NCBI GenBank assembly: GCA_024742485.1
Contig: JANSYK010000003.1
Coordinates: forward strand, 992,001 to 1,056,000
Direction of reading: 5' to 3'
Length of the DNA: 64,000 nucleotides
Origin: Alphaproteobacteria bacterium
GTDB lineage: Bacteria > Pseudomonadota > Alphaproteobacteria > Rhizobiales > Rhizobiaceae
The translations under genes were made by a program, and so were the position numbers. The notes under the pieces are model-generated. The model worked only from the letters and a program-made list of their open reading frames with translations, was not told the DNA's origin and did not search any database. This document shows positions 1 through 64,000 of the stretch, one piece after another; positions within the stretch are counted from its first letter, which is position 1, and every line of letters starts with the position of its first letter.

Positions 1-1120
1 GCGAAACAGCAACCGACAGTGTCATCATTGTCGAGAAGGTCTCCGTCAACGCCGACCGGTCCCGCCAGATGTGGGTATGATAATCAAGTGGATTTTGCGG
101 TGTTACCAACGGACCAAGAACGCTTTTCAAACGAGCGGATTGCGCTGACGTCAGCGATGGAAAATTCAGTCCGTGGCGGTCAGCGGCATCTGCAATCAGA
201 CCAGCTTCGCCGCCGGAACAGCTCATCGATGAGATGCTTTTCCCGGACAGGGGGCCACAGACGTGGAAGACCTTCAGCGTCTCGATGAATTGCGGCAATG
301 TGTCGACCTGCACGAATGCCAGACGCTGAAACAGCGCCTCCGCACCGGCGTGGGTGCCGGCAAGGGCTGCTGTGTGAGTCAATGCCGCTTGGCGCGCATC
401 GCTGGACATCCCGACCTTGAGGACCACGACAGACTTGTTCTTTTTGGTTGCCAATTCAGCCAGACGTTGCATGTCGCTGAGGTCTCCAACGCCTTCTATG
501 TGCAGCCCCAGCGCTGTTACCCTCTCGTCTTCGAGCAGTGCGGCACCAATTTCAGCCAGGCCGGACTGTGCCTGATTTCCGACTGTCACGGCATAGGCGA
601 GCGGAAGACCGCGCCGTTGCATGGTCAGATTGATCGCAATGTTCGAGGACTGGGCGATGATGGCAACGCCTTGCCTAACGGGCATGCCGCCATGTTGATC
701 CGGCCACAGGAGGGCCCGGTCGACATAATTCACGAAACCATAACAATTGGGTCCAAGGACAGGCATTTGGCCGGCTGCCTGCAGCAATCGTGATTGCAGG
801 TCGACACCATCCGCGTTCTCGCCAAATCCACTTGCAAAGCACACCGCGCCGCCGGCTCCGCTGTGGCTCAGGTTCCCGACAATGTCGACCGTCGCGTGTC
901 GATTGACACCGATAAAGGCCGCATCCGGCACACCCGGAAGAGCGTCGAGATCGCAATAGGCGTCGATCCCGCCGATGGTCGCATGAGATGGATGCACGGG
1001 CCAGATATCACCGGTAAACCCCAGTTTCCGGTTCTGTTCAACGACCGCTGCACACCACGCGCCACCACCGATCACCGCGATCGAACGTGGGCAGAACAAT
1101 CGTTTGAACCGGGAGTTCAT
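1..1120 (-). CDS. ADP-forming acyl-CoA synthetase, 3' end outside window
   Basis: About 373 codons are visible and the gene continues past the left edge. The N-terminus has a Rossmann CoA-binding fold (IAVIGGG, residues about 14-20), then a succinyl-CoA-ligase-like domain with the LTHTAALAG segment near residue 250, where NDP-forming synthetases usually have SHTGALAG. This architecture belongs to acetate/acyl-CoA ligases (ADP-forming); the ATP-grasp half would lie outside the window. The ATG overlaps the stop of the upstream acyl-CoA dehydrogenase gene by one base (TAATG), so the two are translationally coupled. Next to carnitine genes it probably activates a betaine-type acid such as gamma-butyrobetaine or crotonobetaine to its CoA ester. 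That substrate is inference. Confidence 0.8.
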   Translation of the reverse strand, partial: MNSRFKRLFCPRSIAVIGGGAWCAAVVEQNRKLGFTGDIWPVHPSHATIGGIDAYCDLDALPGVPDAAFIGVNRHATVDIVGNLSHSGAGGAVCFASGFGENADGVDLQSRLLQAAGQMPVLGPNCYGFVNYVDRALLWPDQHGGMPVRQGVAIIAQSSNIAINLTMQRRGLPLAYAVTVGNQAQSGLAEIGAALLEDERVTALGLHIEGVGDLSDMQRLAELATKKNKSVVVLKVGMSSDARQAALTHTAALAGTHAGAEALFQRLAFVQVDTLPQFIETLKVFHVCGPLSGKSISSMSCSGGEAGLIADAADRHGLNFPSLTSAQSARLKSVLGPLVTPQNPLDYHTHIWRDRSALTETFSTMMTLSVAVS

Positions 1121-2280
1121 TACGCACCCAGTGGCCGCAGCAGGTCACGCCCGATGATATGGCGTTGGATTTCAGACGTTCCATCCCAGATACGCTCGAC
1201 GCGCGCATCTCGCCAGAACCGTTCAAGGGGAAGGTCGCTCATCAGGCCCATTCCTCCAAAAATCTGTATGGCCGCATCGGTCACTTTCGCCAGCATTTCA
1301 GTGGCGTAGAGCTTGGCGCTGGCAATTTCCCTGTTCGCCGGAAGACCCTGATCCAGCCGCCAGGCGGCCGAAAGGGTCAACCAGTCGGCAGCATCGATTT
1401 CCGTGATCATATCCGCCAGTGGAAAGGCTATTCCCTGAAACCGACCAATCGGCTGGCCGAACTGACGCCGTTCGGCCGCATGGTTGAGCGCCAGTTCAAA
1501 GGCGCGACGGGCCCGCCCGACGGCCATGGCAGCAACGGTCAACCGCGTGGCATAGAGCCATTCATTCATCACCGCAAACCCGCCATCGACTTCACCCAAA
1601 ACCTGAGCATCCGGCAAATGGCAATCATCGAAATCGAGCACCATGTTGGGATAACCCCGGTGCGAAACTGATTGATAACCATCACGAACGGTAAAGCCTG
1701 GCGTTCCGCGATCAACAAGAAAGGCAGTGATGCGCTTCTTCAGCCCTTTTTCTGTTTCATCCTGCCCGGTGGCAACAAACACGATGAAAAAGTCGGCTTG
1801 ATCCGCCCCCGAGATGAAATGTTTAGTTCCGTTGATCACCCACTCACCATTGTGGCGAGAGGCCGTGCAATTCATGCTGCGAATGTCCGAGCCGGCATCC
1901 GGTTCAGTCATGGCCAGCGCGTCCATCCTCTCGCCGCGCACGGCCGGATGAAGATAACGTTCGATCTGCTCGCCGCGACAGGCCATCAGGATGTTTTGCG
2001 GTCGGCCAAAAAAATGAGTCAGCGCCATGCTGCCGCGGCCAAGCTCTCTTTCGACCAATGCGAAATCGAGATGGGAAAGGCCGCCACCGCCCACGCTTTC
2101 GGGAAAGTTGCAGGCATAGAAGCCCAATTCGATGGTCTTCCGGCGAATGTCCCGAGCAATATTATCGGGAACATGACCGGTGCGCTCAACCTCATTTTCA
2201 TGCGGATAAATCTCATTTTCAACGAAAGCGCGGATCGTTGAAACGATCATCTCCTGCTCATTGGACAATCCGAAATTCAT
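1120..2280 (-). CDS. Acyl-CoA dehydrogenase
   Basis: 386 residues, full length for the family. The N-terminal helical domain is followed by the beta-domain FAD/substrate motif (ALAMTEPDAGSDIR, about residues 140-153) and the C-terminal motif IWDGTSEIQR, whose Glu is the usual catalytic base position. It is an FAD enzyme that desaturates an acyl-CoA at C2-C3 and passes electrons to ETF. It overlaps the carnitine dehydrogenase gene by 4 bp upstream and the acyl-CoA synthetase by 1 bp downstream. In this setting it would fit gamma-butyrobetainyl-CoA to crotonobetainyl-CoA. The family is certain and the substrate is inferred from neighbours. No enoyl-CoA hydratase (CaiD-like) gene is visible in the window. 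Confidence 0.88.
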   Translation of the reverse strand: MNFGLSNEQEMIVSTIRAFVENEIYPHENEVERTGHVPDNIARDIRRKTIELGFYACNFPESVGGGGLSHLDFALVERELGRGSMALTHFFGRPQNILMACRGEQIERYLHPAVRGERMDALAMTEPDAGSDIRSMNCTASRHNGEWVINGTKHFISGADQADFFIVFVATGQDETEKGLKKRITAFLVDRGTPGFTVRDGYQSVSHRGYPNMVLDFDDCHLPDAQVLGEVDGGFAVMNEWLYATRLTVAAMAVGRARRAFELALNHAAERRQFGQPIGRFQGIAFPLADMITEIDAADWLTLSAAWRLDQGLPANREIASAKLYATEMLAKVTDAAIQIFGGMGLMSDLPLERFWRDARVERIWDGTSEIQRHIIGRDLLRPLGA

Positions 2281-3746
2281 GCGGTTTTCCTCTCACCGGT
2301 GTAACGCCCGACGACGTCGGGACACGGGAGGCTTGCATGGGCGATAGCCAGTGGTTCGAGCCTCTCCATCACCGACTGCAGCGCTGGACAGACCTTGCCG
2401 GTTGTGCTGTCGACATGCAGCATCATCTGTTCGGCCGTGGCGACCACGCGCCCGTCTGCGGGCGCACGAAGGATATGGAAGACATGCAGCCTCTTTTCGT
2501 CGGCCTCGATGATCTGGGTGGACGTGGAAAGCCGCTCGCCGACCCTGGCTTCGCTGCGGTTCATGATGTGAGATTCAGCCGTGTAATAGCTGTGGCCGCT
2601 AGCAAGATATTCCTGATCGAGACCGATCAGACGCAACAGGGCATCGGATGCATCCGCAAAGACCTGAAGGTAGCGGAATTCGGTCATATGCCCGTTATAG
2701 TCAATCCACGACGGCAACACTTGAACGTCATACAGCTCCAGCGGATCAGCGTGGCGGTTGTTCTCGGTGACCAGCGGCATCAAAACCGTCTCATGCCGGT
2801 TCAGGTGTTCGCCTGCGGCACTGTCACGGTCCTTCAACGCGCGCAGCATCCCGACCAGATTGTCGTCTCGCAGCCGCTCCAGTTCACGAATTGACAATTC
2901 GCCGGACTGCTCATCTGATTGCCGGGCGATCTTTTCGACCAGCGCCTCCGTCAGTTCCGGCACATCCGTCAATCGGCTCCATGGCCATTCAAGGCAGGGT
3001 CCGAACTGGCTGATGAAATGTTTCATGCCCGCCTCGCCACCAGCGACGCGGTAGGTTTCAAACAATCCCATCTGGGCCCAGCGCAGACCGAAGCCGTAGC
3101 GAATGATGTCATCAATCTCCTGGGTTGTGGCAATATCGTCCCGAACCAGCCACAGAGCTTCGCGCCAAACGGCCTCCAATAGCCGGTCGGCGACATGGGC
3201 GTCGATTTCATGGCGTATATGCAGCGGGATCATGCCAATGCCGCGCAAAAGGTCGAGGGCTTCTTCGAGAAAAGCATCCGGCGTCACTGCCGAAGGAACG
3301 AGTTCGACCAGCGGCAACAGGTAGACCGGATTGAAGGGGTGGGCGACAAGGATATCCTGCGGCCGAATGGCGTCGGTCTGAAGTTCTGACGGTTTGAAGC
3401 CGGATGTCGACGAGCCAATGGGTGTGCCGGCTTCGCAATGTTCCTGTATGGCGCGGTAGGTAGCGTGCTTGACCGCAAGCCGTTCAGGAACCGATTCCTG
3501 CACCCAATCCGCGTTGCGCACAGCATCTTCGACTGTGCTGCAAAAGGTAAGGGACCCTTCTACAGGCATCGGGGTGTCATAAAGACGGGGCAGGGCGTTT
3601 CGGGCGTTGCTCAGGATCTCATCGACCTTGCGCTCGGCGTCCTCATGGGGATCGAAGACACGCACATTCCAGCCATTCAGCAGAAATCGGGCCACCCAAC
3701 CGCCGCCGATCACCCCGCCGCCGATAATGGCTGCAAACTGGGTCAT
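2277..3746 (-). CDS. lcdH: L-carnitine 3-dehydrogenase fused to a betainyl-CoA thioesterase-like domain
   Basis: 489 residues. Residues 1-320 are a 3-hydroxyacyl-CoA dehydrogenase-family NAD enzyme (dinucleotide motif GGGVIGGGW at 9-17; HPFNPVYLLPLVELV segment). From about residue 335 there is a hotdog thioesterase domain (WIDYNGHMTEF). Carnitine dehydrogenases of rhizobia carry this fusion, while Pseudomonas has separate proteins. The dehydrogenase half oxidises L-carnitine to 3-dehydrocarnitine. After cleavage by the BKACE encoded directly upstream, the thioesterase half would release betaine from betainyl-CoA. The start overlaps the BKACE stop by 4 bp (ATGA), and the gene is co-translated with the acyl-CoA dehydrogenase. 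The fusion is seen in the sequence; the pathway is from known carnitine catabolism. Confidence 0.87.
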   Translation of the reverse strand: MTQFAAIIGGGVIGGGWVARFLLNGWNVRVFDPHEDAERKVDEILSNARNALPRLYDTPMPVEGSLTFCSTVEDAVRNADWVQESVPERLAVKHATYRAIQEHCEAGTPIGSSTSGFKPSELQTDAIRPQDILVAHPFNPVYLLPLVELVPSAVTPDAFLEEALDLLRGIGMIPLHIRHEIDAHVADRLLEAVWREALWLVRDDIATTQEIDDIIRYGFGLRWAQMGLFETYRVAGGEAGMKHFISQFGPCLEWPWSRLTDVPELTEALVEKIARQSDEQSGELSIRELERLRDDNLVGMLRALKDRDSAAGEHLNRHETVLMPLVTENNRHADPLELYDVQVLPSWIDYNGHMTEFRYLQVFADASDALLRLIGLDQEYLASGHSYYTAESHIMNRSEARVGERLSTSTQIIEADEKRLHVFHILRAPADGRVVATAEQMMLHVDSTTGKVCPALQSVMERLEPLAIAHASLPCPDVVGRYTGERKTA

Positions 3747-4651
3747 TTCGGCACTCTTTTTCCCAGGCCAAGACGCTCCCGCACTTCGCTTGGGCCAATC
3801 ACCCGTGCACCCATGGCTTCTATGATCGTGACCGCCCGTGTCACGAGTGCTTCATTCGTGGCCAGTTCCCCCTTGGCGAGCCAAAGATTGTCCTCCAGAC
3901 CGACGCGGACATTGCCGCCCGCCAACACGGCTGCCGCCACAAAGGGCATCTCGTTGCGCCCGAGTGCAAAAGCAGACCAATGCCAGGTCTCCGGGATGTT
4001 GTTGACCATCGCCATGAAGGTGTTGAGGTCGTCCGGTGCTCCCCAGGGGACACCCATGCACAGTTGAACAAGCGCCGGGCTTCGCAGCACACCCTCGGAA
4101 ACCAACTGTTTGGCCAGCCAGAGATGGCCGGTGTCAAAGGCCTCGATTTCCGGCTTTACCCCGAGTTCCGTCATCCGCGCGCCCATCGCGCGCAGCATTC
4201 CGGGTGTGTTTGTCATGACATAATCGGCTTCGGCAAAGTTCATCGTGCCGCAATCGAGTGTACAGATTTCAGGCAGGCATTCGGCAATGTGTTCGAGCCG
4301 TTCCTCAGCGCTTGCCATATCAGTACCAGCTTGCAATGGCAGCGGGGAGGTGGGATCGCCGAAGACCATATCACCGCCCATGCCTGCGGTCAGATTAAGC
4401 ACCATATCGACGTCCGCATCGCGAATGCGGTCAGTCACCTCGCGATACAGAGCGCGATCGCGGGCAGGCGCGCCGGTTTGCGGATCCCTGACGTGGCAGT
4501 GCACGATCGCTGCGCCCGCTTGAGCTGCGGCGATTGCACTGTTGGCGATTTGCTCCGGGTTGCGAGGAACGTGGGGGCTGCGATCCTGGGTGCTGCCCGA
4601 TCCGGTAATGGCACAGGTGACAAACACGTCATGATTGATTTCCAATGGCAT
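3743..4651 (-). CDS. Beta-keto acid cleavage enzyme (BKACE, DUF849), dehydrocarnitine-cleaving
   Basis: 302 residues from the ATG preceded by GGAGGAG with 8-nt spacing. An upstream in-frame ATG at 4705 would add 18 residues without a good ribosome site. The BKACE hallmarks are present: CAITGSG (13-19), the Zn2+-binding His-x-His in HCHVRDP (His51, His53) and the late VRVGLEDN segment carrying the Arg and metal-ligand Glu. These enzymes condense a beta-keto acid with acetyl-CoA to give acetoacetate and a new acyl-CoA. Placed between a CdhR-type regulator and carnitine dehydrogenase, this one is expected to convert 3-dehydrocarnitine to betainyl-CoA plus acetoacetate. It is the first gene of the leftward operon. 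Confidence 0.85.
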   Translation of the reverse strand: MPLEINHDVFVTCAITGSGSTQDRSPHVPRNPEQIANSAIAAAQAGAAIVHCHVRDPQTGAPARDRALYREVTDRIRDADVDMVLNLTAGMGGDMVFGDPTSPLPLQAGTDMASAEERLEHIAECLPEICTLDCGTMNFAEADYVMTNTPGMLRAMGARMTELGVKPEIEAFDTGHLWLAKQLVSEGVLRSPALVQLCMGVPWGAPDDLNTFMAMVNNIPETWHWSAFALGRNEMPFVAAAVLAGGNVRVGLEDNLWLAKGELATNEALVTRAVTIIEAMGARVIGPSEVRERLGLGKRVPK

Positions 4652-4724
4652 CGGTGTTGCTCCTCCGGTTTCCCAAAGCTTAGGCCGCTTGCCAATCGGT
4701 ATCATGCTGATTTAGCCTGTTTTC

Positions 4725-5678
4725 ATGCCAAATTGGAACAAAAGCGCTGGTAAGTGCCGCCGTATCGACATTCTGCTCTTCGATCGGTTCTCCAACCATT
4801 GCCTGGCAAACACGGTGGAACCGTTGCGCGCCGCCAACGAACTTGCGCCAGGCAATCTGTATAGATGGCGGTATTTGACGCTGGACGGAGCATCAGTGAC
4901 ATCATCCAGCGGTTTGCTGGTTGAGCCCGACGGCGCTTTGCGCGACGGATTGGGAGGTGAATTTCTCTTTGTGCTGCCAAGCTACGGATTTCGTCAATTG
5001 GCGACGCCGGTTTGCCTGACAGCGCTGCGTTCAGCTGCTACCCGTTACGCCGTTATGGCCGGCTTGGATACCGGTGGTTGGCTGTTGGCTGAGGCTGGTT
5101 TGCTGACCGGACGGCGAGCAACGGTCCACTGGCATGAATTGGACGGATTTGCCGAACGTTTCCCAGATGTTGAAGTGGTTCGCGAACGCTTCGTGATCGA
5201 CGCCGACCGCATTACCTGTGGCGGCGCGATGGCAGCCTTTGATCTGGTCAGCCGGCTCGTTGCCATCCAACATGGTGAAGCATTGCGGCTGGAGGTTGCT
5301 CTCATGTTCATGCATGAGGGTACGGTCGTGCAGGGCCGGGAATTGGCCGCGCCAAAGAGTGGAGCAGTGCAACGGGCAATTACACTGATGCGGGAAAATC
5401 TTGAGGAGCCGCTTTCTGTCGTCACGCTGGCCAAGCGGGTCGGTCAAACCCAGCGCCGCCTCGAACAGGGATTTCGCCGTGAACTCGGCGCGACGCCCCG
5501 CACGGTCTACCGGCGATTGCGCTTGTTGTCGGCGCGCAAGATGGTGGACGAAACCGATCTGCCTGTTGCCGAGATTGCCGTGCGCAGCGGATATGCAAAT
5601 CCCGCCGCCATGACACGCGCATTTTCCGGAGAGTTCGGTATGACACCGCGGGCAATCCGGTCGGGAACCGATCAATAA
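4725..5678 (+). CDS. cdhR: GlxA/AraC-family regulator, CdhR-like
   Basis: 317 residues. The N-terminal two thirds is a DJ-1/PfpI-like sensor domain and residues about 215-310 form a double helix-turn-helix AraC domain (SVVTLAKRVGQTQRRLEQGF; VAEIAVRSGYANPAAMTRAF). It is transcribed divergently from the BKACE-carnitine dehydrogenase operon across a gap of only 73 bp (4652-4724), so both promoters and any operator must sit there. CdhR, the activator of carnitine dehydrogenase genes in Pseudomonas, belongs to this subfamily, and the location here matches it. The Shine-Dalgarno is weak, so a slightly later start cannot be excluded. Confidence 0.82.
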   Translation: MPNWNKSAGKCRRIDILLFDRFSNHCLANTVEPLRAANELAPGNLYRWRYLTLDGASVTSSSGLLVEPDGALRDGLGGEFLFVLPSYGFRQLATPVCLTALRSAATRYAVMAGLDTGGWLLAEAGLLTGRRATVHWHELDGFAERFPDVEVVRERFVIDADRITCGGAMAAFDLVSRLVAIQHGEALRLEVALMFMHEGTVVQGRELAAPKSGAVQRAITLMRENLEEPLSVVTLAKRVGQTQRRLEQGFRRELGATPRTVYRRLRLLSARKMVDETDLPVAEIAVRSGYANPAAMTRAFSGEFGMTPRAIRSGTDQ

Positions 5679-5846
5679 GGACCGCCCTGCATAAAAGTGC
5701 CATGGATGGGCTCTGCTCCACAGGCTAACTGGGGTCAGGATCCCGAGCCCGGACACTATCCACAGCGCGTTTTTTTCCGACGTTGATCGCGAACCATCGT
5801 ACAGGCAGGGTGCCTACCAGTCCTCTTCTCTGGAGCCGCAAATCAC

Positions 5847-6779
5847 GTGAACCCCATTTCCCTCCTGTTCCCTGTTCTTGCCGTCGTCATTTCGGTCGTG
5901 GCCTATCTGACACCTGAACTCTTTGCGCCGTATCGTGGTGCCATCGTTCCCCTGTTGACCATCATCATGTTTGCCATGGGTTTGACGTTGAAACCGAAAG
6001 ATTTTCAACGGGTTCTAACGCGTCCGAAAGTCGTCGGCATTGGTGTCGCGCTACAATACTCCGTCATGCCGCTGGCGGCTTTTGCAATCGGTCACGCCAT
6101 GAACCTGCCGGTTGAACTGATCGCCGGACTGGTTTTGCTCGGCGCGAGCCCAGGCGGCACCGCATCGAATGTGATGTGCTACCTGGCGAAGGCGGATGTC
6201 GCTTTGTCGGTCAGCCTGACCATGGTGTCGACCCTTCTGGCGATTGTCATGACGCCGGCCCTGACGTGGCTTCTGGTGGGACAGTCCATTCCGGTCGATG
6301 CCTGGGGAATGCTCTGGAGCCTGGTGCGGATCGTGCTCATTCCAATCGTTCTGGGCATAGGGATCAACACGTTCTTCGGACGGTTTTTGAAACCGGTGAA
6401 GTTCGTATTGCCGGGCATCGCGACAGCCGCGATACTCTGCGCGATTGCCATCGTGGTTGCGCTCAACCAGGGCAATCTTGCATCGGCCGGTTTTGCGATC
6501 GTCGCGGCCGTGGTCCTTCACAATGGCTGCGGGCTCCTGTTCGGTTACTGGGTGCCGCGCCTCATCGGATATGACCGGATGATCTGCCGAACACTGGCAT
6601 TCGAAACCGGCATGCAGAACTCGGGTCTCAGCGTCGCGCTTGCACTCAACTATTTTTCCGCGTTGGCGGCTTTGCCTGGTGCCATATTCAGCATCTGGCA
6701 CAACCTGACCGGAGCCATATTGGCGAGCATATGGAGTTCAAAAGATTCCGGGCCGGTACCGGCAAAGGCCGGCGATTGA
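5847..6779 (+). CDS. Bile acid:sodium symporter (BASS) family transporter
   Basis: 310 residues with about nine to ten hydrophobic segments. It shows the SBF-family features LLGASPGGTASNVMCYLAKAD (near residues 96-116) and ETGMQNSGLSVALAL (near 252-266), which form the sodium sites in this fold. It starts at a GTG 11 nt after GGAG. The family exports or imports organic anions with Na+; members include bile-acid and pantothenate/2-keto acid carriers. It stands alone, 168 bp after the CdhR-like gene and convergent with the deacetylase gene. A link to carnitine catabolism is possible but not shown. Confidence 0.82.
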   Translation: MNPISLLFPVLAVVISVVAYLTPELFAPYRGAIVPLLTIIMFAMGLTLKPKDFQRVLTRPKVVGIGVALQYSVMPLAAFAIGHAMNLPVELIAGLVLLGASPGGTASNVMCYLAKADVALSVSLTMVSTLLAIVMTPALTWLLVGQSIPVDAWGMLWSLVRIVLIPIVLGIGINTFFGRFLKPVKFVLPGIATAAILCAIAIVVALNQGNLASAGFAIVAAVVLHNGCGLLFGYWVPRLIGYDRMICRTLAFETGMQNSGLSVALALNYFSALAALPGAIFSIWHNLTGAILASIWSSKDSGPVPAKAGD

Positions 6780-6819
6780 TCTGTCCATCGGTTCCGCACG
6801 AGGATCCAAGAATGGCGAC

Positions 6820-6850
6820 GGAATAATATGAATAAATTTCATATTATTCC
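6820..6850. terminator. AT-rich perfect hairpin between convergent genes
   Basis: A perfect 13-bp inverted repeat (GGAATAATATGAA, loop TAAAT, then the complement) lies between the convergent symporter (ends 6779) and deacetylase (ends 6906) genes. It probably ends transcription from both sides, although there is no clean U tract. Its AT content is much higher than the flanks, so a protein-binding palindrome is an alternative. Confidence 0.5.
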
Positions 6851-6905
6851 ATCGATCTGTTAATTTGAAACATCAGCCCTGTTTGATGTCGCATTCAGGC
6901 CTGTT

Positions 6906-7808
6906 TCAGATGAATTCCCCAGCCACGCGGTAAAGCCCTGCATGCCGTTGAGCCAAAGCCTCGATGTCCTTCGAATACCCACCACCAACAACACAGGCGA
7001 CCGGCAGTCCCATCTGCCGCGCGGTACCAATGACGAAACGGTCCCGTTCCCTCAGGCCATTATCAGTCAGTGCGAGGCGTCCCAACGTGTCGGCATGATG
7101 GGGGTCGACCCCTGCATTGAAAAAGACGAGATTCGCACCGTGTCGTTCGAGCACATTCGGCAGCGTTTGCCGCAATGCATCGAGATACGCCGCGTCGCCC
7201 GTTCCGTCGGGCAATCCGACATCCATATCCGAGGCACGCTTGCGGACGGGATAGTTCTTTTCGGCATGGATCGAAAACGTGAAGACGTCCGGGTTTGTCG
7301 AAAACACATCCGCTGTACCGTCACCCTGATGAACGTCACAATCGACAACCAGTGCACGCTCGATTTCGCCTGATGCCAGAAGAGCGTGGACGGCAACCCC
7401 GACATCATTGAAAACACAAAACCCGGCGCCCTGGTCGCGGCGCGCATGATGGCCGCCACCGGCGGTGTTGCAGGCAATGCCGTTGGCCAGCGCAATACGG
7501 GCTGCCAGCAATGTTCCGGCGGACGCACAGCGAGCGCGAAAGGCCACTGTTTCGCGTACCGGAAAGCCTATTTCCTTTTCAATATGGGCCGGAACTGTGC
7601 CGGACATGACCTGTTGCACATAGGCGCCATCATGAGCCCGTGCGATTGTGTCGGGTTCGAGCGGTTCGGGAACGTGGAACCCATCCGGTCCGGGAACCAA
7701 CTCTTCAGTGAGGATCTCCGCAAGTCGCCGGAACTTGCCGCCGGGAAAGCGTTTGCTTTTGGCAATTTCGATATTATAGCGCGGATGGTGAACAATCGGA
7801 AGCGACAT
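6906..7808 (-). CDS. Histone deacetylase-like (arginase/deacetylase fold) amidohydrolase
   Basis: 300 residues from the ATG giving MSLPIVHHP. Longer starts would run into the regulator gene upstream. The class II HDAC-like signature is complete: tandem His in GGGHHA (120-121), the Zn ligands Asp158 and His160 in DCDVHQGDGT, and Asp235 in NAGVDPHHADTLG. Bacterial members deacylate small molecules such as acetylpolyamines, or acetylated proteins. It follows the IclR gene by 100 bp in the same direction and may be cotranscribed with it. The true substrate cannot be read from the sequence. Confidence 0.82.
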   Translation of the reverse strand: MSLPIVHHPRYNIEIAKSKRFPGGKFRRLAEILTEELVPGPDGFHVPEPLEPDTIARAHDGAYVQQVMSGTVPAHIEKEIGFPVRETVAFRARCASAGTLLAARIALANGIACNTAGGGHHARRDQGAGFCVFNDVGVAVHALLASGEIERALVVDCDVHQGDGTADVFSTNPDVFTFSIHAEKNYPVRKRASDMDVGLPDGTGDAAYLDALRQTLPNVLERHGANLVFFNAGVDPHHADTLGRLALTDNGLRERDRFVIGTARQMGLPVACVVGGGYSKDIEALAQRHAGLYRVAGEFI

Positions 7809-7908
7809 GGCCGGGATATAGGGCATGATCGCATGTGATACAAAACCGATGAAGGTCGTGGCGCACCGCACCGTTGGGCTCGGCGCATCAGGCTCGGTCG
7901 GAGCAATG

Positions 7909-8670
7909 TCACAGTAATGCGACCACTTGATCCAGTGTCTTAAGCAGTGCGGTGCGGAGCCGGTCCTGTTTGCTGTCGAATCGATGTGATGGCACCGGTA
8001 TCGAAATCGCATAGATCAGACCGCTTGGATCGCGGAAGGCCACACCAACCGCGGAGATTCCGTCCGTATGCTCATTGACGTCGAGCGCAAGGCGATTGGT
8101 GCGAACGGCTTCAATTTCTCGAATGATTTCGGACAGCGGCCGCTTGGGATCAGCTGATTGCTTCAGCTCCCTGGCAATAAGGGCTGCCGCGATGTCATCG
8201 CTAAGCATGGCAAGGGTGGCCTTGCCATTTGCCGTGGTCGACAGCGGAAAGGTTTCGCCGACCGCTGACACCGTTCGCAAGCGGTGTGTTCCGACCACTT
8301 GATCCACGAAAACCATATGGTCCTGGCGATAGACCGCAAGATCGACCGTCTCACCGGTCTCCTTGGCAAGGGCCGAGAGGACAGGACGGATCATTTCGGC
8401 AATGTTGATTCGGCCTGCTTCGGCAAGGGACTGGATTTCCGGTCCGAGCCTGAATCCACCCTCAGCGGACGACACCATGACGAACCGTTCCGCCTGCAGG
8501 GCGTTGACGATGCGCTGTACCGTAGAACGGGGCAATCCGACCCGTTCAGCGATTTGACCGAGGCTCAGTCCCTTATGCTCGTTCTTCAGGGCGCGAAGAA
8601 TGTCCGCAGCTCGGGATATGACCTGAACGCCTTGATTCGATTGTTGTTTTTCAATGGTTTCGATGTTCAT
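7909..8670 (-). CDS. IclR-family transcriptional regulator
   Basis: 253 residues from the ATG at MNIETIEKQQ; an upstream TTG at 8712 would add 14 residues. The N-terminal winged helix-turn-helix (VISRAADILRAL; GLPRSTVQRIVNAL) precedes the IclR effector-binding GAF-like domain. It is divergent from the cyclase-cupin-SDR-ABC operon, and the 8671-8838 gap contains a good sigma70 promoter and a palindrome. It is therefore the likely local regulator of that operon. The effector is probably the imported substrate or an intermediate (inference). Confidence 0.85.
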   Translation of the reverse strand: MNIETIEKQQSNQGVQVISRAADILRALKNEHKGLSLGQIAERVGLPRSTVQRIVNALQAERFVMVSSAEGGFRLGPEIQSLAEAGRINIAEMIRPVLSALAKETGETVDLAVYRQDHMVFVDQVVGTHRLRTVSAVGETFPLSTTANGKATLAMLSDDIAAALIARELKQSADPKRPLSEIIREIEAVRTNRLALDVNEHTDGISAVGVAFRDPSGLIYAISIPVPSHRFDSKQDRLRTALLKTLDQVVALL

Positions 8671-8771
8671 TCCGGCGATCCAGGTTTCTTCCACAGCGGT
8701 ATTTTCAGTCAACGGATTCGTTCATTCGGACCCGTTCTAACACCACCTGTGTAATGTTGCACGAAATTCAG

Positions 8772-8812
8772 TTGACCACAATACGGTGCATATGTATCAT
8801 CTAGCAATACAT
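8772..8812 (+). promoter_or_regulatory. Predicted sigma70 promoter with overlapping inverted repeat
   Basis: TTGACC (8772-8777) and TATCAT (8795-8800) are exactly 17 nt apart, upstream of the cyclase operon. An inverted repeat ATGTAT-N9-ATACAT (8792-8812) covers the -10 box and start region, which is a suitable repressor position for the divergent IclR protein. The cyclase ATG is 26 bp downstream with its own GGAGG. Confidence 0.55.
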
Positions 8813-8838
8813 CAAAACTCTGCATTGGGAGGCAGTCC

Positions 8839-9678
8839 ATGACGGTGACAATCCGCGGTATCGAATTCCAGGACAATCTGGATAACGATATGGGCATCGA
8901 ATTTCATAATCTTTCGCACCGTTACGGATATCAGTGTCCGAACTGGCCCTATTTCCGCGACGTGCGGATTGAGCGCATGCATTACATGGCCAAGTCGGGC
9001 GTCCTCTCCCAGACGCTAACAACAACAATGCATGTCACGACGCACATCGATGCGCCGGCCCACGTGGTGCAGGGCACACCGTTTATCGATGAAGTGCCAC
9101 TTCCGCACTTCTTCGGATCGGGCCTTGTCGTCTCGGTGCCGAAGAAGAAGTGGGAATCGATTACGGCCGATGATCTGGAAGCGGCCTGCGGTCACGCGAT
9201 CCGCAAGGGTGATGTTCTGATCATCAATACGGGCTGGCACAAACAGTATGAGGACGGCGACTATTTTGCCTATTGCCCGGGGCTGGTGTCTTCAGCGGCT
9301 GAGTGGATGCTGGAGAAAGGCGTCAAGGTTGTCGGTCACGATACACAGGCCAATGACCACCCGCTGGCAACGGCAATCGGTCCGCACAGAAATGGGCCCT
9401 TGCTGCCGCATCTTCAGGAAGAATACCGTGAATGGTCCGGTGGCAATGACTGGGCAGACGATTTCTCCGAATGGGAGCCGGTGCACAATATCCTTTTCAA
9501 GAACGGTGTCCTTGGCATCGAAAATGTCGGCGGCGACCTGGATGCGGTGACCGGAAAACGCTGCACATTCGCGTTTTTCCCATGGAACTGGGATCGTGGC
9601 GATGGCTGCATCATCCGACTGGTGGCAATGATCGACCGGGGCCAGAAATATCGCATCGAGGCCGGTGAGGCTTTCTGA
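8839..9678 (+). CDS. Cyclase-family metal-dependent hydrolase (kynurenine formamidase fold)
   Basis: 279 residues; GGAGGCAGTCC precedes the ATG. The metal motif of the family is visible as HVTTHIDAPAH (His65, His69, Asp71, His75). Members hydrolyse N-formylkynurenine, isatin or related amides and lactones, and some act on uncharacterised catabolites. It is the first gene of an operon leading to an ABC importer and a BKACE, so it probably opens or deacylates the imported compound. The TGA overlaps the ATG of the cupin gene by one base. No kynureninase or other tryptophan genes are nearby, so a kynurenine role is not supported. Confidence 0.82.
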   Translation: MTVTIRGIEFQDNLDNDMGIEFHNLSHRYGYQCPNWPYFRDVRIERMHYMAKSGVLSQTLTTTMHVTTHIDAPAHVVQGTPFIDEVPLPHFFGSGLVVSVPKKKWESITADDLEAACGHAIRKGDVLIINTGWHKQYEDGDYFAYCPGLVSSAAEWMLEKGVKVVGHDTQANDHPLATAIGPHRNGPLLPHLQEEYREWSGGNDWADDFSEWEPVHNILFKNGVLGIENVGGDLDAVTGKRCTFAFFPWNWDRGDGCIIRLVAMIDRGQKYRIEAGEAF

Positions 9679-10040
9679 TGCACATCAAGCCCTTTTCCGA
9701 TGCCGAACCCTATTCGGCGCCGAACCACCACAACTGCACGTCACTGCGTCTGGCAGGATTTGCCGAGGACGGCCCGGGCAGCTTCTGGCTTGGCTGCTCG
9801 CATTTTCTTCCGGGCGGCGGGGCCGGTCCCGACGCCACGCCGCTGGAAAAGGTCTATCTCGTCCTTTCCGGTGAGTTGACGGTCATTGCGGGGGGCAAAA
9901 CTGAGGTCGCGCGGCCCATGGACACCGTCTTCATTCCCGCTGGCGAAGAGCGTGAGATACGCAATGACGGTAATGATGTCGTGACCATGGTTGTGGCTAT
10001 GCCGTATCCGCCCGGCGCGGCACCGGGAGGCAGCGCATGA
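9678..10040 (+). CDS. Cupin-domain protein
   Basis: 120 residues, a single small beta-barrel with a cupin-like second motif (ARPMDTVFIPAGEEREIRND). Stand-alone cupins of this size bind a metal and act as isomerases, dioxygenases or sensors. It overlaps the cyclase stop by one base and the SDR start by four bases, so it belongs to the same translational unit. The exact reaction is unknown. Confidence 0.78.
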   Translation: MHIKPFSDAEPYSAPNHHNCTSLRLAGFAEDGPGSFWLGCSHFLPGGGAGPDATPLEKVYLVLSGELTVIAGGKTEVARPMDTVFIPAGEEREIRNDGNDVVTMVVAMPYPPGAAPGGSA

Positions 10041-10834
10041 GCTTTTACAGTGATCCGTACAAATTGTTCGACATCAAGGGCAAGGTGGCCTTGGTGGCTG
10101 GTGCTTCCGGTGCGTTTGGCGCCGTCGCCGCCAAGACCTTTGCCGGTGCCGGTTGCCGGCTGGTCCTCGCAGCCGGAAACGCCGTTGCCCTCAAGGGCAT
10201 CGCGGATGAATGTCGCGCGCTCGGTGCAGAGGTTGCCACCTTGAACATGCGGCCCGATACCGAGCAGAGCTGCGATAGAATGGTCGAGGAAGCGACGTCA
10301 ACCTTTGGTCGTCTCGATATCCTCCTGGCGGCCTCGGGCATGAACAAGGTCGCCAGTATTGATGAAATGCATCCCGACGATTTCAATGCCGTGATGGATG
10401 CCAATGTGACTCAAAGCTGGCTGCTCGCACGGGCGTCAACATCTCGTATGAAAGAGCAGGGTGAGGGCGGCAAGGTGATCCTGATGTCCTCTGCGCGCGG
10501 TGAATTGGGGCATCCCAATGGTTACACGGCCTATTGCGCTTCAAAGGCTGCGATTAACGGGATCACCAAGGCGCTGGGTTGTGAACTGGGACCCACCGGT
10601 ATCACGGTCAACGCCATCGCGCCCACGGTCTTCCGATCACCGTTGACGGCTTGGATGTTCGAGGACACCGACGAGGCCGAGGCGGTTCGAGCGGGTTTCC
10701 TCAGTCGGGTGCCCAAGGGACGGCTCGGAGAACCAGAGGACCTCGCAGGACCGCTGCTCTTCCTGGCGTCGCACGCGTCCGATTTCTATACCGGGCACAT
10801 TCTTCACACCGACGGCGGTTATACGGCGGGATGA
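10037..10834 (+). CDS. Short-chain dehydrogenase/reductase
   Basis: 265 residues, classical SDR length. The cofactor motif reads GASGAFGAVA in place of the common GxxxGxG. The catalytic Ser is in MSSARGE and the YxxxK motif is YCASK in YTAYCASKAA. The C-terminal HTDGGYTAG is typical. It presumably oxidises a hydroxyl group of the pathway substrate with NAD(P). The start follows GGAGGCAGC and overlaps the cupin stop (ATGA). Confidence 0.87.
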   Translation: MSFYSDPYKLFDIKGKVALVAGASGAFGAVAAKTFAGAGCRLVLAAGNAVALKGIADECRALGAEVATLNMRPDTEQSCDRMVEEATSTFGRLDILLAASGMNKVASIDEMHPDDFNAVMDANVTQSWLLARASTSRMKEQGEGGKVILMSSARGELGHPNGYTAYCASKAAINGITKALGCELGPTGITVNAIAPTVFRSPLTAWMFEDTDEAEAVRAGFLSRVPKGRLGEPEDLAGPLLFLASHASDFYTGHILHTDGGYTAG

Positions 10835-10838
10835 TGCC

Positions 10839-11759
10839 ATGAGCGATCGACGCAACATATCAATCATCGGTGCCGGTCTGATGGGCCACGGCATTGCGAT
10901 TGTGTTCGCGCGCGCCGGTCACGCCGTCACCGTTCATGATCCGGATTCGCAGGCGCTCCAAACACTGAGGGACCGCGCCGCGGCCAGCCTGTCGGCATGG
11001 GGCGTCGACGGCGATGAACTGGCGCCCATTCTGGAGCGCATCGCACCTGCCGAGACGCTGGAAACCGGCGTATCGAACGCGGAAATTGTGATTGAGGCCG
11101 CCCCGGAAAACCTGCCGCTCAAACAGAAGATATTTGCACAGATGGAAGCAGCGGCGCCCGCCGACTGTCTTTTCGCATCAAACACGTCCGTCATTCCCAT
11201 AACGAACATCGTCGAAGGTCTGAAGACCCGGGGCCGCGCACTGGGAACTCACTGGTGGAACCCGCCGCACATGATTCCGCTGGTGGAAGTCATTCGGACG
11301 GAATGGACGAAGGACCACGCCATCGATGCCATGATGGACCTGCTTCTTGATGCCGGCAAAACGCCGGTTCGGGTGGAAAAGGATGTTCCGGGCTTCATTG
11401 GCAATCGCCTCCAGCATGCGCTGTGGCGCGAAGCAATAAGTCTTGTCGAAAACGGTGTTTGCGACGCGGCATCCGTGGATACCGTGATCAATGCGAGTTT
11501 TGGACGACGACTGGCGGTGTTGGGACCATTGGCAAATGCTGACCTGGTCGGAACGGACCTGACATTGGCAATTCACCAAAACGTGCTGTCAGATCTGGAG
11601 AGCAGTGGCGAACCGTCACCCTATCTTGAGCAGCTCATCGAAACCGGGCGGCTTGGAATGAAAACTGGCCACGGATTTTACGACTGGACACAGGAACAGG
11701 CGGAAGAAACGCGCAGCCGGGTTTCGGACCATCTGAGGAAGCTCGAAACCATACTTTAA
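10839..11759 (+). CDS. 3-hydroxyacyl-CoA dehydrogenase-family beta-hydroxy acid dehydrogenase
   Basis: 306 residues. The Rossmann motif is IIGAGLMGHG (9-18), the catalytic-His region is HWWNPPHMIPLVE, and a C-terminal helical domain ends in GMKTGHGFYDW. Single-domain members of this size include carnitine dehydrogenase and other beta-hydroxy acid dehydrogenases, as well as 3-hydroxybutyryl-CoA dehydrogenase. Because the same operon ends with a BKACE, the likely job is oxidation of a beta-hydroxy acid to the beta-keto acid that the BKACE then cleaves, as in the carnitine module at 2.3-4.7 kb. It has no fused thioesterase, unlike that paralogue. Confidence 0.84.
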   Translation: MSDRRNISIIGAGLMGHGIAIVFARAGHAVTVHDPDSQALQTLRDRAAASLSAWGVDGDELAPILERIAPAETLETGVSNAEIVIEAAPENLPLKQKIFAQMEAAAPADCLFASNTSVIPITNIVEGLKTRGRALGTHWWNPPHMIPLVEVIRTEWTKDHAIDAMMDLLLDAGKTPVRVEKDVPGFIGNRLQHALWREAISLVENGVCDAASVDTVINASFGRRLAVLGPLANADLVGTDLTLAIHQNVLSDLESSGEPSPYLEQLIETGRLGMKTGHGFYDWTQEQAEETRSRVSDHLRKLETIL

Positions 11760-11803
11760 TGGCGCACGTTGCGCCGAGATTTTGGCACTAAGGGAGGAAG
11801 ACC

Positions 11804-13081
11804 ATGACGATCAAGACCAAGGGATTGACCCGCCGGAGCGTGCTCAAGGGTGCCGCGGCATTTACAGCCGCGCCGGCCATATTGCACTACAGCCGCGCCT
11901 ATGCGCAAAACCCAGTCATCAAGGTGGGCCATGTCAGCCCACGCACGGGGCCATTGGCCGGTTTCGCCGAAGCCGATGACTATGTTCTGGCCGGCATCCG
12001 CGCGGCATTTGCCAATGGTCTGGAGAACAACGGCAAATCCTATTCCGTTGAAATCATCTCCAAGGATTCCCAATCCAACCCCAACCGCGCCGCAGAAGTT
12101 GCCGCGGACCTGTTGCTGGGTGATGAGGTTGACATCATTGTCGCAGCATCGACACCAGACACCGTGAACCCGGTCGCCGACCAGGCGGAAGTGAACGAGG
12201 TGCCATGCATCACCACCGATTGTCCCTGGCAGCCCTATTTCTTTGGCCGCAACGGCAACCCGGCCACCGGTTTTGAGTACACCTACCATTTCTTCTGGGG
12301 GCTTGAGGACGTGATTGCGGCGTTCCTCGACATGTGGGGCTCCAGCGGCGTTAAAAAATCCGTTGGCGGACTGTTTCCGAACGATGCGGATGGGAATGCA
12401 TGGGGTGATCCCGAACTTGGCTTTCCGAAGCCTCTGATGGAAGCCGGATACACTCTGGTCGACCCAGGTCGGTATCAGCCGTTGACCGATGATTTCTCAG
12501 CCCAGATATCCGCATTCAAGGAAGCCGGTTGCGAAATCGTCACCGGCAACATGATCCCGCCGGATTTCGCCAATTTCTGGTCCCAGGCAGCGCAGCAGGG
12601 CTTCAATCCAAAAATCGTGACCATCGGCAAGGCGCTGCTGTTTCCGTCGGTGATTGAATCGCTGGGTCCAAGGGGAGACGGGCTTTCCTCGGAGATCTGG
12701 TGGTCCCCTAACCATCCGTTCTCGTCAAGCTTGACCGACCAGTCGGCGCGCGCGCTTGCAGAAGGATACACCGAGGCGACACAACGGCCGTGGACTCAGC
12801 CAATCGGCTTTAAACATGCGCTCTTTGAAGTGACGGCCGATGTCATTCGGCGGGCAGCCGATCTGGATGACAATCTGGCAATCGTCGAGGCTATCCGCAC
12901 GACCGACATCAAGTCGATCGTCGGTCCGGTCAACTGGAATGTCGGTCCGGTCAAAAATGTCACCAAGACACCATTGGTTGCCGGACAATGGCAGGGTGGC
13001 GAAGGCAATCGCGATCTGGTGATCACTGCCAATGCAACCGCTCCGGAAATTCCGATTGGTGGCGAATTGTTGCTGCTGTAG
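11804..13081 (+). CDS. Branched-chain-type ABC transporter substrate-binding protein
   Basis: 425 residues. A twin-arginine signal lies at the N-terminus (TRRSVLKGAAAFTAAPA, cleavage near AYA-Q, residue about 36), so the protein is probably exported folded. The mature part is a type I periplasmic binding protein (IKVGHVSPRTGPLAGFAEAD). It follows a strong AAGGGAGGAAGACC ribosome site. With the ATPases and permeases downstream it forms a Liv-type importer. The ligand is unknown; the adjacent enzymes suggest a beta-hydroxylated or amide-containing organic acid rather than a branched-chain amino acid. Confidence 0.88.
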   Translation: MTIKTKGLTRRSVLKGAAAFTAAPAILHYSRAYAQNPVIKVGHVSPRTGPLAGFAEADDYVLAGIRAAFANGLENNGKSYSVEIISKDSQSNPNRAAEVAADLLLGDEVDIIVAASTPDTVNPVADQAEVNEVPCITTDCPWQPYFFGRNGNPATGFEYTYHFFWGLEDVIAAFLDMWGSSGVKKSVGGLFPNDADGNAWGDPELGFPKPLMEAGYTLVDPGRYQPLTDDFSAQISAFKEAGCEIVTGNMIPPDFANFWSQAAQQGFNPKIVTIGKALLFPSVIESLGPRGDGLSSEIWWSPNHPFSSSLTDQSARALAEGYTEATQRPWTQPIGFKHALFEVTADVIRRAADLDDNLAIVEAIRTTDIKSIVGPVNWNVGPVKNVTKTPLVAGQWQGGEGNRDLVITANATAPEIPIGGELLLL

Positions 13082-13094
13082 CAGCCCATCACAG

Positions 13095-13133
13095 GCCGGA
13101 CAGGCAACGCATGCAATCTGTTGCCTGTCCGGC
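13095..13133 (+). terminator. Intra-operon hairpin after the binding-protein gene
   Basis: A perfect 14-bp stem GCCGGACAGGCAAC / GTTGCCTGTCCGGC with an 11-nt loop starts 13 bp after the binding-protein stop. There is no U tract, so it more likely stabilises the upstream mRNA or causes partial termination, giving more binding protein than membrane components. Confidence 0.6.
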
Positions 13134-13216
13134 GTTGGTCACTCAATCAATCTCGATGTCAGTTTCGGCGACCATGAAACATTATGGGCGGTCGCAAACG
13201 ACACAAGGACCGTGCC

Positions 13217-13942
13217 TTGCCTCTGCTTGAATTGAAGAATCTGACAAAGTCCTACGGCGCAATCACGGTTGCCGATGACCTCAGCTATGAAGTGGCAGAG
13301 GGCGATGCGCTCGGCGTCATCGGTCCAAACGGGGCCGGAAAAACGTCGATGTTCAATCTGATCACCGGAACAGTCGCGGCGGCGTCGGGTGACGTCTATT
13401 TCAAGGACCAATGCATTACAGGCATGTCTGCGCCAGCGCGTTGCCGCGCCGGGATTTCCCGGTCTTTCCAGGTGCCGCAACCCTTCGGCGCCATGAGCGT
13501 TTTCGAAAACGTGCTTGTTGCTGCGACACAGGGTGCTGGCGAGTCAGGGCAGGCCGCGGATGATTTGTGCCTGGATGTTCTTGACCGAACCGGTCTTTTG
13601 AAGCGCGCCAATGTGGCAGCGGGTGGGCTGACACTGCTCGAACGCAAACGCCTGGAGTTGGCGCGCGCTCTCGGTGCCCGGCCATCCCTGTTGTTGCTGG
13701 ACGAGATTGCCGGTGGTCTGACCGAGCAGGAATGTCGCTCTCTGATCGAGACGATCAATGATGTGCGCGCATCCGGTGTGACCATCATATGGATCGAGCA
13801 CGTCGTGCACGCGCTGCTGGCGGTGGTCGACCGCCTGATTGTGATCGACTTCGGCAAGAAAATTGCCGAGGGCGAGCCCCAAACAATCATGGAGAGCAAA
13901 GCCGTGCAGGAAATCTATCTGGGGATCGAAGTCGATGCCTGA
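13217..13942 (+). CDS. ABC transporter ATP-binding protein (LivG-like)
   Basis: 241 residues from a TTG start placed 7 nt after AAGGA. An in-frame ATG at 13184 would add an unlikely basic leader. Walker A is GPNGAGKTSM, the signature region is LTLLERKRLELARAL (degenerate, as is normal for LivG proteins) and Walker B is LLLLDEIAGGL. It pairs with the LivF-like ATPase that follows, with an 8-bp overlap. The gap from the binding-protein gene (135 bp) holds the hairpin. Confidence 0.85.
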   Translation: MPLLELKNLTKSYGAITVADDLSYEVAEGDALGVIGPNGAGKTSMFNLITGTVAAASGDVYFKDQCITGMSAPARCRAGISRSFQVPQPFGAMSVFENVLVAATQGAGESGQAADDLCLDVLDRTGLLKRANVAAGGLTLLERKRLELARALGARPSLLLLDEIAGGLTEQECRSLIETINDVRASGVTIIWIEHVVHALLAVVDRLIVIDFGKKIAEGEPQTIMESKAVQEIYLGIEVDA

Positions 13943-14642
13943 CACTATCCTCGAAATCAACGGACTCGACAGTTTCTATGGCGATTTCCAGGCGCTTTAC
14001 GGCGTATCGATGCGCATCGAAAAAGGCGAAGTCATTGCGGTCATCGGAGCCAATGGCGCGGGCAAGACAACGCTTATGCGTTCGGTTACCGGGCTCTTGC
14101 AGAACAAGCCGGAGATGATCCACTATGGCGGCAAGCCGATTGGAAACCTGCGCGCTGACCAGATCGCCGCGGTCGGCATCGCCATGGTTCCCGAAGGCCG
14201 GCAACTCTTCCCGTCCCTATCGGTTGAAGAAAATCTGGTCATCGGCGGCCAGATCAAGCGAACTGGCCCATGGTCACTTTCATCGGTCTACGAGTTGTTC
14301 CCGGTGCTGAAAGAGCGCCGCAACCAGGCCTCAACCTCGCTTTCGGGCGGTCAGCAGCAGATGGTCGCCATCGGCAGGGCGCTGATGGCCAATCCCGACC
14401 TGCTTCTGTTTGATGAAATCAGCCTTGGGCTGGCACCCATCATCATCAAGACCATCTACGACGCGCTGCCGGGGATCATCGGCAGCGGCATGAGCGCGGT
14501 GGTGGTCGAGCAGGACATCGTCAAAGCCGTTGCCGTTTCAGATCGGGTTTACTGCCTGCAAGAGGGCCGGGTGTCGCTGGAAGGCCGATCTGGAGACGTT
14601 TCGCGCGACGCGATCAGCAAAGCTTATTTTGGGATCGGGTAA
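13935..14642 (+). CDS. ABC transporter ATP-binding protein (LivF-like)
   Basis: 235 residues from the ATG giving MPDTILEING; a longer frame extending into the upstream gene is an artefact. Walker A is GANGAGKTTL, the signature is LSGGQQQM and Walker B is LLLFDEISLGL. It is the second nucleotide-binding subunit of the importer. Its stop overlaps the next permease start (TAATG). Confidence 0.87.
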   Translation: MPDTILEINGLDSFYGDFQALYGVSMRIEKGEVIAVIGANGAGKTTLMRSVTGLLQNKPEMIHYGGKPIGNLRADQIAAVGIAMVPEGRQLFPSLSVEENLVIGGQIKRTGPWSLSSVYELFPVLKERRNQASTSLSGGQQQMVAIGRALMANPDLLLFDEISLGLAPIIIKTIYDALPGIIGSGMSAVVVEQDIVKAVAVSDRVYCLQEGRVSLEGRSGDVSRDAISKAYFGIG

Positions 14643-15508
14643 TGGATTGGGTCAACGCAATTGTTCAGGGAATTCTGCTGGGTGGCCTTTATGCGCTGTT
14701 TGCGGCGGGACTATCGCTCATTTTCGGGGTTATGCGACTGGTCAATATCGCCCATGGTGATCTGATTGTTCTGGCGGCGTTTCTGGGGCTGACCGTGACC
14801 ACGACACTGGGAATCAATCCCCTGTTCGCGATCGTGATCGTCGCGCCGCTGATGGGCCTGATCGGATATGGATTGCAGCGCGTTGTGCTCAATCGCACCC
14901 TCGGTGATGACATTCTTCCGCCGCTGCTGGTCACCTTTGGCCTGTCGGTGATCATTCAGAACGGGCTTCTGGAGATTTACAGTGCTGATCCGCAAAAAAT
15001 GAGCGCCGGCGCCATTGAAACGGCGAGCCTGAACCTGCCGGGAGGCCTGAATATCGGTGTGCTGCCCCTGTTGATGTTCATCACTGCCGTCGCCGTCATC
15101 GGATCGTTGCAGTGGATCTTCTATCGATCCGCATGGGGCAGGGCCTTTCGCGCCACGTCGGACAATCAGGATATTGCGCAACTGATGGGGTTGAACAAAA
15201 GCCACGTGTTCGGTCTGGCCATGGCGCTTGCATTGGTGGTCGTGGCGATTGCCGGAATTTTCCTCGGTGTGCGCACCAGTTTCGATCCGTCGGCCGGTCC
15301 CGGCAGGCTGATATTCGGCTTTGAGGCCGTGATCATCGGCGGCTTGGGCAATCTTTGGGGAACATTGATCGGCGGTATCATACTCGGCATCTGCCAGAAT
15401 ATCGGGGCGCAGATCAATCCGGGTTGGCAATTGCTGGCCGGTCATCTCGCTTTTCTTGTCATTCTTGCCGTCCGTCCGCGTGGACTGTTTCCGAGGATTG
15501 ACGGATGA
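14642..15508 (+). CDS. Branched-chain-type ABC permease (LivH-like)
   Basis: 288 residues with about eight hydrophobic segments. The family start (LLGGLYALFAAGLSLIFGVM) and the late cytoplasmic EAA-like region (FGFEAVIIGGLGNLWGTLIGG) are recognisable. It is an inner-membrane subunit, overlapping the LivF-like gene by one base and the LivM-like gene by four. Confidence 0.88.
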   Translation: MDWVNAIVQGILLGGLYALFAAGLSLIFGVMRLVNIAHGDLIVLAAFLGLTVTTTLGINPLFAIVIVAPLMGLIGYGLQRVVLNRTLGDDILPPLLVTFGLSVIIQNGLLEIYSADPQKMSAGAIETASLNLPGGLNIGVLPLLMFITAVAVIGSLQWIFYRSAWGRAFRATSDNQDIAQLMGLNKSHVFGLAMALALVVVAIAGIFLGVRTSFDPSAGPGRLIFGFEAVIIGGLGNLWGTLIGGIILGICQNIGAQINPGWQLLAGHLAFLVILAVRPRGLFPRIDG

Positions 15509-16584
15509 GTGCTGCACCAAAACACACCGTCGCCCGCTTCTCGCCGGCAAGTCGCGCCGCATTCGTCATTGCTCTGCTGCTCTTGATCGGACTTGCATTG
15601 GCACCATGGTGGGCCGGTCGTGCCGATATGCGGCTGATGAGCGAACTGTTTCTTTATCTCGCCCTGGCTTGCTTGTGGAACCTTTTGGCCGGCTATGCCG
15701 GTCTTGTTTCCGTCGGCCAGCAAGCCTTTGTCGGTTTTGGGGGCTATTGCCTGTTTGCCGCGACAATTTTCCTTGGCGTGCCACCCCTTCTGGCCGTGCC
15801 CGCGGTTGGTGTTGCCGGTGTTCTGATCGCGATTCCGGTCGCTTTCCTGATTTTCCGACTGCGCGGGGCCTATTTCGCCATTGGCACCTGGGTCATTGCC
15901 GAGGTGTTTCGTCTGACAGCGGCTCAGGTTTCAGCTCTCGGGGGAGGGTCCGGCACAAGCCTTCCGGTCACCGTCGTCAAATCGATTGCCGCGAGCCGCT
16001 CCATGCGAGAGGCGGCCACCTACTGGATGGCGCTGGGCATTGCCGTGGCAGTGCTTGTCGTTGTGTGCCTGCTGCTGCGCTCGCGGCGCGGATTGGCCTT
16101 GACGGCAATCCGGGATAATGAGCTGGCTTCCCAAAGTCTCGGCATCGACATTTGGCGGGCAAAGTTCTTCGTTTACGTGATCACGGCAGGATTGACGGCC
16201 GCCGTCGGCGCCCTGATTTTCCTGCAGAAGCTGCGTATTTCGCCGGATGCCGCGTTCAGCGTCAACGACTGGACGGCTTTTGTCATCTTCATCGTCGTCA
16301 TCGGCGGTATCGGCACCATCGAAGGGCCGATCATCGGAACGATCGTCTTCTTCCTGTTGCGGGAAACCTTGGCGGATCTCGGTTCGCTCTACCTGATGAT
16401 TCTGGGCTTCGTCGCAATCATCATCATGCTTCGGGCGCCGAAGGGGATCTGGGGATATGTCCGGGAGCGGACGGGTCTCGATCTCTTCGCCTTGTCACGG
16501 CGCGTCGTCTTGCCATCAAACATGGGTCCGACCGACACGAACGGACCGTCAAAGGAGACCGATCGTGGCTCGCAAACAACGTAA
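15505..16584 (+). CDS. Branched-chain-type ABC permease (LivM-like)
   Basis: 359 residues with about nine to ten membrane segments and the LivM motif LWNLLAGYAGLVSVGQQAF (residues about 53-71). A hydrophilic C-terminal tail of about 35 residues follows the last membrane segment. The end overlaps the GTG start of the second BKACE by 20 bp, so transport and catabolism are encoded as one unit. Confidence 0.87.
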   Translation: MSAAPKHTVARFSPASRAAFVIALLLLIGLALAPWWAGRADMRLMSELFLYLALACLWNLLAGYAGLVSVGQQAFVGFGGYCLFAATIFLGVPPLLAVPAVGVAGVLIAIPVAFLIFRLRGAYFAIGTWVIAEVFRLTAAQVSALGGGSGTSLPVTVVKSIAASRSMREAATYWMALGIAVAVLVVVCLLLRSRRGLALTAIRDNELASQSLGIDIWRAKFFVYVITAGLTAAVGALIFLQKLRISPDAAFSVNDWTAFVIFIVVIGGIGTIEGPIIGTIVFFLLRETLADLGSLYLMILGFVAIIIMLRAPKGIWGYVRERTGLDLFALSRRVVLPSNMGPTDTNGPSKETDRGSQTT

Positions 16585-17503
16585 AACCATCATCACATGC
16601 GCGATAACAGGCGCCATTCACACGCCGACCATGTCGGATGCCTTGCCCTATCGGCCCGAGGATATCGCGGACCAGGCCGTGGCCGCCGCCGAAGCCGGCG
16701 CTTCAGTCCTGCATTTACATGCGCGCAATCCGGCTGACGGATCGGTGTCCATCGACCCGGATCATTTCAAGCGTTTCTTGCCGGTCATCAAACAGGCGAC
16801 AGGTGCCGTGATCAACATTTCGACCGGCGGCAGTCTTCTCAACACGATGGAAGAGAGGATTGCTCCTGCCAAAATGGCGTCGCCCGAAATGTGTTCCCTC
16901 AATATGGGATCGATGAATTTTTCGATGCATCCGCTGGCCGACCGCTACAGTGAATGGAAATTCGATTGGGAAGAGGCCTATCTGCGCAATTCGGACGGCT
17001 ATATCTTCCGTAACACATTCGCCGATATCGGGTACGTTGCCAAACAATTGGGAGAAGGGCACGGCGTCAAATTCGAGCATGAATGCTATGATGTCGGACA
17101 CCTCTACAATCTGAAATTCTGCATGGACAGCGGCATGTTCAAACCGCCGGTCTTCATCCAGTTCATCTTTGGAATCCTCGGAGGCATTGGGCCCGATATC
17201 GACAATCTGATCTTCATGAAGCGCACGGCAGACCGGCTGTTCGGCGATGATTACCAGTGGTCGGTGCTGGGTGCCGGCGGCGCGCAGATGAGCTTTGCGA
17301 CCACGGCCACACAACTCGGCGGCAATGTGCGCGTCGGACTGGAGGACAGTCTGATGATCGCCCGTGGGAAACTGGCCAAGTCGAACGCAGAACAGGTCAG
17401 CAAGGTCCGCCTGATTGTCGAGGAACTGGGTTGTGAGATCGCTACACCGGATGAGGCCCGTGAAATGCTGGATCTGAAAGGAGGCGACCGCGTCAATTTC
17501 TGA
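16565..17503 (+). CDS. Beta-keto acid cleavage enzyme (BKACE, DUF849), second paralogue
   Basis: 312 residues from a GTG start 8 nt after AAGGAG; an ATG at 16457 lies inside the permease gene and is rejected. Family residues are visible: CAITGAI (12-18), His50-x-His52 in LHLHARNP (Zn ligands) and VRVGLEDS near residue 258. It differs clearly from the carnitine-linked BKACE at 3743-4651, for example in a bulky aromatic stretch around NSDGYIFRNTFADIGYV, so it should have another substrate. Together with the 3-hydroxyacyl-CoA dehydrogenase-family protein it would turn a beta-hydroxy acid into acetoacetate and an acyl-CoA. The substrate is unknown. Confidence 0.86.
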   Translation: MARKQRKTIITCAITGAIHTPTMSDALPYRPEDIADQAVAAAEAGASVLHLHARNPADGSVSIDPDHFKRFLPVIKQATGAVINISTGGSLLNTMEERIAPAKMASPEMCSLNMGSMNFSMHPLADRYSEWKFDWEEAYLRNSDGYIFRNTFADIGYVAKQLGEGHGVKFEHECYDVGHLYNLKFCMDSGMFKPPVFIQFIFGILGGIGPDIDNLIFMKRTADRLFGDDYQWSVLGAGGAQMSFATTATQLGGNVRVGLEDSLMIARGKLAKSNAEQVSKVRLIVEELGCEIATPDEAREMLDLKGGDRVNF

Positions 17504-17554
17504 TAAAACTGCCTCCGCAGGGAATCGTGAATGGCTCACGGTTTTCTGCTTTAA

Positions 17555-17578
17555 GTTCTGCTGCCTTTACGGCAGAAC
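17555..17578 (+). terminator. Hairpin after the ABC/BKACE operon
   Basis: CTGCC-TTTAC-GGCAG forms a 5-bp stem inside a wider GTTCTGC/GCAGAAC repeat, 50 bp after the BKACE stop and 6 bp before the GNAT ATG. It could end the operon or hinder the GNAT ribosome site. There is no U tract. Confidence 0.35.
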
Positions 17579-17584
17579 ATCCCC

Positions 17585-18055
17585 ATGGACATAAAAATCA
17601 GGGTCGATGATCTGCGCAGTCGAGCGGTTGCTGACCTTCTGAACGCACATCTGGCGACGATGCGGGCGCAATCGCCGCCCGAAAGCGCCCATGCCCTTGA
17701 TCTTGAACAGCTCCGGGTGCCAGACGTTACGTTCTGGACCGCCTGGCTGGGCCGGGAATTGATTGGTATGGGAGCGCTCAAGGAACTCAACCCTCAGCAT
17801 GGGGAGATCAAGTCCATGCACACGAGAAACACCGTTCGCCGGCGTGGAACAGGGCAAGCCATTCTCGACCATATATTGTCGGTGGCCCGATCGCGCGGAT
17901 ATCATCGGCTAAGCCTTGAGACCGGATCCATGGCGGCGTTTGCGCCAGCAAGGTCTCTTTACGGCCGAAACGGCTTTTCGATCTGCTCACCCTTTGCGGA
18001 TTATCGCGAGGATCCCAACAGCGTCTTCATGACCAGATCATTGGATGTTGGTTAG
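17585..18055 (+). CDS. GNAT-family N-acetyltransferase
   Basis: 156 residues. The acetyl-CoA binding loop is RRRGTGQAIL within VRRRGTGQAILDHIL, followed by LSLETGSMAAFAPARSLYGRNGF, the usual YjdJ/ElaA-like C-terminal half. The substrate is unknown. The Shine-Dalgarno is poor and the start sits next to a hairpin, so expression may depend on readthrough from the upstream operon. The stop is 2 bp from that of the convergent GMC oxidoreductase. Confidence 0.8.
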   Translation: MDIKIRVDDLRSRAVADLLNAHLATMRAQSPPESAHALDLEQLRVPDVTFWTAWLGRELIGMGALKELNPQHGEIKSMHTRNTVRRRGTGQAILDHILSVARSRGYHRLSLETGSMAAFAPARSLYGRNGFSICSPFADYREDPNSVFMTRSLDVG

Positions 18056-18057
18056 GT

Positions 18058-19668
18058 TCAGGTTGCACCAGCCCGGTCGGCTATCATCAGATCGGAAGCC
18101 TTTTCGCCGATCATGATCGCCGGTGCGTTGGTGTTGCCGGATACAATTTCCGGCATGATGGAGCAATCGGCGATACGCAATCCCTCGACACCGCGAACAC
18201 GCAGCTTCGCATCGACAACCGATTGTTTGTCCGAGCCCATTTTGCATGTCCCCGTCGGGTGATAAATCGTCGTTGCCTCATTGCGTGCCCAGTCCAGAAT
18301 CTCATCGTCGGAGACCGTCTGGCCACCGGGACGGAACTCGCTTGCGATCTTGCCGCTGAGCGGCCTTTGTTCGGCTATACGGCGGGCAATCTTGATACCC
18401 TCGACGATTGTTTCACAATCGAGCGGCGTGGAGAGGTAATTGGGATGAATGGCCGGATAATCAGATGGATTGGCACCGGCAAGCCGGATTTCTCCTCGAC
18501 TTTCCGGGCGCAGTTGGCAAACGGACGTTGTGAAGGCTGAGAAGGGGTGGACACCTTCTCCGGGACTGTCGGCTGACCATGGCTGAATATGAAACTGGAT
18601 ATCCGGCGTTTCAACCTCGGGACGGGTTTTGAGAAAGCCGGTGGCCAGGCTTGCCGCCATGGTCATCGGTCCTGAACGGAAAAGAACATATTTCAGACCG
18701 ATGCGGGCCTGGTTGAATAGGCTTCGCACCTCGTCGTTCAATGTCGGTTCGTTGCATTTGTAGACGAGCCGAGCCTGCAGGTGATCCTGCAGGTTTTTTC
18801 CGACGCCAGGCAGATCCGCCACGACGTCAATTCCGTGCTGTTTCAACTGTTCTGACTCGCCGAGGCCAGACAGCATCATAATATGGGGCGAGCCGATCGC
18901 ACCGCCGGAGAGCACGATCTCGTTGCGGGCCATGACCGTTTGCTGGCGCCCCCGACGATCCTGATAGAGGACGCCTGTGGCTTTCTTGCCGTCAAAGACG
19001 ATTTTCTGGACCTGCGCCCTCGTTATGATCGTCAGATTGTCCCGTTGCTTTACCGGGTTGAGATAGGCCACCGCAGCACTGCAGCGCCGACCCTTCTTGG
19101 CTGTCAATTGAAAATAGCCGACGCCATCCTGCTGCGCACCGTTGTAATCTGTGTTGAACGGGTATCCCTCATTTTGCGCCGCAGCAACCCAGGCATCGCA
19201 GATCGGGCGTTTCAGCCGCATGTTCGAAACATTCAGCGGACCGCCAACGCCATGATAATCGTCTTCCCCGCGTTCCTGGTTTTCAGCGCGTTTGAAGAGA
19301 GGCAGGACATCATCCCATCCCCATCCCTCATTGCCCATTTGCCGCCAGCGGTCGTAGTCCTGCTGCTGCCCCCGCACATAGAGCAGGCCGTTAAGCGAAG
19401 ATGAGCCGCCCAGAACCTTGCCGCGCGGCCAGTCCAGCGTGCGACCATTGAGACCTGGATCCGGTTCTGTCTGGTAACACCAGTCAACGTTTGGATTGTG
19501 CATGGTCTTGAAATAGCCAACCGGAACGTGAATCCATGGATTGAGGTCGCGCCCGCCGGCTTCCAGCAGCACGACTTTCGTTTTGGGATCGGCGCTCAGC
19601 CGGTTGGCGAGGACGCATCCGGCGGATCCGGCGCCGACGACAATGTAGTCAGCCTGCATCATATCCAT
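18058..19668 (-). CDS. GMC-family oxidoreductase (choline dehydrogenase-like)
   Basis: 536 residues from the ATG giving MDMMQADY, preceded by GGGAGG at 11 nt. The FAD motif is YIVVGAGSAGCVLANRLS (about 8-25). GMC signatures follow (GKVLGGSSSLNGLLYVRG; GAIGSPHIMMLSGLG), and the C-terminal catalytic pair is His in IYHPTGTCKMG and Asn in SGNTNAPAIMI. Choline dehydrogenase is the best-known relative, but this subfamily oxidises diverse alcohols. It is divergent from a TRAP transporter operon and may oxidise the compound that transporter imports. No betaine aldehyde dehydrogenase lies next to it, so BetA identity is not supported. Confidence 0.85.
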   Translation of the reverse strand: MDMMQADYIVVGAGSAGCVLANRLSADPKTKVVLLEAGGRDLNPWIHVPVGYFKTMHNPNVDWCYQTEPDPGLNGRTLDWPRGKVLGGSSSLNGLLYVRGQQQDYDRWRQMGNEGWGWDDVLPLFKRAENQERGEDDYHGVGGPLNVSNMRLKRPICDAWVAAAQNEGYPFNTDYNGAQQDGVGYFQLTAKKGRRCSAAVAYLNPVKQRDNLTIITRAQVQKIVFDGKKATGVLYQDRRGRQQTVMARNEIVLSGGAIGSPHIMMLSGLGESEQLKQHGIDVVADLPGVGKNLQDHLQARLVYKCNEPTLNDEVRSLFNQARIGLKYVLFRSGPMTMAASLATGFLKTRPEVETPDIQFHIQPWSADSPGEGVHPFSAFTTSVCQLRPESRGEIRLAGANPSDYPAIHPNYLSTPLDCETIVEGIKIARRIAEQRPLSGKIASEFRPGGQTVSDDEILDWARNEATTIYHPTGTCKMGSDKQSVVDAKLRVRGVEGLRIADCSIMPEIVSGNTNAPAIMIGEKASDLMIADRAGAT

Positions 19669-19751
19669 CTGTGAATTGTCCTCCCGGTACACACCATAAA
19701 CGCGATCCAGTTAATTTCGCGCTTGCGCCCATCGAGCATAATGTGTATTTT

Positions 19752-19774
19752 TGAGACCGCAAGTCTCATTTTTT
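19752..19774 (+). promoter_or_regulatory. 17-bp palindrome plus T-run in the TRAP operon leader
   Basis: TGAGAC-CGCAA-GTCTCA is a perfect 6+5+6 palindrome followed directly by TTTTTT, 22 bp before the DctP start. It could be an operator for the IclR protein encoded at the end of this operon, or a small leader terminator. The length suits an IclR dimer site. Confidence 0.45.
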
Positions 19775-19795
19775 GAAATTCTTTGGGAGGATTAA

Positions 19796-21031
19796 ATGAA
19801 GGTTTCAAATGCACTCGGCGCCATCTCGCGTCGCGATCTGTTTAAACTGACCGGCCAGTTTGGTATCAGTTCGACGCTTCTGGCAGCCGGTGGACTGGGA
19901 GGGGCGGTCAGTCTTGCCTCATTGGCGCAGGCTGCCGAATCCACCTATGAGAAACGCTTTACCAAACCTGCCAAACATACACTGAAATTCGGCGCCGCCG
20001 GCTTCAATGCACGTAACCTTTTGATCGAACGGGCTGGATGTCTTGAATTCGCCCGGGATCTCGAAGAGCGCACGGAAGGGGAAATCCGGGTCGAGTTTAT
20101 CGGTGACAACCAGATATGCGGGCAGCTTTCCTGTGTTGAGAAGACCCAGCTCGGCATTGTGGACATCTATGCCGCGTCGACACAGAACTCCGCCGGTGGC
20201 GCACCCTATCTCAACGTGCTGGACTATGCGTTCATGTTCCCGGGCCGGGCATCTCAGTACTATTTCCTCTACAGCCCTGAAAGTCAGCGCATCCTGCGCG
20301 ATCCGCTGGAAAAGCGTCATGGCCTGAAATTCCTCTTCAGCCATTGTGAGCTGCGCGGGATTCAACTCGGCCTGAAATACGAAAAACAGCCGACGATCAC
20401 CAAACTTGAGGAATTGTTCGGCACCAAGAACCGGGTCACCGGCACGCAGCTTGGCCGTATTGCCATGCAACTGCTGAACCTCAATCCGGTTCCCGTTGCC
20501 TGGGAAGAAACGTTGGACGGTCTGAAGCAGGGCCTGATCGATGGCGCCGAAACCTGGGCCTCCGCTGTGGCATACGCCAACATGTCGCCTGTGGTTTCGC
20601 AATCCGTTGATCTGAAGTTCTTCTGCGGAACGGAACATACATCCATGTCCGCCAAGGTTTTTGATTCCATGGACGCACATCTCCAGGACGCAATCATGGA
20701 ATCAGCCTATCTGGCGCAGGTCCATGTTCAGGCTGCCAACGAAGCAGCGCTGGTCAAAACAGTGGGTTTCTCCGATCCACAACTGCCCGACACTTTGTTC
20801 GTCAAAAACAATGTGCGCCCGGCATTCCTGCCTGCAGATCAGATCAAGATGGCAGAGGAAATGTGCTCGCCGGAATTCAATCCGCAGCCATGGGAACAGT
20901 GGCGCGAAAGGTTGAACAACTGGTCTGGCGGGATCGACACCTATACCGACATTCATCGCGTTGCGCGTGAAGTGCCGGCTGATATGCTGCCGGAGAATGT
21001 CGAGCCGCGCCGCTGGTGGCGCGCCGCCTAG
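19796..21031 (+). CDS. TRAP transporter substrate-binding protein (DctP family)
   Basis: 411 residues with a long twin-arginine signal (SRRDLFKLTG, then a hydrophobic stretch ending SLAQAAES near residue 48). The mature DctP fold shows the conserved segment QLGRIAMQLLNLNPVPVAWEE and LKQGLIDGAE. The ATG follows GGGAGG. The ligand is unknown; the divergent GMC oxidoreductase hints at an alcohol or polyol-like substrate (inference). Small and large permease genes follow. Confidence 0.87.
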   Translation: MKVSNALGAISRRDLFKLTGQFGISSTLLAAGGLGGAVSLASLAQAAESTYEKRFTKPAKHTLKFGAAGFNARNLLIERAGCLEFARDLEERTEGEIRVEFIGDNQICGQLSCVEKTQLGIVDIYAASTQNSAGGAPYLNVLDYAFMFPGRASQYYFLYSPESQRILRDPLEKRHGLKFLFSHCELRGIQLGLKYEKQPTITKLEELFGTKNRVTGTQLGRIAMQLLNLNPVPVAWEETLDGLKQGLIDGAETWASAVAYANMSPVVSQSVDLKFFCGTEHTSMSAKVFDSMDAHLQDAIMESAYLAQVHVQAANEAALVKTVGFSDPQLPDTLFVKNNVRPAFLPADQIKMAEEMCSPEFNPQPWEQWRERLNNWSGGIDTYTDIHRVAREVPADMLPENVEPRRWWRAA

Positions 21032-21039
21032 AACTGAAG

Positions 21040-21076
21040 ATTCCACCGGGGCAGCGTTGTCTGACCCCGGTGGAAT
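21040..21076 (+). terminator. Intra-operon hairpin after dctP
   Basis: A perfect 12-bp stem ATTCCACCGGGG / CCCCGGTGGAAT with a 13-nt loop starts 8 bp after the DctP stop and 55 bp before the small permease. It has no U tract. It is analogous in position to the hairpins at 13095 and 27114. Confidence 0.6.
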
Positions 21077-21131
21077 AGTCATCAATCCACACGATCCGCC
21101 GGATTGCCAATCCAGTTGGGAGGAGGGGCCC

Positions 21132-21800
21132 ATGGGCGCTCTGTTATCTGATGTCAGCGCCATATTCAGCGCGATCATGTCGAACGATTCATGGATGATC
21201 AGCGAAGCCCTGCGCAAAGATGGCGCCTGGGTCATCGGATTTTTCCTGACTTTCTTCGGTGCGGCCCTGGTGGTCTGGATCTATCGCATGGTGCCGTTCA
21301 TTGACCGGCACCTTGAGCGCACAGTCATGGTCTGGTCCTATCTGATCATATCGGCAATCATCTTTGTCGAAGTGTTTCGCCGCTTTGTCCTGAGTGAACA
21401 GGCCCCATGGTCGACGACACTGCCGCCATTTCTCTTCCTGATCATGACCTGGTTCGGTTGCGCCTTTAATGTAAGGCTCAGAACCCATCTGGCATTCGCT
21501 GAGTTCAGGACCAGCATGCCACGTTTCGGACAAATGGCCTGTTTGACCCTGGATGTGGTTCTCTGGTTCGGTTTCAGCTGGATCGTGGTGGTGACTTCCA
21601 CACGGGTGACTTTCAACTCCGCCGCCAATTTTCAGATCATGCTCGGCACTGACAATGTCATGCAATGGTGGTTCCTGACGACGGTGCCGGTAAGTTTCGT
21701 TCTATTGTGCGCACGGGCGTTTGAAAATTACCTGGACGATATTGCGAATTACCGTTCCGGCGATGCCCTGATCAATCAGGCCGTCATCGGCGGCGAGTAG
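21132..21800 (+). CDS. TRAP transporter small permease (DctQ family)
   Basis: 222 residues from the ATG giving MGALLSDV, with GGGAGGAGGGG just upstream; a longer in-frame reading would run back through the hairpin into dctP and is rejected. Four membrane segments are seen (about residues 35-55, 70-90, 140-160, 180-200). The DctQ-like APWSTTLPPFLFLIMTWFG stretch is present. It forms the TRAP membrane complex with the large subunit 10 bp downstream. Confidence 0.84.
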   Translation: MGALLSDVSAIFSAIMSNDSWMISEALRKDGAWVIGFFLTFFGAALVVWIYRMVPFIDRHLERTVMVWSYLIISAIIFVEVFRRFVLSEQAPWSTTLPPFLFLIMTWFGCAFNVRLRTHLAFAEFRTSMPRFGQMACLTLDVVLWFGFSWIVVVTSTRVTFNSAANFQIMLGTDNVMQWWFLTTVPVSFVLLCARAFENYLDDIANYRSGDALINQAVIGGE

Positions 21801-21810
21801 GAGAGGGCAG

Positions 21811-23172
21811 ATGACAGACGGTACTTGGGTTACCTTGATCTCCATCGGTGTGACGCTGTTCTTCATGCTCGGCGTGCCGGTGTTTCTGGTGATCGGTTTT
21901 TGGGTGATTGGCTGCAGTTTCGTGCTCGGCCTGCCTTTGGACAATATCGGCGCGGCCCTGGCGGATGTCTTCACCGATGGATTTGCCCTGTTGGCAATGC
22001 CACTCTTCATTTTGACGGGCGACCTGATCAACAAATCCGGGATCGCGCGACGATTGTCCGATTTCGCCTATGCCTGTCTCGGTTGGCTGCGTGGTGGCCT
22101 GGCGATGGCGGCAATCGGCGCCTGCGGGCTGTTTGCGGCCATATCCGGTTCCAACTCGGCCACGACGGCCACGATCGGATCCATGTTGCACCCCGAAATG
22201 GTCAAGGGCGGCTATGATGAGCGTTTTGCCGCCGCCACCGCTGCCGCCGGTGGCACTGTCGGGATCATCATTCCGCCGTCGATCATTTTTATTGTTTATG
22301 GCTTCCTGATGAATCTGCCGATATCTGACCTTTTCGTGGCGGGAATAATCCCGGGCACCTTGATGGTCGTCGGCATGCAACTTGCCTGTTGGATCATCTG
22401 CCGTCTCAACGGATGGGGACACCTGATCCCGCTGCACCTGAACCGGGTGCTGAAAACAGCGTTTGGTGCCTGGCTTGGGTTTTTCGCCATCGGACTGGTT
22501 CTCTGGGGCATCTATACGGGCAAGTTCTCGCCGACCGAAGCAGCCGGTGTAACGGTCGGATTCTGCATCATTGTCGGCGTCATCAGCCTGCCGCTTTACA
22601 AGCTGATGGGATCAAAGAGTGAAGATCGCCCGCACACTGAAAAGAGCTTTGCCGACATGCTGATCGTCAGAGGATTCGGATTGACGGAAATTCCCTCCAT
22701 CACAATCCGATCTGCGCAGATCACCGGCATTCTCGCACCGCTTATTGCGGTTTCGGTGGTAATGCAGCAAATCCTTTCAATTCTGGGTGCGCAACAGGTG
22801 ATTGGAGATTTTGTGACCGGGATGGGTGGGTACTACGCCATTCTCTTTACTGCGATGATCATCGTTTTCATCTTCGGCATGGTTCTGGAGAGCCTGCCGG
22901 TAACGATCATTCTGGCGCCCATTTTGGCCCCGATCGCTCATTCCATCGGCGTCGAGCCCGTGCAGTTCGCCGTGATCTTCCTGGTTGGTGCCTCCATCGG
23001 CTTCATCACACCGCCCTATGGTCTCAATCTCTATGTTGCCAGCGGCGTGACCGGTGTTCCCTATTTCAAACTGCTCAGATATACAGTGCCCTACCTTGTG
23101 GCGCTGATCTCGGTTTGGATTATCGTTGCACTCGTGCCGGAACTGTCCACGGTGCTGCTGCCACAAAGGTAA
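21811..23172 (+). CDS. TRAP transporter large permease (DctM family)
   Basis: 453 residues, about 12 membrane segments. DctM signatures include AMPLFILTGDLINKSGIARR, AAISGSNSATTATIGSM, AAGGTVGIIIPPSIIFIVYG and a late GFITPPYGLNLYVASG. It imports the DctP ligand with the sodium gradient. An IclR gene follows 20 bp downstream, indicating a self-contained transporter-regulator operon. Confidence 0.9.
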   Translation: MTDGTWVTLISIGVTLFFMLGVPVFLVIGFWVIGCSFVLGLPLDNIGAALADVFTDGFALLAMPLFILTGDLINKSGIARRLSDFAYACLGWLRGGLAMAAIGACGLFAAISGSNSATTATIGSMLHPEMVKGGYDERFAAATAAAGGTVGIIIPPSIIFIVYGFLMNLPISDLFVAGIIPGTLMVVGMQLACWIICRLNGWGHLIPLHLNRVLKTAFGAWLGFFAIGLVLWGIYTGKFSPTEAAGVTVGFCIIVGVISLPLYKLMGSKSEDRPHTEKSFADMLIVRGFGLTEIPSITIRSAQITGILAPLIAVSVVMQQILSILGAQQVIGDFVTGMGGYYAILFTAMIIVFIFGMVLESLPVTIILAPILAPIAHSIGVEPVQFAVIFLVGASIGFITPPYGLNLYVASGVTGVPYFKLLRYTVPYLVALISVWIIVALVPELSTVLLPQR

Positions 23173-23192
23173 GATTGGGACGGGAGAGCGGG

Positions 23193-23978
23193 TTGGATAC
23201 CAAGACGGATCGTAGCGAAACCGGTGAAACGATCCCGACCAATCTTCGTCTTTTGCTGCTGCTCGAGGAGGTTGCAAAAGCCGGCGTTCCGGTAACACCG
23301 ACTGATGTCAATCAACGCATCGGCTTGCCGAAACCGACCATCCATCGCCTCTTCTCCACGCTCGAAGCAGAGGGTTTCCTGCAGCGTGAAATCGATGGAC
23401 GGTCCTACACGCCCGGTCGTCGGCTGCGTGATCTGTCCACCGGTGTCCTCACATCGCTGCGCGTTCGCACGGCGCGGCTGGCCGTCCTCAATGCGCTGGC
23501 CGATGAAATCGGCGAAACCTGCAATATCTCGGTGCCCGACCGCGACTCCATGACCTATATCGACCGTGTGGAGACCAAATGGCCCTTGCGCATACAATTG
23601 CCGGTGGGGACCCATGTGCCGTTTTACTGTACCGCCAGCGGCAAGATGTATCTTGCATCGCTGAACCCGGCGCATCTGGAGCGGTATGTTCATGCGGCAA
23701 GGCTCGAGCCGAGAACGGCGCAAACCATAACGGATCCCCTGACGCTCCTGGCGGAGGTCGAAAAAACCCGCGGGCAGAACTATTCACAGGACAATGAGGA
23801 GTTCATGGAGGGCATGATTGCACTTGCCGTGCCGATCCTCGATGGCCACGGACGCCTCCTGTCCACCCTGTCGTTTCATGCGCCGACCCAAAGACTGAAC
23901 ATGGCCGATGCCCATAACTTCCTGCGTCCGATGAACGACGCAGCCGCGGAATTGTCAAGGCTGATCATCGAAGACTGA
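23193..23978 (+). CDS. IclR-family transcriptional regulator
   Basis: 261 residues from a TTG start 6 nt after GGGAG; an earlier in-frame start at 23115 lies inside dctM. The winged helix (TDVNQRIGLPKPTIHRLFST) is followed by the IclR ligand domain (LPVGTHVPFYCTASGKMYLA). It is the last gene of the TRAP operon and the likely regulator of that operon, perhaps through the palindrome at 19752. Confidence 0.85.
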   Translation: MDTKTDRSETGETIPTNLRLLLLLEEVAKAGVPVTPTDVNQRIGLPKPTIHRLFSTLEAEGFLQREIDGRSYTPGRRLRDLSTGVLTSLRVRTARLAVLNALADEIGETCNISVPDRDSMTYIDRVETKWPLRIQLPVGTHVPFYCTASGKMYLASLNPAHLERYVHAARLEPRTAQTITDPLTLLAEVEKTRGQNYSQDNEEFMEGMIALAVPILDGHGRLLSTLSFHAPTQRLNMADAHNFLRPMNDAAAELSRLIIED

Positions 23979-24001
23979 CATGCCGCGCAAATTTGCCTTC
24001 T

Positions 24002-24093
24002 ACCGTTTCACTTTTTGTCAGAAATGGGACAACGGTGTCGGCCTTTGACTTTGTTGATGCATTCAGGCTTTGCCGCTTCCGTCAAAACCTGAA
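24002..24093 (+). repeat. 92-bp dispersed intergenic repeat, copy A
   Basis: This is 92 bp long and matches 60677-60768 (reverse orientation) with six substitutions and no gaps. It contains two hairpins: CCGTTTC-N11-GAAATGG (one G-U pair) and TTCAGGCTTTG-N10-CAAAACCTGAA (one mismatch). It lies between the convergent IclR (ends 23978) and uspA (ends 24099) genes. The size and double palindrome resemble the RIME elements of rhizobia. Confidence 0.75.
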
Positions 24094-24098
24094 TCGCT

Positions 24099-24503
24099 CT
24101 AGCGCAGAACGTGGACGGAGCAGGGCGCGTGTCGGACAATCCGTGAGGCAGTGGAACCCAGAAAGTGATCGCTCAATCCCGGTTTGTGAGAACCGACGAT
24201 AATGCAATCGGCTCCGACTTTTTCAGCATAATCGGTGATCGCCCGCCCGGAATGGCCCTGCAGCAGGACACTTTTAATGTCAGCGGCTGAACCAACACGA
24301 TCGGCAAGTTCTGTTTCCGCTCTCTTCTGGGCGTCCGCAATGACGTCATCGGGCAGATAGGCCCGGACCGAATCCTGAACCGGCTCAATGGCGTGAACGG
24401 CAATGATTTCGCCACCTTCGTCCTTGAGCTTGCGCGCGGCGTCTATGGCCCGGTCACCGATTCCGTGGCTCAAAGACAGTGACACGATAATCTTCTTGTA
24501 CAT
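24099..24503 (-). CDS. Universal stress protein (UspA family)
   Basis: 134 residues, a single Usp domain. The nucleotide-binding C-terminal signature GSHKPGLSDHFLGSTASRIVRHAPCSVHVLR region (G-2x-G-9x-G-S/T) is present, so it is probably an ATP-binding member. GGAAAC precedes the ATG. It lies downstream of and in the same direction as the LacI-family gene, separated by 58 bp. In DHPS and other TRAP clusters an adjacent Usp is common, so it may be co-regulated. Confidence 0.88.
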   Translation of the reverse strand: MYKKIIVSLSLSHGIGDRAIDAARKLKDEGGEIIAVHAIEPVQDSVRAYLPDDVIADAQKRAETELADRVGSAADIKSVLLQGHSGRAITDYAEKVGADCIIVGSHKPGLSDHFLGSTASRIVRHAPCSVHVLR

Positions 24504-24561
24504 TTTTGTTTCCTTACGGTTGGCGGTTTGGATTGGGCTTGCCGGCGCACCGGGTGTTCAG

Positions 24562-25587
24562 TCACGTCTTTGGCTTGCCCAGCGAGTCTCGTTCGATAAT
24601 CTGTGTCTCCAATTCGATCTGGATCGGATTGGATGCTCCATCAACCAGGGAAAGCAGTGTTTCGGCAGCCAGCCGACCCATTTTCCGGTGCGGCACGTGC
24701 ACGGTGGTGACCGCCGGTTCGATGACCGTTGACAGCTCTATATCGTCATAGCCGGTGATGGATATGTCGTCTGGGACATGCAGGCCTTCTTCCTGTGCAG
24801 CCTGAATGGCACCTACCGCCAATACATCATTGCCGCACATGATAATGGACGGGCGGGGATTGGCTTTCAGCATCTGGTGAAATGCCGCCCTGGCGCATTT
24901 GAGGGAGTATTTGGTTTCTATCAAATGCATTGCATCCGGATCGAGGCCGGCATTGGTGAGGGCCTCCCGGGCACCGATGACCCGATAACGAGCGCGGTCA
25001 TTCATCGCCGTATAGGCGGAAATATAACCGAATGACCGGTGACCGAGGGCTATGGCCCTCTCAGCAAGCAATCTGGAGGCGTCCTTGTTGCTAAACCCGA
25101 CAAAGGACTGGTTCGGATCGCTGGTTCGCGCCCAGGCGATGACGACCGGAATGTTTCGTTGCGAAAGAAAGGCGTAGACCTCCGGATCCCGGTCGGTTCC
25201 GATCAGCAACATACCCTCGGCGCCGCGTGCCACCATGGTTCGGATCTGATCGATCTCCTGGGTTCTATCATAGGACGAACTGGCCACCAGCATGGTTTTC
25301 TTGTTGGCAACGATTGTCTTCTGAAAGGCCTCGACGCCTCGGGCAAAGATCGCATTGACCATTGTAGGAATAACAGCACCGACGATTCCCGTCCGGTTGG
25401 CAGCAATGGCACGGGCTCCGAAATTGGGGGAGTAGTGCAGCTTGTCGACGGCTTCCATGACGCGTTCGCGGGTTCCGCCCGACACTTTATCCGGCTCATT
25501 CAGGCAACGCGAAACCGTTGCCGTGGACACGCCAGCGGCATTCGCGACATCCTCGAGGGTCGGCAGATTGCGTTTTCTCGTTTCCAT
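24562..25587 (-). CDS. LacI-family transcriptional regulator
   Basis: 341 residues. The N-terminal LacI HTH (LEDVANAAGVSTATVSRCLN, about 11-30) with hinge is followed by a periplasmic-binding-protein-like effector domain. It is divergent from the small membrane protein/TRAP/HpsN operon. The 155-bp gap contains inverted TGTAA-N4-TTACA-type sites, so it very likely represses that operon until the substrate or a metabolite binds. Confidence 0.88.
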   Translation of the reverse strand: METRKRNLPTLEDVANAAGVSTATVSRCLNEPDKVSGGTRERVMEAVDKLHYSPNFGARAIAANRTGIVGAVIPTMVNAIFARGVEAFQKTIVANKKTMLVASSSYDRTQEIDQIRTMVARGAEGMLLIGTDRDPEVYAFLSQRNIPVVIAWARTSDPNQSFVGFSNKDASRLLAERAIALGHRSFGYISAYTAMNDRARYRVIGAREALTNAGLDPDAMHLIETKYSLKCARAAFHQMLKANPRPSIIMCGNDVLAVGAIQAAQEEGLHVPDDISITGYDDIELSTVIEPAVTTVHVPHRKMGRLAAETLLSLVDGASNPIQIELETQIIERDSLGKPKT

Positions 25588-25654
25588 TGCAGCCGTGTCA
25601 ATTGAAAGTACCCATTGGTTCTACACGCTCTTGGATATTTCTCAATTTAAAAAA

Positions 25655-25713
25655 TGTAATAGCTTGCATTTCATTCTGGATCAGATTACGCTCGCATGAT
25701 GTAAGCTATTACA
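25655..25713. promoter_or_regulatory. Putative paired LacI-type operators
   Basis: TGTAATAGCTTGCA (25655-25668) and TGTAAGCTATTACA (25700-25713) are related 14-mers. The second is TGTAA-N4-TTACA, and an 11-bp arm TGTAATAGCTT is repeated as its complement AAGCTATTACA, 37 bp apart. They lie between lacI and the TRAP operon. A weak promoter TTGGAT-N18-TGTAAT (25631-25660) overlaps the first site. Confidence 0.5.
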
Positions 25714-25742
25714 TAGATGCAGCAGCTGGTTGGGAGGTCGGC

Positions 25743-25931
25743 ATGTATTTGCTTCTGTCGATTGTATTATTTCTACTTTTCGTCGGACATGTGCTTATCG
25801 GATCGATGGCTGGCATAGCGCCGGTTGGCGATATCGGTGAGATGATCATTCTCGTCCTTGCGGCAGTCTGTTTTGTCGTGGCCATCCTCAAGGCCGAAAA
25901 AGCTGCAAATTCAAACCACCAGAAATCTTGA
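25743..25931 (+). CDS. Small membrane protein at the head of the TRAP operon
   Basis: 62 residues, preceded by GGGAGG with 6-nt spacing. Two hydrophobic segments (about residues 2-22 and 33-50) flank a short loop, with a basic/polar tail (LKAEKAANSNHQKS). I recognise no family. It lies between the operator region and dctP, 22 bp before the latter, in the same direction, so it is the first gene of the operon. It could assist assembly of the TRAP complex (inference). A longer reading from 25518 overlaps lacI and is not favoured. Confidence 0.68.
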   Translation: MYLLLSIVLFLLFVGHVLIGSMAGIAPVGDIGEMIILVLAAVCFVVAILKAEKAANSNHQKS

Positions 25932-25953
25932 TATGAGCAACCGGGAGGAAGTA

Positions 25954-27099
25954 ATGACTTCGAAAGACACTGTGGAATCGGCCGAGCGCCGAAATTTTCT
26001 GAAATTGACGGGGGCAGGTGCCTTCACGGTCGCAATGGTCGCTGGCGCCAGCGGCATGTTGTGGTCGGAAGAGGCTGTTGCACAAACGGCGAAAGAAGAA
26101 AAAGAACGTCAGGCTGCTGCCGATCACGTCATGACACTGGCCACAGCCTATGTCATCGGCGCATCTCGCAGCTACCCCATCCTTCAGCTCGATCTGAAGG
26201 AGAACATCCAGAACGCCACAAACGGCAAAGTCTATGTGAAGCTGGCACCGGGCGGACAGTTGGGCGCCGGTGGCGCATTGGTTCAGAAGGTTCAGGGCGG
26301 CACAATTCAGGCAGCACAGCATTCCATCTCAAACTTCGCACCCTTTGCACCTGCGACCGACCTTATCAACCTTCCCTATTTTTGCGGTGCAAACCAGCGT
26401 TTCGTCAATCTTGTCACGTCCGACGCCTGGAAAAATGAAGTGCACCCGAAGGTCGAAGCCAAGGGCTTCAAGCCACTGTTTTATGTGGTCATTGATCCGC
26501 GTGTCGTTGCCGTCCGCAAGGGTGGTGAGGGTGCCGTTCTGTCACCAGGTGATCTTTCCGGGGTCAAGTTCCGCGTACCCGGTTCCAAAATGCTCCAGCA
26601 ATATTACCGCATGGTTGGTGCAAACCCGACACCGGTTGCGTGGGGCGAGACACCATCAGCGATCAAGCAGGGTGTCGCGGATGCCCTCGACCCGGCTGTC
26701 GGCGCTCTCTATGTCTTCGGTTTCAAGGACATTCTCAGCCATGTGACGTTCACACAGGCAGTGCCGGACAGCCAAGTCTATTCCTGTAACCTGGAGTGGT
26801 TCAACAGCCTGCCGGCTGATGTGCAGGAAGGCATTGAATTTGCCTCCGAAATGACATCGCACCAGAACCTTGCCAAGGTTCCGTCGGCGCGTGCCTATGC
26901 GATGGCCGAACTTGCCAAATCCGGTGTCGAGTTCCACTCCCTGTCGGATGATCAGCTTGCGGAATGGCAGGCGGCCGGTGGCTATCAGCTTCCGGACTGG
27001 GACAGCTTCAAGACGGAGCTGGCCGGCTCGATGGATAATTTCGCCAAGCTTGAGGAAGCGGCGGATACGCGGGGACGCTTCTACGTCCACGACGCATAG
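25954..27099 (+). CDS. TRAP transporter substrate-binding protein (DctP family), probable DHPS binding
   Basis: 381 residues from the ATG just after GGGAGGAAGTA. The twin-arginine-like signal is ERRNFLKLTGAGAFTVAMVA, with cleavage near AVAQT (about residue 43). DctP features follow (GGQLGAGGALVQKVQGG; KFRVPGSKMLQQYYRMVGANP; AIKQGVADALDPAVG). Upstream is the LacI gene and downstream are small and large permeases and HpsN-like genes, so the ligand is probably 2,3-dihydroxypropane-1-sulfonate (HpsK/L/M-type importer). The ligand is inferred from context. Confidence 0.85.
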   Translation: MTSKDTVESAERRNFLKLTGAGAFTVAMVAGASGMLWSEEAVAQTAKEEKERQAAADHVMTLATAYVIGASRSYPILQLDLKENIQNATNGKVYVKLAPGGQLGAGGALVQKVQGGTIQAAQHSISNFAPFAPATDLINLPYFCGANQRFVNLVTSDAWKNEVHPKVEAKGFKPLFYVVIDPRVVAVRKGGEGAVLSPGDLSGVKFRVPGSKMLQQYYRMVGANPTPVAWGETPSAIKQGVADALDPAVGALYVFGFKDILSHVTFTQAVPDSQVYSCNLEWFNSLPADVQEGIEFASEMTSHQNLAKVPSARAYAMAELAKSGVEFHSLSDDQLAEWQAAGGYQLPDWDSFKTELAGSMDNFAKLEEAADTRGRFYVHDA

Positions 27100-27113
27100 A
27101 TCCTCTCAGGATT

Positions 27114-27140
27114 GGCCGGCGCTGCCTGGCGGCGCCGGTC
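27114..27140 (+). terminator. Intra-operon hairpin after dctP
   Basis: GGCCGGCGC-N9-GCGCCGGTC forms a 9-bp GC-rich stem (one G-U pair), 14 bp after the DctP stop, with TCTTT downstream. Its position matches the hairpins after the other two binding-protein genes. Partial termination or mRNA stabilisation is likely. Confidence 0.5.
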
Positions 27141-27186
27141 TCTTTCAGGCCTTCTTGCAAGATGATCTCTCCGTGGTTTGGAACAG

Positions 27187-27723
27187 GTGATCTGCGATGA
27201 TTTGCACGGTGTCAAAATGCTGAAAACACTGGACGAAAATGCCGAACGTTGGGCTCTGCTTGTCTTCTACGTGATCCTCGTTGCCACGATGGCTGTTGAG
27301 GTCATACGCCGCGAAGCCTTTGCCTATTCGTCAATCTGGGGCGAGGAAATCGTCCGCTACTCGTTCATTTACCTCGCCTGGATCGGTGCTGCATCAGCGG
27401 TACGCGAACGGGCGCATATTCGGATTGATGTCATCCTGCATTATCTCGGAGCCCGCTCAAAAGCGGCGATCTATATCCTCGGAGATCTGGTGATGCTCGT
27501 CGTCGCTCTCATCGCACTTTACTGGTCATTCGAGACGGTGACCGTTTCATGGAAATTCGGGTCTGTCAGCCACGGGCTGCGCATTTCAATGGTCTGGTTC
27601 CTGGCCGCCGTGCCGATCGGTTTTGCCCTTCTGGTGTACCGCTTGCTGCAGTCCCTGCGGCATGACTTTCACTCTCTTCGAACCGGTCAGCCGGTCTTCG
27701 AAGGCAACAAACTGTTCGATTGA
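27187..27723 (+). CDS. TRAP transporter small permease (DctQ family)
   Basis: 178 residues from a GTG; a TTG at 27178 or an ATG at 27217 are possible alternatives because the ribosome site is weak. Four membrane segments are seen, with the conserved YSSIWGEEIVRYSFIYLAWIGA and VRERAHIRIDVI motifs of DctQ proteins. It forms the membrane complex with the DctM protein whose gene begins 12 bp downstream. Confidence 0.84.
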   Translation: MICDDLHGVKMLKTLDENAERWALLVFYVILVATMAVEVIRREAFAYSSIWGEEIVRYSFIYLAWIGAASAVRERAHIRIDVILHYLGARSKAAIYILGDLVMLVVALIALYWSFETVTVSWKFGSVSHGLRISMVWFLAAVPIGFALLVYRLLQSLRHDFHSLRTGQPVFEGNKLFD

Positions 27724-27734
27724 GGGGTGGGGTC

Positions 27735-29063
27735 ATGTTATTCAACCAGCAACTAAGCGTGGTCGAACTGGGGTGGGATTTCTACCTGCCGGTTCTGTTG
27801 TTTGTCGGACTTGCCGCCCTGGCGGTTCCGGTCTGGGCCGCCATCGGTTCAGCGGCTATCCTCATGCTTCTTATGTCAGGGGCGCTGCCGCTGTCTCTGG
27901 TCGGCGAGTCGCTTTTCGACGGCATTGACGCCTTTGCATTGACCGCTATTCCGCTGTTCGTCCTGACGGGTGATGTTCTCGTCAGAACAGGCCTGAGCCG
28001 AAAATTTCTGGATGTTGCCGAAGCCCTGACCTGCTGGACCAAAGGCGGGTTCGGCTCGGCGACCGTGCTGGTCTGCGGCATGTTCTCCGCGATTTCCGGT
28101 TCGGATGCCGCCGGTGCCGCCGCTGTCGGCAGAATGACCATCGACCGCCTGGTCGAAAGTGGCTATCCGCGCCCCTATGCCTGCGCTCTGGTTGCGGCAG
28201 GCGCCTGTACCGGCATTCTTATTCCGCCATCCATTGCCTATATCATCATCGGTCTGGTTCTGGGCATATCTGCGTCCACGCTCTTCTTGGCCGCACTGAT
28301 CCCGGGCATTGCCATTCTGGTTTCCATTCTGGTCACCAATCTGATCGTCAACAGGATCTACGCCTATGAGGGCGGTGACCCTATGACCTTTGGTGAATGG
28401 TCCACCAATCTGGTTCGGACCCTGTCTCAGGGATGGTACGCATTCCTTGTGCCGGGCATCATCTTCTACGGCATTTTTTCCGGACGTCTGACACCCACCG
28501 AGGCCGGAGCGACAGCAGTCATCATCACCATCATACTGGGCTTCATCCTGCGGACGCTCAAACTATCGGACTTTCCGTCCATGCTCCTGAGTTCGGCAAA
28601 GGTGGTCGGTGTCATTCTTCCCATCATCGCCTTTTCTCTGCCTCTGGCGCAGGCACTGGCGATCATGGGTGTTCCTCAGGGATTTGTTGCCGCCGTCACC
28701 GGTGTTTCCGAAGAACCCGCAATCATCATCCTGATGATGATTGCGATCCTCATCGCCGCCGGTTGCGTGATGGAAACGACGCCCAATATCGTAATCCTGG
28801 CTCCCATTCTGAAGCCGCTGGCAGACAATATCGGCATGAACGAAATCCAGTTCTGCATCATGATGATCACGGCACTGGGCGTCGGCTTCATTACGCCGCC
28901 GCTTGGCCTCAATCTGTTCGTGGTGTCCGGCATTACCGGTGAATCCATACTCAAGATCGCAGCGAGAGCTGTACCATTCGTTTTCTTCATGCTCATAGTT
29001 GTGCTGTTCATTGCCTATGTTCCCGCGATTTCAACGACGATGCTTCCTGACATCTACAAGTAA
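27735..29063 (+). CDS. TRAP transporter large permease (DctM family)
   Basis: 442 residues from the ATG after GAGGGGTGGGG; an earlier TTG at 27720 overlaps the dctQ stop. About 12 membrane segments. DctM motifs include TAIPLFVLTGDVLVRTGLSR, FSAISGSDAAGAAAVGRM, GILIPPSIAYIIIG and GFITPPLGLNLFVVSG. It is followed after 14 bp by the HpsN-like gene, tying import to oxidation. Confidence 0.89.
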   Translation: MLFNQQLSVVELGWDFYLPVLLFVGLAALAVPVWAAIGSAAILMLLMSGALPLSLVGESLFDGIDAFALTAIPLFVLTGDVLVRTGLSRKFLDVAEALTCWTKGGFGSATVLVCGMFSAISGSDAAGAAAVGRMTIDRLVESGYPRPYACALVAAGACTGILIPPSIAYIIIGLVLGISASTLFLAALIPGIAILVSILVTNLIVNRIYAYEGGDPMTFGEWSTNLVRTLSQGWYAFLVPGIIFYGIFSGRLTPTEAGATAVIITIILGFILRTLKLSDFPSMLLSSAKVVGVILPIIAFSLPLAQALAIMGVPQGFVAAVTGVSEEPAIIILMMIAILIAAGCVMETTPNIVILAPILKPLADNIGMNEIQFCIMMITALGVGFITPPLGLNLFVVSGITGESILKIAARAVPFVFFMLIVVLFIAYVPAISTTMLPDIYK

Positions 29064-29077
29064 GAGACAGACCTCCG

Positions 29078-30385
29078 ATGCCACGACACTATTTGAAAAA
29101 AGCGGAAAAGACGTCTGTCAGCGATGCAGGAGATGTGCGTGAAACCGTTCAGGGTATTCTTGACGACATCGAACAGCGGGGCGACGCCGGTGCGATGGAA
29201 TATGCGGCAAAGTTCGACCGCTACGAGGGAAACATCAAACTGTCGCCAGAGGAAATCGCGGCTGCGAGCGCGCGCGTTCCCGACCAGCTAAAGCGGGATA
29301 TCGAGTTTGCGCACGCCAATGTCCGTCGTTTCGCCGAAGCCCAACTGGCAACCATGCAGGACATTGAAGTCGAGGTGGTGCCTGGCCTGATTGCCGGTCA
29401 GCGGAGCATTCCCGTGCAAACAGCCGGTTGCTATATACCCGGCGGCCGGTACAGCCACATTGCCTCAGCGATCATGACAGTGACGACAGCCAGTGTTGCC
29501 GGGTGTTCGAATATCATCGCCTGTTCACCGCCGCGACCGGATGTGGGGATCGCACCGGCGATCGTTTTTGCAGCGCATATTTGTGGGGCGGACACCATTT
29601 TGGCGATGGGCGGCGTCCAGGGGGTCGCATCCATGGCGTTCGGCCTTTTCGGCCTGCCAAAGGCGGACATTCTGGTCGGCCCGGGCAACCAGTTTGTGGC
29701 GGAAGCCAAGCGCATCCTCTTCGGTCGGGTCGGCATCGACATGTTTGCCGGGCCGACGGACAGTTTGATCCTTGCCGACAAGACCGCGGATGCAGAAATT
29801 GTCGCCGCTGATCTCGTCGGTCAGGCCGAGCACGGGTACAACTCTCCGGTCTGGCTGGTAACCGATGACGAAGCGCTGGCCAGGCGCGTGATGGATCGCG
29901 TGCCGGAGTTGATTGCCGATCTGCCTGAGCTGAACGGAAAGAATGCGGAAGCGGCCTGGCGGGATTATGCGGAGGTAATCCTTTGCGACGATCGCGAGGA
30001 AATGGCCGCGACGTCTGACGAATATGCGCCGGAACATCTCACCGTCCAGGCAGAGGATCTGGATTGGTGGTTGAACCGTGTGCAATGTTACGGCTCGCTC
30101 TTTCTTGGCGAAGAAACCACCGTGGCGTTTGGCGACAAGGCGTCCGGCACCAACCATGTTTTGCCGACTTCGGGTGCGGCCAAATACACCGGCGGCCTTT
30201 CTGTTCACAAATACATGAAAATCGTGACGTGGCAGCGTGCCACAAGGGACGGTGCCAAGCCGATTGCCGAGGCAACAGCCCGCATTTCACGTCTGGAGGG
30301 AATGGAAGGCCACGCACGAACTGCGGATATTCGTCTCAAGAAGTATTTTCCCGACGAGCATTTTGACCTCAAGGCACACGATTGA
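29078..30385 (+). CDS. hpsN: Histidinol-dehydrogenase-family sulfopropanediol 3-dehydrogenase (HpsN-like)
   Basis: 435 residues. The HisD fold is clear (TAGCYIPGGRYSHIASAIM; VGPGNQFVAEAKR; QAEHGYNSP; SDEYAPEHLTV), but the N-terminal YLKKAEKT and C-terminal SVHKYMKIVTWQRATRD segments match the HpsN group rather than biosynthetic HisD, and no his genes are nearby. HpsN oxidises (R)-2,3-dihydroxypropane-1-sulfonate twice with NAD+ to (R)-sulfolactate. A TRAP importer precedes it, and an SDR and a zinc alcohol dehydrogenase follow, the same set as hpsKLM-N-O-P in Cupriavidus and roseobacters. Sulfolactate sulfo-lyase genes (suyAB) are not in this window. Confidence 0.78.
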   Translation: MPRHYLKKAEKTSVSDAGDVRETVQGILDDIEQRGDAGAMEYAAKFDRYEGNIKLSPEEIAAASARVPDQLKRDIEFAHANVRRFAEAQLATMQDIEVEVVPGLIAGQRSIPVQTAGCYIPGGRYSHIASAIMTVTTASVAGCSNIIACSPPRPDVGIAPAIVFAAHICGADTILAMGGVQGVASMAFGLFGLPKADILVGPGNQFVAEAKRILFGRVGIDMFAGPTDSLILADKTADAEIVAADLVGQAEHGYNSPVWLVTDDEALARRVMDRVPELIADLPELNGKNAEAAWRDYAEVILCDDREEMAATSDEYAPEHLTVQAEDLDWWLNRVQCYGSLFLGEETTVAFGDKASGTNHVLPTSGAAKYTGGLSVHKYMKIVTWQRATRDGAKPIAEATARISRLEGMEGHARTADIRLKKYFPDEHFDLKAHD

Positions 30386-30389
30386 GAAA

Positions 30390-31154
30390 ATGCTGCCCGA
30401 CAATGCCCAACTCTTCGACCTGAGCGGGAAGATCGCCTGCGTGACGGGGGCCAGTTCCGGTTTGGGGCGCCGAACCGCTGAAACATTGGCAAGGTCCGGG
30501 GCAAGGGTGGTTGGCGTGGCACGACGTGCTGATCTGCTTGAAGAGTGGCAGCTAAATTGCACCGGTGAAACGGCGTCTGTCAGCTATGATCTGTCCGACC
30601 GGGATGGGCTGCCCGATTTGGCGAAAGCGGTCGCAAGCAAATTCGGTCCGCCCGACATCGTTGTTCATGCAGCCGGTGTGAACACGCGTCAGACCGCGGA
30701 TGAGGTAACACCGCAAGGGTGGGACTTGACGCTGGATCTCAATCTTGCAACGCCCTTTTTTCTCAGCCAGGCTTTTGTCCCGGAAATGAAGAAGAAGGGC
30801 TGGGGCCGGATCGTCAACTTTGCCTCTCTGCAAACGACACGGGCTTTCCCCGGCGGCGTTTCCTACGGCGCATCCAAGGCCGGAATTGGCCAACTCACGC
30901 GGGCGATGGCAGAGAGCTGGTCCTGCTTCGGGATCAATGTGAATGCAATCGGCCCCGGATTTTTCAGCACGGAACTGACCGCAGCCGTATTTGCCGATGC
31001 CGAAAGGGCCGAAAAGAACGCCAGGCAGACCTGCATCGGCCGAAATGGGTCGATGGAAGACCTGGACGGCCCCATCCTGTTCCTGTGTTCAGACGCATCC
31101 GCCTATGTCACGGGTCAGGTATTGATGGTCGACGGAGGTTTCACGGCAAAATGA
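30390..31154 (+). CDS. hpsO: Short-chain dehydrogenase (HpsO-like DHPS 2-dehydrogenase)
   Basis: 254 residues from the ATG at MLPDNAQLFD, 4 bp after the HpsN stop; an in-frame reading from 30237 overlaps hpsN and is rejected. SDR motifs: GASSGLGRRTAE (cofactor), NFASLQTTRA (Ser) and YGASKAG (Tyr, Lys), with the C-terminal MVDGGFTAK. In the DHPS pathway HpsO and HpsP interconvert the two DHPS enantiomers through a C2 ketone so that HpsN can act. The assignment rests mainly on gene order. Its stop overlaps the next start (ATGA). Confidence 0.72.
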   Translation: MLPDNAQLFDLSGKIACVTGASSGLGRRTAETLARSGARVVGVARRADLLEEWQLNCTGETASVSYDLSDRDGLPDLAKAVASKFGPPDIVVHAAGVNTRQTADEVTPQGWDLTLDLNLATPFFLSQAFVPEMKKKGWGRIVNFASLQTTRAFPGGVSYGASKAGIGQLTRAMAESWSCFGINVNAIGPGFFSTELTAAVFADAERAEKNARQTCIGRNGSMEDLDGPILFLCSDASAYVTGQVLMVDGGFTAK

Positions 31155-32146
31155 AGGCACTCGTTTATCAGGGCGAAAAGCGCCTCGAGTACCGGGAGGT
31201 CGAAGTTCCGCGCAGCGGCGATGGCAATGTTGTGGTCGCAGTCGAAAGTGTCGGCATATGTGGATCGGACATGCACGCATTTCTGGGGCATGACGAGCGG
31301 AGAAATCCGCCGCTGATCCTCGGTCATGAAGCCGCCGGTGTCGTCACGGACGGTGATCTGGCAGGCAAACGGGTAACGGTCAATCCGCTGGTGTCGTGCG
31401 GGACGTGTCAGGCCTGCCGAAGGGGACGTGAAAATCTCTGTCCCGATCGGCAGATCCTGTCGATGCAGCCGCGTGAAGGGGCTTTCGCAGAGATGCTGGC
31501 CATCCCACCATCGAACCTCTTTGAAATCCCCGACGCCATATCCTTCGACGTAGCCGCCCTGGCCGAACCGATCGCCTGCGGCTGGCATGCCGTGCGGCTT
31601 GCGCGACAGGCGTTATCCATTCCGCTGAACGAGGCCCGGATACTGGTTGTCGGCGGTGGAGCGATCGGAGTTGGCGCGACGCTCAGCCTGGTCGCAGCAG
31701 GAGGTGCCGACATTGTGGTTTCAGAACCCAATGAGCAAAGGCGGCTCTATCTGAACGACCATCTTGGCATCACCAGCATCGACCGGGCCGAAATCACCGC
31801 TGACGATCAGTTTGACCTGACGGTGGACGCGGTCGGCTTTGCTGCAACGCGCTCCCATTCGGTGGCCCATGCGCGCCCTGGAGGCGTGATCGTGCATATC
31901 GGTCTGGGCGAAGCTGCAGGATCCGTCGATTTCCGGCGCATGACCCTGCAGGAGATCACGTTCATTGGAACCTACACCTATACGCAGGACGATTTCAAAG
32001 CGACTGCGCAAGCAATTTGCGATGGCCGGCTTGGAGCGCTCGACTGGATTGAATGCCGTCCCTTGAGCAACGGGCAGTCCGCATTTGACGACATTCTGAC
32101 TGGCCGTGTTCAGGCGCCCAAGATCGTTCTCAAACCGGGTGCGTAG
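31151..32146 (+). CDS. hpsP: Zinc-type alcohol dehydrogenase (HpsP-like DHPS 2-dehydrogenase)
   Basis: 331 residues, MDR family. The catalytic-zinc region is GICGSDMHAF and GHEAAG, the structural-zinc lobe is CGTCQACRRGRENLC, and the cofactor motif is VVGGGAIGVGA (about residues 170-180). The longer in-frame reading from 30719 lies inside the SDR gene. It is last in the LacI-controlled operon and, paired with the SDR, fits the DHPS racemisation step. Function is by context; sorbitol- or threonine-dehydrogenase-like enzymes look similar. Confidence 0.75.
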   Translation: MKALVYQGEKRLEYREVEVPRSGDGNVVVAVESVGICGSDMHAFLGHDERRNPPLILGHEAAGVVTDGDLAGKRVTVNPLVSCGTCQACRRGRENLCPDRQILSMQPREGAFAEMLAIPPSNLFEIPDAISFDVAALAEPIACGWHAVRLARQALSIPLNEARILVVGGGAIGVGATLSLVAAGGADIVVSEPNEQRRLYLNDHLGITSIDRAEITADDQFDLTVDAVGFAATRSHSVAHARPGGVIVHIGLGEAAGSVDFRRMTLQEITFIGTYTYTQDDFKATAQAICDGRLGALDWIECRPLSNGQSAFDDILTGRVQAPKIVLKPGA

Positions 32147-32237
32147 GGCAGGCAATCGATAAGCGCCGGGCACCGGAACATCATTGTCCGAAATGACCGA
32201 CACGTTTCCGGGCATATGGCGACGGAACCAATCCTGA

Positions 32238-32585
32238 TCAGCCTATCTCATGATATAGCGCAAACATGGCTTCCTGGATTTGCCTGTTCATCGCGACATG
32301 CAGCGTATTCAAGGGAGCGGTCCCGGCTTCCACATAATCCCAGCAATCGAGGGAGGCCTGGTGGTTATGGAAACACATCTCCAACAGGATCGCCAAATCG
32401 GGAAATCCGGAATCATATCCCTCATGTGGCGTTCGCTGCCATAAGCGCCAACTGTGCAGATATCCCTTCGATTTCAGATGTTCGCAGAAGGCATCGAATG
32501 CCTCTTGAAAGGATGCCAACCCTTCAGGATCCCGAAGGTTGAAGGCCCCAAACATCGAGCAGAGTTGTAATGATGCATTGTTCAT
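32238..32585 (-). CDS. Small conserved protein, DUF6614-like
   Basis: 115 residues from the ATG giving MNNASLQLCSMFGAF; longer starts overlap the DJ-1-like gene. The HSWRLWQRTPHEGY... pattern followed by AILLEMCFHN and a C-terminal IQEAMFALYHEIG resembles the DUF6614 family of alphaproteobacteria. No catalytic motif is visible. It lies 58 bp after the DJ-1/PfpI gene in the same direction and is probably cotranscribed. Function unknown. Confidence 0.6.
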   Translation of the reverse strand: MNNASLQLCSMFGAFNLRDPEGLASFQEAFDAFCEHLKSKGYLHSWRLWQRTPHEGYDSGFPDLAILLEMCFHNHQASLDCWDYVEAGTAPLNTLHVAMNRQIQEAMFALYHEIG

Positions 32586-32643
32586 TGAGTCACCAGGAGT
32601 GTTGGTCGTATAGGCGGTGATTGACGCTGAAAGACCTTCTGGC

Positions 32644-33252
32644 TCATAGCAATCCGGCCAGTTTCGCAAATGGATCATGGCTTGCGTCCTTGTGCCAGGC
32701 GTATTCACAACCCCTCGCCATTTCTACTGCCGTGCTCGTTCCATACAGGTCTGCCAAAACGGCCAGAGCCATATCCATACCGGCAGAAACACCTGATGAC
32801 GTGAAGAATTTTCCATCTTCAACCCATCGAGCCTGCTTTACCCAATCGACATGGGGGGCAAGATGAACCGTTTTTGTAAAATCGAGTTTGTTGGTCGTCG
32901 CCTTTCTTCCGTTCAAAACGCCCGTCATTCCCAAGAGCACCGTACCCGTGCAAACGGCCATGACCCGTTCTGCGTTTGCCGAAGCTTGTCGAATCCAATT
33001 CATCAAGTGTTGATCTTCGGCTTCGACCAATGCCGCGTTTCCGCCGGGAATCAGCAACAGATCATATTCGTTCTTTTCAGATATCGTCTTGTCGACAACG
33101 ATCCTCTGCCCATGAACACTGGGCACAGGATCACTTGCCTTCGCGACTGTCGTGACCTCAATCTCGTCGCCCATTCCACCCAGCATTTCGATCGGACCAA
33201 AATAATCCAGCGTTTCAAAACCGGGGAAAACCAGTGCTGCAAGCGTTCTCAT
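32644..33252 (-). CDS. DJ-1/PfpI-family protein
   Basis: 202 residues. The nucleophile elbow is VMAVCTGTVLLG (Cys101), with the upstream acidic site in FGPIEML (Glu22) and LLLIPGGNAAL. This group includes isonitrile hydratase-like proteins and chaperone/glyoxalase-like enzymes, and the sensor half of GlxA regulators. It is divergent from a GlxA-type AraC regulator 135 bp away, a common pairing, so that regulator probably controls it. The substrate is unknown. Confidence 0.83.
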   Translation of the reverse strand: MRTLAALVFPGFETLDYFGPIEMLGGMGDEIEVTTVAKASDPVPSVHGQRIVVDKTISEKNEYDLLLIPGGNAALVEAEDQHLMNWIRQASANAERVMAVCTGTVLLGMTGVLNGRKATTNKLDFTKTVHLAPHVDWVKQARWVEDGKFFTSSGVSAGMDMALAVLADLYGTSTAVEMARGCEYAWHKDASHDPFAKLAGLL

Positions 33253-33387
33253 GTCTCATAACCTCCGCTGATCGGGACAGAACCCCAATGGCTGCGTCAA
33301 CACTTCTATACTGACCGAATTCTCCATGGCATAAATGACAATATGACCTCATTTTATGCCAAATCATCGGGAGGTGCGCCCGACCAG

Positions 33388-34359
33388 ATGAATGTCTTGT
33401 TCATCATCTACCCAAACATCGTTTTGCTGGATCTGGCCGGCCCGCTTCAGGTGTTCACTCACGCCCGCACGGATCCTCAATCGACCCCGGCATACAAACC
33501 GAGCATTTTGTCCGTTCGTGGCGGGCGCACCGAGACCAACACACTCCTTCCGATTGACAGTGAGCCCATCTCGGATTGGCTGGCAACGTATCGAGGCACA
33601 TCCATACACACGCTGATGATCGTCGGCGGCGATGGCGCGATTCCGGCGGCCCTTGATCCACAATTTGTCGATCAGGTCAGGCAGTTGGCCGCCCGCTCAC
33701 GCCGGGTGTGTTCGGTTTGTTCCGGCGCACTGGTCCTCGCCGCAGCCGGACTGCTTGACGGCCGCCGCGCGGTCACACATTGGGAAGACTGCGATCAACT
33801 GGCAAGGGAATACCCCGCAATCAGAGTCGAGGTTGATCCGATTTATATCAAAGACGGGAACATCTGGACCTCTGCAGGAATCACTGCGGGTATTGATATG
33901 GCGCTGGCAATTATTGAGGAAGATCTGGGAAAACCGGCCGCCATCGAGATGGCACGATCCCTGGTAACACCCATGGTTCGCTCCAGCGGACAGTCCCAGT
34001 TCAGTGCAGAGCTTGATCGACAGGCCCGCGACACCAATGGACAGTTTTCAAGATTGCACGAATGGATCGGTGGCAATATTCAACGGAAGATCTCGGTTGA
34101 GGATATGGCCAGGGAATGCGCAATGAGTTCCAGGAACTTCTCGCGGCGTTACACACAGACCATGGGCGTATCGCCGGCCAAGGCCCTGGAGGCCATACGC
34201 GTTGACGCCGCTCGCGATATTCTCGCCGCAACGCATCGAAGCATTCAGACCGTTGCGGCCGAATGCGGATTCCAGGATGACGAACGCATGAGACGGGCTT
34301 TCCTTAGAAACATCAAGACAACGCCGTCTCAGTACAGGAAGCAATTTCAACTGCGTTGA
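33388..34359 (+). CDS. GlxA-type AraC-family transcriptional regulator
   Basis: 323 residues from the ATG at MNVLFIIYP, with GGGAGG 13 nt upstream; an ATG at 33343 would add 15 residues. The DJ-1-like domain (LLDLAGPLQVF; VCSVCSGALVLAAAGLLDGRR; TSAGITAGIDMALA) is followed by an AraC HTH (SVEDMARECAMSSRNFSRRY; IQTVAAECGFQDDERMRRAF). It is divergent from the DJ-1/PfpI gene and presumably activates it. Confidence 0.85.
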   Translation: MNVLFIIYPNIVLLDLAGPLQVFTHARTDPQSTPAYKPSILSVRGGRTETNTLLPIDSEPISDWLATYRGTSIHTLMIVGGDGAIPAALDPQFVDQVRQLAARSRRVCSVCSGALVLAAAGLLDGRRAVTHWEDCDQLAREYPAIRVEVDPIYIKDGNIWTSAGITAGIDMALAIIEEDLGKPAAIEMARSLVTPMVRSSGQSQFSAELDRQARDTNGQFSRLHEWIGGNIQRKISVEDMARECAMSSRNFSRRYTQTMGVSPAKALEAIRVDAARDILAATHRSIQTVAAECGFQDDERMRRAFLRNIKTTPSQYRKQFQLR

Positions 34360-34575
34360 TCCCGTCCCGACCAGCGTTTCGGCTTGTCGTTCATCGGGCA
34401 ATCGGCGCGACGGAATGCGAGTTTTGGCATTCGTTCCGCGTCGAACCGGGCTCGCTGATCAACACTCGGCTCGGTGATTTTCAAATCTCGGCTGTATCGG
34501 TTCGTGACTTGACAGATCGGATGCGTTTCAGGGAACGATCATTATGAACACGGAACAACAGAAGGATGGTTTTTC

Positions 34576-34941
34576 ATGAAAAAGCTACTCGCATTCAGTG
34601 TGGTTTTCGCGGCAATGGGATCGAATCCCATGGGTTGGTCAACGGCACATGCCGCAAGTTTCGATTGCTCGGCTGCAAGCACGGCGGATGAAAAGGCGAT
34701 CTGTGCCAATCCGGGTCTGTCGTCGCTGGATTCGGAGATGTCCGGCCTGTGGTATGGCTACAAGGCAATGCCCCTCTTGATGGGAGCGAGCGGTGACCGG
34801 CAGGATCAGGCGGACGCCTTCCTGAAATCCCGGTCTGCCTGCGGATCGGACACGGCCTGCCTGACAAAACTCTATGATGCGCGCATTGAAACATTGCAGA
34901 CCAACATCAATTGGGCGGTCAAGAACTACTGCAACAACTAG
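34576..34941 (+). CDS. LprI-like (DUF1311) periplasmic protein
   Basis: 121 residues with a signal peptide (residues 1-27, ending AHAAS). The mature part has four Cys in the LprI N-terminal pattern (FDCSAASTADEKAICANPGL; CGSDTACL) and Leu-Asp-Arg-type helices. LprI-like proteins are periplasmic and related to lysozyme inhibitors. A monocistronic gene is likely. A weak CCGGG/CCCGG hairpin follows the stop. Confidence 0.75.
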   Translation: MKKLLAFSVVFAAMGSNPMGWSTAHAASFDCSAASTADEKAICANPGLSSLDSEMSGLWYGYKAMPLLMGASGDRQDQADAFLKSRSACGSDTACLTKLYDARIETLQTNINWAVKNYCNN

Positions 34942-35099
34942 AGCCGGGATTCCCGGGAGGGATGAAATCATCTCCGCCATAGCGTGTCATGACGGCATCG
35001 AGTTGCGTTTTCCACTTCATCCGACGCCACCACTTGCCCTATTGAACTGCGGGGCGGGCAGGCCTTTCGAGGAACCCGGCAATCCGCAGAATAACAGCT

Positions 35100-36281
35100 C
35101 TAATCTGCCTCGACCGGCGTTGAGAGGGATTTGAGAAATTCCACCAAATCTGCGCGCTCCTGCTCTGTCAAATTCAGCGGTGCAAGGAGCGGGGTCGCAT
35201 CGCTGTGAATGCGATCCAGATCAATATTGGAATAGTGGTCTACAACTTCTTGCAAGGTTTTCAGGGACCCGTCATGCATATAGGGAGCAGTCTGAACGAG
35301 CTGTCTGAGGGACGGCACCTTGAATTGACCGAATGTTCGATGTGTTTGTGCCACCTGTGCAGTGGCCCATCCTGAGGCATTCTCAGGTGAGTCGTTGTGG
35401 CGACCAAGCAGGTTGTATGGCGAAGCCCGCAATTGCCTAATGCCCTCGAAACGTCCAGGGTCAACTCCACCCGGACCGGTGAAGTAGGGCACACCAGCAT
35501 CGTCAAACTCGTCGTTGGTAAACCGTGCACCAATGTGACACAGGTTGCACCTGCCGCGTCCCACAAACAGCGCAGCGCCACGTTGGGCCGATTCCGGATA
35601 ATCATTAGCCGCTTTGTAGTCTTCGCGTTCCAACGCGTCGCGAAAAATGTCAAACGAGGTGCGGCCGGTCGTGATCGTCTCTTGAAACGCTGCAAGTGAC
35701 TTTGCAGCATCCACAAGCAGATCAAGTGGATCACGGTCATTTGCCGACACGCCGAACGCCGTCTGGTAGAGCTCATTCAGGATTTGGTCTTCGCGAAGGA
35801 TTTTGGCGACCAGATCCGGCGTTGCACCCATCTCCCTACTGTCAAGCATGGGACCGATGCTGTGCGCCCAAAGAGTGTCATTGCGCCCATCCAAGCCAAA
35901 CCATCGGTTGCCTGAAACATTGAATAGAGATTGGGTGTTGCGATCCAATCGCTCAAGCCCGCCCGCCCGCGCCTTTCCATCGGTCCAGCCCAGTTTTGGA
36001 TCGTGACAGGTACTGCAGGCAATCTGTCGATTCGCAGAAAGTCTTGGATCAAAGAAGAGAAGTTCGCCGAGTTCAGCGGCCGACATGTTTCCTGAAACAC
36101 GGTTGCTCGCATCGACCCGTCGCGGCGGTGGCCAGGGTCCGTGGCGAATTATCCTGGCGATTTCATCATCGCGCAACAGAAGTTCACTTGATGTTTCGGC
36201 GGCCCTGCCGTTCGACGCCCAGTCACCCATGGTGACAAACACCAAAGCAGCCAATACCCAGACTCTGGTGGCGGACTTCAT
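35100..36281 (-). CDS. Di-haem cytochrome c peroxidase / MauG family protein
   Basis: 393 residues with a signal peptide (about 1-28). Two c-type haem sites, CSTCH (89-93) and CNLCH (245-249), stand in the spacing of bacterial di-haem peroxidases. FFDPRLSANRQIACSTC and SLRQLVQTAPYMHDGS are family hallmarks. It acts in the periplasm, either reducing H2O2 or oxidising a protein partner as MauG does. Its ATG overlaps the upstream YtkA-like gene by 4 bp, and that gene overlaps an amidohydrolase gene by 4 bp, so the three form one operon and may share one job. Confidence 0.85.
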   Translation of the reverse strand: MKSATRVWVLAALVFVTMGDWASNGRAAETSSELLLRDDEIARIIRHGPWPPPRRVDASNRVSGNMSAAELGELLFFDPRLSANRQIACSTCHDPKLGWTDGKARAGGLERLDRNTQSLFNVSGNRWFGLDGRNDTLWAHSIGPMLDSREMGATPDLVAKILREDQILNELYQTAFGVSANDRDPLDLLVDAAKSLAAFQETITTGRTSFDIFRDALEREDYKAANDYPESAQRGAALFVGRGRCNLCHIGARFTNDEFDDAGVPYFTGPGGVDPGRFEGIRQLRASPYNLLGRHNDSPENASGWATAQVAQTHRTFGQFKVPSLRQLVQTAPYMHDGSLKTLQEVVDHYSNIDLDRIHSDATPLLAPLNLTEQERADLVEFLKSLSTPVEAD

Positions 36282-36694
36282 TGAAGAGTGACTTCGTAGA
36301 TGAAGCGATGAGGCTCATTGTTTTCGAAAGCGGTGACCACGAGGCGCCACACGCCAGGCATGTGAAACAGGAGATTCTTGACCTCGAAGCTGTGCCGATC
36401 AGCCCGAGATATCTCTGGCTCATAGTTCATGCCATGCTTGTGCGCGGGCATGGTGGCATCCACCGTTATTCGGTCAGGAAGGTCGCCCGACCGGGAACAG
36501 ATGGTGACACGTGCATCAAACGGCGCATTCAGCGGAACTTGTGACGGCTCAAGCCGGATTTGCATGGACCAGGGCGCATCGGGGGGGAGGGACATTGGAA
36601 GCCCGGTTTTCGAATCACACTTCGCTTCGGCCAACGCGGGAAAACCGTAGCCGCCGCCACCCAATAACACCAAGAGCAGCAGGAACCTTTTCAT
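36278..36694 (-). CDS. YtkA/FixH-like periplasmic protein
   Basis: 138 residues with a signal peptide (about 1-24). The rest is a small beta-sandwich of the FixH/YtkA type (ITVDATMPAHKHGMNYEP; HMPGVWRLVVTAF). The His/Met-rich MPAHKHGM stretch could bind copper, as in related periplasmic proteins. It overlaps both neighbours by 4 bp. A partner or metal role with the di-haem protein is inference. Confidence 0.68.
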   Translation of the reverse strand: MKRFLLLLVLLGGGGYGFPALAEAKCDSKTGLPMSLPPDAPWSMQIRLEPSQVPLNAPFDARVTICSRSGDLPDRITVDATMPAHKHGMNYEPEISRADRHSFEVKNLLFHMPGVWRLVVTAFENNEPHRFIYEVTLQ

Positions 36695-37515
36695 TCTGAT
36701 TGCCTTGCCGTAACCCTTTTGATCATGTCTTCTGCATTGCGGTAGGCCAGCTTTTCAACCAGCGCCTCAGGCAAGCTGGCTATCCATTCACGGCTGAAAT
36801 TCGCGTGGTCTTCAACGTAGTACCATCGCTCGGGAGCGAAAGTGTCCGTGCCGACCATGAATCTTTCCGGAAAAGCGCTAAAGACCGATAGCCAGTCCGC
36901 GGCCACCTTTCCGCCTCTCGACTGATCGCTGCGAAATGCCAGGTCGGCCCACAGATTTTCGTGTCTTTCCAACACTTTGCGCACCTCTTCCGGGCGATCA
37001 AAACCGGAGTGCGCCCACAGCACCAGCGCATCCGGGTAGGATTCGAAAATCAGGTCTATCGCTTCTGCGTCAGAATGGGCATGAAGCAGCAGGTTGTGCT
37101 CTTTCGCCAGGGCTATGATCCGCTGGAGGACGGGTGTGTTGATATCGTCGCCATAGGCATGAAACTCGCCGATGGCAAAATACTTGTTCTTGGCCAGATT
37201 GTCCTCAACATAGTCAATGACTGTCGGATCGTGCATCCATGAGGAAATCTCTCCGCGTCTGCGATACGGGCGCAGTGACGGAACGATGAGGTCGGGAGCT
37301 GCCTCAAACAGCAATTGCGTCCCATTGTCATCCGAACTTGAAACGAGTGCCTTGCTCAAGCCTGCCGCCCTCAGGACCTTGATGGCTTCTTCCGGCGGGA
37401 CGAGTCTCACCGCATCATGGCTGTAGTGAATATGAGCATCAAAAATCGGCAGCTCTTCCGCATGCGCAGTTCGCACAACAAAGGCAACGGCGAGAAAACA
37501 CAATATTCGAAGCAT
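36691..37515 (-). CDS. Secreted amidohydrolase-family TIM-barrel protein
   Basis: 274 residues with a signal peptide (about 1-19, ending AHAEE). The metal motif FDAHIHYS (26-33), His in LHAHSDAE, ALVLWAHSG and the late VGTDTF match amidohydrolase-related (PF04909-type) enzymes. It is the promoter-proximal gene of the three-gene operon with YtkA-like and di-haem proteins. Substrate unknown. Confidence 0.78.
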   Translation of the reverse strand: MLRILCFLAVAFVVRTAHAEELPIFDAHIHYSHDAVRLVPPEEAIKVLRAAGLSKALVSSSDDNGTQLLFEAAPDLIVPSLRPYRRRGEISSWMHDPTVIDYVEDNLAKNKYFAIGEFHAYGDDINTPVLQRIIALAKEHNLLLHAHSDAEAIDLIFESYPDALVLWAHSGFDRPEEVRKVLERHENLWADLAFRSDQSRGGKVAADWLSVFSAFPERFMVGTDTFAPERWYYVEDHANFSREWIASLPEALVEKLAYRNAEDMIKRVTARQSE

Positions 37516-38167
37516 GTTCAGTCCTGTCTTGTGGGAGGTCTAACCCAAACGGCAATCGGTAACGCGGGTATACTGGCGGAAAAGGAAGGGTTTTAAAAGT
37601 CGCAAACTGGTCCTTCCGGTCAGAACGGATGTCTCACAGATCAATACGAGGATTGATCAAGGATGGATCAGCTTCGGCGTGCCGGTATTCATGTTTTCGA
37701 CCGCCGGATCAAACGCTTGGCGAGACAAGGCGACCGCAATAATTCAATATTGATTTCCGCCAGATTCAACCCGGTCGCGCCAAAGCACAACGGGATCTGA
37801 GAGGTTGCCTCATCTAGCAGCCTGATCAGTCAGAGAGGCCAGCATTGCCACTTCGTTGCCGGACCGCCCGCCAGAGAAACAAACCGTCCGTTTCTCCGCC
37901 ATGCGGGGTTCGCTGCCATCAATCAGCAAGACAAGGTGCTCCATATCTCCCCAGACAGGCGTTATCACTGAGGAAGTGATTGGTGCCCTGCGAAGCAATC
38001 TGTTGCGGGCTGTCGCTGACGAACAGGCCCGCGGCACTCTTTCCCCCACCGGTTTCATATCCGCGCGAACGTCTGGCTGTATCTGCAACGCCAAACCACT
38101 TCAGCTTTACCTTTGCCCAATTTGTGGTGCAGACTTGGACCGGGATTGTTCATGATGGAACCGGGTC
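37516..38167. other. Gene-free stretch
   Basis: 652 bp between divergently oriented genes. It should hold the promoter of the amidohydrolase operon on its left. Short overlapping ORFs on both strands at 37810-38155 have no recognisable motif, signal or ribosome site. I see no tRNA, repeat or convincing gene. Confidence 0.5.
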
Positions 38168-39742
38168 GTGGTTGCCAGAAAAAAGCCAGCTGCATCGGCC
38201 CCCAAAGCCGACAGGAAAAACAAACAGGCCGTTCTGATCATCCATGGCATGGGTGAACAGGTGCCGATGCAAACGTTGCGCGGGTTTGTCGACGCCACAT
38301 GGGTCAGCGATGAGAGTGTCATCCCACGCAATCGGCCAGACTCGAATGATGGGCAGCCCCGTGTGGACAATCCGGTTTGGGATAAGCCGGATCGACGCAA
38401 TCGCAGCTTCGAACTTCGCCGGATCACAACCGAACGGGCCAGCGATGGTCGGCGCACCGATTTCTACGAGTTCTACTGGGCACATCTGATGCATGGAACC
38501 ACCTGGGAACATCTCAAGGCGTGGTTCGCAGATTTGCTCCTTCGCAGGCCCCGTCATGTGCCGGGCGGGGTTTTTCCGGCCTGGATTGCCTTGTGGATCG
38601 TGACATTCATCGTGGTGGCCACAATGCTGTTTGCACTGCTTCCCATCGCGGATATCCGGCAGTGTCTGGCAGGGGAGTGCGACGAGAGCGCCTGTAACGC
38701 GGCCAGTTTGTGTTGGAGCTGGGTTATGCCAGTGCTCGGAGCGATTGGCTCGCTGGCGCTTGGAGCATTCGTCAACACGGTTTTGTTGAAATATTTCGGG
38801 GACGTTGCACGTTACGTGAAAGCGTCGCCGCCGAATGTGGCGCGCCGCCAGGAAATCCGAGAGAAAGGCGTTGAACTCCTCGAGACGCTGATGGGGGTCC
38901 GTGATTTTGATCCGGCCGCCCGAAAACCCGGCACACCGTATCCGAAATGGGATACGGAATATGATCGCATCATCGTCGTCGGCCATTCACTGGGGGCGGT
39001 GATTGCCTATGACATGCTCAAATACAGCTTTGCCCGGGTAAATCGCTATCTGAACAAGGGACCGGCAGGTCGCAGGAAACAGCCGCATCGCCACCGTCTC
39101 GAAATGTTGCTTCAGGAGGCCATTGGAACATCAGGATCACTGGATATCGGCGAATATCGCCGGTTGCAAAAGCTCAGCTGGGAAGAGCTGAAAGAGCAGG
39201 GGAGCCCATGGATCGTCAGTGATTTCATCACCATCGGTTCGCCGTTGACCCACGCTGAATTCCTGTTGGCCGATGGCCAGGATGATTAGCGCGATCAGCA
39301 GGAAAAACGCATTCTGCCGACCTGTCCGCCAATGCTCGAATGGGACCAGAAAACCAAGCAAAGGCACTTCAGCTACCGGCCCTCTGAAAGTGGAACCGCC
39401 GGCGGAGAGTATTTTCGCTATCCGCACCACGCAGCGCATTTCGCCTTTACACGCTGGACCAATCTCTACTCCACCGGCAAGAACATTTTATGGGGTGATC
39501 TGATTTCCGGGCCTGTTTCCGGGCACTTTGATCTGTCGACGCCGGTCGCCAGACTGGCCGGAATTCAAGACATTGCGGTCCTGCCGGAGCGGGACTCTGA
39601 ACAAAAGGCCAAGGGAAAGGTGCCATTTTTCACCCATACGAAATACTGGAAAATGAACGTGCGAACCGGGTCCAATGACAGTTGGGCCGTCCCCTATCAC
39701 ATTCACCAGCTTCGAAATGTTCTGAACTTGCTGGAAAGGTAA
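38168..39742 (+). pseudogene. Alpha/beta-hydrolase-like membrane protein split by an in-frame TAG
   Basis: The reading frame starts at GTG 38168 and runs 373 codons to a TAG at 39287-39289. It then stays open in the same frame for another 150 codons to 39742 (525 codons in all). The first part has VLIIHGMGEQVP near the N-terminus, a membrane pair around residues 135-210 and the nucleophile elbow VVGHSLGAVIAYDML. The part after the stop (RDQQEKRILPTCPP onward) continues smoothly as the rest of the protein. One base change such as TTG to TAG explains it. Alternatives are a sequencing error, readthrough, or a shortened but working protein lacking the C-terminal 150 residues, including a possible catalytic His. 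Confidence 0.72.
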
Positions 39743-39761
39743 CCGGGAGAACCAGCCCGAT

Positions 39762-40370
39762 CTATCCATCGTTCAGGAAACCTACGGCCAGTGTCTGTTC
39801 AAGATCAGCCAGCACCTGGAAAAAGGTTTCATCATCGCAGATCAAGCCATCGTGGCGCAGGGATATGAGACCATGCAGCGCTGCCCAGAACACATTGTTC
39901 AGCCGTTCCGGTTCCATGGATATCCGGCCTTCATCCCACGCGCGCTGCATCAGACTGCGTGAAACGGCGTTGTTTTCCGCGACCGCCTCGGCCATGGCGT
40001 CCGACGGTTTTGCATTGATCTTGGCGGGATTGAATATCAAAGCATAGAGATTGGGGTTTTGCAGGCCGAACCGAACGTAGGTCTCGCCGGCCATCCGTAG
40101 CTGCTCGATCGGTCCTTTGGCCGACGCTTCCAACACCGCCTGTGAACTCGATGCTGTCAATTGCCGGATGCCGGCCACGCACATGGCATCGACAAGGGCA
40201 GCCTTGTCCTTGAAATAGAGATAGGGTGTCTGCCGGCTGACACCCGTACCTTCGGCCAGACGCCTAAGGGTCAGGCCGGTGATGCCGTCGACTTCCAGAA
40301 TCGTAAGAGCCGCAGCAACCAGTTCGTCACGCCGCTGCTCGATGTCTTCATTGGAAAGTGGTTTCGCCAT
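39762..40370 (-). CDS. TetR-family transcriptional regulator
   Basis: 202 residues. The HTH is TLRRLAEGTGVSRQTPYLYF (about 33-52), followed by a helical ligand domain. It is divergent from a MATE efflux gene, with a tandem palindrome at 40397-40426 directly upstream of its ATG. It therefore probably represses itself and the pump. The start is ATG 40370; a GTG one codon earlier is possible. Confidence 0.87.
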   Translation of the reverse strand: MAKPLSNEDIEQRRDELVAAALTILEVDGITGLTLRRLAEGTGVSRQTPYLYFKDKAALVDAMCVAGIRQLTASSSQAVLEASAKGPIEQLRMAGETYVRFGLQNPNLYALIFNPAKINAKPSDAMAEAVAENNAVSRSLMQRAWDEGRISMEPERLNNVFWAALHGLISLRHDGLICDDETFFQVLADLEQTLAVGFLNDG

Positions 40371-40396
40371 CACATTTCTTCATTTCGAGATTCTAC

Positions 40397-40426
40397 AATT
40401 GACAATGTCAATTGACAGTGTCAATT
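40397..40426. promoter_or_regulatory. Tandem TetR-type operator
   Basis: Two adjacent 13-bp palindromes, TTGACAATGTCAA (40399-40411) and TTGACAGTGTCAA (40412-40424), differ only at the centre and are flanked by AA and TT. TTGACA also looks like a -35 box, so binding would block promoter access. It sits 26 bp upstream of tetR and 122 bp upstream of the MATE gene. Confidence 0.75.
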
Positions 40427-40548
40427 ACCGTATATGAGTTCCAGCGCGATCGCAAGATCAATCGCGCGGACGAGGCTGCAGGCTGCCCATCACGCTAACG
40501 CTCCGAAAGGCGCAAGCGCCTGATGCAATTGAATTTGAGGCGGATACG

Positions 40549-41988
40549 ATGAGCAATGAAGACATCATGGAACCCGGTGCAATCGGTTCTCCGCCCGAGA
40601 AAGATCGGGACAATGTCTATTTGAAGGGATCATTGCCCGTAGTCTTTGCCAAGACAGCCGCGCCGATCATCGTCGTCATGCTGGTGAACGGTCTCTTCAA
40701 TCTGGTGGATGCCTGGTTTCTGGGCGTCTATGTCGGTGCAGAGGCCCTGACTGCCGTTACCCTGATGTTCCCGTTGTTCATGATGATAATCGCCATGTCC
40801 ACGGTTGTTTCCAACGGCTTCTCGTCGGTGATGGCCCGGCTCCTTGGGGCAGGAAAGAACAGCCGAATTCTGGGCAATGCATTTGCGGGGGCATTGCTCC
40901 TGTCACTGATATTCTGCGCCATCCTCACGGCCGGATTCGCCCTGGTCGGATCGACGCTGGTTGATCTTGTCGCCCGAGGCTCCACCAGCCTTTCCCATAT
41001 GGGTTATGTCTACATTTCCATCCTGGTTTTCCTGTCGCCGATTTCCTTTACGCAGGCCCTTTTTTCAGATCTGCTGCGTGCCGAGGGACGTGTGGCGTTC
41101 ATGACCATTGCGGCCTTGTCGACCGTGTTTCTCAATATGGTGTTCAACTATGTGTTGATCGCCCAATTGGGGTGGGGTGTTGCCGGTTCGGCCTACGGGA
41201 CCATTGCGGCCCAGGCGATGGCCCTGCTTGCCATTCTGGTCTATCGACTGATGAGCCCCTCAACATTGAGTTTCGCTGCCCTGAAATTTGCCAGCATGCG
41301 GGGCCATTGGAAAGATTATCTGGCTCTCGGCGTGCCCCCCAGCCTTGGTTATCTGGGAGTCTCTCTTTCGTCAGCAGCCGTCATCTACGGCTTGCAGCTT
41401 TGGAGCGGTGACAGTTATGAGGCCACCGTCGCAGCCTATGGAATCACCACCCGATTGATGACGTTCTTCTTCTTGCCGCTGCTGGGACTTTCCATGGCTT
41501 TCCAGACTGTGGTGGGCAACAATTTCGGTGCGCGCGACTGGCAACGTACGGATGCCAGTCTTCGGCTCGCCCTTATGTTGTCATTTGTTTACTGCGTCGT
41601 GGCGGAAGTTGCCTTCCTCGTTTTTGCCGACGTCATCAGCTATGGATTTGTTGACGATGCCGCCATCGCTTTGGAAACGGGACGTATCCTGCCGTTCATG
41701 GTGATCCTGTTTTTCCTGTTCGGTCCCAGCATGATGTTGGCCAGCTACTTCCAGGCAACCGGCGATGCCGGTCGCTCGGCAATGCTCAATCTGTCCCGCA
41801 CCTATGCGTTCGGACTGCCCCTCACATTCGCCTTGCCGTTTCTGTTTGGCGAAATCGGAATCTGGATCGCCGGCCCCATTGCCGAAACGCTCATGCTGGC
41901 TGTTGCGCTCATCCTGCTCTATCGCATCAAACAGGGGCAGGGCCTTCGTTGGGGGCTGTTTCGCCATGACGGCCTCGTAGCAACGTAA
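40549..41988 (+). CDS. MATE-family multidrug efflux transporter
   Basis: 479 residues, 12 membrane segments in two homologous halves (ALTAVTLMFPLFMMIIAMST in the first; YGITTRLMTFFFLPLLGLSM in the second). It exports organic cations or drugs using Na+ or H+. GAGGCGG precedes the ATG. Regulation by the divergent TetR protein is expected from the operator between them. The substrate is unknown. Confidence 0.89.
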   Translation: MSNEDIMEPGAIGSPPEKDRDNVYLKGSLPVVFAKTAAPIIVVMLVNGLFNLVDAWFLGVYVGAEALTAVTLMFPLFMMIIAMSTVVSNGFSSVMARLLGAGKNSRILGNAFAGALLLSLIFCAILTAGFALVGSTLVDLVARGSTSLSHMGYVYISILVFLSPISFTQALFSDLLRAEGRVAFMTIAALSTVFLNMVFNYVLIAQLGWGVAGSAYGTIAAQAMALLAILVYRLMSPSTLSFAALKFASMRGHWKDYLALGVPPSLGYLGVSLSSAAVIYGLQLWSGDSYEATVAAYGITTRLMTFFFLPLLGLSMAFQTVVGNNFGARDWQRTDASLRLALMLSFVYCVVAEVAFLVFADVISYGFVDDAAIALETGRILPFMVILFFLFGPSMMLASYFQATGDAGRSAMLNLSRTYAFGLPLTFALPFLFGEIGIWIAGPIAETLMLAVALILLYRIKQGQGLRWGLFRHDGLVAT

Positions 41989-42007
41989 ACAGCACCTGGC
42001 GTCATCG

Positions 42008-44158
42008 TCAGATCGGCAACAGAAATGTGCGGGCCGTCCGCCATATCCCTCTGAACAATCCCCGGTTCACGCGAATTTGGCTGGTGTCATAGATAATCCG
42101 GTCGTTCTTTCGCGATTTGCGGATGCTGCAACCGCTGAAGAAAGTGTCGACGATCGTCAGTGATGAAACGACATTGTATTCATTGTTCTTGTTCCAGGCG
42201 ACAAGGCCAGTGGCGTTCAGCGCGCCGCCGGCCTTTGCTTCGCGTCCCGAAATCGGTGCCGAGCGTGTCTGCATGATGATCGCCCCGGGACCGATGGCAT
42301 AGTGATAAATCACTTTGCCGAATATCAGTGATGACAAGCGCAAGCTGATCTTGCTGGCGATCCTGGTTTCCGAAGACATGGCAATGAAATCCCGAAAGTT
42401 GATCACCACTTCTTCCCCCTCTTTCAGGTCCCAGTAGACCAGCTCGGCAGGCGCATCGACTTTCAGGTTGCAGGCCTCCTGGTATTCTTCGGTCGTGTCG
42501 ATGAAGCAGAGGACATAGGTGCCCGTTATGAGGCGTGCAAAGGGAACGCGGTGCCAGTGTGGGAGCCGCTTCCGCTCGACGACATTGATCCCGATCGCAC
42601 TGTCCTTTGCATAGAATTTTCGCCGGCTGTTGTTTGCGATCGCAAATGAGTCACCAAGTTTACGGGTTCGGCCCGTGTCGGATGCGGCGGCGGATTGGTC
42701 GGAAAGCGGTTTGAAGCTGTTGTCCGCGTAAAGGACCCGGGCAAAGACCACCAGGTAGCTCTTGAACAGAACAAGTATGGCGTAGAGCGTAAGCCCGTAG
42801 CCCAAGATGGTGAGTGTCAGAACAACCTGATGCAATGCGATTTTGCTGTTTGTTTCCAATATGCCCAGCGTTCGTGTTGCTTCGGCGCTGAGCGCATCGG
42901 CGTAGGCGTCTCCCTTTCTCTCATGTGGCTCGAATGTCGCGTCCATCTTTCTCTCAAACGCATCCAATTGCTGTTTCTTTGCGCGTTTGTAGGCTGAATT
43001 CATCATGCTTTTGATGCCGTTGCTCAGATGGCATGGCAGATCCAGAATCCCGCATCGGCTTGGTGAGGTTCCGGGAAATCTCTCCGGGAGCGCCTCATCG
43101 AGAGACTGGCGTGCCGATTTTCGCGTGTCGTGCAAATTCTTCTTGATGTCCGAATTGAGCTTGTCGATGTTTCTGCGCGTGTTGATGTCCAGCCTTCGAG
43201 ATGACTGTGAAATAATCTGATTAAGAACCGTTTCGATCGAGCAGTTTTCGTCCTGGATACCGCGCAATGCTCGCCACATTGAGCATTCAATCGGTATTTC
43301 CGGTTTGAGAAGGAGATTGACGACGGCGGGTTTGACGTGATCCCGATAGACCCACTCGTAGAACCCGGTCGCCACGAAAAAAAGGATAAACATCGGCCAC
43401 CACAGTTTGAACCCGCGGAGCAGAGCGGGGCGGATCACACCGCGAAATCTTGCTCGAAACCCACGATTTTGTTCTGCGATCAGGATCAGTGAGCGGCAAA
43501 GGAAGACGGCCAGAACAGACAGGAACAGGCCGGTGGTTGACGGAACATAATTGCGCAGCAGGATGCCAAAGAAGGTAAAATCCGAACCGAGCTGTCCCAG
43601 CACACAATCCACGAATGCCAGCGTACACAGCGGCAGGAAATACCCGTCCGTCAGCATGCCTACCCAGCAGAAGTAGACTGCAGACAGCATGACGAAGCCG
43701 GAATAGGATGCGCTGTAAATCTGAAACAGGGCAGCAGAGGGCAACCCCAAAGCATCATCTGTATGGCCGGTGCCGGATATGATCCGGTCAAGGGAAAAGG
43801 CAAACAGGGCCATCAGGGGCAGGAGGGCGACAATATCCTGAAGTCGCCGGGACGTGATCACGCCGGCAAGTCCCAGCAACAGCAAAATGGTCGCGACCGG
43901 GGCGCTGAAATGGGGGTAGACGGACATCAGGTTGATCAGCGTATTGGCTGATTCCATCGCCTGGATTTCCGTATCGCCGGGCTGCGGTCCGGAAACGAAC
44001 CGAAAGGCGTCGAGATAAATCATGTTCGAGGAGACGAATGGTAGCCAAGACAAGAAGACGATCGGCCAGAACAGCCGGATGACGACCGGGCGAAGCCGAA
44101 CAATCATGCCGGATTGCTGTCCTGCCTCGGTATCCAAATTGCTGCTAGACACAGACAT
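42008..44158 (-). CDS. Large membrane protein of unknown function
   Basis: 716 residues from the ATG at MSVSSSNL; an upstream start at 44332 would add 58 low-complexity residues. About seven N-terminal membrane segments (residues 25-280) precede a long charged, partly coiled region (about 310-480, NIDKLNSDIKKNLHDTRKSA), another membrane segment near 500 and a soluble C-terminal beta-rich domain (VYWDLKEGEEVVINFRDFI; YHYAIGPGAIIM). The C-terminal domain vaguely resembles AIM24-type beta barrels, which is only a guess. No family is recognised. It stands between convergent MATE and divergent kdgK-like genes. Confidence 0.7.
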   Translation of the reverse strand: MSVSSSNLDTEAGQQSGMIVRLRPVVIRLFWPIVFLSWLPFVSSNMIYLDAFRFVSGPQPGDTEIQAMESANTLINLMSVYPHFSAPVATILLLLGLAGVITSRRLQDIVALLPLMALFAFSLDRIISGTGHTDDALGLPSAALFQIYSASYSGFVMLSAVYFCWVGMLTDGYFLPLCTLAFVDCVLGQLGSDFTFFGILLRNYVPSTTGLFLSVLAVFLCRSLILIAEQNRGFRARFRGVIRPALLRGFKLWWPMFILFFVATGFYEWVYRDHVKPAVVNLLLKPEIPIECSMWRALRGIQDENCSIETVLNQIISQSSRRLDINTRRNIDKLNSDIKKNLHDTRKSARQSLDEALPERFPGTSPSRCGILDLPCHLSNGIKSMMNSAYKRAKKQQLDAFERKMDATFEPHERKGDAYADALSAEATRTLGILETNSKIALHQVVLTLTILGYGLTLYAILVLFKSYLVVFARVLYADNSFKPLSDQSAAASDTGRTRKLGDSFAIANNSRRKFYAKDSAIGINVVERKRLPHWHRVPFARLITGTYVLCFIDTTEEYQEACNLKVDAPAELVYWDLKEGEEVVINFRDFIAMSSETRIASKISLRLSSLIFGKVIYHYAIGPGAIIMQTRSAPISGREAKAGGALNATGLVAWNKNNEYNVVSSLTIVDTFFSGCSIRKSRKNDRIIYDTSQIRVNRGLFRGIWRTARTFLLPI

Positions 44159-44417
44159 GACCTCGATAACCAAACACTGAGAGCGCCCGCGCCGGCGCAA
44201 TTGACAATTGCCTACCGTAGCGGATTGTCCGCTGCGCACCACTCGTGAAGATTGCAACGGCGAATTTGGTTTAACAATTGGTTTGGGTGTGATCGGTGAG
44301 TCGATCGAGCGGATTCGCGTCGGTCTCGTCATCCAAGGGGCTCGGTTTTGACAATACGGGCTGACCTGCTATCGGTGCGCGCGATTCAGAATTGAAGTCA
44401 GGGAAGGGCCCGAACAG

Positions 44418-45353
44418 TTGGCGAAACAGTGTCTTTTGTCCATTGGTGAATGCATGATCGAATTTGCGCGGACCGCGGATTCGAATTCATGGCTGCGCAA
44501 TTTCGCCGGTGATACGTTCAATACCGCGTGGTACTTCAACAAACTGACGCGGGATGACTGGCAAACAGCCTACTTTACCGCGATAGGCGATGATCGTGTT
44601 TCCGACGAAATGTGTGCATTCATAGAGGCAGCGCGTATCGGCACCGGCCACATCAGAAGAATTGCCGGCAAATCACCGGGGCTTTACACGATTGATCTCG
44701 ATGGAGCCGAGCGCAGCTTCTGCTATTGGCGCGAAAACTCTGCGGCAAAGCGACTTGCCGACGATGCTGACGCAATGAGCGTGGCCTTGGCGTCGGCCAC
44801 GGAAATATACTTTTCCGGGATTACGCTGGCCATTTTGGACGACCTCGGCCGAACGCGCCTCCTTGATGCGCTCCGCAGCGCAAAGGAAGCAGGAAAGTCG
44901 GTCTCGTTCGATCCCAATATCAGACCCCGCCTCTGGAACAATGAATCCGAGATGAAGGGCTGGGTCGAAAGAGCCGCGGCCGTCTCGACCCGTGCATTCC
45001 CGACCTTTCCGGATGAAGCGGGTCTGTTCGGTGACAATGGGCTGGCCGGCACGGCGCAGCGTTACCGTTCCTGCGGAGTCGCTGAAGTGGTGGTCAAGAA
45101 CGGGGCCGAACCCTGTTTTGCAACACATGGGCAGGAAGCGGTGACTGTTCCGGCACAAAAGGTTGAACATCCTGTCGACACGACGGGGGCCGGCGATTCA
45201 TTCAATGGCGCCTATCTTGCCGCGCGTGTTGCCGGAAAACCGTTGGCCGAGGCCTGCGATCAGGCCCATCGGGTTTCTGCCAGGGTTGTTTCATCGTTCG
45301 GTGCACTGCTTGCGCCGGCCAGCATTGCCGAGATCGAGACATGGTACGGCTAA
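44418..45353 (+). CDS. kdgK: PfkB-family sugar kinase, probable 2-dehydro-3-deoxygluconokinase
   Basis: 311 residues from a TTG start about 9 nt after GGAAGGG. The N-terminal LSIGECMIEFA and FAGDTFNTAWYF are typical of KDG kinases, and the PfkB signature 2 is DTTGAGDSFNGAY with the catalytic Asp. It phosphorylates 2-keto-3-deoxygluconate to KDPG for the Entner-Doudoroff pathway. No other ED or uronate genes are adjacent. Its stop overlaps the convergent YjbR gene by 4 bp. Confidence 0.8.
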   Translation: MAKQCLLSIGECMIEFARTADSNSWLRNFAGDTFNTAWYFNKLTRDDWQTAYFTAIGDDRVSDEMCAFIEAARIGTGHIRRIAGKSPGLYTIDLDGAERSFCYWRENSAAKRLADDADAMSVALASATEIYFSGITLAILDDLGRTRLLDALRSAKEAGKSVSFDPNIRPRLWNNESEMKGWVERAAAVSTRAFPTFPDEAGLFGDNGLAGTAQRYRSCGVAEVVVKNGAEPCFATHGQEAVTVPAQKVEHPVDTTGAGDSFNGAYLAARVAGKPLAEACDQAHRVSARVVSSFGALLAPASIAEIETWYG

Positions 45354-45721
45354 GACCGCACTTTTGATTTCAGGCCGAGTGCCTTTTGACGGGCTTTTGT
45401 GAGCTTGCCGGCGACAATGTCGTGGGCGGCATCAAGATAGCGCTTCAGGTCATCGTCATCCATGGCGTCCGGGTCCCGGACCTGGACCCATTTTGCGCGG
45501 GCAAGATAGGGAGCCGGGACGATCCCTTCCTGCTCGCACAAAATCTCATAGGAGAAATCACTGCACTTGAAACTGATGCATTGGTGCGTCCCGGTTCCCC
45601 AGTGGGAGCATAGGGCAAATATTTTGCCACCGACCTTCCAGACCGAGGCACCGCCCCATTGTTCAACATGCGTTGTTGCCTGGAGGCTTTGGCAATAGGC
45701 ATCGAATTCTGTGCGGTTCAT
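45350..45721 (-). CDS. MmcQ/YjbR-family DNA-binding protein
   Basis: 123 residues from the ATG at MNRTEFDAYC, 7 nt after GGAA; an upstream start at 45772 would add 17 residues. The pattern WGGASVWKVGGKIFAL and YLARAKWVQV, ending KLTKARQKALGLK, is the YjbR CyaY-like fold. These small proteins bind DNA weakly in vitro; their role is unknown. It is convergent with kdgK. Confidence 0.83.
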   Translation of the reverse strand: MNRTEFDAYCQSLQATTHVEQWGGASVWKVGGKIFALCSHWGTGTHQCISFKCSDFSYEILCEQEGIVPAPYLARAKWVQVRDPDAMDDDDLKRYLDAAHDIVAGKLTKARQKALGLKSKVRS

Positions 45722-45959
45722 TGTATTTCCGAGACGTAACCTTGCCGGTGTGGCGCTGAGCTCATCATTCACAAATCGCCACAGATGTCATCCGTGAGTA
45801 TCGCGGTCGCTCACGGTATCTTACGTTCGGTGCCGCAGCGTGTGATTAGACTTCGAAATGGCACATGGCTATCCTTCCCATGGGCGCAGCAAGGCCGATT
45901 GCTCGGGCGACTGCTGCCATCCCACTGGGCAGCCGGCGAACAAAGACCGGGAGACGCTG

Positions 45960-47657
45960 TTGATCACGCGCAGAGAGACCATGCGTCTGGCACTGGCAAG
46001 CAGTGGCGCTGTACTTCTGCCGGGTTGCGCTGGCACGGCCGAGCCTTTTCCAGACATCCCCGTTGAAGGTGGCGCGATCGACATTCATTGTCATCTGTTC
46101 AATGGAACCGATCTGCCGGTTACCCGGTTTTTGACTCAGGTCGTTCTGGCCGAGCACGAGTCGCAGCCCGAAGCGATCACCGCGCAGGGCGGCATCGTTG
46201 ATCCGACATTGATCGAGCGCCTGATCCGGTTGCTTACGCGCGGCCTGCTGCGTGATGCGCCAACTGCGGTCGAGGAGACCAGTTATCTTGAACGCCGAGC
46301 ACCTAAACGGGAAGCGGCGACACTCAAGGGCGCACGACAGCAGGTGGTTGACCGAACGGCAAGTTTTCTGGATCAGGGCAACAGACCAGAAGGATTCACC
46401 GCGCAGTCAGGTGGCGAGGAAGCGCTGCGCCAGGAAATCCTGTTGGCCGCCGGATCATCACCCGAATCCATAACACCGAATGCGTCCGTCGACTATCAGG
46501 CGGTCGCGGCGCGGGCCGTAGCCTCCAATTCAGCGATCGGACTGATCGCTCGCTGGGTTGCACTGTTTTTTCGCTACCGCCATGAACTTGCAGACGAATT
46601 GGCAACGGCAACGCGGCGCAATGGCCGCGAACCAAGATTGCTGGTGCCCTCGATGGTCGACTACGCCCATTGGTTGGGCGAAGATGCTGTCAGCGGGTCA
46701 ACTCTGCCGGAACAGGTTGATGTGTTCAGTCATATTGCACGTCGACGCGGAAAGACAGCCGTGCATGGCATGGTCGGGTATGATCCCTTGCGCGCCGTTT
46801 TCTTCAAACGAGGGGTGGCCTATGAGCGGTTTACGACGCAACCCTTCGATCCATTGGTGCTTGCCCGGAAGGCTCTGGAAGACAGCGGGTTTATCGGTTT
46901 GAAGATGTATCCGCCGATGGGTTTCAAACCAATCGGAAACACGGATCGGCAGGGGTATCAGGACCGGATCAAACAAGCCTTGGGTGGATTTGGAGGGCTT
47001 GGCCGTGATCTCGACGGGGCGATGGCCAATGCGTTTGATCTGTGTATCGCGCAAGGCGCGCCAATTCTGACCCATGCGCGGTTTTCCGTTGGGGCGGGCC
47101 CCAATTTTGCCGCGCGGGCAAATCCAGCCTATTGGATCGACGTCGTGAAGAAGCGCCAATGGCGGGATTTACGTCTGTGCCTGGCACATATGGGTTACTT
47201 TCAGCCGTGGAACGGAAGCAGCACAGCGGGGCTGGCGCCTGGCAGGCGGACCTGGGAGTGGACCGCTGGCAACTACATCAAGGACAATCCGCAATCCAAT
47301 GTCTGTATTGATATCAGCTATTTGACCGAAGTATTGGGAAGCAGTCAGGAGAGGCGCCAGCAACTGGCGGACAAACTGCGCGAGTGGATCGATGAATGCG
47401 ACCCGGATGTACGCCATATCCTCTATGGTACCGACTGGACCATGGTCGGGCGCGAGCCGGATTTTCCCAACTACACGTCCGAGGTTCTGAAGTTTCTGAG
47501 TAAACAGTGCGGCCTCGATGACCAGCAGGTTGACCGGATCATGATGGGCAATGCCGTCCGGTTTCTCGGACTGCTGCCCGGGGACAAGACACGTCAGCGC
47601 CTGACTGAATTCTACGAACGCCACAACCTGCCACTGTCAAGACTACCAGGTGTTTAG
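45960..47657 (+). CDS. Lipoprotein amidohydrolase-family protein
   Basis: 565 residues from a TTG start 6 nt after GGGAG; an ATG at 45858 is less likely. The leader TRRETMRLALASSGAVLLPGC is a twin-arginine-type lipoprotein signal with lipidated Cys at about residue 23. The enzyme domain opens with IDIHCHLFNG (metal His-x-His) and closes with HILYGTDWTMVG, as in PF04909 amidohydrolases. The size is larger than usual, with an insertion of about 150 residues after the first strand. The substrate is unknown, and the membrane-anchored location outside the cytoplasm is inferred from the signal. Confidence 0.75.
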   Translation: MITRRETMRLALASSGAVLLPGCAGTAEPFPDIPVEGGAIDIHCHLFNGTDLPVTRFLTQVVLAEHESQPEAITAQGGIVDPTLIERLIRLLTRGLLRDAPTAVEETSYLERRAPKREAATLKGARQQVVDRTASFLDQGNRPEGFTAQSGGEEALRQEILLAAGSSPESITPNASVDYQAVAARAVASNSAIGLIARWVALFFRYRHELADELATATRRNGREPRLLVPSMVDYAHWLGEDAVSGSTLPEQVDVFSHIARRRGKTAVHGMVGYDPLRAVFFKRGVAYERFTTQPFDPLVLARKALEDSGFIGLKMYPPMGFKPIGNTDRQGYQDRIKQALGGFGGLGRDLDGAMANAFDLCIAQGAPILTHARFSVGAGPNFAARANPAYWIDVVKKRQWRDLRLCLAHMGYFQPWNGSSTAGLAPGRRTWEWTAGNYIKDNPQSNVCIDISYLTEVLGSSQERRQQLADKLREWIDECDPDVRHILYGTDWTMVGREPDFPNYTSEVLKFLSKQCGLDDQQVDRIMMGNAVRFLGLLPGDKTRQRLTEFYERHNLPLSRLPGV

Positions 47658-47694
47658 AGCGAGTATCTGTTATCAAAACCGCGGATCATGTTGC

Positions 47695-48393
47695 TCAAAC
47701 CGGCGACCCTGTCGTGCCATCGGGAGGTTGAGCATTCGATAGATAGGGCTCCGGGATGCCTTCTGCCTGGAAGGCACGGGCAACCGCCGGACGTGACTGC
47801 ACCGCCATCAGCAATCTGTTTAAGGCAGGATAGTCCTGGGGCCGAAACAGCCCGGGATCTGACATCGGATACAATTGCGGCCATCGCAGACAAAGTGCGG
47901 CGTAGATATCCACAATCGAGAGCGTGTCCTTGCCAAGGTATGGACCTTCCGAGCTGGCATAAAGCTTCTCCAGAATGTCAAAATGGCGGCACAGCCTTTC
48001 ACGGGTGATCGCCGCGTGGGATCGCAGCGTCTCCTGGTCAAGACCGACATATTTTTTCGGGTAAAACAACTGCCGAAGATCCGGGTGTATCGTGTTGCTG
48101 ATGAAGAACAGCCATTTCAGGAATTGCGGTCTCCCGCTGTCCTCAGCCTCCGGCGCCAACCGGCCATGGCGTTCCGCCAGGGTCAAAGCGATCGCGGCCG
48201 TTTCAAAAACCGGTTCATCATCAATCAGGCAAACTGGGATAAGCCCGTTCGGGTTGAGCTTGCGATAGGTGTCGCTTTCCTGTTCCTTCACGCTGCGGTT
48301 GACCGGCACCGTCTCATAGGCAACGCCCAGTTCCTCAAGAACAACGCGGATCACCAGTGAGGCGTTGTCAGGGGCGAAATACAGCGTGTACAT
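47695..48393 (-). CDS. Glutathione S-transferase
   Basis: 232 residues from the ATG at MYTLYFAPDNAS. The N-terminal thioredoxin-like GSH domain (SLVIRVVLEELG; NPNGLIPVCLIDDEPVFETAAI) is followed by an all-helical domain (LSIVDIYAALCLRWPQLYP). The catalytic residue is probably the Ser/Asn near DNAS. The target is unknown. It is convergent with the lipoprotein amidohydrolase gene. Confidence 0.85.
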   Translation of the reverse strand: MYTLYFAPDNASLVIRVVLEELGVAYETVPVNRSVKEQESDTYRKLNPNGLIPVCLIDDEPVFETAAIALTLAERHGRLAPEAEDSGRPQFLKWLFFISNTIHPDLRQLFYPKKYVGLDQETLRSHAAITRERLCRHFDILEKLYASSEGPYLGKDTLSIVDIYAALCLRWPQLYPMSDPGLFRPQDYPALNRLLMAVQSRPAVARAFQAEGIPEPYLSNAQPPDGTTGSPV

Positions 48394-48501
48394 GGGAATC
48401 TCTTCAGTGCCTCCATCCGTGCAGTCTGCACTCAGAAGACAGGGAAACCCGTTTATGTCAATCCGATCGGTCAGCCGCCTCAAGCAGTATGAGCGCGTCG
48501 A

Positions 48502-48981
48502 TCAGGATTTGAGCGGGATCCAGATTTCGACGGCACCTTTTCCCGATGCATGATCGAATGTTTCGGCGTAACGCTCGATCTCCGGTGTTGATGCCTCCTG
48601 ATGGCCCGATCGTGTGCACCATTCATCCACTATGGTCTTGCGGGCTTTCTCGAGATCGGACATGTGACCATCATGGGAGAACACAGCATAGGTCTGTTCA
48701 GGAATTCTCATGCAATCAAGTTCCGGAGGCAGATCCGAAAAGTCATCGACTTCCACGGCACACATGTAGTCCGCCTTCTTTGCCGAGTCGGCGTTGCACA
48801 CCACCCCATAGGCCGCGGTACCGACCTGATGCGGCAGGCTACCGAGATAAGGCCAAAGGCGACGCCATTGGCGTGGAATCTGTCGATTTGTATCCTTGAT
48901 CGAGTGGCATTGCCGCAGGCCTGCAACCAGCATTGATTTGCCGATCGTGATGCGGGGCTCGCCAATTGCCGATGCATCCAT
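48502..48981 (-). CDS. GyrI-like small-molecule-binding protein
   Basis: 159 residues forming a single GyrI/AraC effector-binding domain: MLVAGLRQC near the start, WRRLWPYLGSLP, YGVVCNAD, and the C-terminal VEIWIPLK typical of this family. Stand-alone members bind or hydrolyse hydrophobic small molecules. No DNA-binding domain is attached. Confidence 0.78.
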   Translation of the reverse strand: MDASAIGEPRITIGKSMLVAGLRQCHSIKDTNRQIPRQWRRLWPYLGSLPHQVGTAAYGVVCNADSAKKADYMCAVEVDDFSDLPPELDCMRIPEQTYAVFSHDGHMSDLEKARKTIVDEWCTRSGHQEASTPEIERYAETFDHASGKGAVEIWIPLKS

Positions 48982-49470
48982 TTTCGTGCCTCGCTGAGGT
49001 CAGCGTGGCATGAAAAGGACACGCGCGCTGACCTTTGCTCCATCTGCATGTTCGGACCGGACGAAATACAAGGCTGCCACAACAGATGGGCTTCCGGTTT
49101 ATTGTCCACCAAAACATGCCCGGTAAATTTGGCGGGTTTGTGATGGCGAGTTTGTGTGGCGTTTTCAGTCGGTTGGCGCCGAAACACTTCAACTGATGCG
49201 ATTGAATGGTGTCGCTGGCGCACGACAAGGCAGGAATCGCAAACTGAGACTGATACAAAAAATTCATGTGTTGCGAAAAAGTGAAACATATGTATCATCA
49301 GGGGAAGGCTCCTTCCGAATGTTCGGCTGATGGCCTCTCAAATCTCTGTCGCGGCTTTGACGGACACGATAGGGTGTCTCTGCTTCATCAGCGCGGTATT
49401 GGCCATGAGGGAGAAACCACCGGTGCAGGAATGAGCACCCAGGATCACATCAGGCAGTCCGGATAACATC
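48982..49470. promoter_or_regulatory. Gene-free stretch with a possible promoter
   Basis: 489 bp between divergent genes. On the plus strand TTGCGA (49271-49276), N16, TATCAT (49293-49298) could drive the aminotransferase gene 170 bp downstream. The 12 bases CATATGTATCAT recur in the cyclase promoter at 8789-8800. Nothing else is recognised. Confidence 0.35.
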
Positions 49471-50799
49471 ATGTCCCATATTTTTCCCCGCCACACGCAA
49501 GTCGAATTGCCCGTCATCAAGGGCGGTGAGGGATGTTACCTGATCGATCGTGCCGGCAAACACTACCTGGATGGATCCGGCGGTGCCGCAGTATCTTGTC
49601 TCGGGCATGGCGACCCGGACGTCACAGCAGCGATCAAGAGCCAACTGGATGAAGTCGCATTCGCGCATACCGGGTTTTTTACCTCCGAACCGGCTGAGCA
49701 GCTTGCCGATCTCCTGATCGCCAACGCACCTGACGGCATCGAACGCGTCTATCTCGTCAGTGGTGGCTCCGAGGCTGTGGAGGCGGCGTTGAAACTGGCC
49801 AGGCAGTTCTTTGTGGAAAAGGGTGAACCGTCCCGGCATCGAGTTATTGCACGCCATCAAAGCTATCATGGCAACACGCTCGGTGCGCTCGCCGCCGGCG
49901 GCAATGCATGGCGTCGCGAACCCTATCTCCCGCTTCTGGCGCAAACCACCCACATCTCTCCGTGCTACGAATATCGTGGCCGTGCCGAGGACGAGTCTGC
50001 CTTTGAGTATGGCCAGCGGGTTGCCAATGAACTGGAGGAAGAGATCCTGCGGCTTGGCTCCGAATCTGTCATGGCATTCATTGCAGAACCGATAGTCGGT
50101 GCGACGATGGGAGCTGTTCCGTCAGTCGACGGCTACTTCAAACGAATCCGTGAAATCTGTGACGCCCATGGCATCCTTCTCATTCTCGACGAAGTAATGT
50201 GCGGTATGGGTCGTTCGGGGTCACTCTTTGCCGCCGAGCAAGATGGCGTCAAACCCGACATGGTGACCGTCGCCAAAGGACTGGGGGCCGGCTACCAGCC
50301 CATTGGCGCGTTGCTGTGTACTGCTGAAATCTACGACGCGATACGGGACGGCTCCGGGTTCTTCCAACACGGGCACACCTATATGGGCCACCCGGTGGCC
50401 TGCGCCGCTTCCCTTGCGGTTCTCACGGCCATTTTTGAGCGCAAACTGATTTCCCGTGTCACCGAGATGGGTGACAAACTTCAGAGCGCACTCGAAGGGG
50501 CGTTCAGTCAGCACGCTCATATCGGAGACATTCGGGGTAGGGGGCTGTTTCGCGGGATCGAGCTGGTCGAAGACAGGGCGAGAAAAGTGCCGTTCGATGC
50601 GCATCGAGGCATCAATAATCGGGTGAAACGGGCCGCCTTTGAGGCAGGCCTTATTTGTTATCCGGCGGGTGGCACAGTCGATGGTGTGCAGGGCGACCAC
50701 ATCCTCCTGGCGCCACCTTTCATCATCGAGGACCACCACATTGATGAGATGGTCAGCAAGCTGGAAACCGCAGTGGGGACCGCAATTCAATCGGCCTGA
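49471..50799 (+). CDS. Class III PLP-dependent aminotransferase
   Basis: 442 residues. Family motifs: VSGGSEAVEAALKLARQFF, HQSYHGNTLGALA, LILDEVMCGMGRSGSLFA and the PLP Lys in VAKGLGAGYQPIGA (about residue 270). Members use omega-amino acids, polyamines or beta-amino acids as amino donors, and the family cannot be narrowed from sequence alone. It is isolated, with a 43-bp gap to the convergent SRPBCC gene. Confidence 0.87.
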   Translation: MSHIFPRHTQVELPVIKGGEGCYLIDRAGKHYLDGSGGAAVSCLGHGDPDVTAAIKSQLDEVAFAHTGFFTSEPAEQLADLLIANAPDGIERVYLVSGGSEAVEAALKLARQFFVEKGEPSRHRVIARHQSYHGNTLGALAAGGNAWRREPYLPLLAQTTHISPCYEYRGRAEDESAFEYGQRVANELEEEILRLGSESVMAFIAEPIVGATMGAVPSVDGYFKRIREICDAHGILLILDEVMCGMGRSGSLFAAEQDGVKPDMVTVAKGLGAGYQPIGALLCTAEIYDAIRDGSGFFQHGHTYMGHPVACAASLAVLTAIFERKLISRVTEMGDKLQSALEGAFSQHAHIGDIRGRGLFRGIELVEDRARKVPFDAHRGINNRVKRAAFEAGLICYPAGGTVDGVQGDHILLAPPFIIEDHHIDEMVSKLETAVGTAIQSA

Positions 50800-50842
50800 T
50801 AATCCGCATAAACCAGCGGTGTTCACCGATCAATGCAACCGC

Positions 50843-51259
50843 TCAGGCTGACAGTCGCACATCGCTCTTCTGGTCAAGCATTGTCGAGAGCTGCTCGATA
50901 TAATCGTCCCACCCGCTATCGTGCATGTCCCGGCTTGCTTCCTTCACGAAACCGGTCTGTTGGATGTGCAAGGCGGTTCCCTTGGCGGTCGGACTGAACG
51001 TGACATCGATTTCAGTGATCTCACCGTCTCGATCCCACTCCCAAGTATAGCGAATGTGTCGATCAGGAATGACCGAGAAGAACAACCCTTCGGCCCGCGA
51101 ACACCGGTCTTCCATTTCCATGTAGAGACGATAGTGACCACCTACGGTCGGATTGATGTCCATCCGGGTTGCCGGTGGGATGACGGTATCAGAGCAAACC
51201 CATGCACTGAACACGCGATGTGGCGTGAATGGCAGCTCGAAGTGCTTGTCGATATTCAT
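50843..51259 (-). CDS. SRPBCC (AHA1-like) domain protein
   Basis: 138 residues from the ATG at MNIDKHFELPF, with AGGA 4 nt upstream; longer starts lack a ribosome site. The START-like fold is recognised by FTPHRVFSAWV, GHYRLYMEM, HIRYTWEWDRDG and the C-terminal GWDDYIEQL. Such proteins bind hydrophobic ligands. Often they sit with an ArsR regulator, which is absent here. Confidence 0.8.
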   Translation of the reverse strand: MNIDKHFELPFTPHRVFSAWVCSDTVIPPATRMDINPTVGGHYRLYMEMEDRCSRAEGLFFSVIPDRHIRYTWEWDRDGEITEIDVTFSPTAKGTALHIQQTGFVKEASRDMHDSGWDDYIEQLSTMLDQKSDVRLSA

Positions 51260-51748
51260 ACGATCCTTCCACAGCCCCCGCACTGCTTCCGCTTGAGTCC
51301 GATCGACCATGCATAGCAAGAGACATGGCGAATCAGAGCTAACAAATTCTAACCCGTTGAAATGTTCTTGCAAACGAACCGATACACCCTTCCGAAGGGT
51401 CAAGGGAGCACCTTGTCCGCAACCGGTGATGTCCGGGAAAGCAAAGAATCAGATTCCGGAAAGATAAGTATATGAAATAGCGAGAGGAAATAGATTGAGG
51501 TGAATTCAACTCAGACCCCGGTGCCGCTGTCGTGTCGTTCTTGGCCGTGAGGGTGAAGAGGGTCAAATTTGCTCATCCAGGCTGTCGGTGCGTCAACAGC
51601 ATATCGCCAATCGGTGATTTAAACCCGAATCGCTGCACCGCGGCTGACTGGCTCGGCCCAGTTGTTCGTGTGAACTGTGAAACCCCAGGAGGTCGCGCAA
51701 AATGGCATCCGTAAACACCTCCGTTGGATCAGCCTCTGTGCGATTTGC
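51260..51748. other. Gene-free stretch
   Basis: 489 bp between the SRPBCC gene start and the end of the HupE-like gene, both on the minus strand. I see no convincing ORF, repeat or terminator. It presumably carries the SRPBCC promoter. Confidence 0.45.
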
Positions 51749-52351
51749 TCAGGGGAGTGGTGCCAATAGAAGCGCAACCATCATGATGCCAATTGCGGTG
51801 ATCCACGAGCCAGCGACACGCAACGCAATTGGGACCCACGGCCAACGGTCGGCGCCACTTAGCCAGTCAGCCAACAAGAAGGGTGTAACAAAAAAGAGAT
51901 TCGCCCGCAGGGCACTTCCTGCGGCGACGCCGAGGGCGGCGCCCCAATCACTTGCACCTGGCGCGGACGAAATTCCTTCAAGGACACCCGCCACTGACGC
52001 AACAGACACTGCCACAACCATCGGCACGGGCATTTTGAGCGCAATGAGAATACCCAGCGTAACGGCAACGGCAAGCAATACCAGACTCAGAGAAAGGAGC
52101 GAAAAAACTGTTGGTGGGACGGCCAAACCGACGGCCATTGTCACCATGAAAATGGGCCACATCTGTCGGAAGGAAAGCTTGCGGTGTTGGCCAAGAAACA
52201 AACCCGCCGCAATCAATGCGATGGTCTGTTCCGCGAACAGCCAGGGAAGCAAAAAACCTGCTTCGAACCCGTCCGTTGCACTCATGGCAAATTGAGCGTT
52301 CGCCTGAACCGGCAGGAGAATCGCAGCCAGAAAAATGAAGGAAAATCGCAT
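51749..52351 (-). CDS. HupE/UreJ-like membrane protein (second of pair)
   Basis: 200 residues with a signal peptide (about 1-19, ending ANAQF) and five to six membrane segments. It is more divergent than its upstream neighbour, lacking a clear HPxxGxDH motif. It starts 4 bp after that gene ends, so the two are cotranscribed. Probably a partner or degenerate duplicate of the HupE/UreJ protein. Confidence 0.65.
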   Translation of the reverse strand: MRFSFIFLAAILLPVQANAQFAMSATDGFEAGFLLPWLFAEQTIALIAAGLFLGQHRKLSFRQMWPIFMVTMAVGLAVPPTVFSLLSLSLVLLAVAVTLGILIALKMPVPMVVAVSVASVAGVLEGISSAPGASDWGAALGVAAGSALRANLFFVTPFLLADWLSGADRWPWVPIALRVAGSWITAIGIMMVALLLAPLP

Positions 52352-52355
52352 CGTT

Positions 52356-52958
52356 TCAAAGAATGCCGATCAGGAATGCGATGCCGGCCACCGCAATGGC
52401 CGCCCCGGCGGATCGCACGGCAAGAGCGCCCGCTGGCCAGCCGATCAGGGCTCCAAAGAGAATTCCAAACAGATGCAGCAATCCGGTCGCGATGACGAAT
52501 CCTGTTGAATAGGCGATGGGACTGGCCGCATTGGGCAATTCGGTCCCGTGCGCATGACCATGAAAGACCGCAAAACTGCCAACGATGACGATCGCAATCC
52601 ATAAAGGTGCGCGCTGAGCAAGAGCGATCAACGCGCCGAGCACCACCGACGAGAACGCAATGCCGGTCTCAACGGCTGGAATAGGGACACCGACGATGCC
52701 CAGAACCCCACCAAAAGCCATGATCATCGGAAACACAACCGGCAGCAGCCAGATAGAGGGAGCGCCCAAAAAGGCACCCCAAAGTCCGACGGCCACCATC
52801 GCCAGAACATGGTCCCAACCAAACAGAGGATGCGTAAAACCAGTGACAAATCCGCCGGCAAAGCCGGGATCATCGACATGGGCAGCCGCAATCTCCGGCA
52901 GTCCGCCAGCAACAAGTGCGGTCAGTACAAATAACAGATTACGCGATATGGTTGGCAC
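52356..52958 (-). CDS. HupE/UreJ-family metal permease
   Basis: 200 residues from a GTG; an ATG at 53033 would add 25 residues. The leader is followed by the family motif FTHPLFGWDHVLAMVAVGLWG (about residues 40-60), which carries the nickel/cobalt-binding HPxxGxDH-like residues, and by HGHAHGTELP. These proteins import Ni2+ or Co2+ for hydrogenase, urease or B12. No hydrogenase or urease genes are in the window, so the metal use is unclear. Confidence 0.82.
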   Translation of the reverse strand: MPTISRNLLFVLTALVAGGLPEIAAAHVDDPGFAGGFVTGFTHPLFGWDHVLAMVAVGLWGAFLGAPSIWLLPVVFPMIMAFGGVLGIVGVPIPAVETGIAFSSVVLGALIALAQRAPLWIAIVIVGSFAVFHGHAHGTELPNAASPIAYSTGFVIATGLLHLFGILFGALIGWPAGALAVRSAGAAIAVAGIAFLIGIL

Positions 52959-53967
52959 AGTTTCTCTGCTCAATCCCGCCCCAAAGTTCCGTGAAACCCG
53001 GCTGAACCCATCCCGATCATGACGACCGGACAATAGATATCATCGGCTGTCCAGTGCCCAAATGACGGATGTCGCCGATCATTGCAAGGGCTTAAACTGA
53101 TTGAACGTCGCTGGACGAGACCGCGGTTCTGATCCAAAGATGTTGCAAGGCCACCGCTCGCCACCAACACGGAAGCGCGCCATGTCGCCAAGTGGCCACG
53201 CCTTACCGAATTGTAATGTGATCGCCACCAAGCCGCCGCAATCCAATGGCCATATTCGATCCTATCGGAGGCGCCAGAATGTATCTCGTTGCGTTTCCCA
53301 CACACGCTGATGGACACCCTCGGCAAACAATAACAGTGAAGAATTCTGCGACGACGATTGCTTCCCATCGGGCATGGAAAACGCGCAGCGGGTGCCAGAA
53401 CAATCAAGAGCGAACCCAGTAGGTTCGCTCTTTTTTTTATGGGGGTCTGACTGGCAGTTTGGTCATTCTCGTTTCATCACGACTATATGGAATGGGAACC
53501 GCTGTTTTGCCCTGGCGGTTTGTATGGTCTCGCAACAGCCAGGATGGGCGGATCCTTGACCATTGCGAGACCGAGGAAAGCCTGCGCATTCGCATTGCGA
53601 AAACGCAAACCGGCTTTCTTTCCGTTATTCAGTTATCGCTGCGGGCCGGTATTCTTTTGGATGCTGTCTCATCATGTTGCCCAGCCGTTTCCGTAACCAA
53701 TGAGCACATTGCAAGTTTTCGAGCTTGAACAGTCCCGACAACTGGTGAGGATTGCCGCCACCCGTCGGCCTGTCTTTCGCCTGACAGACATATCGTTGGT
53801 TTCCCGCCGGAAACAACGTCCCGAAAATTAAATCTGCGTAAGGAATCTTCGTGGATCGAACGACAGTTGCATGTCCCGATTTTGGCAGTTGAATGGTGAC
53901 AGTCCAGTTTCAATGTCACGATGTTCATGATATGTTCCTTTTCCTGAGAAATGCAGCAGGAACGAAC
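52959..53967. other. Long gene-poor stretch with an orphan terminator
   Basis: About 1 kb with no convincing CDS. The ORFs on both strands lack family motifs or ribosome sites. It contains a textbook terminator at 53406-53438 and a second small hairpin at about 53794-53816 (GTTTCC-CGCC-GGAAAC). A small RNA on the plus strand is possible. Confidence 0.5.
53406..53438 (+). terminator. Strong intrinsic terminator without an upstream gene
   Basis: A perfect 11-bp stem AAGAGCGAACC / GGTTCGCTCTT with loop CAGTA is followed by eight T. It acts on plus-strand transcription, yet the nearest upstream genes are on the minus strand. Its RNA source, perhaps an sRNA starting in 53040-53400, is unidentified. 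Confidence 0.8.
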
Positions 53968-54525
53968 ATGGTGAATATTCCACAATATCGCGCTTGGACC
54001 GCCAAGAGCGTCGAGGCGCGATTGCTTGAGGCCGCAGAGACACTGATATTGTGTCCGCATGTCGATGGTCCGAAAGCCTTTGGATCTTCCATGCCGGAAC
54101 CGCTGCGTTTGCCGATTGATGCGTATGCGTCAAGCACAAGGCGGTTCCGTCGCAAACCGGACGCGGCCGCGATTGACCGCATGGAAGAGACTTGGCTTTG
54201 GATCAATAAAATACCGGAACTCGAAAGCAGGCAGCTTGTCTATGAATGGGCGAGAACCAAATGCGACCACCGCCGCTCACTCAGGATGTTTGCTCAACAC
54301 AATGGATGTTCTGACCGGACCCTGCGCCGGACAATTATGCGCCTGTGCGGTAACATCGCCGAGTGGCTCAATTCCACTCACAAACCAAATCTGTCTGAAG
54401 TGAACACGGTTGAGCCTGTGTCAGAGCCGGACCAAAAGTGCAATGTCACATATCAGCTTCATTGGCGTGCAGCCAATGCGCGGCCGCCCATTGATCGCGA
54501 TCTGAAAAAGACCCGGGTTGTTTAG
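53968..54525 (+). CDS. DUF6362-like protein
   Basis: 185 residues from the ATG at MVNIPQYRAW, 5 nt after AGGAA. The opening WTAKSVEARLLEAAETL, the central AAAIDRMEETWLWIN and the HTH-like GCSDRTLRRTIMRLCGNIAEWLN match the DUF6362 family, found mostly in prophage and gene-transfer regions. It may bind DNA through the C-terminal helices. No other phage genes are adjacent, so it could be a prophage remnant. Confidence 0.65.
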   Translation: MVNIPQYRAWTAKSVEARLLEAAETLILCPHVDGPKAFGSSMPEPLRLPIDAYASSTRRFRRKPDAAAIDRMEETWLWINKIPELESRQLVYEWARTKCDHRRSLRMFAQHNGCSDRTLRRTIMRLCGNIAEWLNSTHKPNLSEVNTVEPVSEPDQKCNVTYQLHWRAANARPPIDRDLKKTRVV

Positions 54526-54743
54526 AGCCGTTGATTGAGGAACGGACAGGGTCGTTGACTTTGCGGCAGCTCTGGACCGTCCACCGGACGCGTGCGAATT
54601 ACATTTCTGTTATCAACTCTTGTTGTAAGAAAAATGATCACCATATTCTAGAAAGTGGAAGCGTTCAGGGTTTTCGTCAATCAGAGATTGACGGATCTCA
54701 TTGAAATATAACGTGTTTTCTATTTGAATATCGGAGCTTTGCA

Positions 54744-55385
54744 ATGCGCATTTTCACCATTGCAGCGGCGGCCCTTGCGGCCGGTGCGGTGTCTTTTGGC
54801 GCCCTGACGATTGCCAAGACACAAACGGCCTCTGCGCAATCAACTCTTGGCATCAGCAGCAAAATACCAGCATCTGAAAGCGCCACTCTTGGCAAATGGA
54901 TTTCAGTCTGTGAAACCGGAGAACCGCTTGATGGGCTGCAAACGGCCAATCTTGATCAATGGAATGAGGGTGCATGTCACCTGAGATATGTCGACATCAT
55001 CGAAACCGGCGGCAAATCCGGTAACTCCTCGGGACTGGGAATGATCGCTGCCTTTGTCGCTCCCGACAGGGACAGTATTCGCGTGGAGTTCGGAATCTCC
55101 CCGGGAATTTCATTTGATGCCGGAGGATTTCATCTATTGCGAAACGGTTTCCCCGTATGGAAACTGGACAATTATGATTGTCTAGCCGGCGGCGTTTGCA
55201 CGTTTTCGGGTCCGGCAGCCGAGGCATTGGTGACGGCATTTTCGGATACAAATGCGACCAACCTGGAAATGAAGCTGGACTTCACCGATTCGACCGGCAA
55301 GCGGCATATTCGTCAGTGGCCTATGATGCCGTTTTCAAAAGCGTTTGCCGATTTCGCCACCAAGCAGAATGCACCGGTGATGTGA
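54744..55385 (+). CDS. IalB-like periplasmic protein
   Basis: 213 residues with a signal peptide (about 1-33, ending ASAQS). WISVCETGEPL, CHLRYVDI, VEFGISPGISFDAGGFHL and a Cys pair in NYDCLAGGVCTFSGP follow the invasion-associated locus B layout. IalB proteins are small envelope proteins; only some are linked to host invasion. Monocistronic. Confidence 0.65.
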   Translation: MRIFTIAAAALAAGAVSFGALTIAKTQTASAQSTLGISSKIPASESATLGKWISVCETGEPLDGLQTANLDQWNEGACHLRYVDIIETGGKSGNSSGLGMIAAFVAPDRDSIRVEFGISPGISFDAGGFHLLRNGFPVWKLDNYDCLAGGVCTFSGPAAEALVTAFSDTNATNLEMKLDFTDSTGKRHIRQWPMMPFSKAFADFATKQNAPVM

Positions 55386-55968
55386 TCCGCCACACGAGGC
55401 CGTCGAACATGCGACAAATGTGACGGCGTGACGGGACGAGTACGTGTGCGAGCAAGCCCTTTGAGGCAAAATCCGAATTCAATGCACAATCGGACGGCCA
55501 CTGTCTCAAGTTTGGCGTGTTCCGCCTTCCGGGATCTATACTGTAATTTCGGAAACGCATTCTTTTCCAAAACTCCGATTTTGCCGAAAGGTTTCCACGC
55601 CCAGGACATGTTTGAGGGGAACTGGTGCAATTCCGCTGTCCCGATTGTCGGGCTGGTGGAAGTCCAAAAATGATATCAACTCAATGGGGCAAATTGTGTC
55701 CAGAGCAGCTATTGAACTTCGCTCTGAGTGCTCCAATTGTCAGTGAACCTGATTAGCTGACCGTCCAGAATGGTCTTACAGTCCAAATCTGAACATATTC
55801 TACTGATAAATATTGAAACCATTCAGTGCCGATTTGTAAGAATAAGTAAAAATTTGTGAAAATTATCTATAGAGCCATAGAATATTTACAATGCGCGCTC
55901 ATATGGATAAATGAGTAAGCATTGATGCAGGCGGGGCGCGCTATCTATTCGAGGATCAAGAAAGTCAA
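55386..55968. other. AT-rich upstream region of mucR
   Basis: 583 bp without a supported gene. The last 200 bp is clearly AT-richer than its surroundings and rich in T-A steps, as expected for a MucR-bound promoter. A GAGGA ribosome site precedes mucR. Confidence 0.45.
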
Positions 55969-56400
55969 ATGTCGACAGAAAATCTGAATGAACCCGGCGA
56001 TCCCATGAGGGACGAATTGCTGGTTGAACTCACTGCCGAAGTGGTTGCTGCCTATGTCAGCAACAATGTGGTGCAGTCGAGTGATCTCGCTGGCCTTATC
56101 TCGAACGTACACAGCGCCCTCGGCAAGACGGCTACCGGCGATGATGTCAAGCCAGAAGTTCCGGCCAAACCTGCTGTCAGTATTCGCAAATCTGTTCAGG
56201 ACGATATGATTATCTGCCTCGAATGTGGCCAGAAATTCAAGTCCCTGAAGCGGCATCTGATGACCTATCACGATTTGACCCCGGAGGCCTATCGGGCAAA
56301 ATGGGATCTGCCGGCAGATTATCCAATGGTCGCGCCCGCCTATGCCGAGAAACGTTCGCGTCTGGCCAAGAAAATGAAGCTTGGTCACAAACGCGGCTGA
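55969..56400 (+). CDS. mucR: MucR/Ros-family zinc-finger transcriptional regulator
   Basis: 143 residues. The Cys2His2 finger is [19 protein letters not shown] (Cys83, Cys86, His96, His101; C-x2-C-x9-H-x4-H), followed by the basic [19 protein letters not shown] end. The N-terminal [14 protein letters not shown] is the oligomerisation segment. MucR proteins silence AT-rich genes and control exopolysaccharide, motility and virulence in rhizobia and Brucella. Autoregulation is usual and fits the AT-rich upstream region. Confidence 0.92.
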
Positions 56401-56589
56401 CAGGTCTGGTGTTCGCCGCCGGTGAACTTCCATTCTCGTAAAGCTAAAAGGCGCACCGGGTTTTGGCTCTGCAGCCATGCTTGACCTGCCTTGCAAACGG
56501 GTTTTCCAATCGCGGTACTTGCCAGCATCGGGTTTTACGGGTCTATTTTGCGCGACCCTTGAGAAAGATACGATGCGCGGGAGCCGGCC

Positions 56590-57687
56590 ATGAACAACCG
56601 TTTTCGAAACCTCGTCTACGGTCTCGCCTTCGCAATCATGGTTGGATTTGTGCTGCGGATCGGGAAGCCTATCTTCATTCCCGTGATGGCCGGTATTATC
56701 TCCGTCTATGTGCTGTCGACCACTGCAACCAGTCTTGGAAGGGTTCCGGTTGTCGGCTCCCTGATTCCGCTTTGGCTGCGCCACGTGCTGGCGTTTGTGG
56801 TCTTTATTCTCTTTGGCGTTCTTCTGGTGCTTCTATTTGCCGCCAATATTCAGCAGGTTATTGCCCTGGCGCCTCAATACCAGGCGACATTGCTGTCATT
56901 CGTCACCGACCTGGCAAAGATGGCGGGCATTGACGATGAGCCGACCTGGGCATCAATCCGAAGCCTGGTTCTCGGCGAAATCGACCTGCAGAGATTGATC
57001 AGCACCACCGTCACCTCGGTGTCGGTGCTGGGCGGCCAGGTCTTTGTTGTGTTCCTCTATGCCAGTTTCCTGATGGCGGAGCGACTGCATTTCAGCCGCA
57101 AGATCGTGATCGCGGCAAAAACGCAGTACGAGGCAAGACGGGCGATGGAGGTCATCGGACATATCAACCAGCGGATCGGTGAATATCTGACCGTCAAGAC
57201 GCTGATCAATATCCTGCTCGGATTGGTCAGTTATGGTGCGATGTGGCTGATCGGAGTTGATTTTGCTGGTTTTTTCGCGGTTCTGATCGGTTTTCTCAAT
57301 TACATCCCCTATGTGGGTTCGGTGGTCGGCGTTGCCTTTCCGGTGCTGCTGACTGCAGCCCAGTTCGGTTCCGTTGACACCATTTTAATTGTGCTGGTCA
57401 GCCTGACAGCGTCGCAGATATTCGTCGGTGGGTTTGTCGAGCCGCGCATGTTCGGACGATCGATGAATCTCAGCCCCTTCGTGGTGCTTATTTCGCTGAC
57501 CGTATGGTATGCGATGTGGGGGCTTGCCGGCGCCATTCTGGCGGTGCCGATGACATCCATAGTGGTGATTGTCCTGGCCGCATTCGAACCCTCGCGTCCA
57601 CTGGCTGTTCTGCTGTCGCGTGACGGGGATTTTGCCATGGACAAGAAGGAAGCGGCAGACGCCGCCGTGTCTCCGAAACCGGCGTGA
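56590..57687 (+). CDS. AI-2E (TqsA/PerM) family membrane transporter
   Basis: 365 residues with the usual N-terminal pair, a soluble middle region and three to four C-terminal segments; GGGAG precedes the ATG. Family motifs: KTLINILLGLVSYGAMWL and FLNYIPYVGSVVG, then FVEPRMFGRSMNLSPFVVL. Proteins of this family export autoinducer-2 or act as Na+/H+ antiporters. The function here cannot be set. A short charged tail of about 25 residues ends the protein. Confidence 0.87.
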   Translation: MNNRFRNLVYGLAFAIMVGFVLRIGKPIFIPVMAGIISVYVLSTTATSLGRVPVVGSLIPLWLRHVLAFVVFILFGVLLVLLFAANIQQVIALAPQYQATLLSFVTDLAKMAGIDDEPTWASIRSLVLGEIDLQRLISTTVTSVSVLGGQVFVVFLYASFLMAERLHFSRKIVIAAKTQYEARRAMEVIGHINQRIGEYLTVKTLINILLGLVSYGAMWLIGVDFAGFFAVLIGFLNYIPYVGSVVGVAFPVLLTAAQFGSVDTILIVLVSLTASQIFVGGFVEPRMFGRSMNLSPFVVLISLTVWYAMWGLAGAILAVPMTSIVVIVLAAFEPSRPLAVLLSRDGDFAMDKKEAADAAVSPKPA

Positions 57688-57703
57688 GACCGGATTCACG
57701 ACA

Positions 57704-58699
57704 CTACCGCGTCGAACTTTCCTCGGCGATCTCCGCATCGACCACCGATCGGATGACGGCAAGTGTTCGCTGCAGATTGCTGGTATCCGCACCTGCGGAG
57801 AATGTCGCGTCGTCCAGATAGCTTCCCGGGCCGTTATGGGACATTCCGGGCATGGGTATTCTGGTGAATTTCCCCTGTTTTCGGGCAAGATTCCAGTAGG
57901 AACTGCCAAACAGGCGCCAGCGGTGAATGAAAAATATGCCGCCGATACGTGACACCCGGTCTGCCGAGCCTTCCAGGTGGACGAGCCGGTCGAGGGCCGC
58001 AAGACCGGCATGAGATGACAGGACACCGCCCAGTGACAGCAGCGTCAACCGACCATGATATGCAGCCTGCAGAAACGGTGCCGCTCCAAGCGAGATTTCG
58101 GCGCCGCCACTATAGCCCAGAAGGATAATCGGCTTGAGCGAGGCACTGGTATAGCCGGCCGATTCCAACTTGCGATGCATGGTGCGGAAGGTTCCGGCGC
58201 TGTATATTGGCCCATAACGACCATCGGCAGCCACCAGGACCTGGAACATGTTGCGCAGCCGTATCATGGTCTTCGTGACCAGCGCGCGGTGCCGTCCGAG
58301 AAAACGCCAGAACCGGGCGAAGATGCGCTGCCCGTTAAGCGGAATCCCTGCCGGTGAATAGGGGAAAAAATTATCAATGACCGTGACGTCCGGCAATGAA
58401 CGTTTCAGCTCGTCCAGAAACCGTTTTTCAAGTGCCGGATGAAAATCGCCGGCCATCGTGCCGATCCCCGTAACATAGAAGAGAACAGCCTTGCTGTCCG
58501 CAACAGGTCTGCCAGGTGCGGGCTCCGGATCCGCAACGGGCTCCGGGAGCGCACCGGAGGTTTTTTCAACATCCTCGGGATCGGTCGACCAGCGAGACCA
58601 CCAGGTCATCGCTTCGAACGGAGCGGTAATCAACGAGATCATCAGCGTCGCGCCAATCACGAAGATCGCTCCGAAGAACAGTTGCAACAGATCGCTCAC
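57704..58699 (-). CDS. Membrane-anchored alpha/beta-hydrolase-like protein
   Basis: 331 residues from a GTG that overlaps the previous stop (GTGA). One N-terminal membrane segment (about 5-25), a proline-rich linker (about 45-65), then a hydrolase-like domain with LFYVTGIGTM and the nucleophile elbow LLGYSGGAEISLG (G-x-S-x-G). A possible catalytic Asp/His lies in the C-terminal MSHNGPGSYLDD. It resembles lipase-type folds, but no family name is certain. Co-translated with the membrane protein upstream. Confidence 0.66.
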   Translation of the reverse strand: MSDLLQLFFGAIFVIGATLMISLITAPFEAMTWWSRWSTDPEDVEKTSGALPEPVADPEPAPGRPVADSKAVLFYVTGIGTMAGDFHPALEKRFLDELKRSLPDVTVIDNFFPYSPAGIPLNGQRIFARFWRFLGRHRALVTKTMIRLRNMFQVLVAADGRYGPIYSAGTFRTMHRKLESAGYTSASLKPIILLGYSGGAEISLGAAPFLQAAYHGRLTLLSLGGVLSSHAGLAALDRLVHLEGSADRVSRIGGIFFIHRWRLFGSSYWNLARKQGKFTRIPMPGMSHNGPGSYLDDATFSAGADTSNLQRTLAVIRSVVDAEIAEESSTR

Positions 58700-59343
58700 C
58701 GGCTTCGCACTCTCTGCTTGACGAAATCAAGGATTTGCGAAGAGGAGTAGCGGGACAGTTCGCGGCTGGCGAAAAGAAACCCGCCGCTTTGAGCCGATTT
58801 GCTGCGTGTGAAAAACAGCCGCTCCAGAAGGCTGGCCATCACCCAGCCCGACAGGGCGCAAAACGCACCGGGCAGAAATGGCACCTGTGCGCCATAGAAC
58901 ATGCCGAACATCATGTTGAGGCTTGTCCAGCCATAGAGGGCATAGAGCAAAATGATGCCGATACTGGGCAGAACTGCCACAAATCCGAACACGAGCGGGG
59001 AGGTCGCGATGAATATCACCGACATGAAGTTCAGGGGGGAAACGGGCAGGTCAAAAAACAACCGGGCCACCAGGGCGGACATTGCAATCCACAAGCCCAA
59101 TCGAAGCGTCATGGAAATGCCGCTGACAAGCAAACCGAATACGAACCCGATCGGGGATGCAGACACCAGAAACAGGGCAAAACACTGCCCCAGCAGGACC
59201 GACATTCCGGCGGTGAACACAATGACGATCGATGCCAGCCGGCTGCGGTCATCCATCAGCGATGTGTTGTATACAGCCGGATCGAATGCAAGTGCGCCCC
59301 CGATCAATCCGTCAAGCTGCTGAAAAAGTTCGGACCATTCCAT
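58696..59343 (-). CDS. Yip1-like integral membrane protein
   Basis: 215 residues from the ATG at MEWSELFQQL; longer starts are possible. About five membrane segments in the central part (RLASIVIVFTAGMSVLLG; FMSVIFIATSPLVFGFVAVL) resemble the Yip1/DUF1282 group, but similarity is weak. A basic C-terminal tail is cytoplasmic by the charge rule. It overlaps the hydrolase-like gene by 4 bp; the two may act on the envelope. Confidence 0.62.
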   Translation of the reverse strand: MEWSELFQQLDGLIGGALAFDPAVYNTSLMDDRSRLASIVIVFTAGMSVLLGQCFALFLVSASPIGFVFGLLVSGISMTLRLGLWIAMSALVARLFFDLPVSPLNFMSVIFIATSPLVFGFVAVLPSIGIILLYALYGWTSLNMMFGMFYGAQVPFLPGAFCALSGWVMASLLERLFFTRSKSAQSGGFLFASRELSRYSSSQILDFVKQRVRSR

Positions 59344-59542
59344 CCCGCGTCGCCGATCCTTTCGGAATTCTCCACGGTGAAGCTCGCTCATTTTGACGGC
59401 AAACACAATGCCGGTCCGCGCATGCCCGACGATTGCAAGGCCGCTGAAATAAGCCGTAGACTGTACCAAGCCTCCAATGGGGGCGACACTGTCCCGGGTC
59501 TCTTAATCGCACACCGGATCAGGCAACCGCTGGAGACACTAC

Positions 59543-60169
59543 ATGAACGCGTTCACCGATGTGATTTCGACACGAGAACAACTGCGCGCCATCACCGGGC
59601 ACGCGTCGCCAAATGTGCGGGAAAAGGTGATGACAGCGCTCAGTCAGCATGGCCGGGACTTCATTGCCAAAAGCCCGTTCTTACTGATCGGGTCGGCGGA
59701 TGAAATGGGTTTTGGGGACGTGTCTCCCAAGGGCGACCCTCCGGGGTTTGTAAAAATCATCGACGACAGGACACTGGCCATTCCCGACCGGCCGGGAAAT
59801 CGGTTGGCGGATACGCTGGAGAACGTGTTGTCCAATCCCCAAGTGGGATTGCTGTTCCTCATTCCCGGCAAGAACGAAACGCTGCGGGTCAATGGTACGG
59901 TGACGATTGTTCACGACGAACCGTTGCGCCAATCAATGGCGATCAGAGGGCGCGCCCCGGCGCTGGTGATGGTCGTTGATATCAAGGAAGTCTATTTTCA
60001 TTGCTCCCGCTGCATGGTCCGCTCATCGCTGTGGCGGCCGGAACTCTGGCCGGATACGGACGACCTTCCGAGCATGGCGCAGATCATGGTCGATCAGTCG
60101 GACGGGGCCGTGGATCTCGAGGAACTGTCGGATTACATCAAGCGCAGCGAAACAACAGATCTTTACTGA
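59543..60169 (+). CDS. Pyridoxamine 5'-phosphate oxidase-family (MSMEG_1061-like) protein
   Basis: 208 residues; GGAGA lies just before the ATG. The split-barrel flavin fold is recognised by FLLIGSADEMGFGDVSPKGD, DRPGNRLADTLENVL and the FHCSRCMVRSSLW C-terminal segment, which matches the MSMEG_1061 subfamily. Probable FMN- or F420-type flavoprotein. Monocistronic. Confidence 0.84.
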   Translation: MNAFTDVISTREQLRAITGHASPNVREKVMTALSQHGRDFIAKSPFLLIGSADEMGFGDVSPKGDPPGFVKIIDDRTLAIPDRPGNRLADTLENVLSNPQVGLLFLIPGKNETLRVNGTVTIVHDEPLRQSMAIRGRAPALVMVVDIKEVYFHCSRCMVRSSLWRPELWPDTDDLPSMAQIMVDQSDGAVDLEELSDYIKRSETTDLY

Positions 60170-60879
60170 TGGTGATCGTTCGGTTCTCTGATGGCCCTGC
60201 GTTCTCAGGAATCGTCCAGGGCCGGGTGAACAGAATTGGGGTGAATGCGAATTTGCGCTGAAAAACAGGATCTTGAGGCGGGAATTTGGCAAAGCATCGG
60301 CCGGTGGGTGATTGCAGCAGCGATACATCCGATATTATGTATATAAATCAACGAATTGTCGAGATTTCCGCTGCAAGGGCGGGATGCAGTAAAGTTGTGA
60401 CATAGAAGGCTGCCCGAAAGTGCAGTATATCTTCTGCTGCTGTCGATAGGATGCCGGTCCTCTGCAACGATCCCATTCTCGCCGATCGTGATCCGTGCAA
60501 ATCATTGGCGCCGAGAGAGCAAGGCAGGAGACCTTGCGAAGGTCCTCGGTGAATCACGTCTCGCCAACATCCGCTGACTGACGGAAGCCGGTTCGTCCAC
60601 AGATCCTCATAGGGATTGTCTTGACCGAATCGACGGATGCCGTGCCGGTTCAGTGAGAAAAATCTGCTTAAGGCAATTCAGGTTTTGACGGAATCGGCAA
60701 AACCTGAATGCATCAACAAAATCAAAGGCCGACACCGTTGTTCCGTTTCTGACAAAACGTGAAACGGTCCAGTTTGCTGCCGGCAGGTCGGAAAAAGCAG
60801 ATCCATCCGTGCAAGTCGCGGTGCCGCATCCCTTCACAGCTGAAGATACTCCCTCGGCAAACGAACGATTGAAAGAACG
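60170..60879. other. Gene-free stretch containing the repeat copy
   Basis: 710 bp with no supported CDS. It includes the 92-bp repeat copy B at 60677-60768. An AT-rich patch at 60330-60360 could be a promoter. Confidence 0.45.
60677..60768 (-). repeat. 92-bp dispersed intergenic repeat, copy B
   Basis: This is the reverse complement of copy A (24002-24093), with six differences over 92 bp. Here both hairpins are perfect: CCGTTTC-N11-GAAACGG and TTCAGGTTTTG-N10-CAAAACCTGAA (11-bp stem). The differences from A mostly keep or restore pairing. Confidence 0.75.
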
Positions 60880-61098
60880 ATGGCTGAGACCAGACAAGAC
60901 TTTTTTGAAAATCCCAGGCGTGTCATCACAGATTGGCGCGTCAACAAACAACTTTCAGATCAGCAGGGATCCGGTGCCCATATGCTCCGCCCCCCTGATG
61001 GTGCGGCCCGTGGATTCAGTTTCGATCCCACACCACTGGCGTATCAATATCGGCGTCCAGCCAGGCCGTTTCCGGCCAGTTCAGCACAGGCGGCGTGA
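60880..61098 (+). CDS. Short ORF in frame with the downstream toxin-like gene
   Basis: 72 codons (MAETRQDFFENPRRVITDWR onward, then Pro/Arg-rich). It ends at a TGA directly followed by the ATG of the next ORF in the same frame (GCG TGA ATG). It is either the broken N-terminus of a longer protein or a small upstream coding unit. No family recognised. Confidence 0.4.
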   Translation: MAETRQDFFENPRRVITDWRVNKQLSDQQGSGAHMLRPPDGAARGFSFDPTPLAYQYRRPARPFPASSAQAA

Positions 61099-61770
61099 AT
61101 GGATGTTCCTCGAACGGCGTCCGGGCGGGGTGATGCGGGCCGGCTGGTCGGTGGTCAGTTTTCATCCGGGATCGGGGATTGGCCGGCGCCATCACCAGTC
61201 ACCACGCGATATATCGGCCAGCCTAATTATTGGGCGCCGGGGCCGTTTCCACCCGCCGACACCGGCACGAAATGGGGCAAAAGGCTTGCCAATTCGTTTG
61301 CTTCGACGGCAAACACGGTGCTGAACCCGGCAAGGGAATTCGGCGCTTCTATCGCGCCCTATTCGGATGATCTGGATGCCGCCGCGATGACCATGCGTGG
61401 TATCCCGGCATACGGAAAGCTGGCAGCAGTTCCAATCGCCGGCGCGTCAGCCTGGAGCAAGGCGGACATAAAGGCGGCGAGGCGCCTGGACAGGCAAGGG
61501 GAGCAGCATGCAACACAGGCTGGGCGTAATAGGGTGGAACTCTATTCACCCAGTGTAAGAATGGACATCGATCTGGTTGGAAGAGACCACGCTGTGATCA
61601 AGACGCCACACTCACGGTTGTCATCAAGGAACACTCAAGCACCGCCCGGCATGAAACCCATGTACAATACCAGTACCGGGAAGTCCGTATTACGATCATC
61701 GACGCAAGAAGATATTAGATTGGCAAGGAAATACCTAAGCAGGTTAGACCATGAAAAATTTCATAATTGA
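61099..61770 (+). CDS. Putative toxin/effector-like protein
   Basis: 223 residues. A proline/glycine-rich N-terminus (about 1-55, APGPFPPADTGTKWGKR) leads to a helical part with SDDLDAAAMTMRGIPAYGKL and a polar C-terminus ending ARKYLSRLDHEKFHN. No signal peptide or catalytic motif is recognised. The 3' half (from about 61540) is AT-richer than the window average. It overlaps a small acidic ORF by 20 bp, an arrangement seen in polymorphic toxin/immunity pairs. The toxin role is inference. Confidence 0.55.
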   Translation: MDVPRTASGRGDAGRLVGGQFSSGIGDWPAPSPVTTRYIGQPNYWAPGPFPPADTGTKWGKRLANSFASTANTVLNPAREFGASIAPYSDDLDAAAMTMRGIPAYGKLAAVPIAGASAWSKADIKAARRLDRQGEQHATQAGRNRVELYSPSVRMDIDLVGRDHAVIKTPHSRLSSRNTQAPPGMKPMYNTSTGKSVLRSSTQEDIRLARKYLSRLDHEKFHN

Positions 61771-62152
61771 CGGAAGCGTTCGTTTATCGATTGATGGCGG
61801 AGAAAAACGGGATATTCACAATACATTTGATTTTTCTCAAATTAGATTTGACTTTCAGAAAATGGAAGCGTGTTTTGTCATGACGCCATACAAGCAAGAA
61901 CATTCTGATGTGATCGAAATATCGTTCATAAATGTGAGTTATTTTCAATTCACCGAGAACCCATTCAGGCAAAACTGTGATGCGATTGATGAGGTCGGAT
62001 ACAAGAGGGTTGGCGACCATGATTTGGATTGGATCATGTCCGAGAGTGACTACAAGGACGGGGATCATTTCGTTCTTCGGTTGATTAACGGTGCGAATCT
62101 GAGAATCGGCGCCGAGAAAATGATCGGCAAAGTCCATGAAGCAACGCCATAG
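61751..62152 (+). CDS. Small acidic protein, putative immunity protein
   Basis: 133 residues, AT-rich for this replicon. MKNFIIDGSVRLSIDGGEK begins a beta-rich domain with IRFDFQKMEACFVM and VIEISFINVSYFQF. Acidic, cytoplasmic, without signal. It overlaps the toxin-like ORF by 20 bp and matches the size and composition of immunity proteins; no family recognised. Confidence 0.6.
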   Translation: MKNFIIDGSVRLSIDGGEKRDIHNTFDFSQIRFDFQKMEACFVMTPYKQEHSDVIEISFINVSYFQFTENPFRQNCDAIDEVGYKRVGDHDLDWIMSESDYKDGDHFVLRLINGANLRIGAEKMIGKVHEATP

Positions 62153-62176
62153 ACATGAGGGCGCAGGCGGCTGGTT

Positions 62177-63772
62177 TCACGGCACAGAGAGTTTTTCATA
62201 AATCCAGATTTCGGTACCGGCGCATTGCACCGTCTCGCGCGGAGCGCCGAACTTGGTTCGAATACTACCGGTATCCAGTCCCCTGATGATGATGAAAGTC
62301 GGGGCAATCGGTGAGCCGTCATCTGCGCGGGTCTCGAACCAGGCACGATTGTAGTTGAAATTGTGTCGACTCCCGTCAGGTCTGATCTGGGCAATGTGAA
62401 TTCTTCGTTCCGACAGGAATATCAGACGCTTGGCAATCCAGTAGTTGGCGAATCCGGTTGAATGCCCCCGTGTCACCAGACATGCTTCCAGATCGGAACG
62501 GGATTCGGGTGCCGTGGCGGTGCCATAAGCGCCAGGAGCCATAAACACAAAAGCCGCGGCAGCAGCGATCGACACCAGATGGCGCCCATATTTTGGTATC
62601 ATCAGGACGCGTGAAAGGAACATGGAAATCGCAAGGACCGCATAGAGCGGAATGATAATAAGATATCTCCAATGGGCCTGTTCCTTGAAATAGCTTGTGA
62701 TGATGAGGACCAGCACCCCCGAGACAATGGAACTGGCTAAAAAGACCACAAACGCGTCGTTGAACGACAATCGCCTGCTTCGAAGACACCGGATGACCGA
62801 CACCATGCCTGCTAACACAATGCCAGTGGCAATCACCAGAAAGGTCGCCATGATCCAGTCCGGTTCCGCGAAGGTGACTTTGATTTCGTCCCACAGCGCG
62901 GTTGCCGACCGAGCAACAGAATTCAGTTGCAATGGTACGCCCCTTCCGACACCGTGAAGGACACGTTCGATTGCGATAGCAACGACAGCGGAGAAGAACA
63001 ATGTTCTCCTAATGGGCCAGGGGAAACGGATATTGCAGGCTTTTGCATGCAGCCACAGGACGACCAACGCCGGAAAAACGAACCAGACCAAAAAAAGCGC
63101 ATCCGAAAAAGTCGCCACAAAAACAAGCGAAACAAGGCCGATACGGGCCCATCGGGAGCCTGGATCTTGCAGAAGCTCATCCAGCAACGCCACTGCGATC
63201 AGGGTACACAACAGGGCACCTGTGTGAATAAACGGCGAAAAAAGGGTCGGCAAAAGCCAGTTCGACGGTGGTACGTCCAGCAGATTGCCGGCAAAAACGA
63301 GCGCAAGCAAACACAGGATAAACAGCAGAATGGCGGATTGAACACGCGATCCGGTAGCACGGCTGATCAGCCACCCTCCGGTGAGTCCATAGCCGGCAAG
63401 CAACAGGGTGCTGTAACCGATGGCCATCCATTTGGGTGACAGGGGCAGCAAAACCAGCCCGCCGGCGATGAATATATCAGGAAGGACATACGGGGAAGGG
63501 GAATGACGCCAGGAATGGAATGAAGCAGGGTCTGCCAGAAAATCCTCGACGACGAGGTAGGGCTGCACCAGATCGCTGGCAAAGGGAATCCCGGAAAGTC
63601 CGCGGTTCCAGAAAAACAGGACAGACACAAGCGTAAAAACTGCAGATGCCGTGACGAACAGGCCGGTACGCGCAGCTCGGCCGGTTGCAATCGTCCCCCT
63701 CATGTCGGCATCAGGCCCCATTCGCCATTTCCATCCCGCATTGCCCGATTGCGACATAGTCCTTTTTGACAC
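62177..63772 (-). CDS. Polytopic membrane protein of unknown function
   Basis: 531 residues if the GTG at 63772 is used; ATGs at 63757 and 63703 are alternatives. About ten to twelve membrane segments, then a periplasmic-type C-terminal domain (about 430-531) with FANYWIAKRLIFLSERRIHI. The layout resembles GT-C-type membrane glycosyltransferases, but a DxD-like motif is not obvious. Next to a glycosyltransferase-like gene it may belong to surface polysaccharide synthesis. Confidence 0.65.
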   Translation of the reverse strand: MSKRTMSQSGNAGWKWRMGPDADMRGTIATGRAARTGLFVTASAVFTLVSVLFFWNRGLSGIPFASDLVQPYLVVEDFLADPASFHSWRHSPSPYVLPDIFIAGGLVLLPLSPKWMAIGYSTLLLAGYGLTGGWLISRATGSRVQSAILLFILCLLALVFAGNLLDVPPSNWLLPTLFSPFIHTGALLCTLIAVALLDELLQDPGSRWARIGLVSLVFVATFSDALFLVWFVFPALVVLWLHAKACNIRFPWPIRRTLFFSAVVAIAIERVLHGVGRGVPLQLNSVARSATALWDEIKVTFAEPDWIMATFLVIATGIVLAGMVSVIRCLRSRRLSFNDAFVVFLASSIVSGVLVLIITSYFKEQAHWRYLIIIPLYAVLAISMFLSRVLMIPKYGRHLVSIAAAAAFVFMAPGAYGTATAPESRSDLEACLVTRGHSTGFANYWIAKRLIFLSERRIHIAQIRPDGSRHNFNYNRAWFETRADDGSPIAPTFIIIRGLDTGSIRTKFGAPRETVQCAGTEIWIYEKLSVP

Positions 63773-63850
63773 AGACTCGCAATGACAATGTGCTTTGGGC
63801 CTGTTCGCGGGACCGGACCTTACCTATAAGGTTCTTGAGGGTGATGGGGA

Positions 63851-64000
63851 ATGAAGCGCTTATTGTACATTGTGAACGGGCTTGGAATGGGCAATTCGAC
63901 CCGATGTCATTCCGTTATCCAGCACCACAATCCCGGTATGTATGAGATCGACGTTCTGACGAGCGGCAATGGGTTGAAGTATTTTCAGAATGTCGACCAA
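63851..64000 (+). CDS. Glycosyltransferase-like protein, 3' end outside window
   Basis: 50 residues visible. LLYIVNGLGMGNSTRCHSVI has the N-terminal glycine-rich loop of MurG/GT28-type glycosyltransferases (GxGxGxxxR/xH-like). GAGGG lies 10 nt before the ATG. It is divergent from the polytopic membrane protein. Only the N-terminus is seen, so the call is provisional. Confidence 0.55.
   Translation, partial: MKRLLYIVNGLGMGNSTRCHSVIQHHNPGMYEIDVLTSGNGLKYFQNVDQ

Follow-up and report, generated by a model that had tools for sequence, protein, structure and literature searches.

In a 64,000-nucleotide stretch of DNA (the window) from a member of the Rhizobiaceae (Alphaproteobacteria bacterium, GCA_024742485.1, contig JANSYK010000003.1), we found a ten-gene operon (8839..17503, plus strand) that very probably enables the cell to take up phloroglucinol (1,3,5-trihydroxybenzene), or a compound that yields it, and to dearomatise it reductively. 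This assignment rests on the gene content of the operon, the homology of its products, and their conservation and co-occurrence across genomes, all of which we observed. The reductive phloroglucinol pathway of the anaerobe Clostridium scatologenes was characterised biochemically in 2023 and reconstituted in vitro; its enzymes are phloroglucinol reductase (PGR), dihydrophloroglucinol cyclohydrolase (DPGC), 3-hydroxy-5-oxohexanoate dehydrogenase (TfD) and triacetate acetoacetate-lyase (TAL) (PMC10470551, main text). We found that all four pathway families (PF04199, SDR, 3HCDH and BKACE) are encoded together in the window operon. A sequence-only reading of this DNA knew of no described pathway with this gene set; that view is not supported, since the cyclase, SDR, HADH and BKACE are the set characterised for phloroglucinol. 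The match to a characterised cluster covers these four enzymes, but not the importer and the cupin. The cluster has already been predicted in Mesorhizobium and Bradyrhizobium (PMC10470551). Together, these results replace an 'unknown pathway' with a testable substrate.

Operon layout, proposed route and conservation

Profile searches identified genes for a cyclase-family hydrolase, a cupin, an SDR, an HADH-family protein, a periplasmic binding protein, two ABC ATPases, two permeases and a BKACE. The sequence-only reading had described nine tightly overlapping genes; the genes that it named are present on the plus strand where it had placed them, but they number ten. Adjacent genes overlap or lie at most 4 bp apart; only the binding-protein gene has wider spacers at its two ends (44 and 102 bp). 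A stable hairpin (13095..13133, plus strand) lies between the binding-protein and ATPase genes (region 13078-13140: minimum free energy -31.9 kcal/mol, z -4.2 relative to shuffled sequences); a T-run was sought downstream of it and is absent, and the hairpin is possibly a transcript stabiliser. Divergent from the operon is a gene for an IclR-family regulator (7909..8712, minus strand; PF01614, 120 bits; PF09339), whose top NCBIfam match is BhcR at 115 bits, below the cut-off of 350. In three other loci (L004, L005 and L007), an annotated IclR gene likewise directly adjoins the cyclase gene. This regulator is likely to be the local regulator of the operon, and the divergent intergenic region (8713..8838) is, by its position alone, the presumed promoter/operator. 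No thiolase, CoA-transferase or kinase is found among the annotated neighbour genes.

In the route that we propose, of which the substrate, every reaction and the regulation are predicted, the Liv-type ABC importer would take up phloroglucinol or a close precursor, and the SDR would reduce the keto tautomer of phloroglucinol to dihydrophloroglucinol. The cyclase-family enzyme would then open dihydrophloroglucinol by retro-Claisen hydrolysis to 3-hydroxy-5-oxohexanoate, which the HADH-family dehydrogenase would oxidise to 3,5-dioxohexanoate (triacetate). The BKACE family reaction gives acetoacetate; here, cleavage of 3,5-dioxohexanoate with acetyl-CoA would yield acetoacetate and acetoacetyl-CoA. 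For acetoacetate, activation by an acetoacetyl-CoA synthetase and then thiolysis would follow; the synthetase gene would lie outside the operon, and we found two matches above the TIGR01217 cut-off in the genome (best 1031.6 bits). The IclR regulator probably senses a pathway metabolite. The earlier outline appears correct in taking the operon to be catabolic, equipped with an importer of its own and directed at a substrate other than carnitine, and in its order of beta-hydroxy acid, beta-keto acid, then acetoacetate plus acyl-CoA.

We detected DPGC in 34 of 394 genomes of the family (E<=1e-60) and in 4 of 385 genomes across the class (E<=1e-40). When gene retention was scored at set identity limits in the 34 family loci, our own included, the cupin was kept in 33, the SDR in 32, the HADH in 31, the binding protein in 29 and the BKACE in 21. 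The complete ten-gene set was present in 17 of the 34 loci, or 17 of 28 when only loci with at least 10 kb fetched downstream are counted. Retention on this scale indicates that the arrangement is not due to chance. These data suggest that some genomes of one rhizobial family, in a patchy distribution, encode a reductive route that opens the ring of a plant polyphenol core. For wider comparison we used 88 loci, contig ends kept, comprising 8 plasmid loci and 80 loci found with a clostridial query; the latter are the best 80 of at least 514 relatives rather than a random sample, and several are contig ends. A homologue of the DAPG/phloretin-hydrolase-like protein of the Acetoanaerobium noterae cluster, which itself scores 22.1 bits against PF18089, just below the cut-off of 22.7, occurs in 3 of the 88, A. 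noterae included. A phloretin-hydrolase-type search of our own genome gave no match, and its control query likewise matched nowhere.

Predicted ring-opening and ring-reducing enzymes

The first gene of the operon (8839-9678, plus strand) encodes a PF04199 cyclase-family hydrolase (116 bits), a predicted DPGC. The protein has equivalents of residues H49, H53, D55 and H59 of its relative in locus L010, which we take to be metal ligands in this family; DPGC of C. scatologenes (CsDPGC) is Mn-dependent (PMC10470551). The latter enzyme breaks a carbon-carbon bond in a carbocyclic 1,3-diketone, and its substrate residues are Trp20 and Tyr22 (PMC10470551). We found that Trp36 and Tyr38 of the window cyclase align with this pair, and that among 96 aligned cyclase rows the first position is Trp in all 96 and the second Tyr in 95. 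Identity to the A. noterae cluster protein is 37% in the alignment and 34% by tblastn.

The sequence-only reading had favoured an amide- or lactone-containing substrate; on this view, a beta-hydroxy acid of that kind would be opened by the cyclase-family hydrolase, then oxidised and cleaved by the BKACE. The cyclase family does include amide hydrolases: the weak PDB matches of the window cyclase include kynurenine formamidase, and PMC10470551 cites isatin hydrolase as the closest characterised relative of CsDPGC. However, the protein scores only 45.2 bits against the kynurenine formamidase (arylformamidase) profile TIGR03035, for which the cut-off is 223.05, and its substrate residues agree with those of DPGC and not with those of isatin hydrolase. 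Moreover, such a route would leave without a role the SDR, which falls in the PGR clade (see below). Given the Trp/Tyr pair and this SDR, we regard an amide or lactone substrate as highly improbable.

The SDR (10037-10834, plus strand; PF13561, 159 bits) is a predicted PGR. Its top PDB match, at 176 bits, is 5g4k/5g4l, which we take to be the phloroglucinol reductase of Clostridium sp. ATCC BAA-442; the next protein scores 143 bits. A solved PGR structure is mentioned in PMC10470551. In a tree, the window SDR and 5g4k share a 39-row clade (SH-aLRT 99) that excludes 14 own-genome paralogues, these being the ones tested out of 52 found; this tree and the BKACE tree described below are quick trees with SH-aLRT support alone, and several paralogue rows sit on long branches. 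Within this clade, the window-type SDRs form a group next to that holding the characterised Clostridium PGR. Similarly, the motif PTVFRSxLTxWMF is common to the window SDR and the solved Clostridium PGR. Its relaxed form, PTVFR[ST]xxTxWM[FYW], is present in 19/19 window-type and 20/20 PGR-clade rows, but in none of the 14 paralogues and none of 10 cluster SDRs that represent another type in the tree. The existence of these 10 indicates that DPGC clusters do not all rely on one reductase.

The placement of the SDR also bears on a sugar-acid route like deoxyribonate oxidation, in which the SDR or the HADH would make a 3-keto acid for the BKACE to cleave. SDR, BKACE and transporter genes do occur together in deoxyribonate catabolism (PMC6365646), but the passages on that operon in PMC6365646 list a lactonase along with two MFS transporters, and neither a cyclase-family nor an HADH-family gene, and the window SDR falls in the PGR clade. 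We consider this route extremely improbable, and retain phloroglucinol as the predicted substrate.

The window SDR differs from the solved enzyme at the cofactor site. The NADPH-type motif of PGRs, GR(N/S) or TR(S/N), is not kept here: at the 2'-phosphate site, 5g4k/5g4l has GRN, whereas the window SDR has AGN. The critical position is Gly in 21/21 window-type rows and Arg in 65 of 66 others, a clean natural cofactor-site change in a reductase that has a solved relative. The Gly-type rows come from alphaproteobacteria and mycobacteria. One alphaproteobacterial locus (L043) carries the other SDR type, with Arg at this position.

Predicted dehydrogenase, lyase and importer

The HADH-family protein (10839-11759, plus strand; PF02737/PF00725) is a predicted TfD. 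In the TfD of the reductive phloroglucinol pathway, the CoA-binding residues Lys56 and Asn221 of 3-hydroxybutyryl-CoA dehydrogenase are lost. Ser117, His138 and Asn189 of the window protein fall at the positions of the residues that PMC10470551 names for TfD, and each is kept in 80/80 rows; the dehydrogenase of locus L039 has exactly S122, H143 and N194.

The last gene encodes a BKACE (16565..17503, plus strand; PF05853, 348 bits), a predicted triacetate acetoacetate-lyase. We moved its start from 16457 to GTG 16565, which sits behind GGAGA, because in the longer ORF the NCBIfam match begins only at residue 39. The protein scores 523.6 bits against NF053538 (3,5-dioxohexanoate:acetyl-CoA acetone transferase), above the cut-off of 430. 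We rejected this family name as proof of substrate: with up to five candidates scored per genome, BKACE15-type matches (E<=1e-100) occur in at least 184 of the 394 family genomes, far more than the 34 with DPGC, and the name is thus weak evidence. In the BKACE tree, the window protein groups with other window-type BKACEs from DPGC clusters (SH-aLRT 97). These belong to a different subfamily from clostridial TAL: identity to the A. noterae TAL-like protein is 34%, and the position of CsTAL Trp16 is Ile in the window BKACE and in 14/14 window-type BKACEs, but Trp in 51 of 55 clostridial-type ones. The operon lacks a BKACE in six otherwise well-kept loci (L106, L111, L173, L175, L177 and L195). 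A search for a substitute in L173, L192 and L195, covering six stretches, revealed neither an FAH nor a BKACE. In another locus, L009, an FAH-family gene is present and a BKACE was undetected.

The importer genes lie between those for the dehydrogenase and the BKACE. They encode a Liv/aromatic-type binding protein (11804-13081, plus strand; PF13458, Peripla_BP_6, 140 bits) with a Tat-signal-like sequence, TRRSVLK, close to its N terminus; LivG-like (13184..13942, plus strand; PF00005, PF12399) and LivF-like (13935..14642, plus strand; PF00005) ATPases; and LivH-like (14642..15508, plus strand) and LivM-like (15505..16584, plus strand) permeases, both PF02653 (BPD_transp_2). For the second ATPase, ATG 13935 is the most likely start, rather than TTG 13863 as originally called; in the longer ORF, its PF00005 match begins at residue 47. 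The binding protein scores 22.4 bits against the LivJ/LivK family NF011933, for which the cut-off is 477, and its model is moderate (pLDDT 72), with a mixture of amino-acid and aromatic-acid binders as structural neighbours. A Bacillota cluster (L030) encodes a 38% binding-protein homologue and a complete Liv-type importer.

The conserved cupin and comparison with known systems

The second gene (9678-10040, plus strand) encodes a small cupin (PF07883, 40.5 bits), a conserved accessory of DPGC clusters. A close copy was found in 31 of the 394 family genomes (E<=1e-35), all 31 of which carry DPGC; conversely, 31 of the 34 DPGC genomes have a close cupin. This threshold was chosen after the list was viewed, and falls in a gap spanning 2.0e-36 to 1.4e-20; at the looser limit of E<=1e-10, matches occur in 51 of 394 genomes, of which 18 lack DPGC at 1e-60. 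We count the cupin as a regular component of this pathway. Metal-dependent cupins carry a canonical metal-binding histidine motif, HxH. This motif is present in 0 of 73 cluster cupins, the window cupin included; a His occurs in the first-motif region of 1 and the second-motif region of 10. Metal binding through other residues is nevertheless conceivable. Across 54 aligned rows, Y12, H17, G39, G47, Y60, G65, N96 and V106 are invariant, and the AlphaFold model (pLDDT 93) has a TM1459-like fold. With low confidence, we suggest that the cupin acts on a cyclic diketone as a metal-independent tautomerase or isomerase. It accompanies DPGC with great constancy, although the published in-vitro pathway worked without it, and the word cupin is absent from the main text of that report (PMC10470551).

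The additional cupin, the changed SDR cofactor motif and the Ile for Trp in the BKACE could also indicate the same chemistry on another ring, such as a substituted or related cyclic 1,3-diketone or trihydroxybenzene (methylphloroglucinol, trihydroxybenzoate or a reduced cyclohexanetrione). However, the window enzymes have the PTVFRSxLTxWMF motif and the cyclase Trp/Tyr pair in common with the phloroglucinol enzymes, and the cupin is also present in clostridial clusters of the type characterised for phloroglucinol. We therefore consider a different ring unlikely, and phloroglucinol or a compound yielding it the favoured substrate. More tentatively, and with considerable doubt, the operon may represent a version of the pathway rebuilt for oxygen-respiring bacteria (a lifestyle assumed from lineage), with ring reduction by NADH or another non-NADPH donor, a recruited BKACE subfamily and a dedicated importer, and with the cupin as an overlooked fifth catalyst, the metal-free tautomerase or isomerase, that anaerobes and aerobes alike would need in vivo.

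Three known systems resemble the window operon. The carnitine operon at 1120-4705 likewise pairs a hydroxy acid dehydrogenase with a BKACE; its carnitine 3-dehydrogenase passes the equivalog cut-off (757 versus 592 bits), and its BKACE (3743-4705) is 30% identical to that of the window operon, which bears out the earlier view that the two are unlike. BKACE15 of Paracoccus denitrificans (PDB 8RIO/8RIP/9HNF) is reported to be active on 3,5-dioxohexanoate in PMC11961710, which describes the physiological role of the enzyme as unknown. The window BKACE belongs to the same subfamily (365 bits) and also has Glu and Arg at the positions of BKACE15 Glu171 and Arg254 (PMC11961710). We rejected the window operon as an explanation of the BKACE15 role: BKACE15 forms a clade apart from the window-type BKACEs of DPGC clusters, and we detected neither a cyclase nor a cupin in 12 short loci around BKACE15-like genes (L114-L125), where HADH-like (34-38%) and SDR-like (27-33%) neighbours occur in 5 and 4, respectively. 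In the scan of the 394 family genomes we did not encounter the P. denitrificans protein itself (best identity 85%).

The closest parallel is the C. scatologenes cluster, which shares with the window operon the four enzyme families, the cyclase substrate residues and the dehydrogenase Ser/His/Asn. The pathway itself is described; the window operon differs from the characterised version in the Liv-type ABC importer in place of a 'major family transporter' (PMC10470551), the SDR with Gly for Arg at its cofactor site, the other BKACE subfamily and the additional, conserved cupin.

Layout of the operon and neighbouring genes

Annotation of genes and domains in the window placed ten genes, all in one direction, at 8839-17503 (+). 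They encode a PF04199 hydrolase (cyclase), a cupin, a short-chain dehydrogenase (SDR), a 3-hydroxyacyl-CoA-dehydrogenase-family protein (HADH), a complete Liv-type importer (one binding protein, two ATPases and two permeases) and a BKACE; the start of ATPase 2 was revised to 13935 and that of the BKACE gene to 16565. The functions that we assign to these genes are predictions from homology. An IclR regulator lies upstream of the operon in divergent orientation, and the ORF of a histone-deacetylase-family gene (6906-8012, -) overlaps the end of the IclR ORF. A very stable hairpin without a T-run (13095-13133; region 13078-13140: MFE -31.9, z -4.2) separates the binding-protein gene from the ATPase genes. 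Immediately 3' of the BKACE gene is a GNAT acetyltransferase gene (17585-18055, +); a GNAT gene likewise lies 3' of the operon in one same-genus relative (L108), and a similar-sized ORF occupies that place in another (L106).

The window also contains a carnitine operon (1120-6779) with an acyl-CoA dehydrogenase, a carnitine 3-dehydrogenase, a BKACE, a GbdR-like AraC regulator and a PanS-like transporter. In three same-genus relatives (L106, L108 and L109), a 30-31% BKACE and an HADH-like gene are also close to the phloroglucinol operon. Elsewhere in the source genome (161 contigs, 6.87 Mb in total), a second cyclase and BKACE locus (L133, G000:C102:906000-925900, at 4158-8923) carries a TRAP transporter, DctPQM. 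Its BKACE is 67% identical to the window BKACE and its cyclase is distant; no homologue of the SDR, HADH or cupin was detected in the 20 kb examined. As a guess, this locus might open a pyrone or lactone (e.g. triacetic acid lactone) directly to triacetate.

The predicted reductase, ring-opening enzyme and dehydrogenase

The best solved relative of the window SDR is 5g4k/5g4l (PDB match, 176 bits; next protein, 143), which we take to be the phloroglucinol reductase (PGR) structure. A tree of 63 SDRs placed the window SDR and 5g4k in one 39-row clade (SH-aLRT 99) and all 14 tested SDR paralogues from the same genome (of 52 found) outside it. The loop PTVFR[ST]xxTxWM[FYW] was present in 19/19 window-type SDRs (those grouping with the window protein) and 20/20 PGR-clade SDRs, and in 0/10 alternative SDRs of other clusters and 0/14 own-genome paralogues. 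PMC10470551 mentions a solved phloroglucinol reductase structure and assigns NADPH binding to an arginine. We found that this arginine is replaced by glycine in 21/21 aligned window-type SDRs, which come from alphaproteobacteria and mycobacteria, whereas it is kept in 65/66 others. The alphaproteobacterium Martelella alba (L043) has an SDR and a BKACE that are not window-type; in trees, they group with those of Acetoanaerobium noterae and enterobacteria.

A Trp/Tyr pair is named as separating DPGC, the ring-opening cyclase, from isatin hydrolase (PMC10470551). The window cyclase keeps this pair, and among aligned rows of at least 250 residues the Trp was found in 96/96 and the Tyr in 95/96; in the examined Clostridium homologues, they lie at exactly positions 20 and 22. 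The window dehydrogenase retains its Ser/His/Asn residues, as do 80/80 rows of the alignment, and in Clostridium nigeriense (L039) these fall at exactly 122/143/194.

Long single open frames (553-555 aa) with two DPGC-like domains occur at G748:C203:13923-15458 and G666:C603:7012-8532, and one G748 match has one internal stop. Two cyclase genes lie side by side in Rhizobium sp. ACO-34A (L009, 9153-10780). Such arrangements point to a ring-opening enzyme that was duplicated in tandem or fused.

Conservation, the importer and the probable fate of acetoacetate

DPGC was detected in 34/394 family genomes (E<=1e-60) and in 4/385 genomes of a class-wide draw (E<=1e-40). At the 34 family loci we found the cupin in 33, the SDR in 32, the HADH in 31, the binding protein in 29, the ATPases in 27 and 26, the permeases in 25 and 23, and the BKACE in 21; in six loci, less than 10 kb was fetched downstream (five because of contig ends, one by the stretch chosen). 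In a set of 88 plasmid and named-genome loci (the best 80 of at least 514 relatives of a clostridial query, plus 8 plasmid loci), the SDR was found in 76, the HADH in 71, and the cupin and BKACE in 63 each, at a loose threshold (E<=1e-6) that may include paralogues.

The importer is complete in a Bacillota cluster (L030; 37-43% identity to that of the window), and its binding protein also occurs in locus L042 and partially in L051. This distribution argues that the importer is part of the pathway rather than an accidental neighbour.

The source genome contains two acetoacetyl-CoA synthetase matches above the family cut-off (best, 1031.6 bits), and no pcaJ/scoB-type CoA-transferase was found in it at E<=1e-20 (controls detected in 5/14). 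Acetoacetate is therefore probably activated with ATP.

The BKACE and comparison with the clostridial pathway

Of all the operon's genes, that of the BKACE is kept least consistently: several loci that retain most of the others lack it within the operon. With at most five candidates scored per genome, 3/34 DPGC genomes had no BKACE15-type gene at E<=1e-100. The window protein scores above the threshold set for the 3,5-dioxohexanoate equivalog. Separate from the BKACE15 clade, the alphaproteobacterial window-type BKACEs of DPGC clusters form a single clade (SH-aLRT 97), which also includes a second own-genome BKACE (L126) whose gene neighbours encode a TRAP transporter and a cyclase other than that of the operon.

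No BKACE was detected in the Rhizobium sp. ACO-34A cluster, which carries a fumarylacetoacetase-family gene (L009, 12534-13829) that could possibly provide an alternative cleavage of 3,5-dioxohexanoate. Two other loci, with no BKACE detected near their clusters, have an amidohydrolase-2 gene 3' of the HADH gene (L104, 8936-9907; L192, 7048-8013).

In Clostridium scatologenes, according to PMC10470551, phloroglucinol is reduced by an NADPH-dependent SDR, the ring is opened by a cyclase-family Mn enzyme, triacetate is formed by an HADH-family enzyme, and a BKACE converts triacetate and acetyl-CoA to acetoacetate and acetoacetyl-CoA. All four enzyme families are also encoded in the window operon; this species is outside the fetched loci, and its proteins were compared solely via residue numbers in that source. 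In contrast to the clostridial triacetate acetoacetate-lyase type, the window BKACE belongs to the BKACE15-like subfamily and has Ile in place of Trp. The operon is ordinary in so far as the phloroglucinol pathway itself is published and its occurrence in rhizobia is predicted in the same source (PMC10470551); what makes it interesting is that a cupin is conserved with it, that the cofactor site of the SDR has changed and that it includes an importer.
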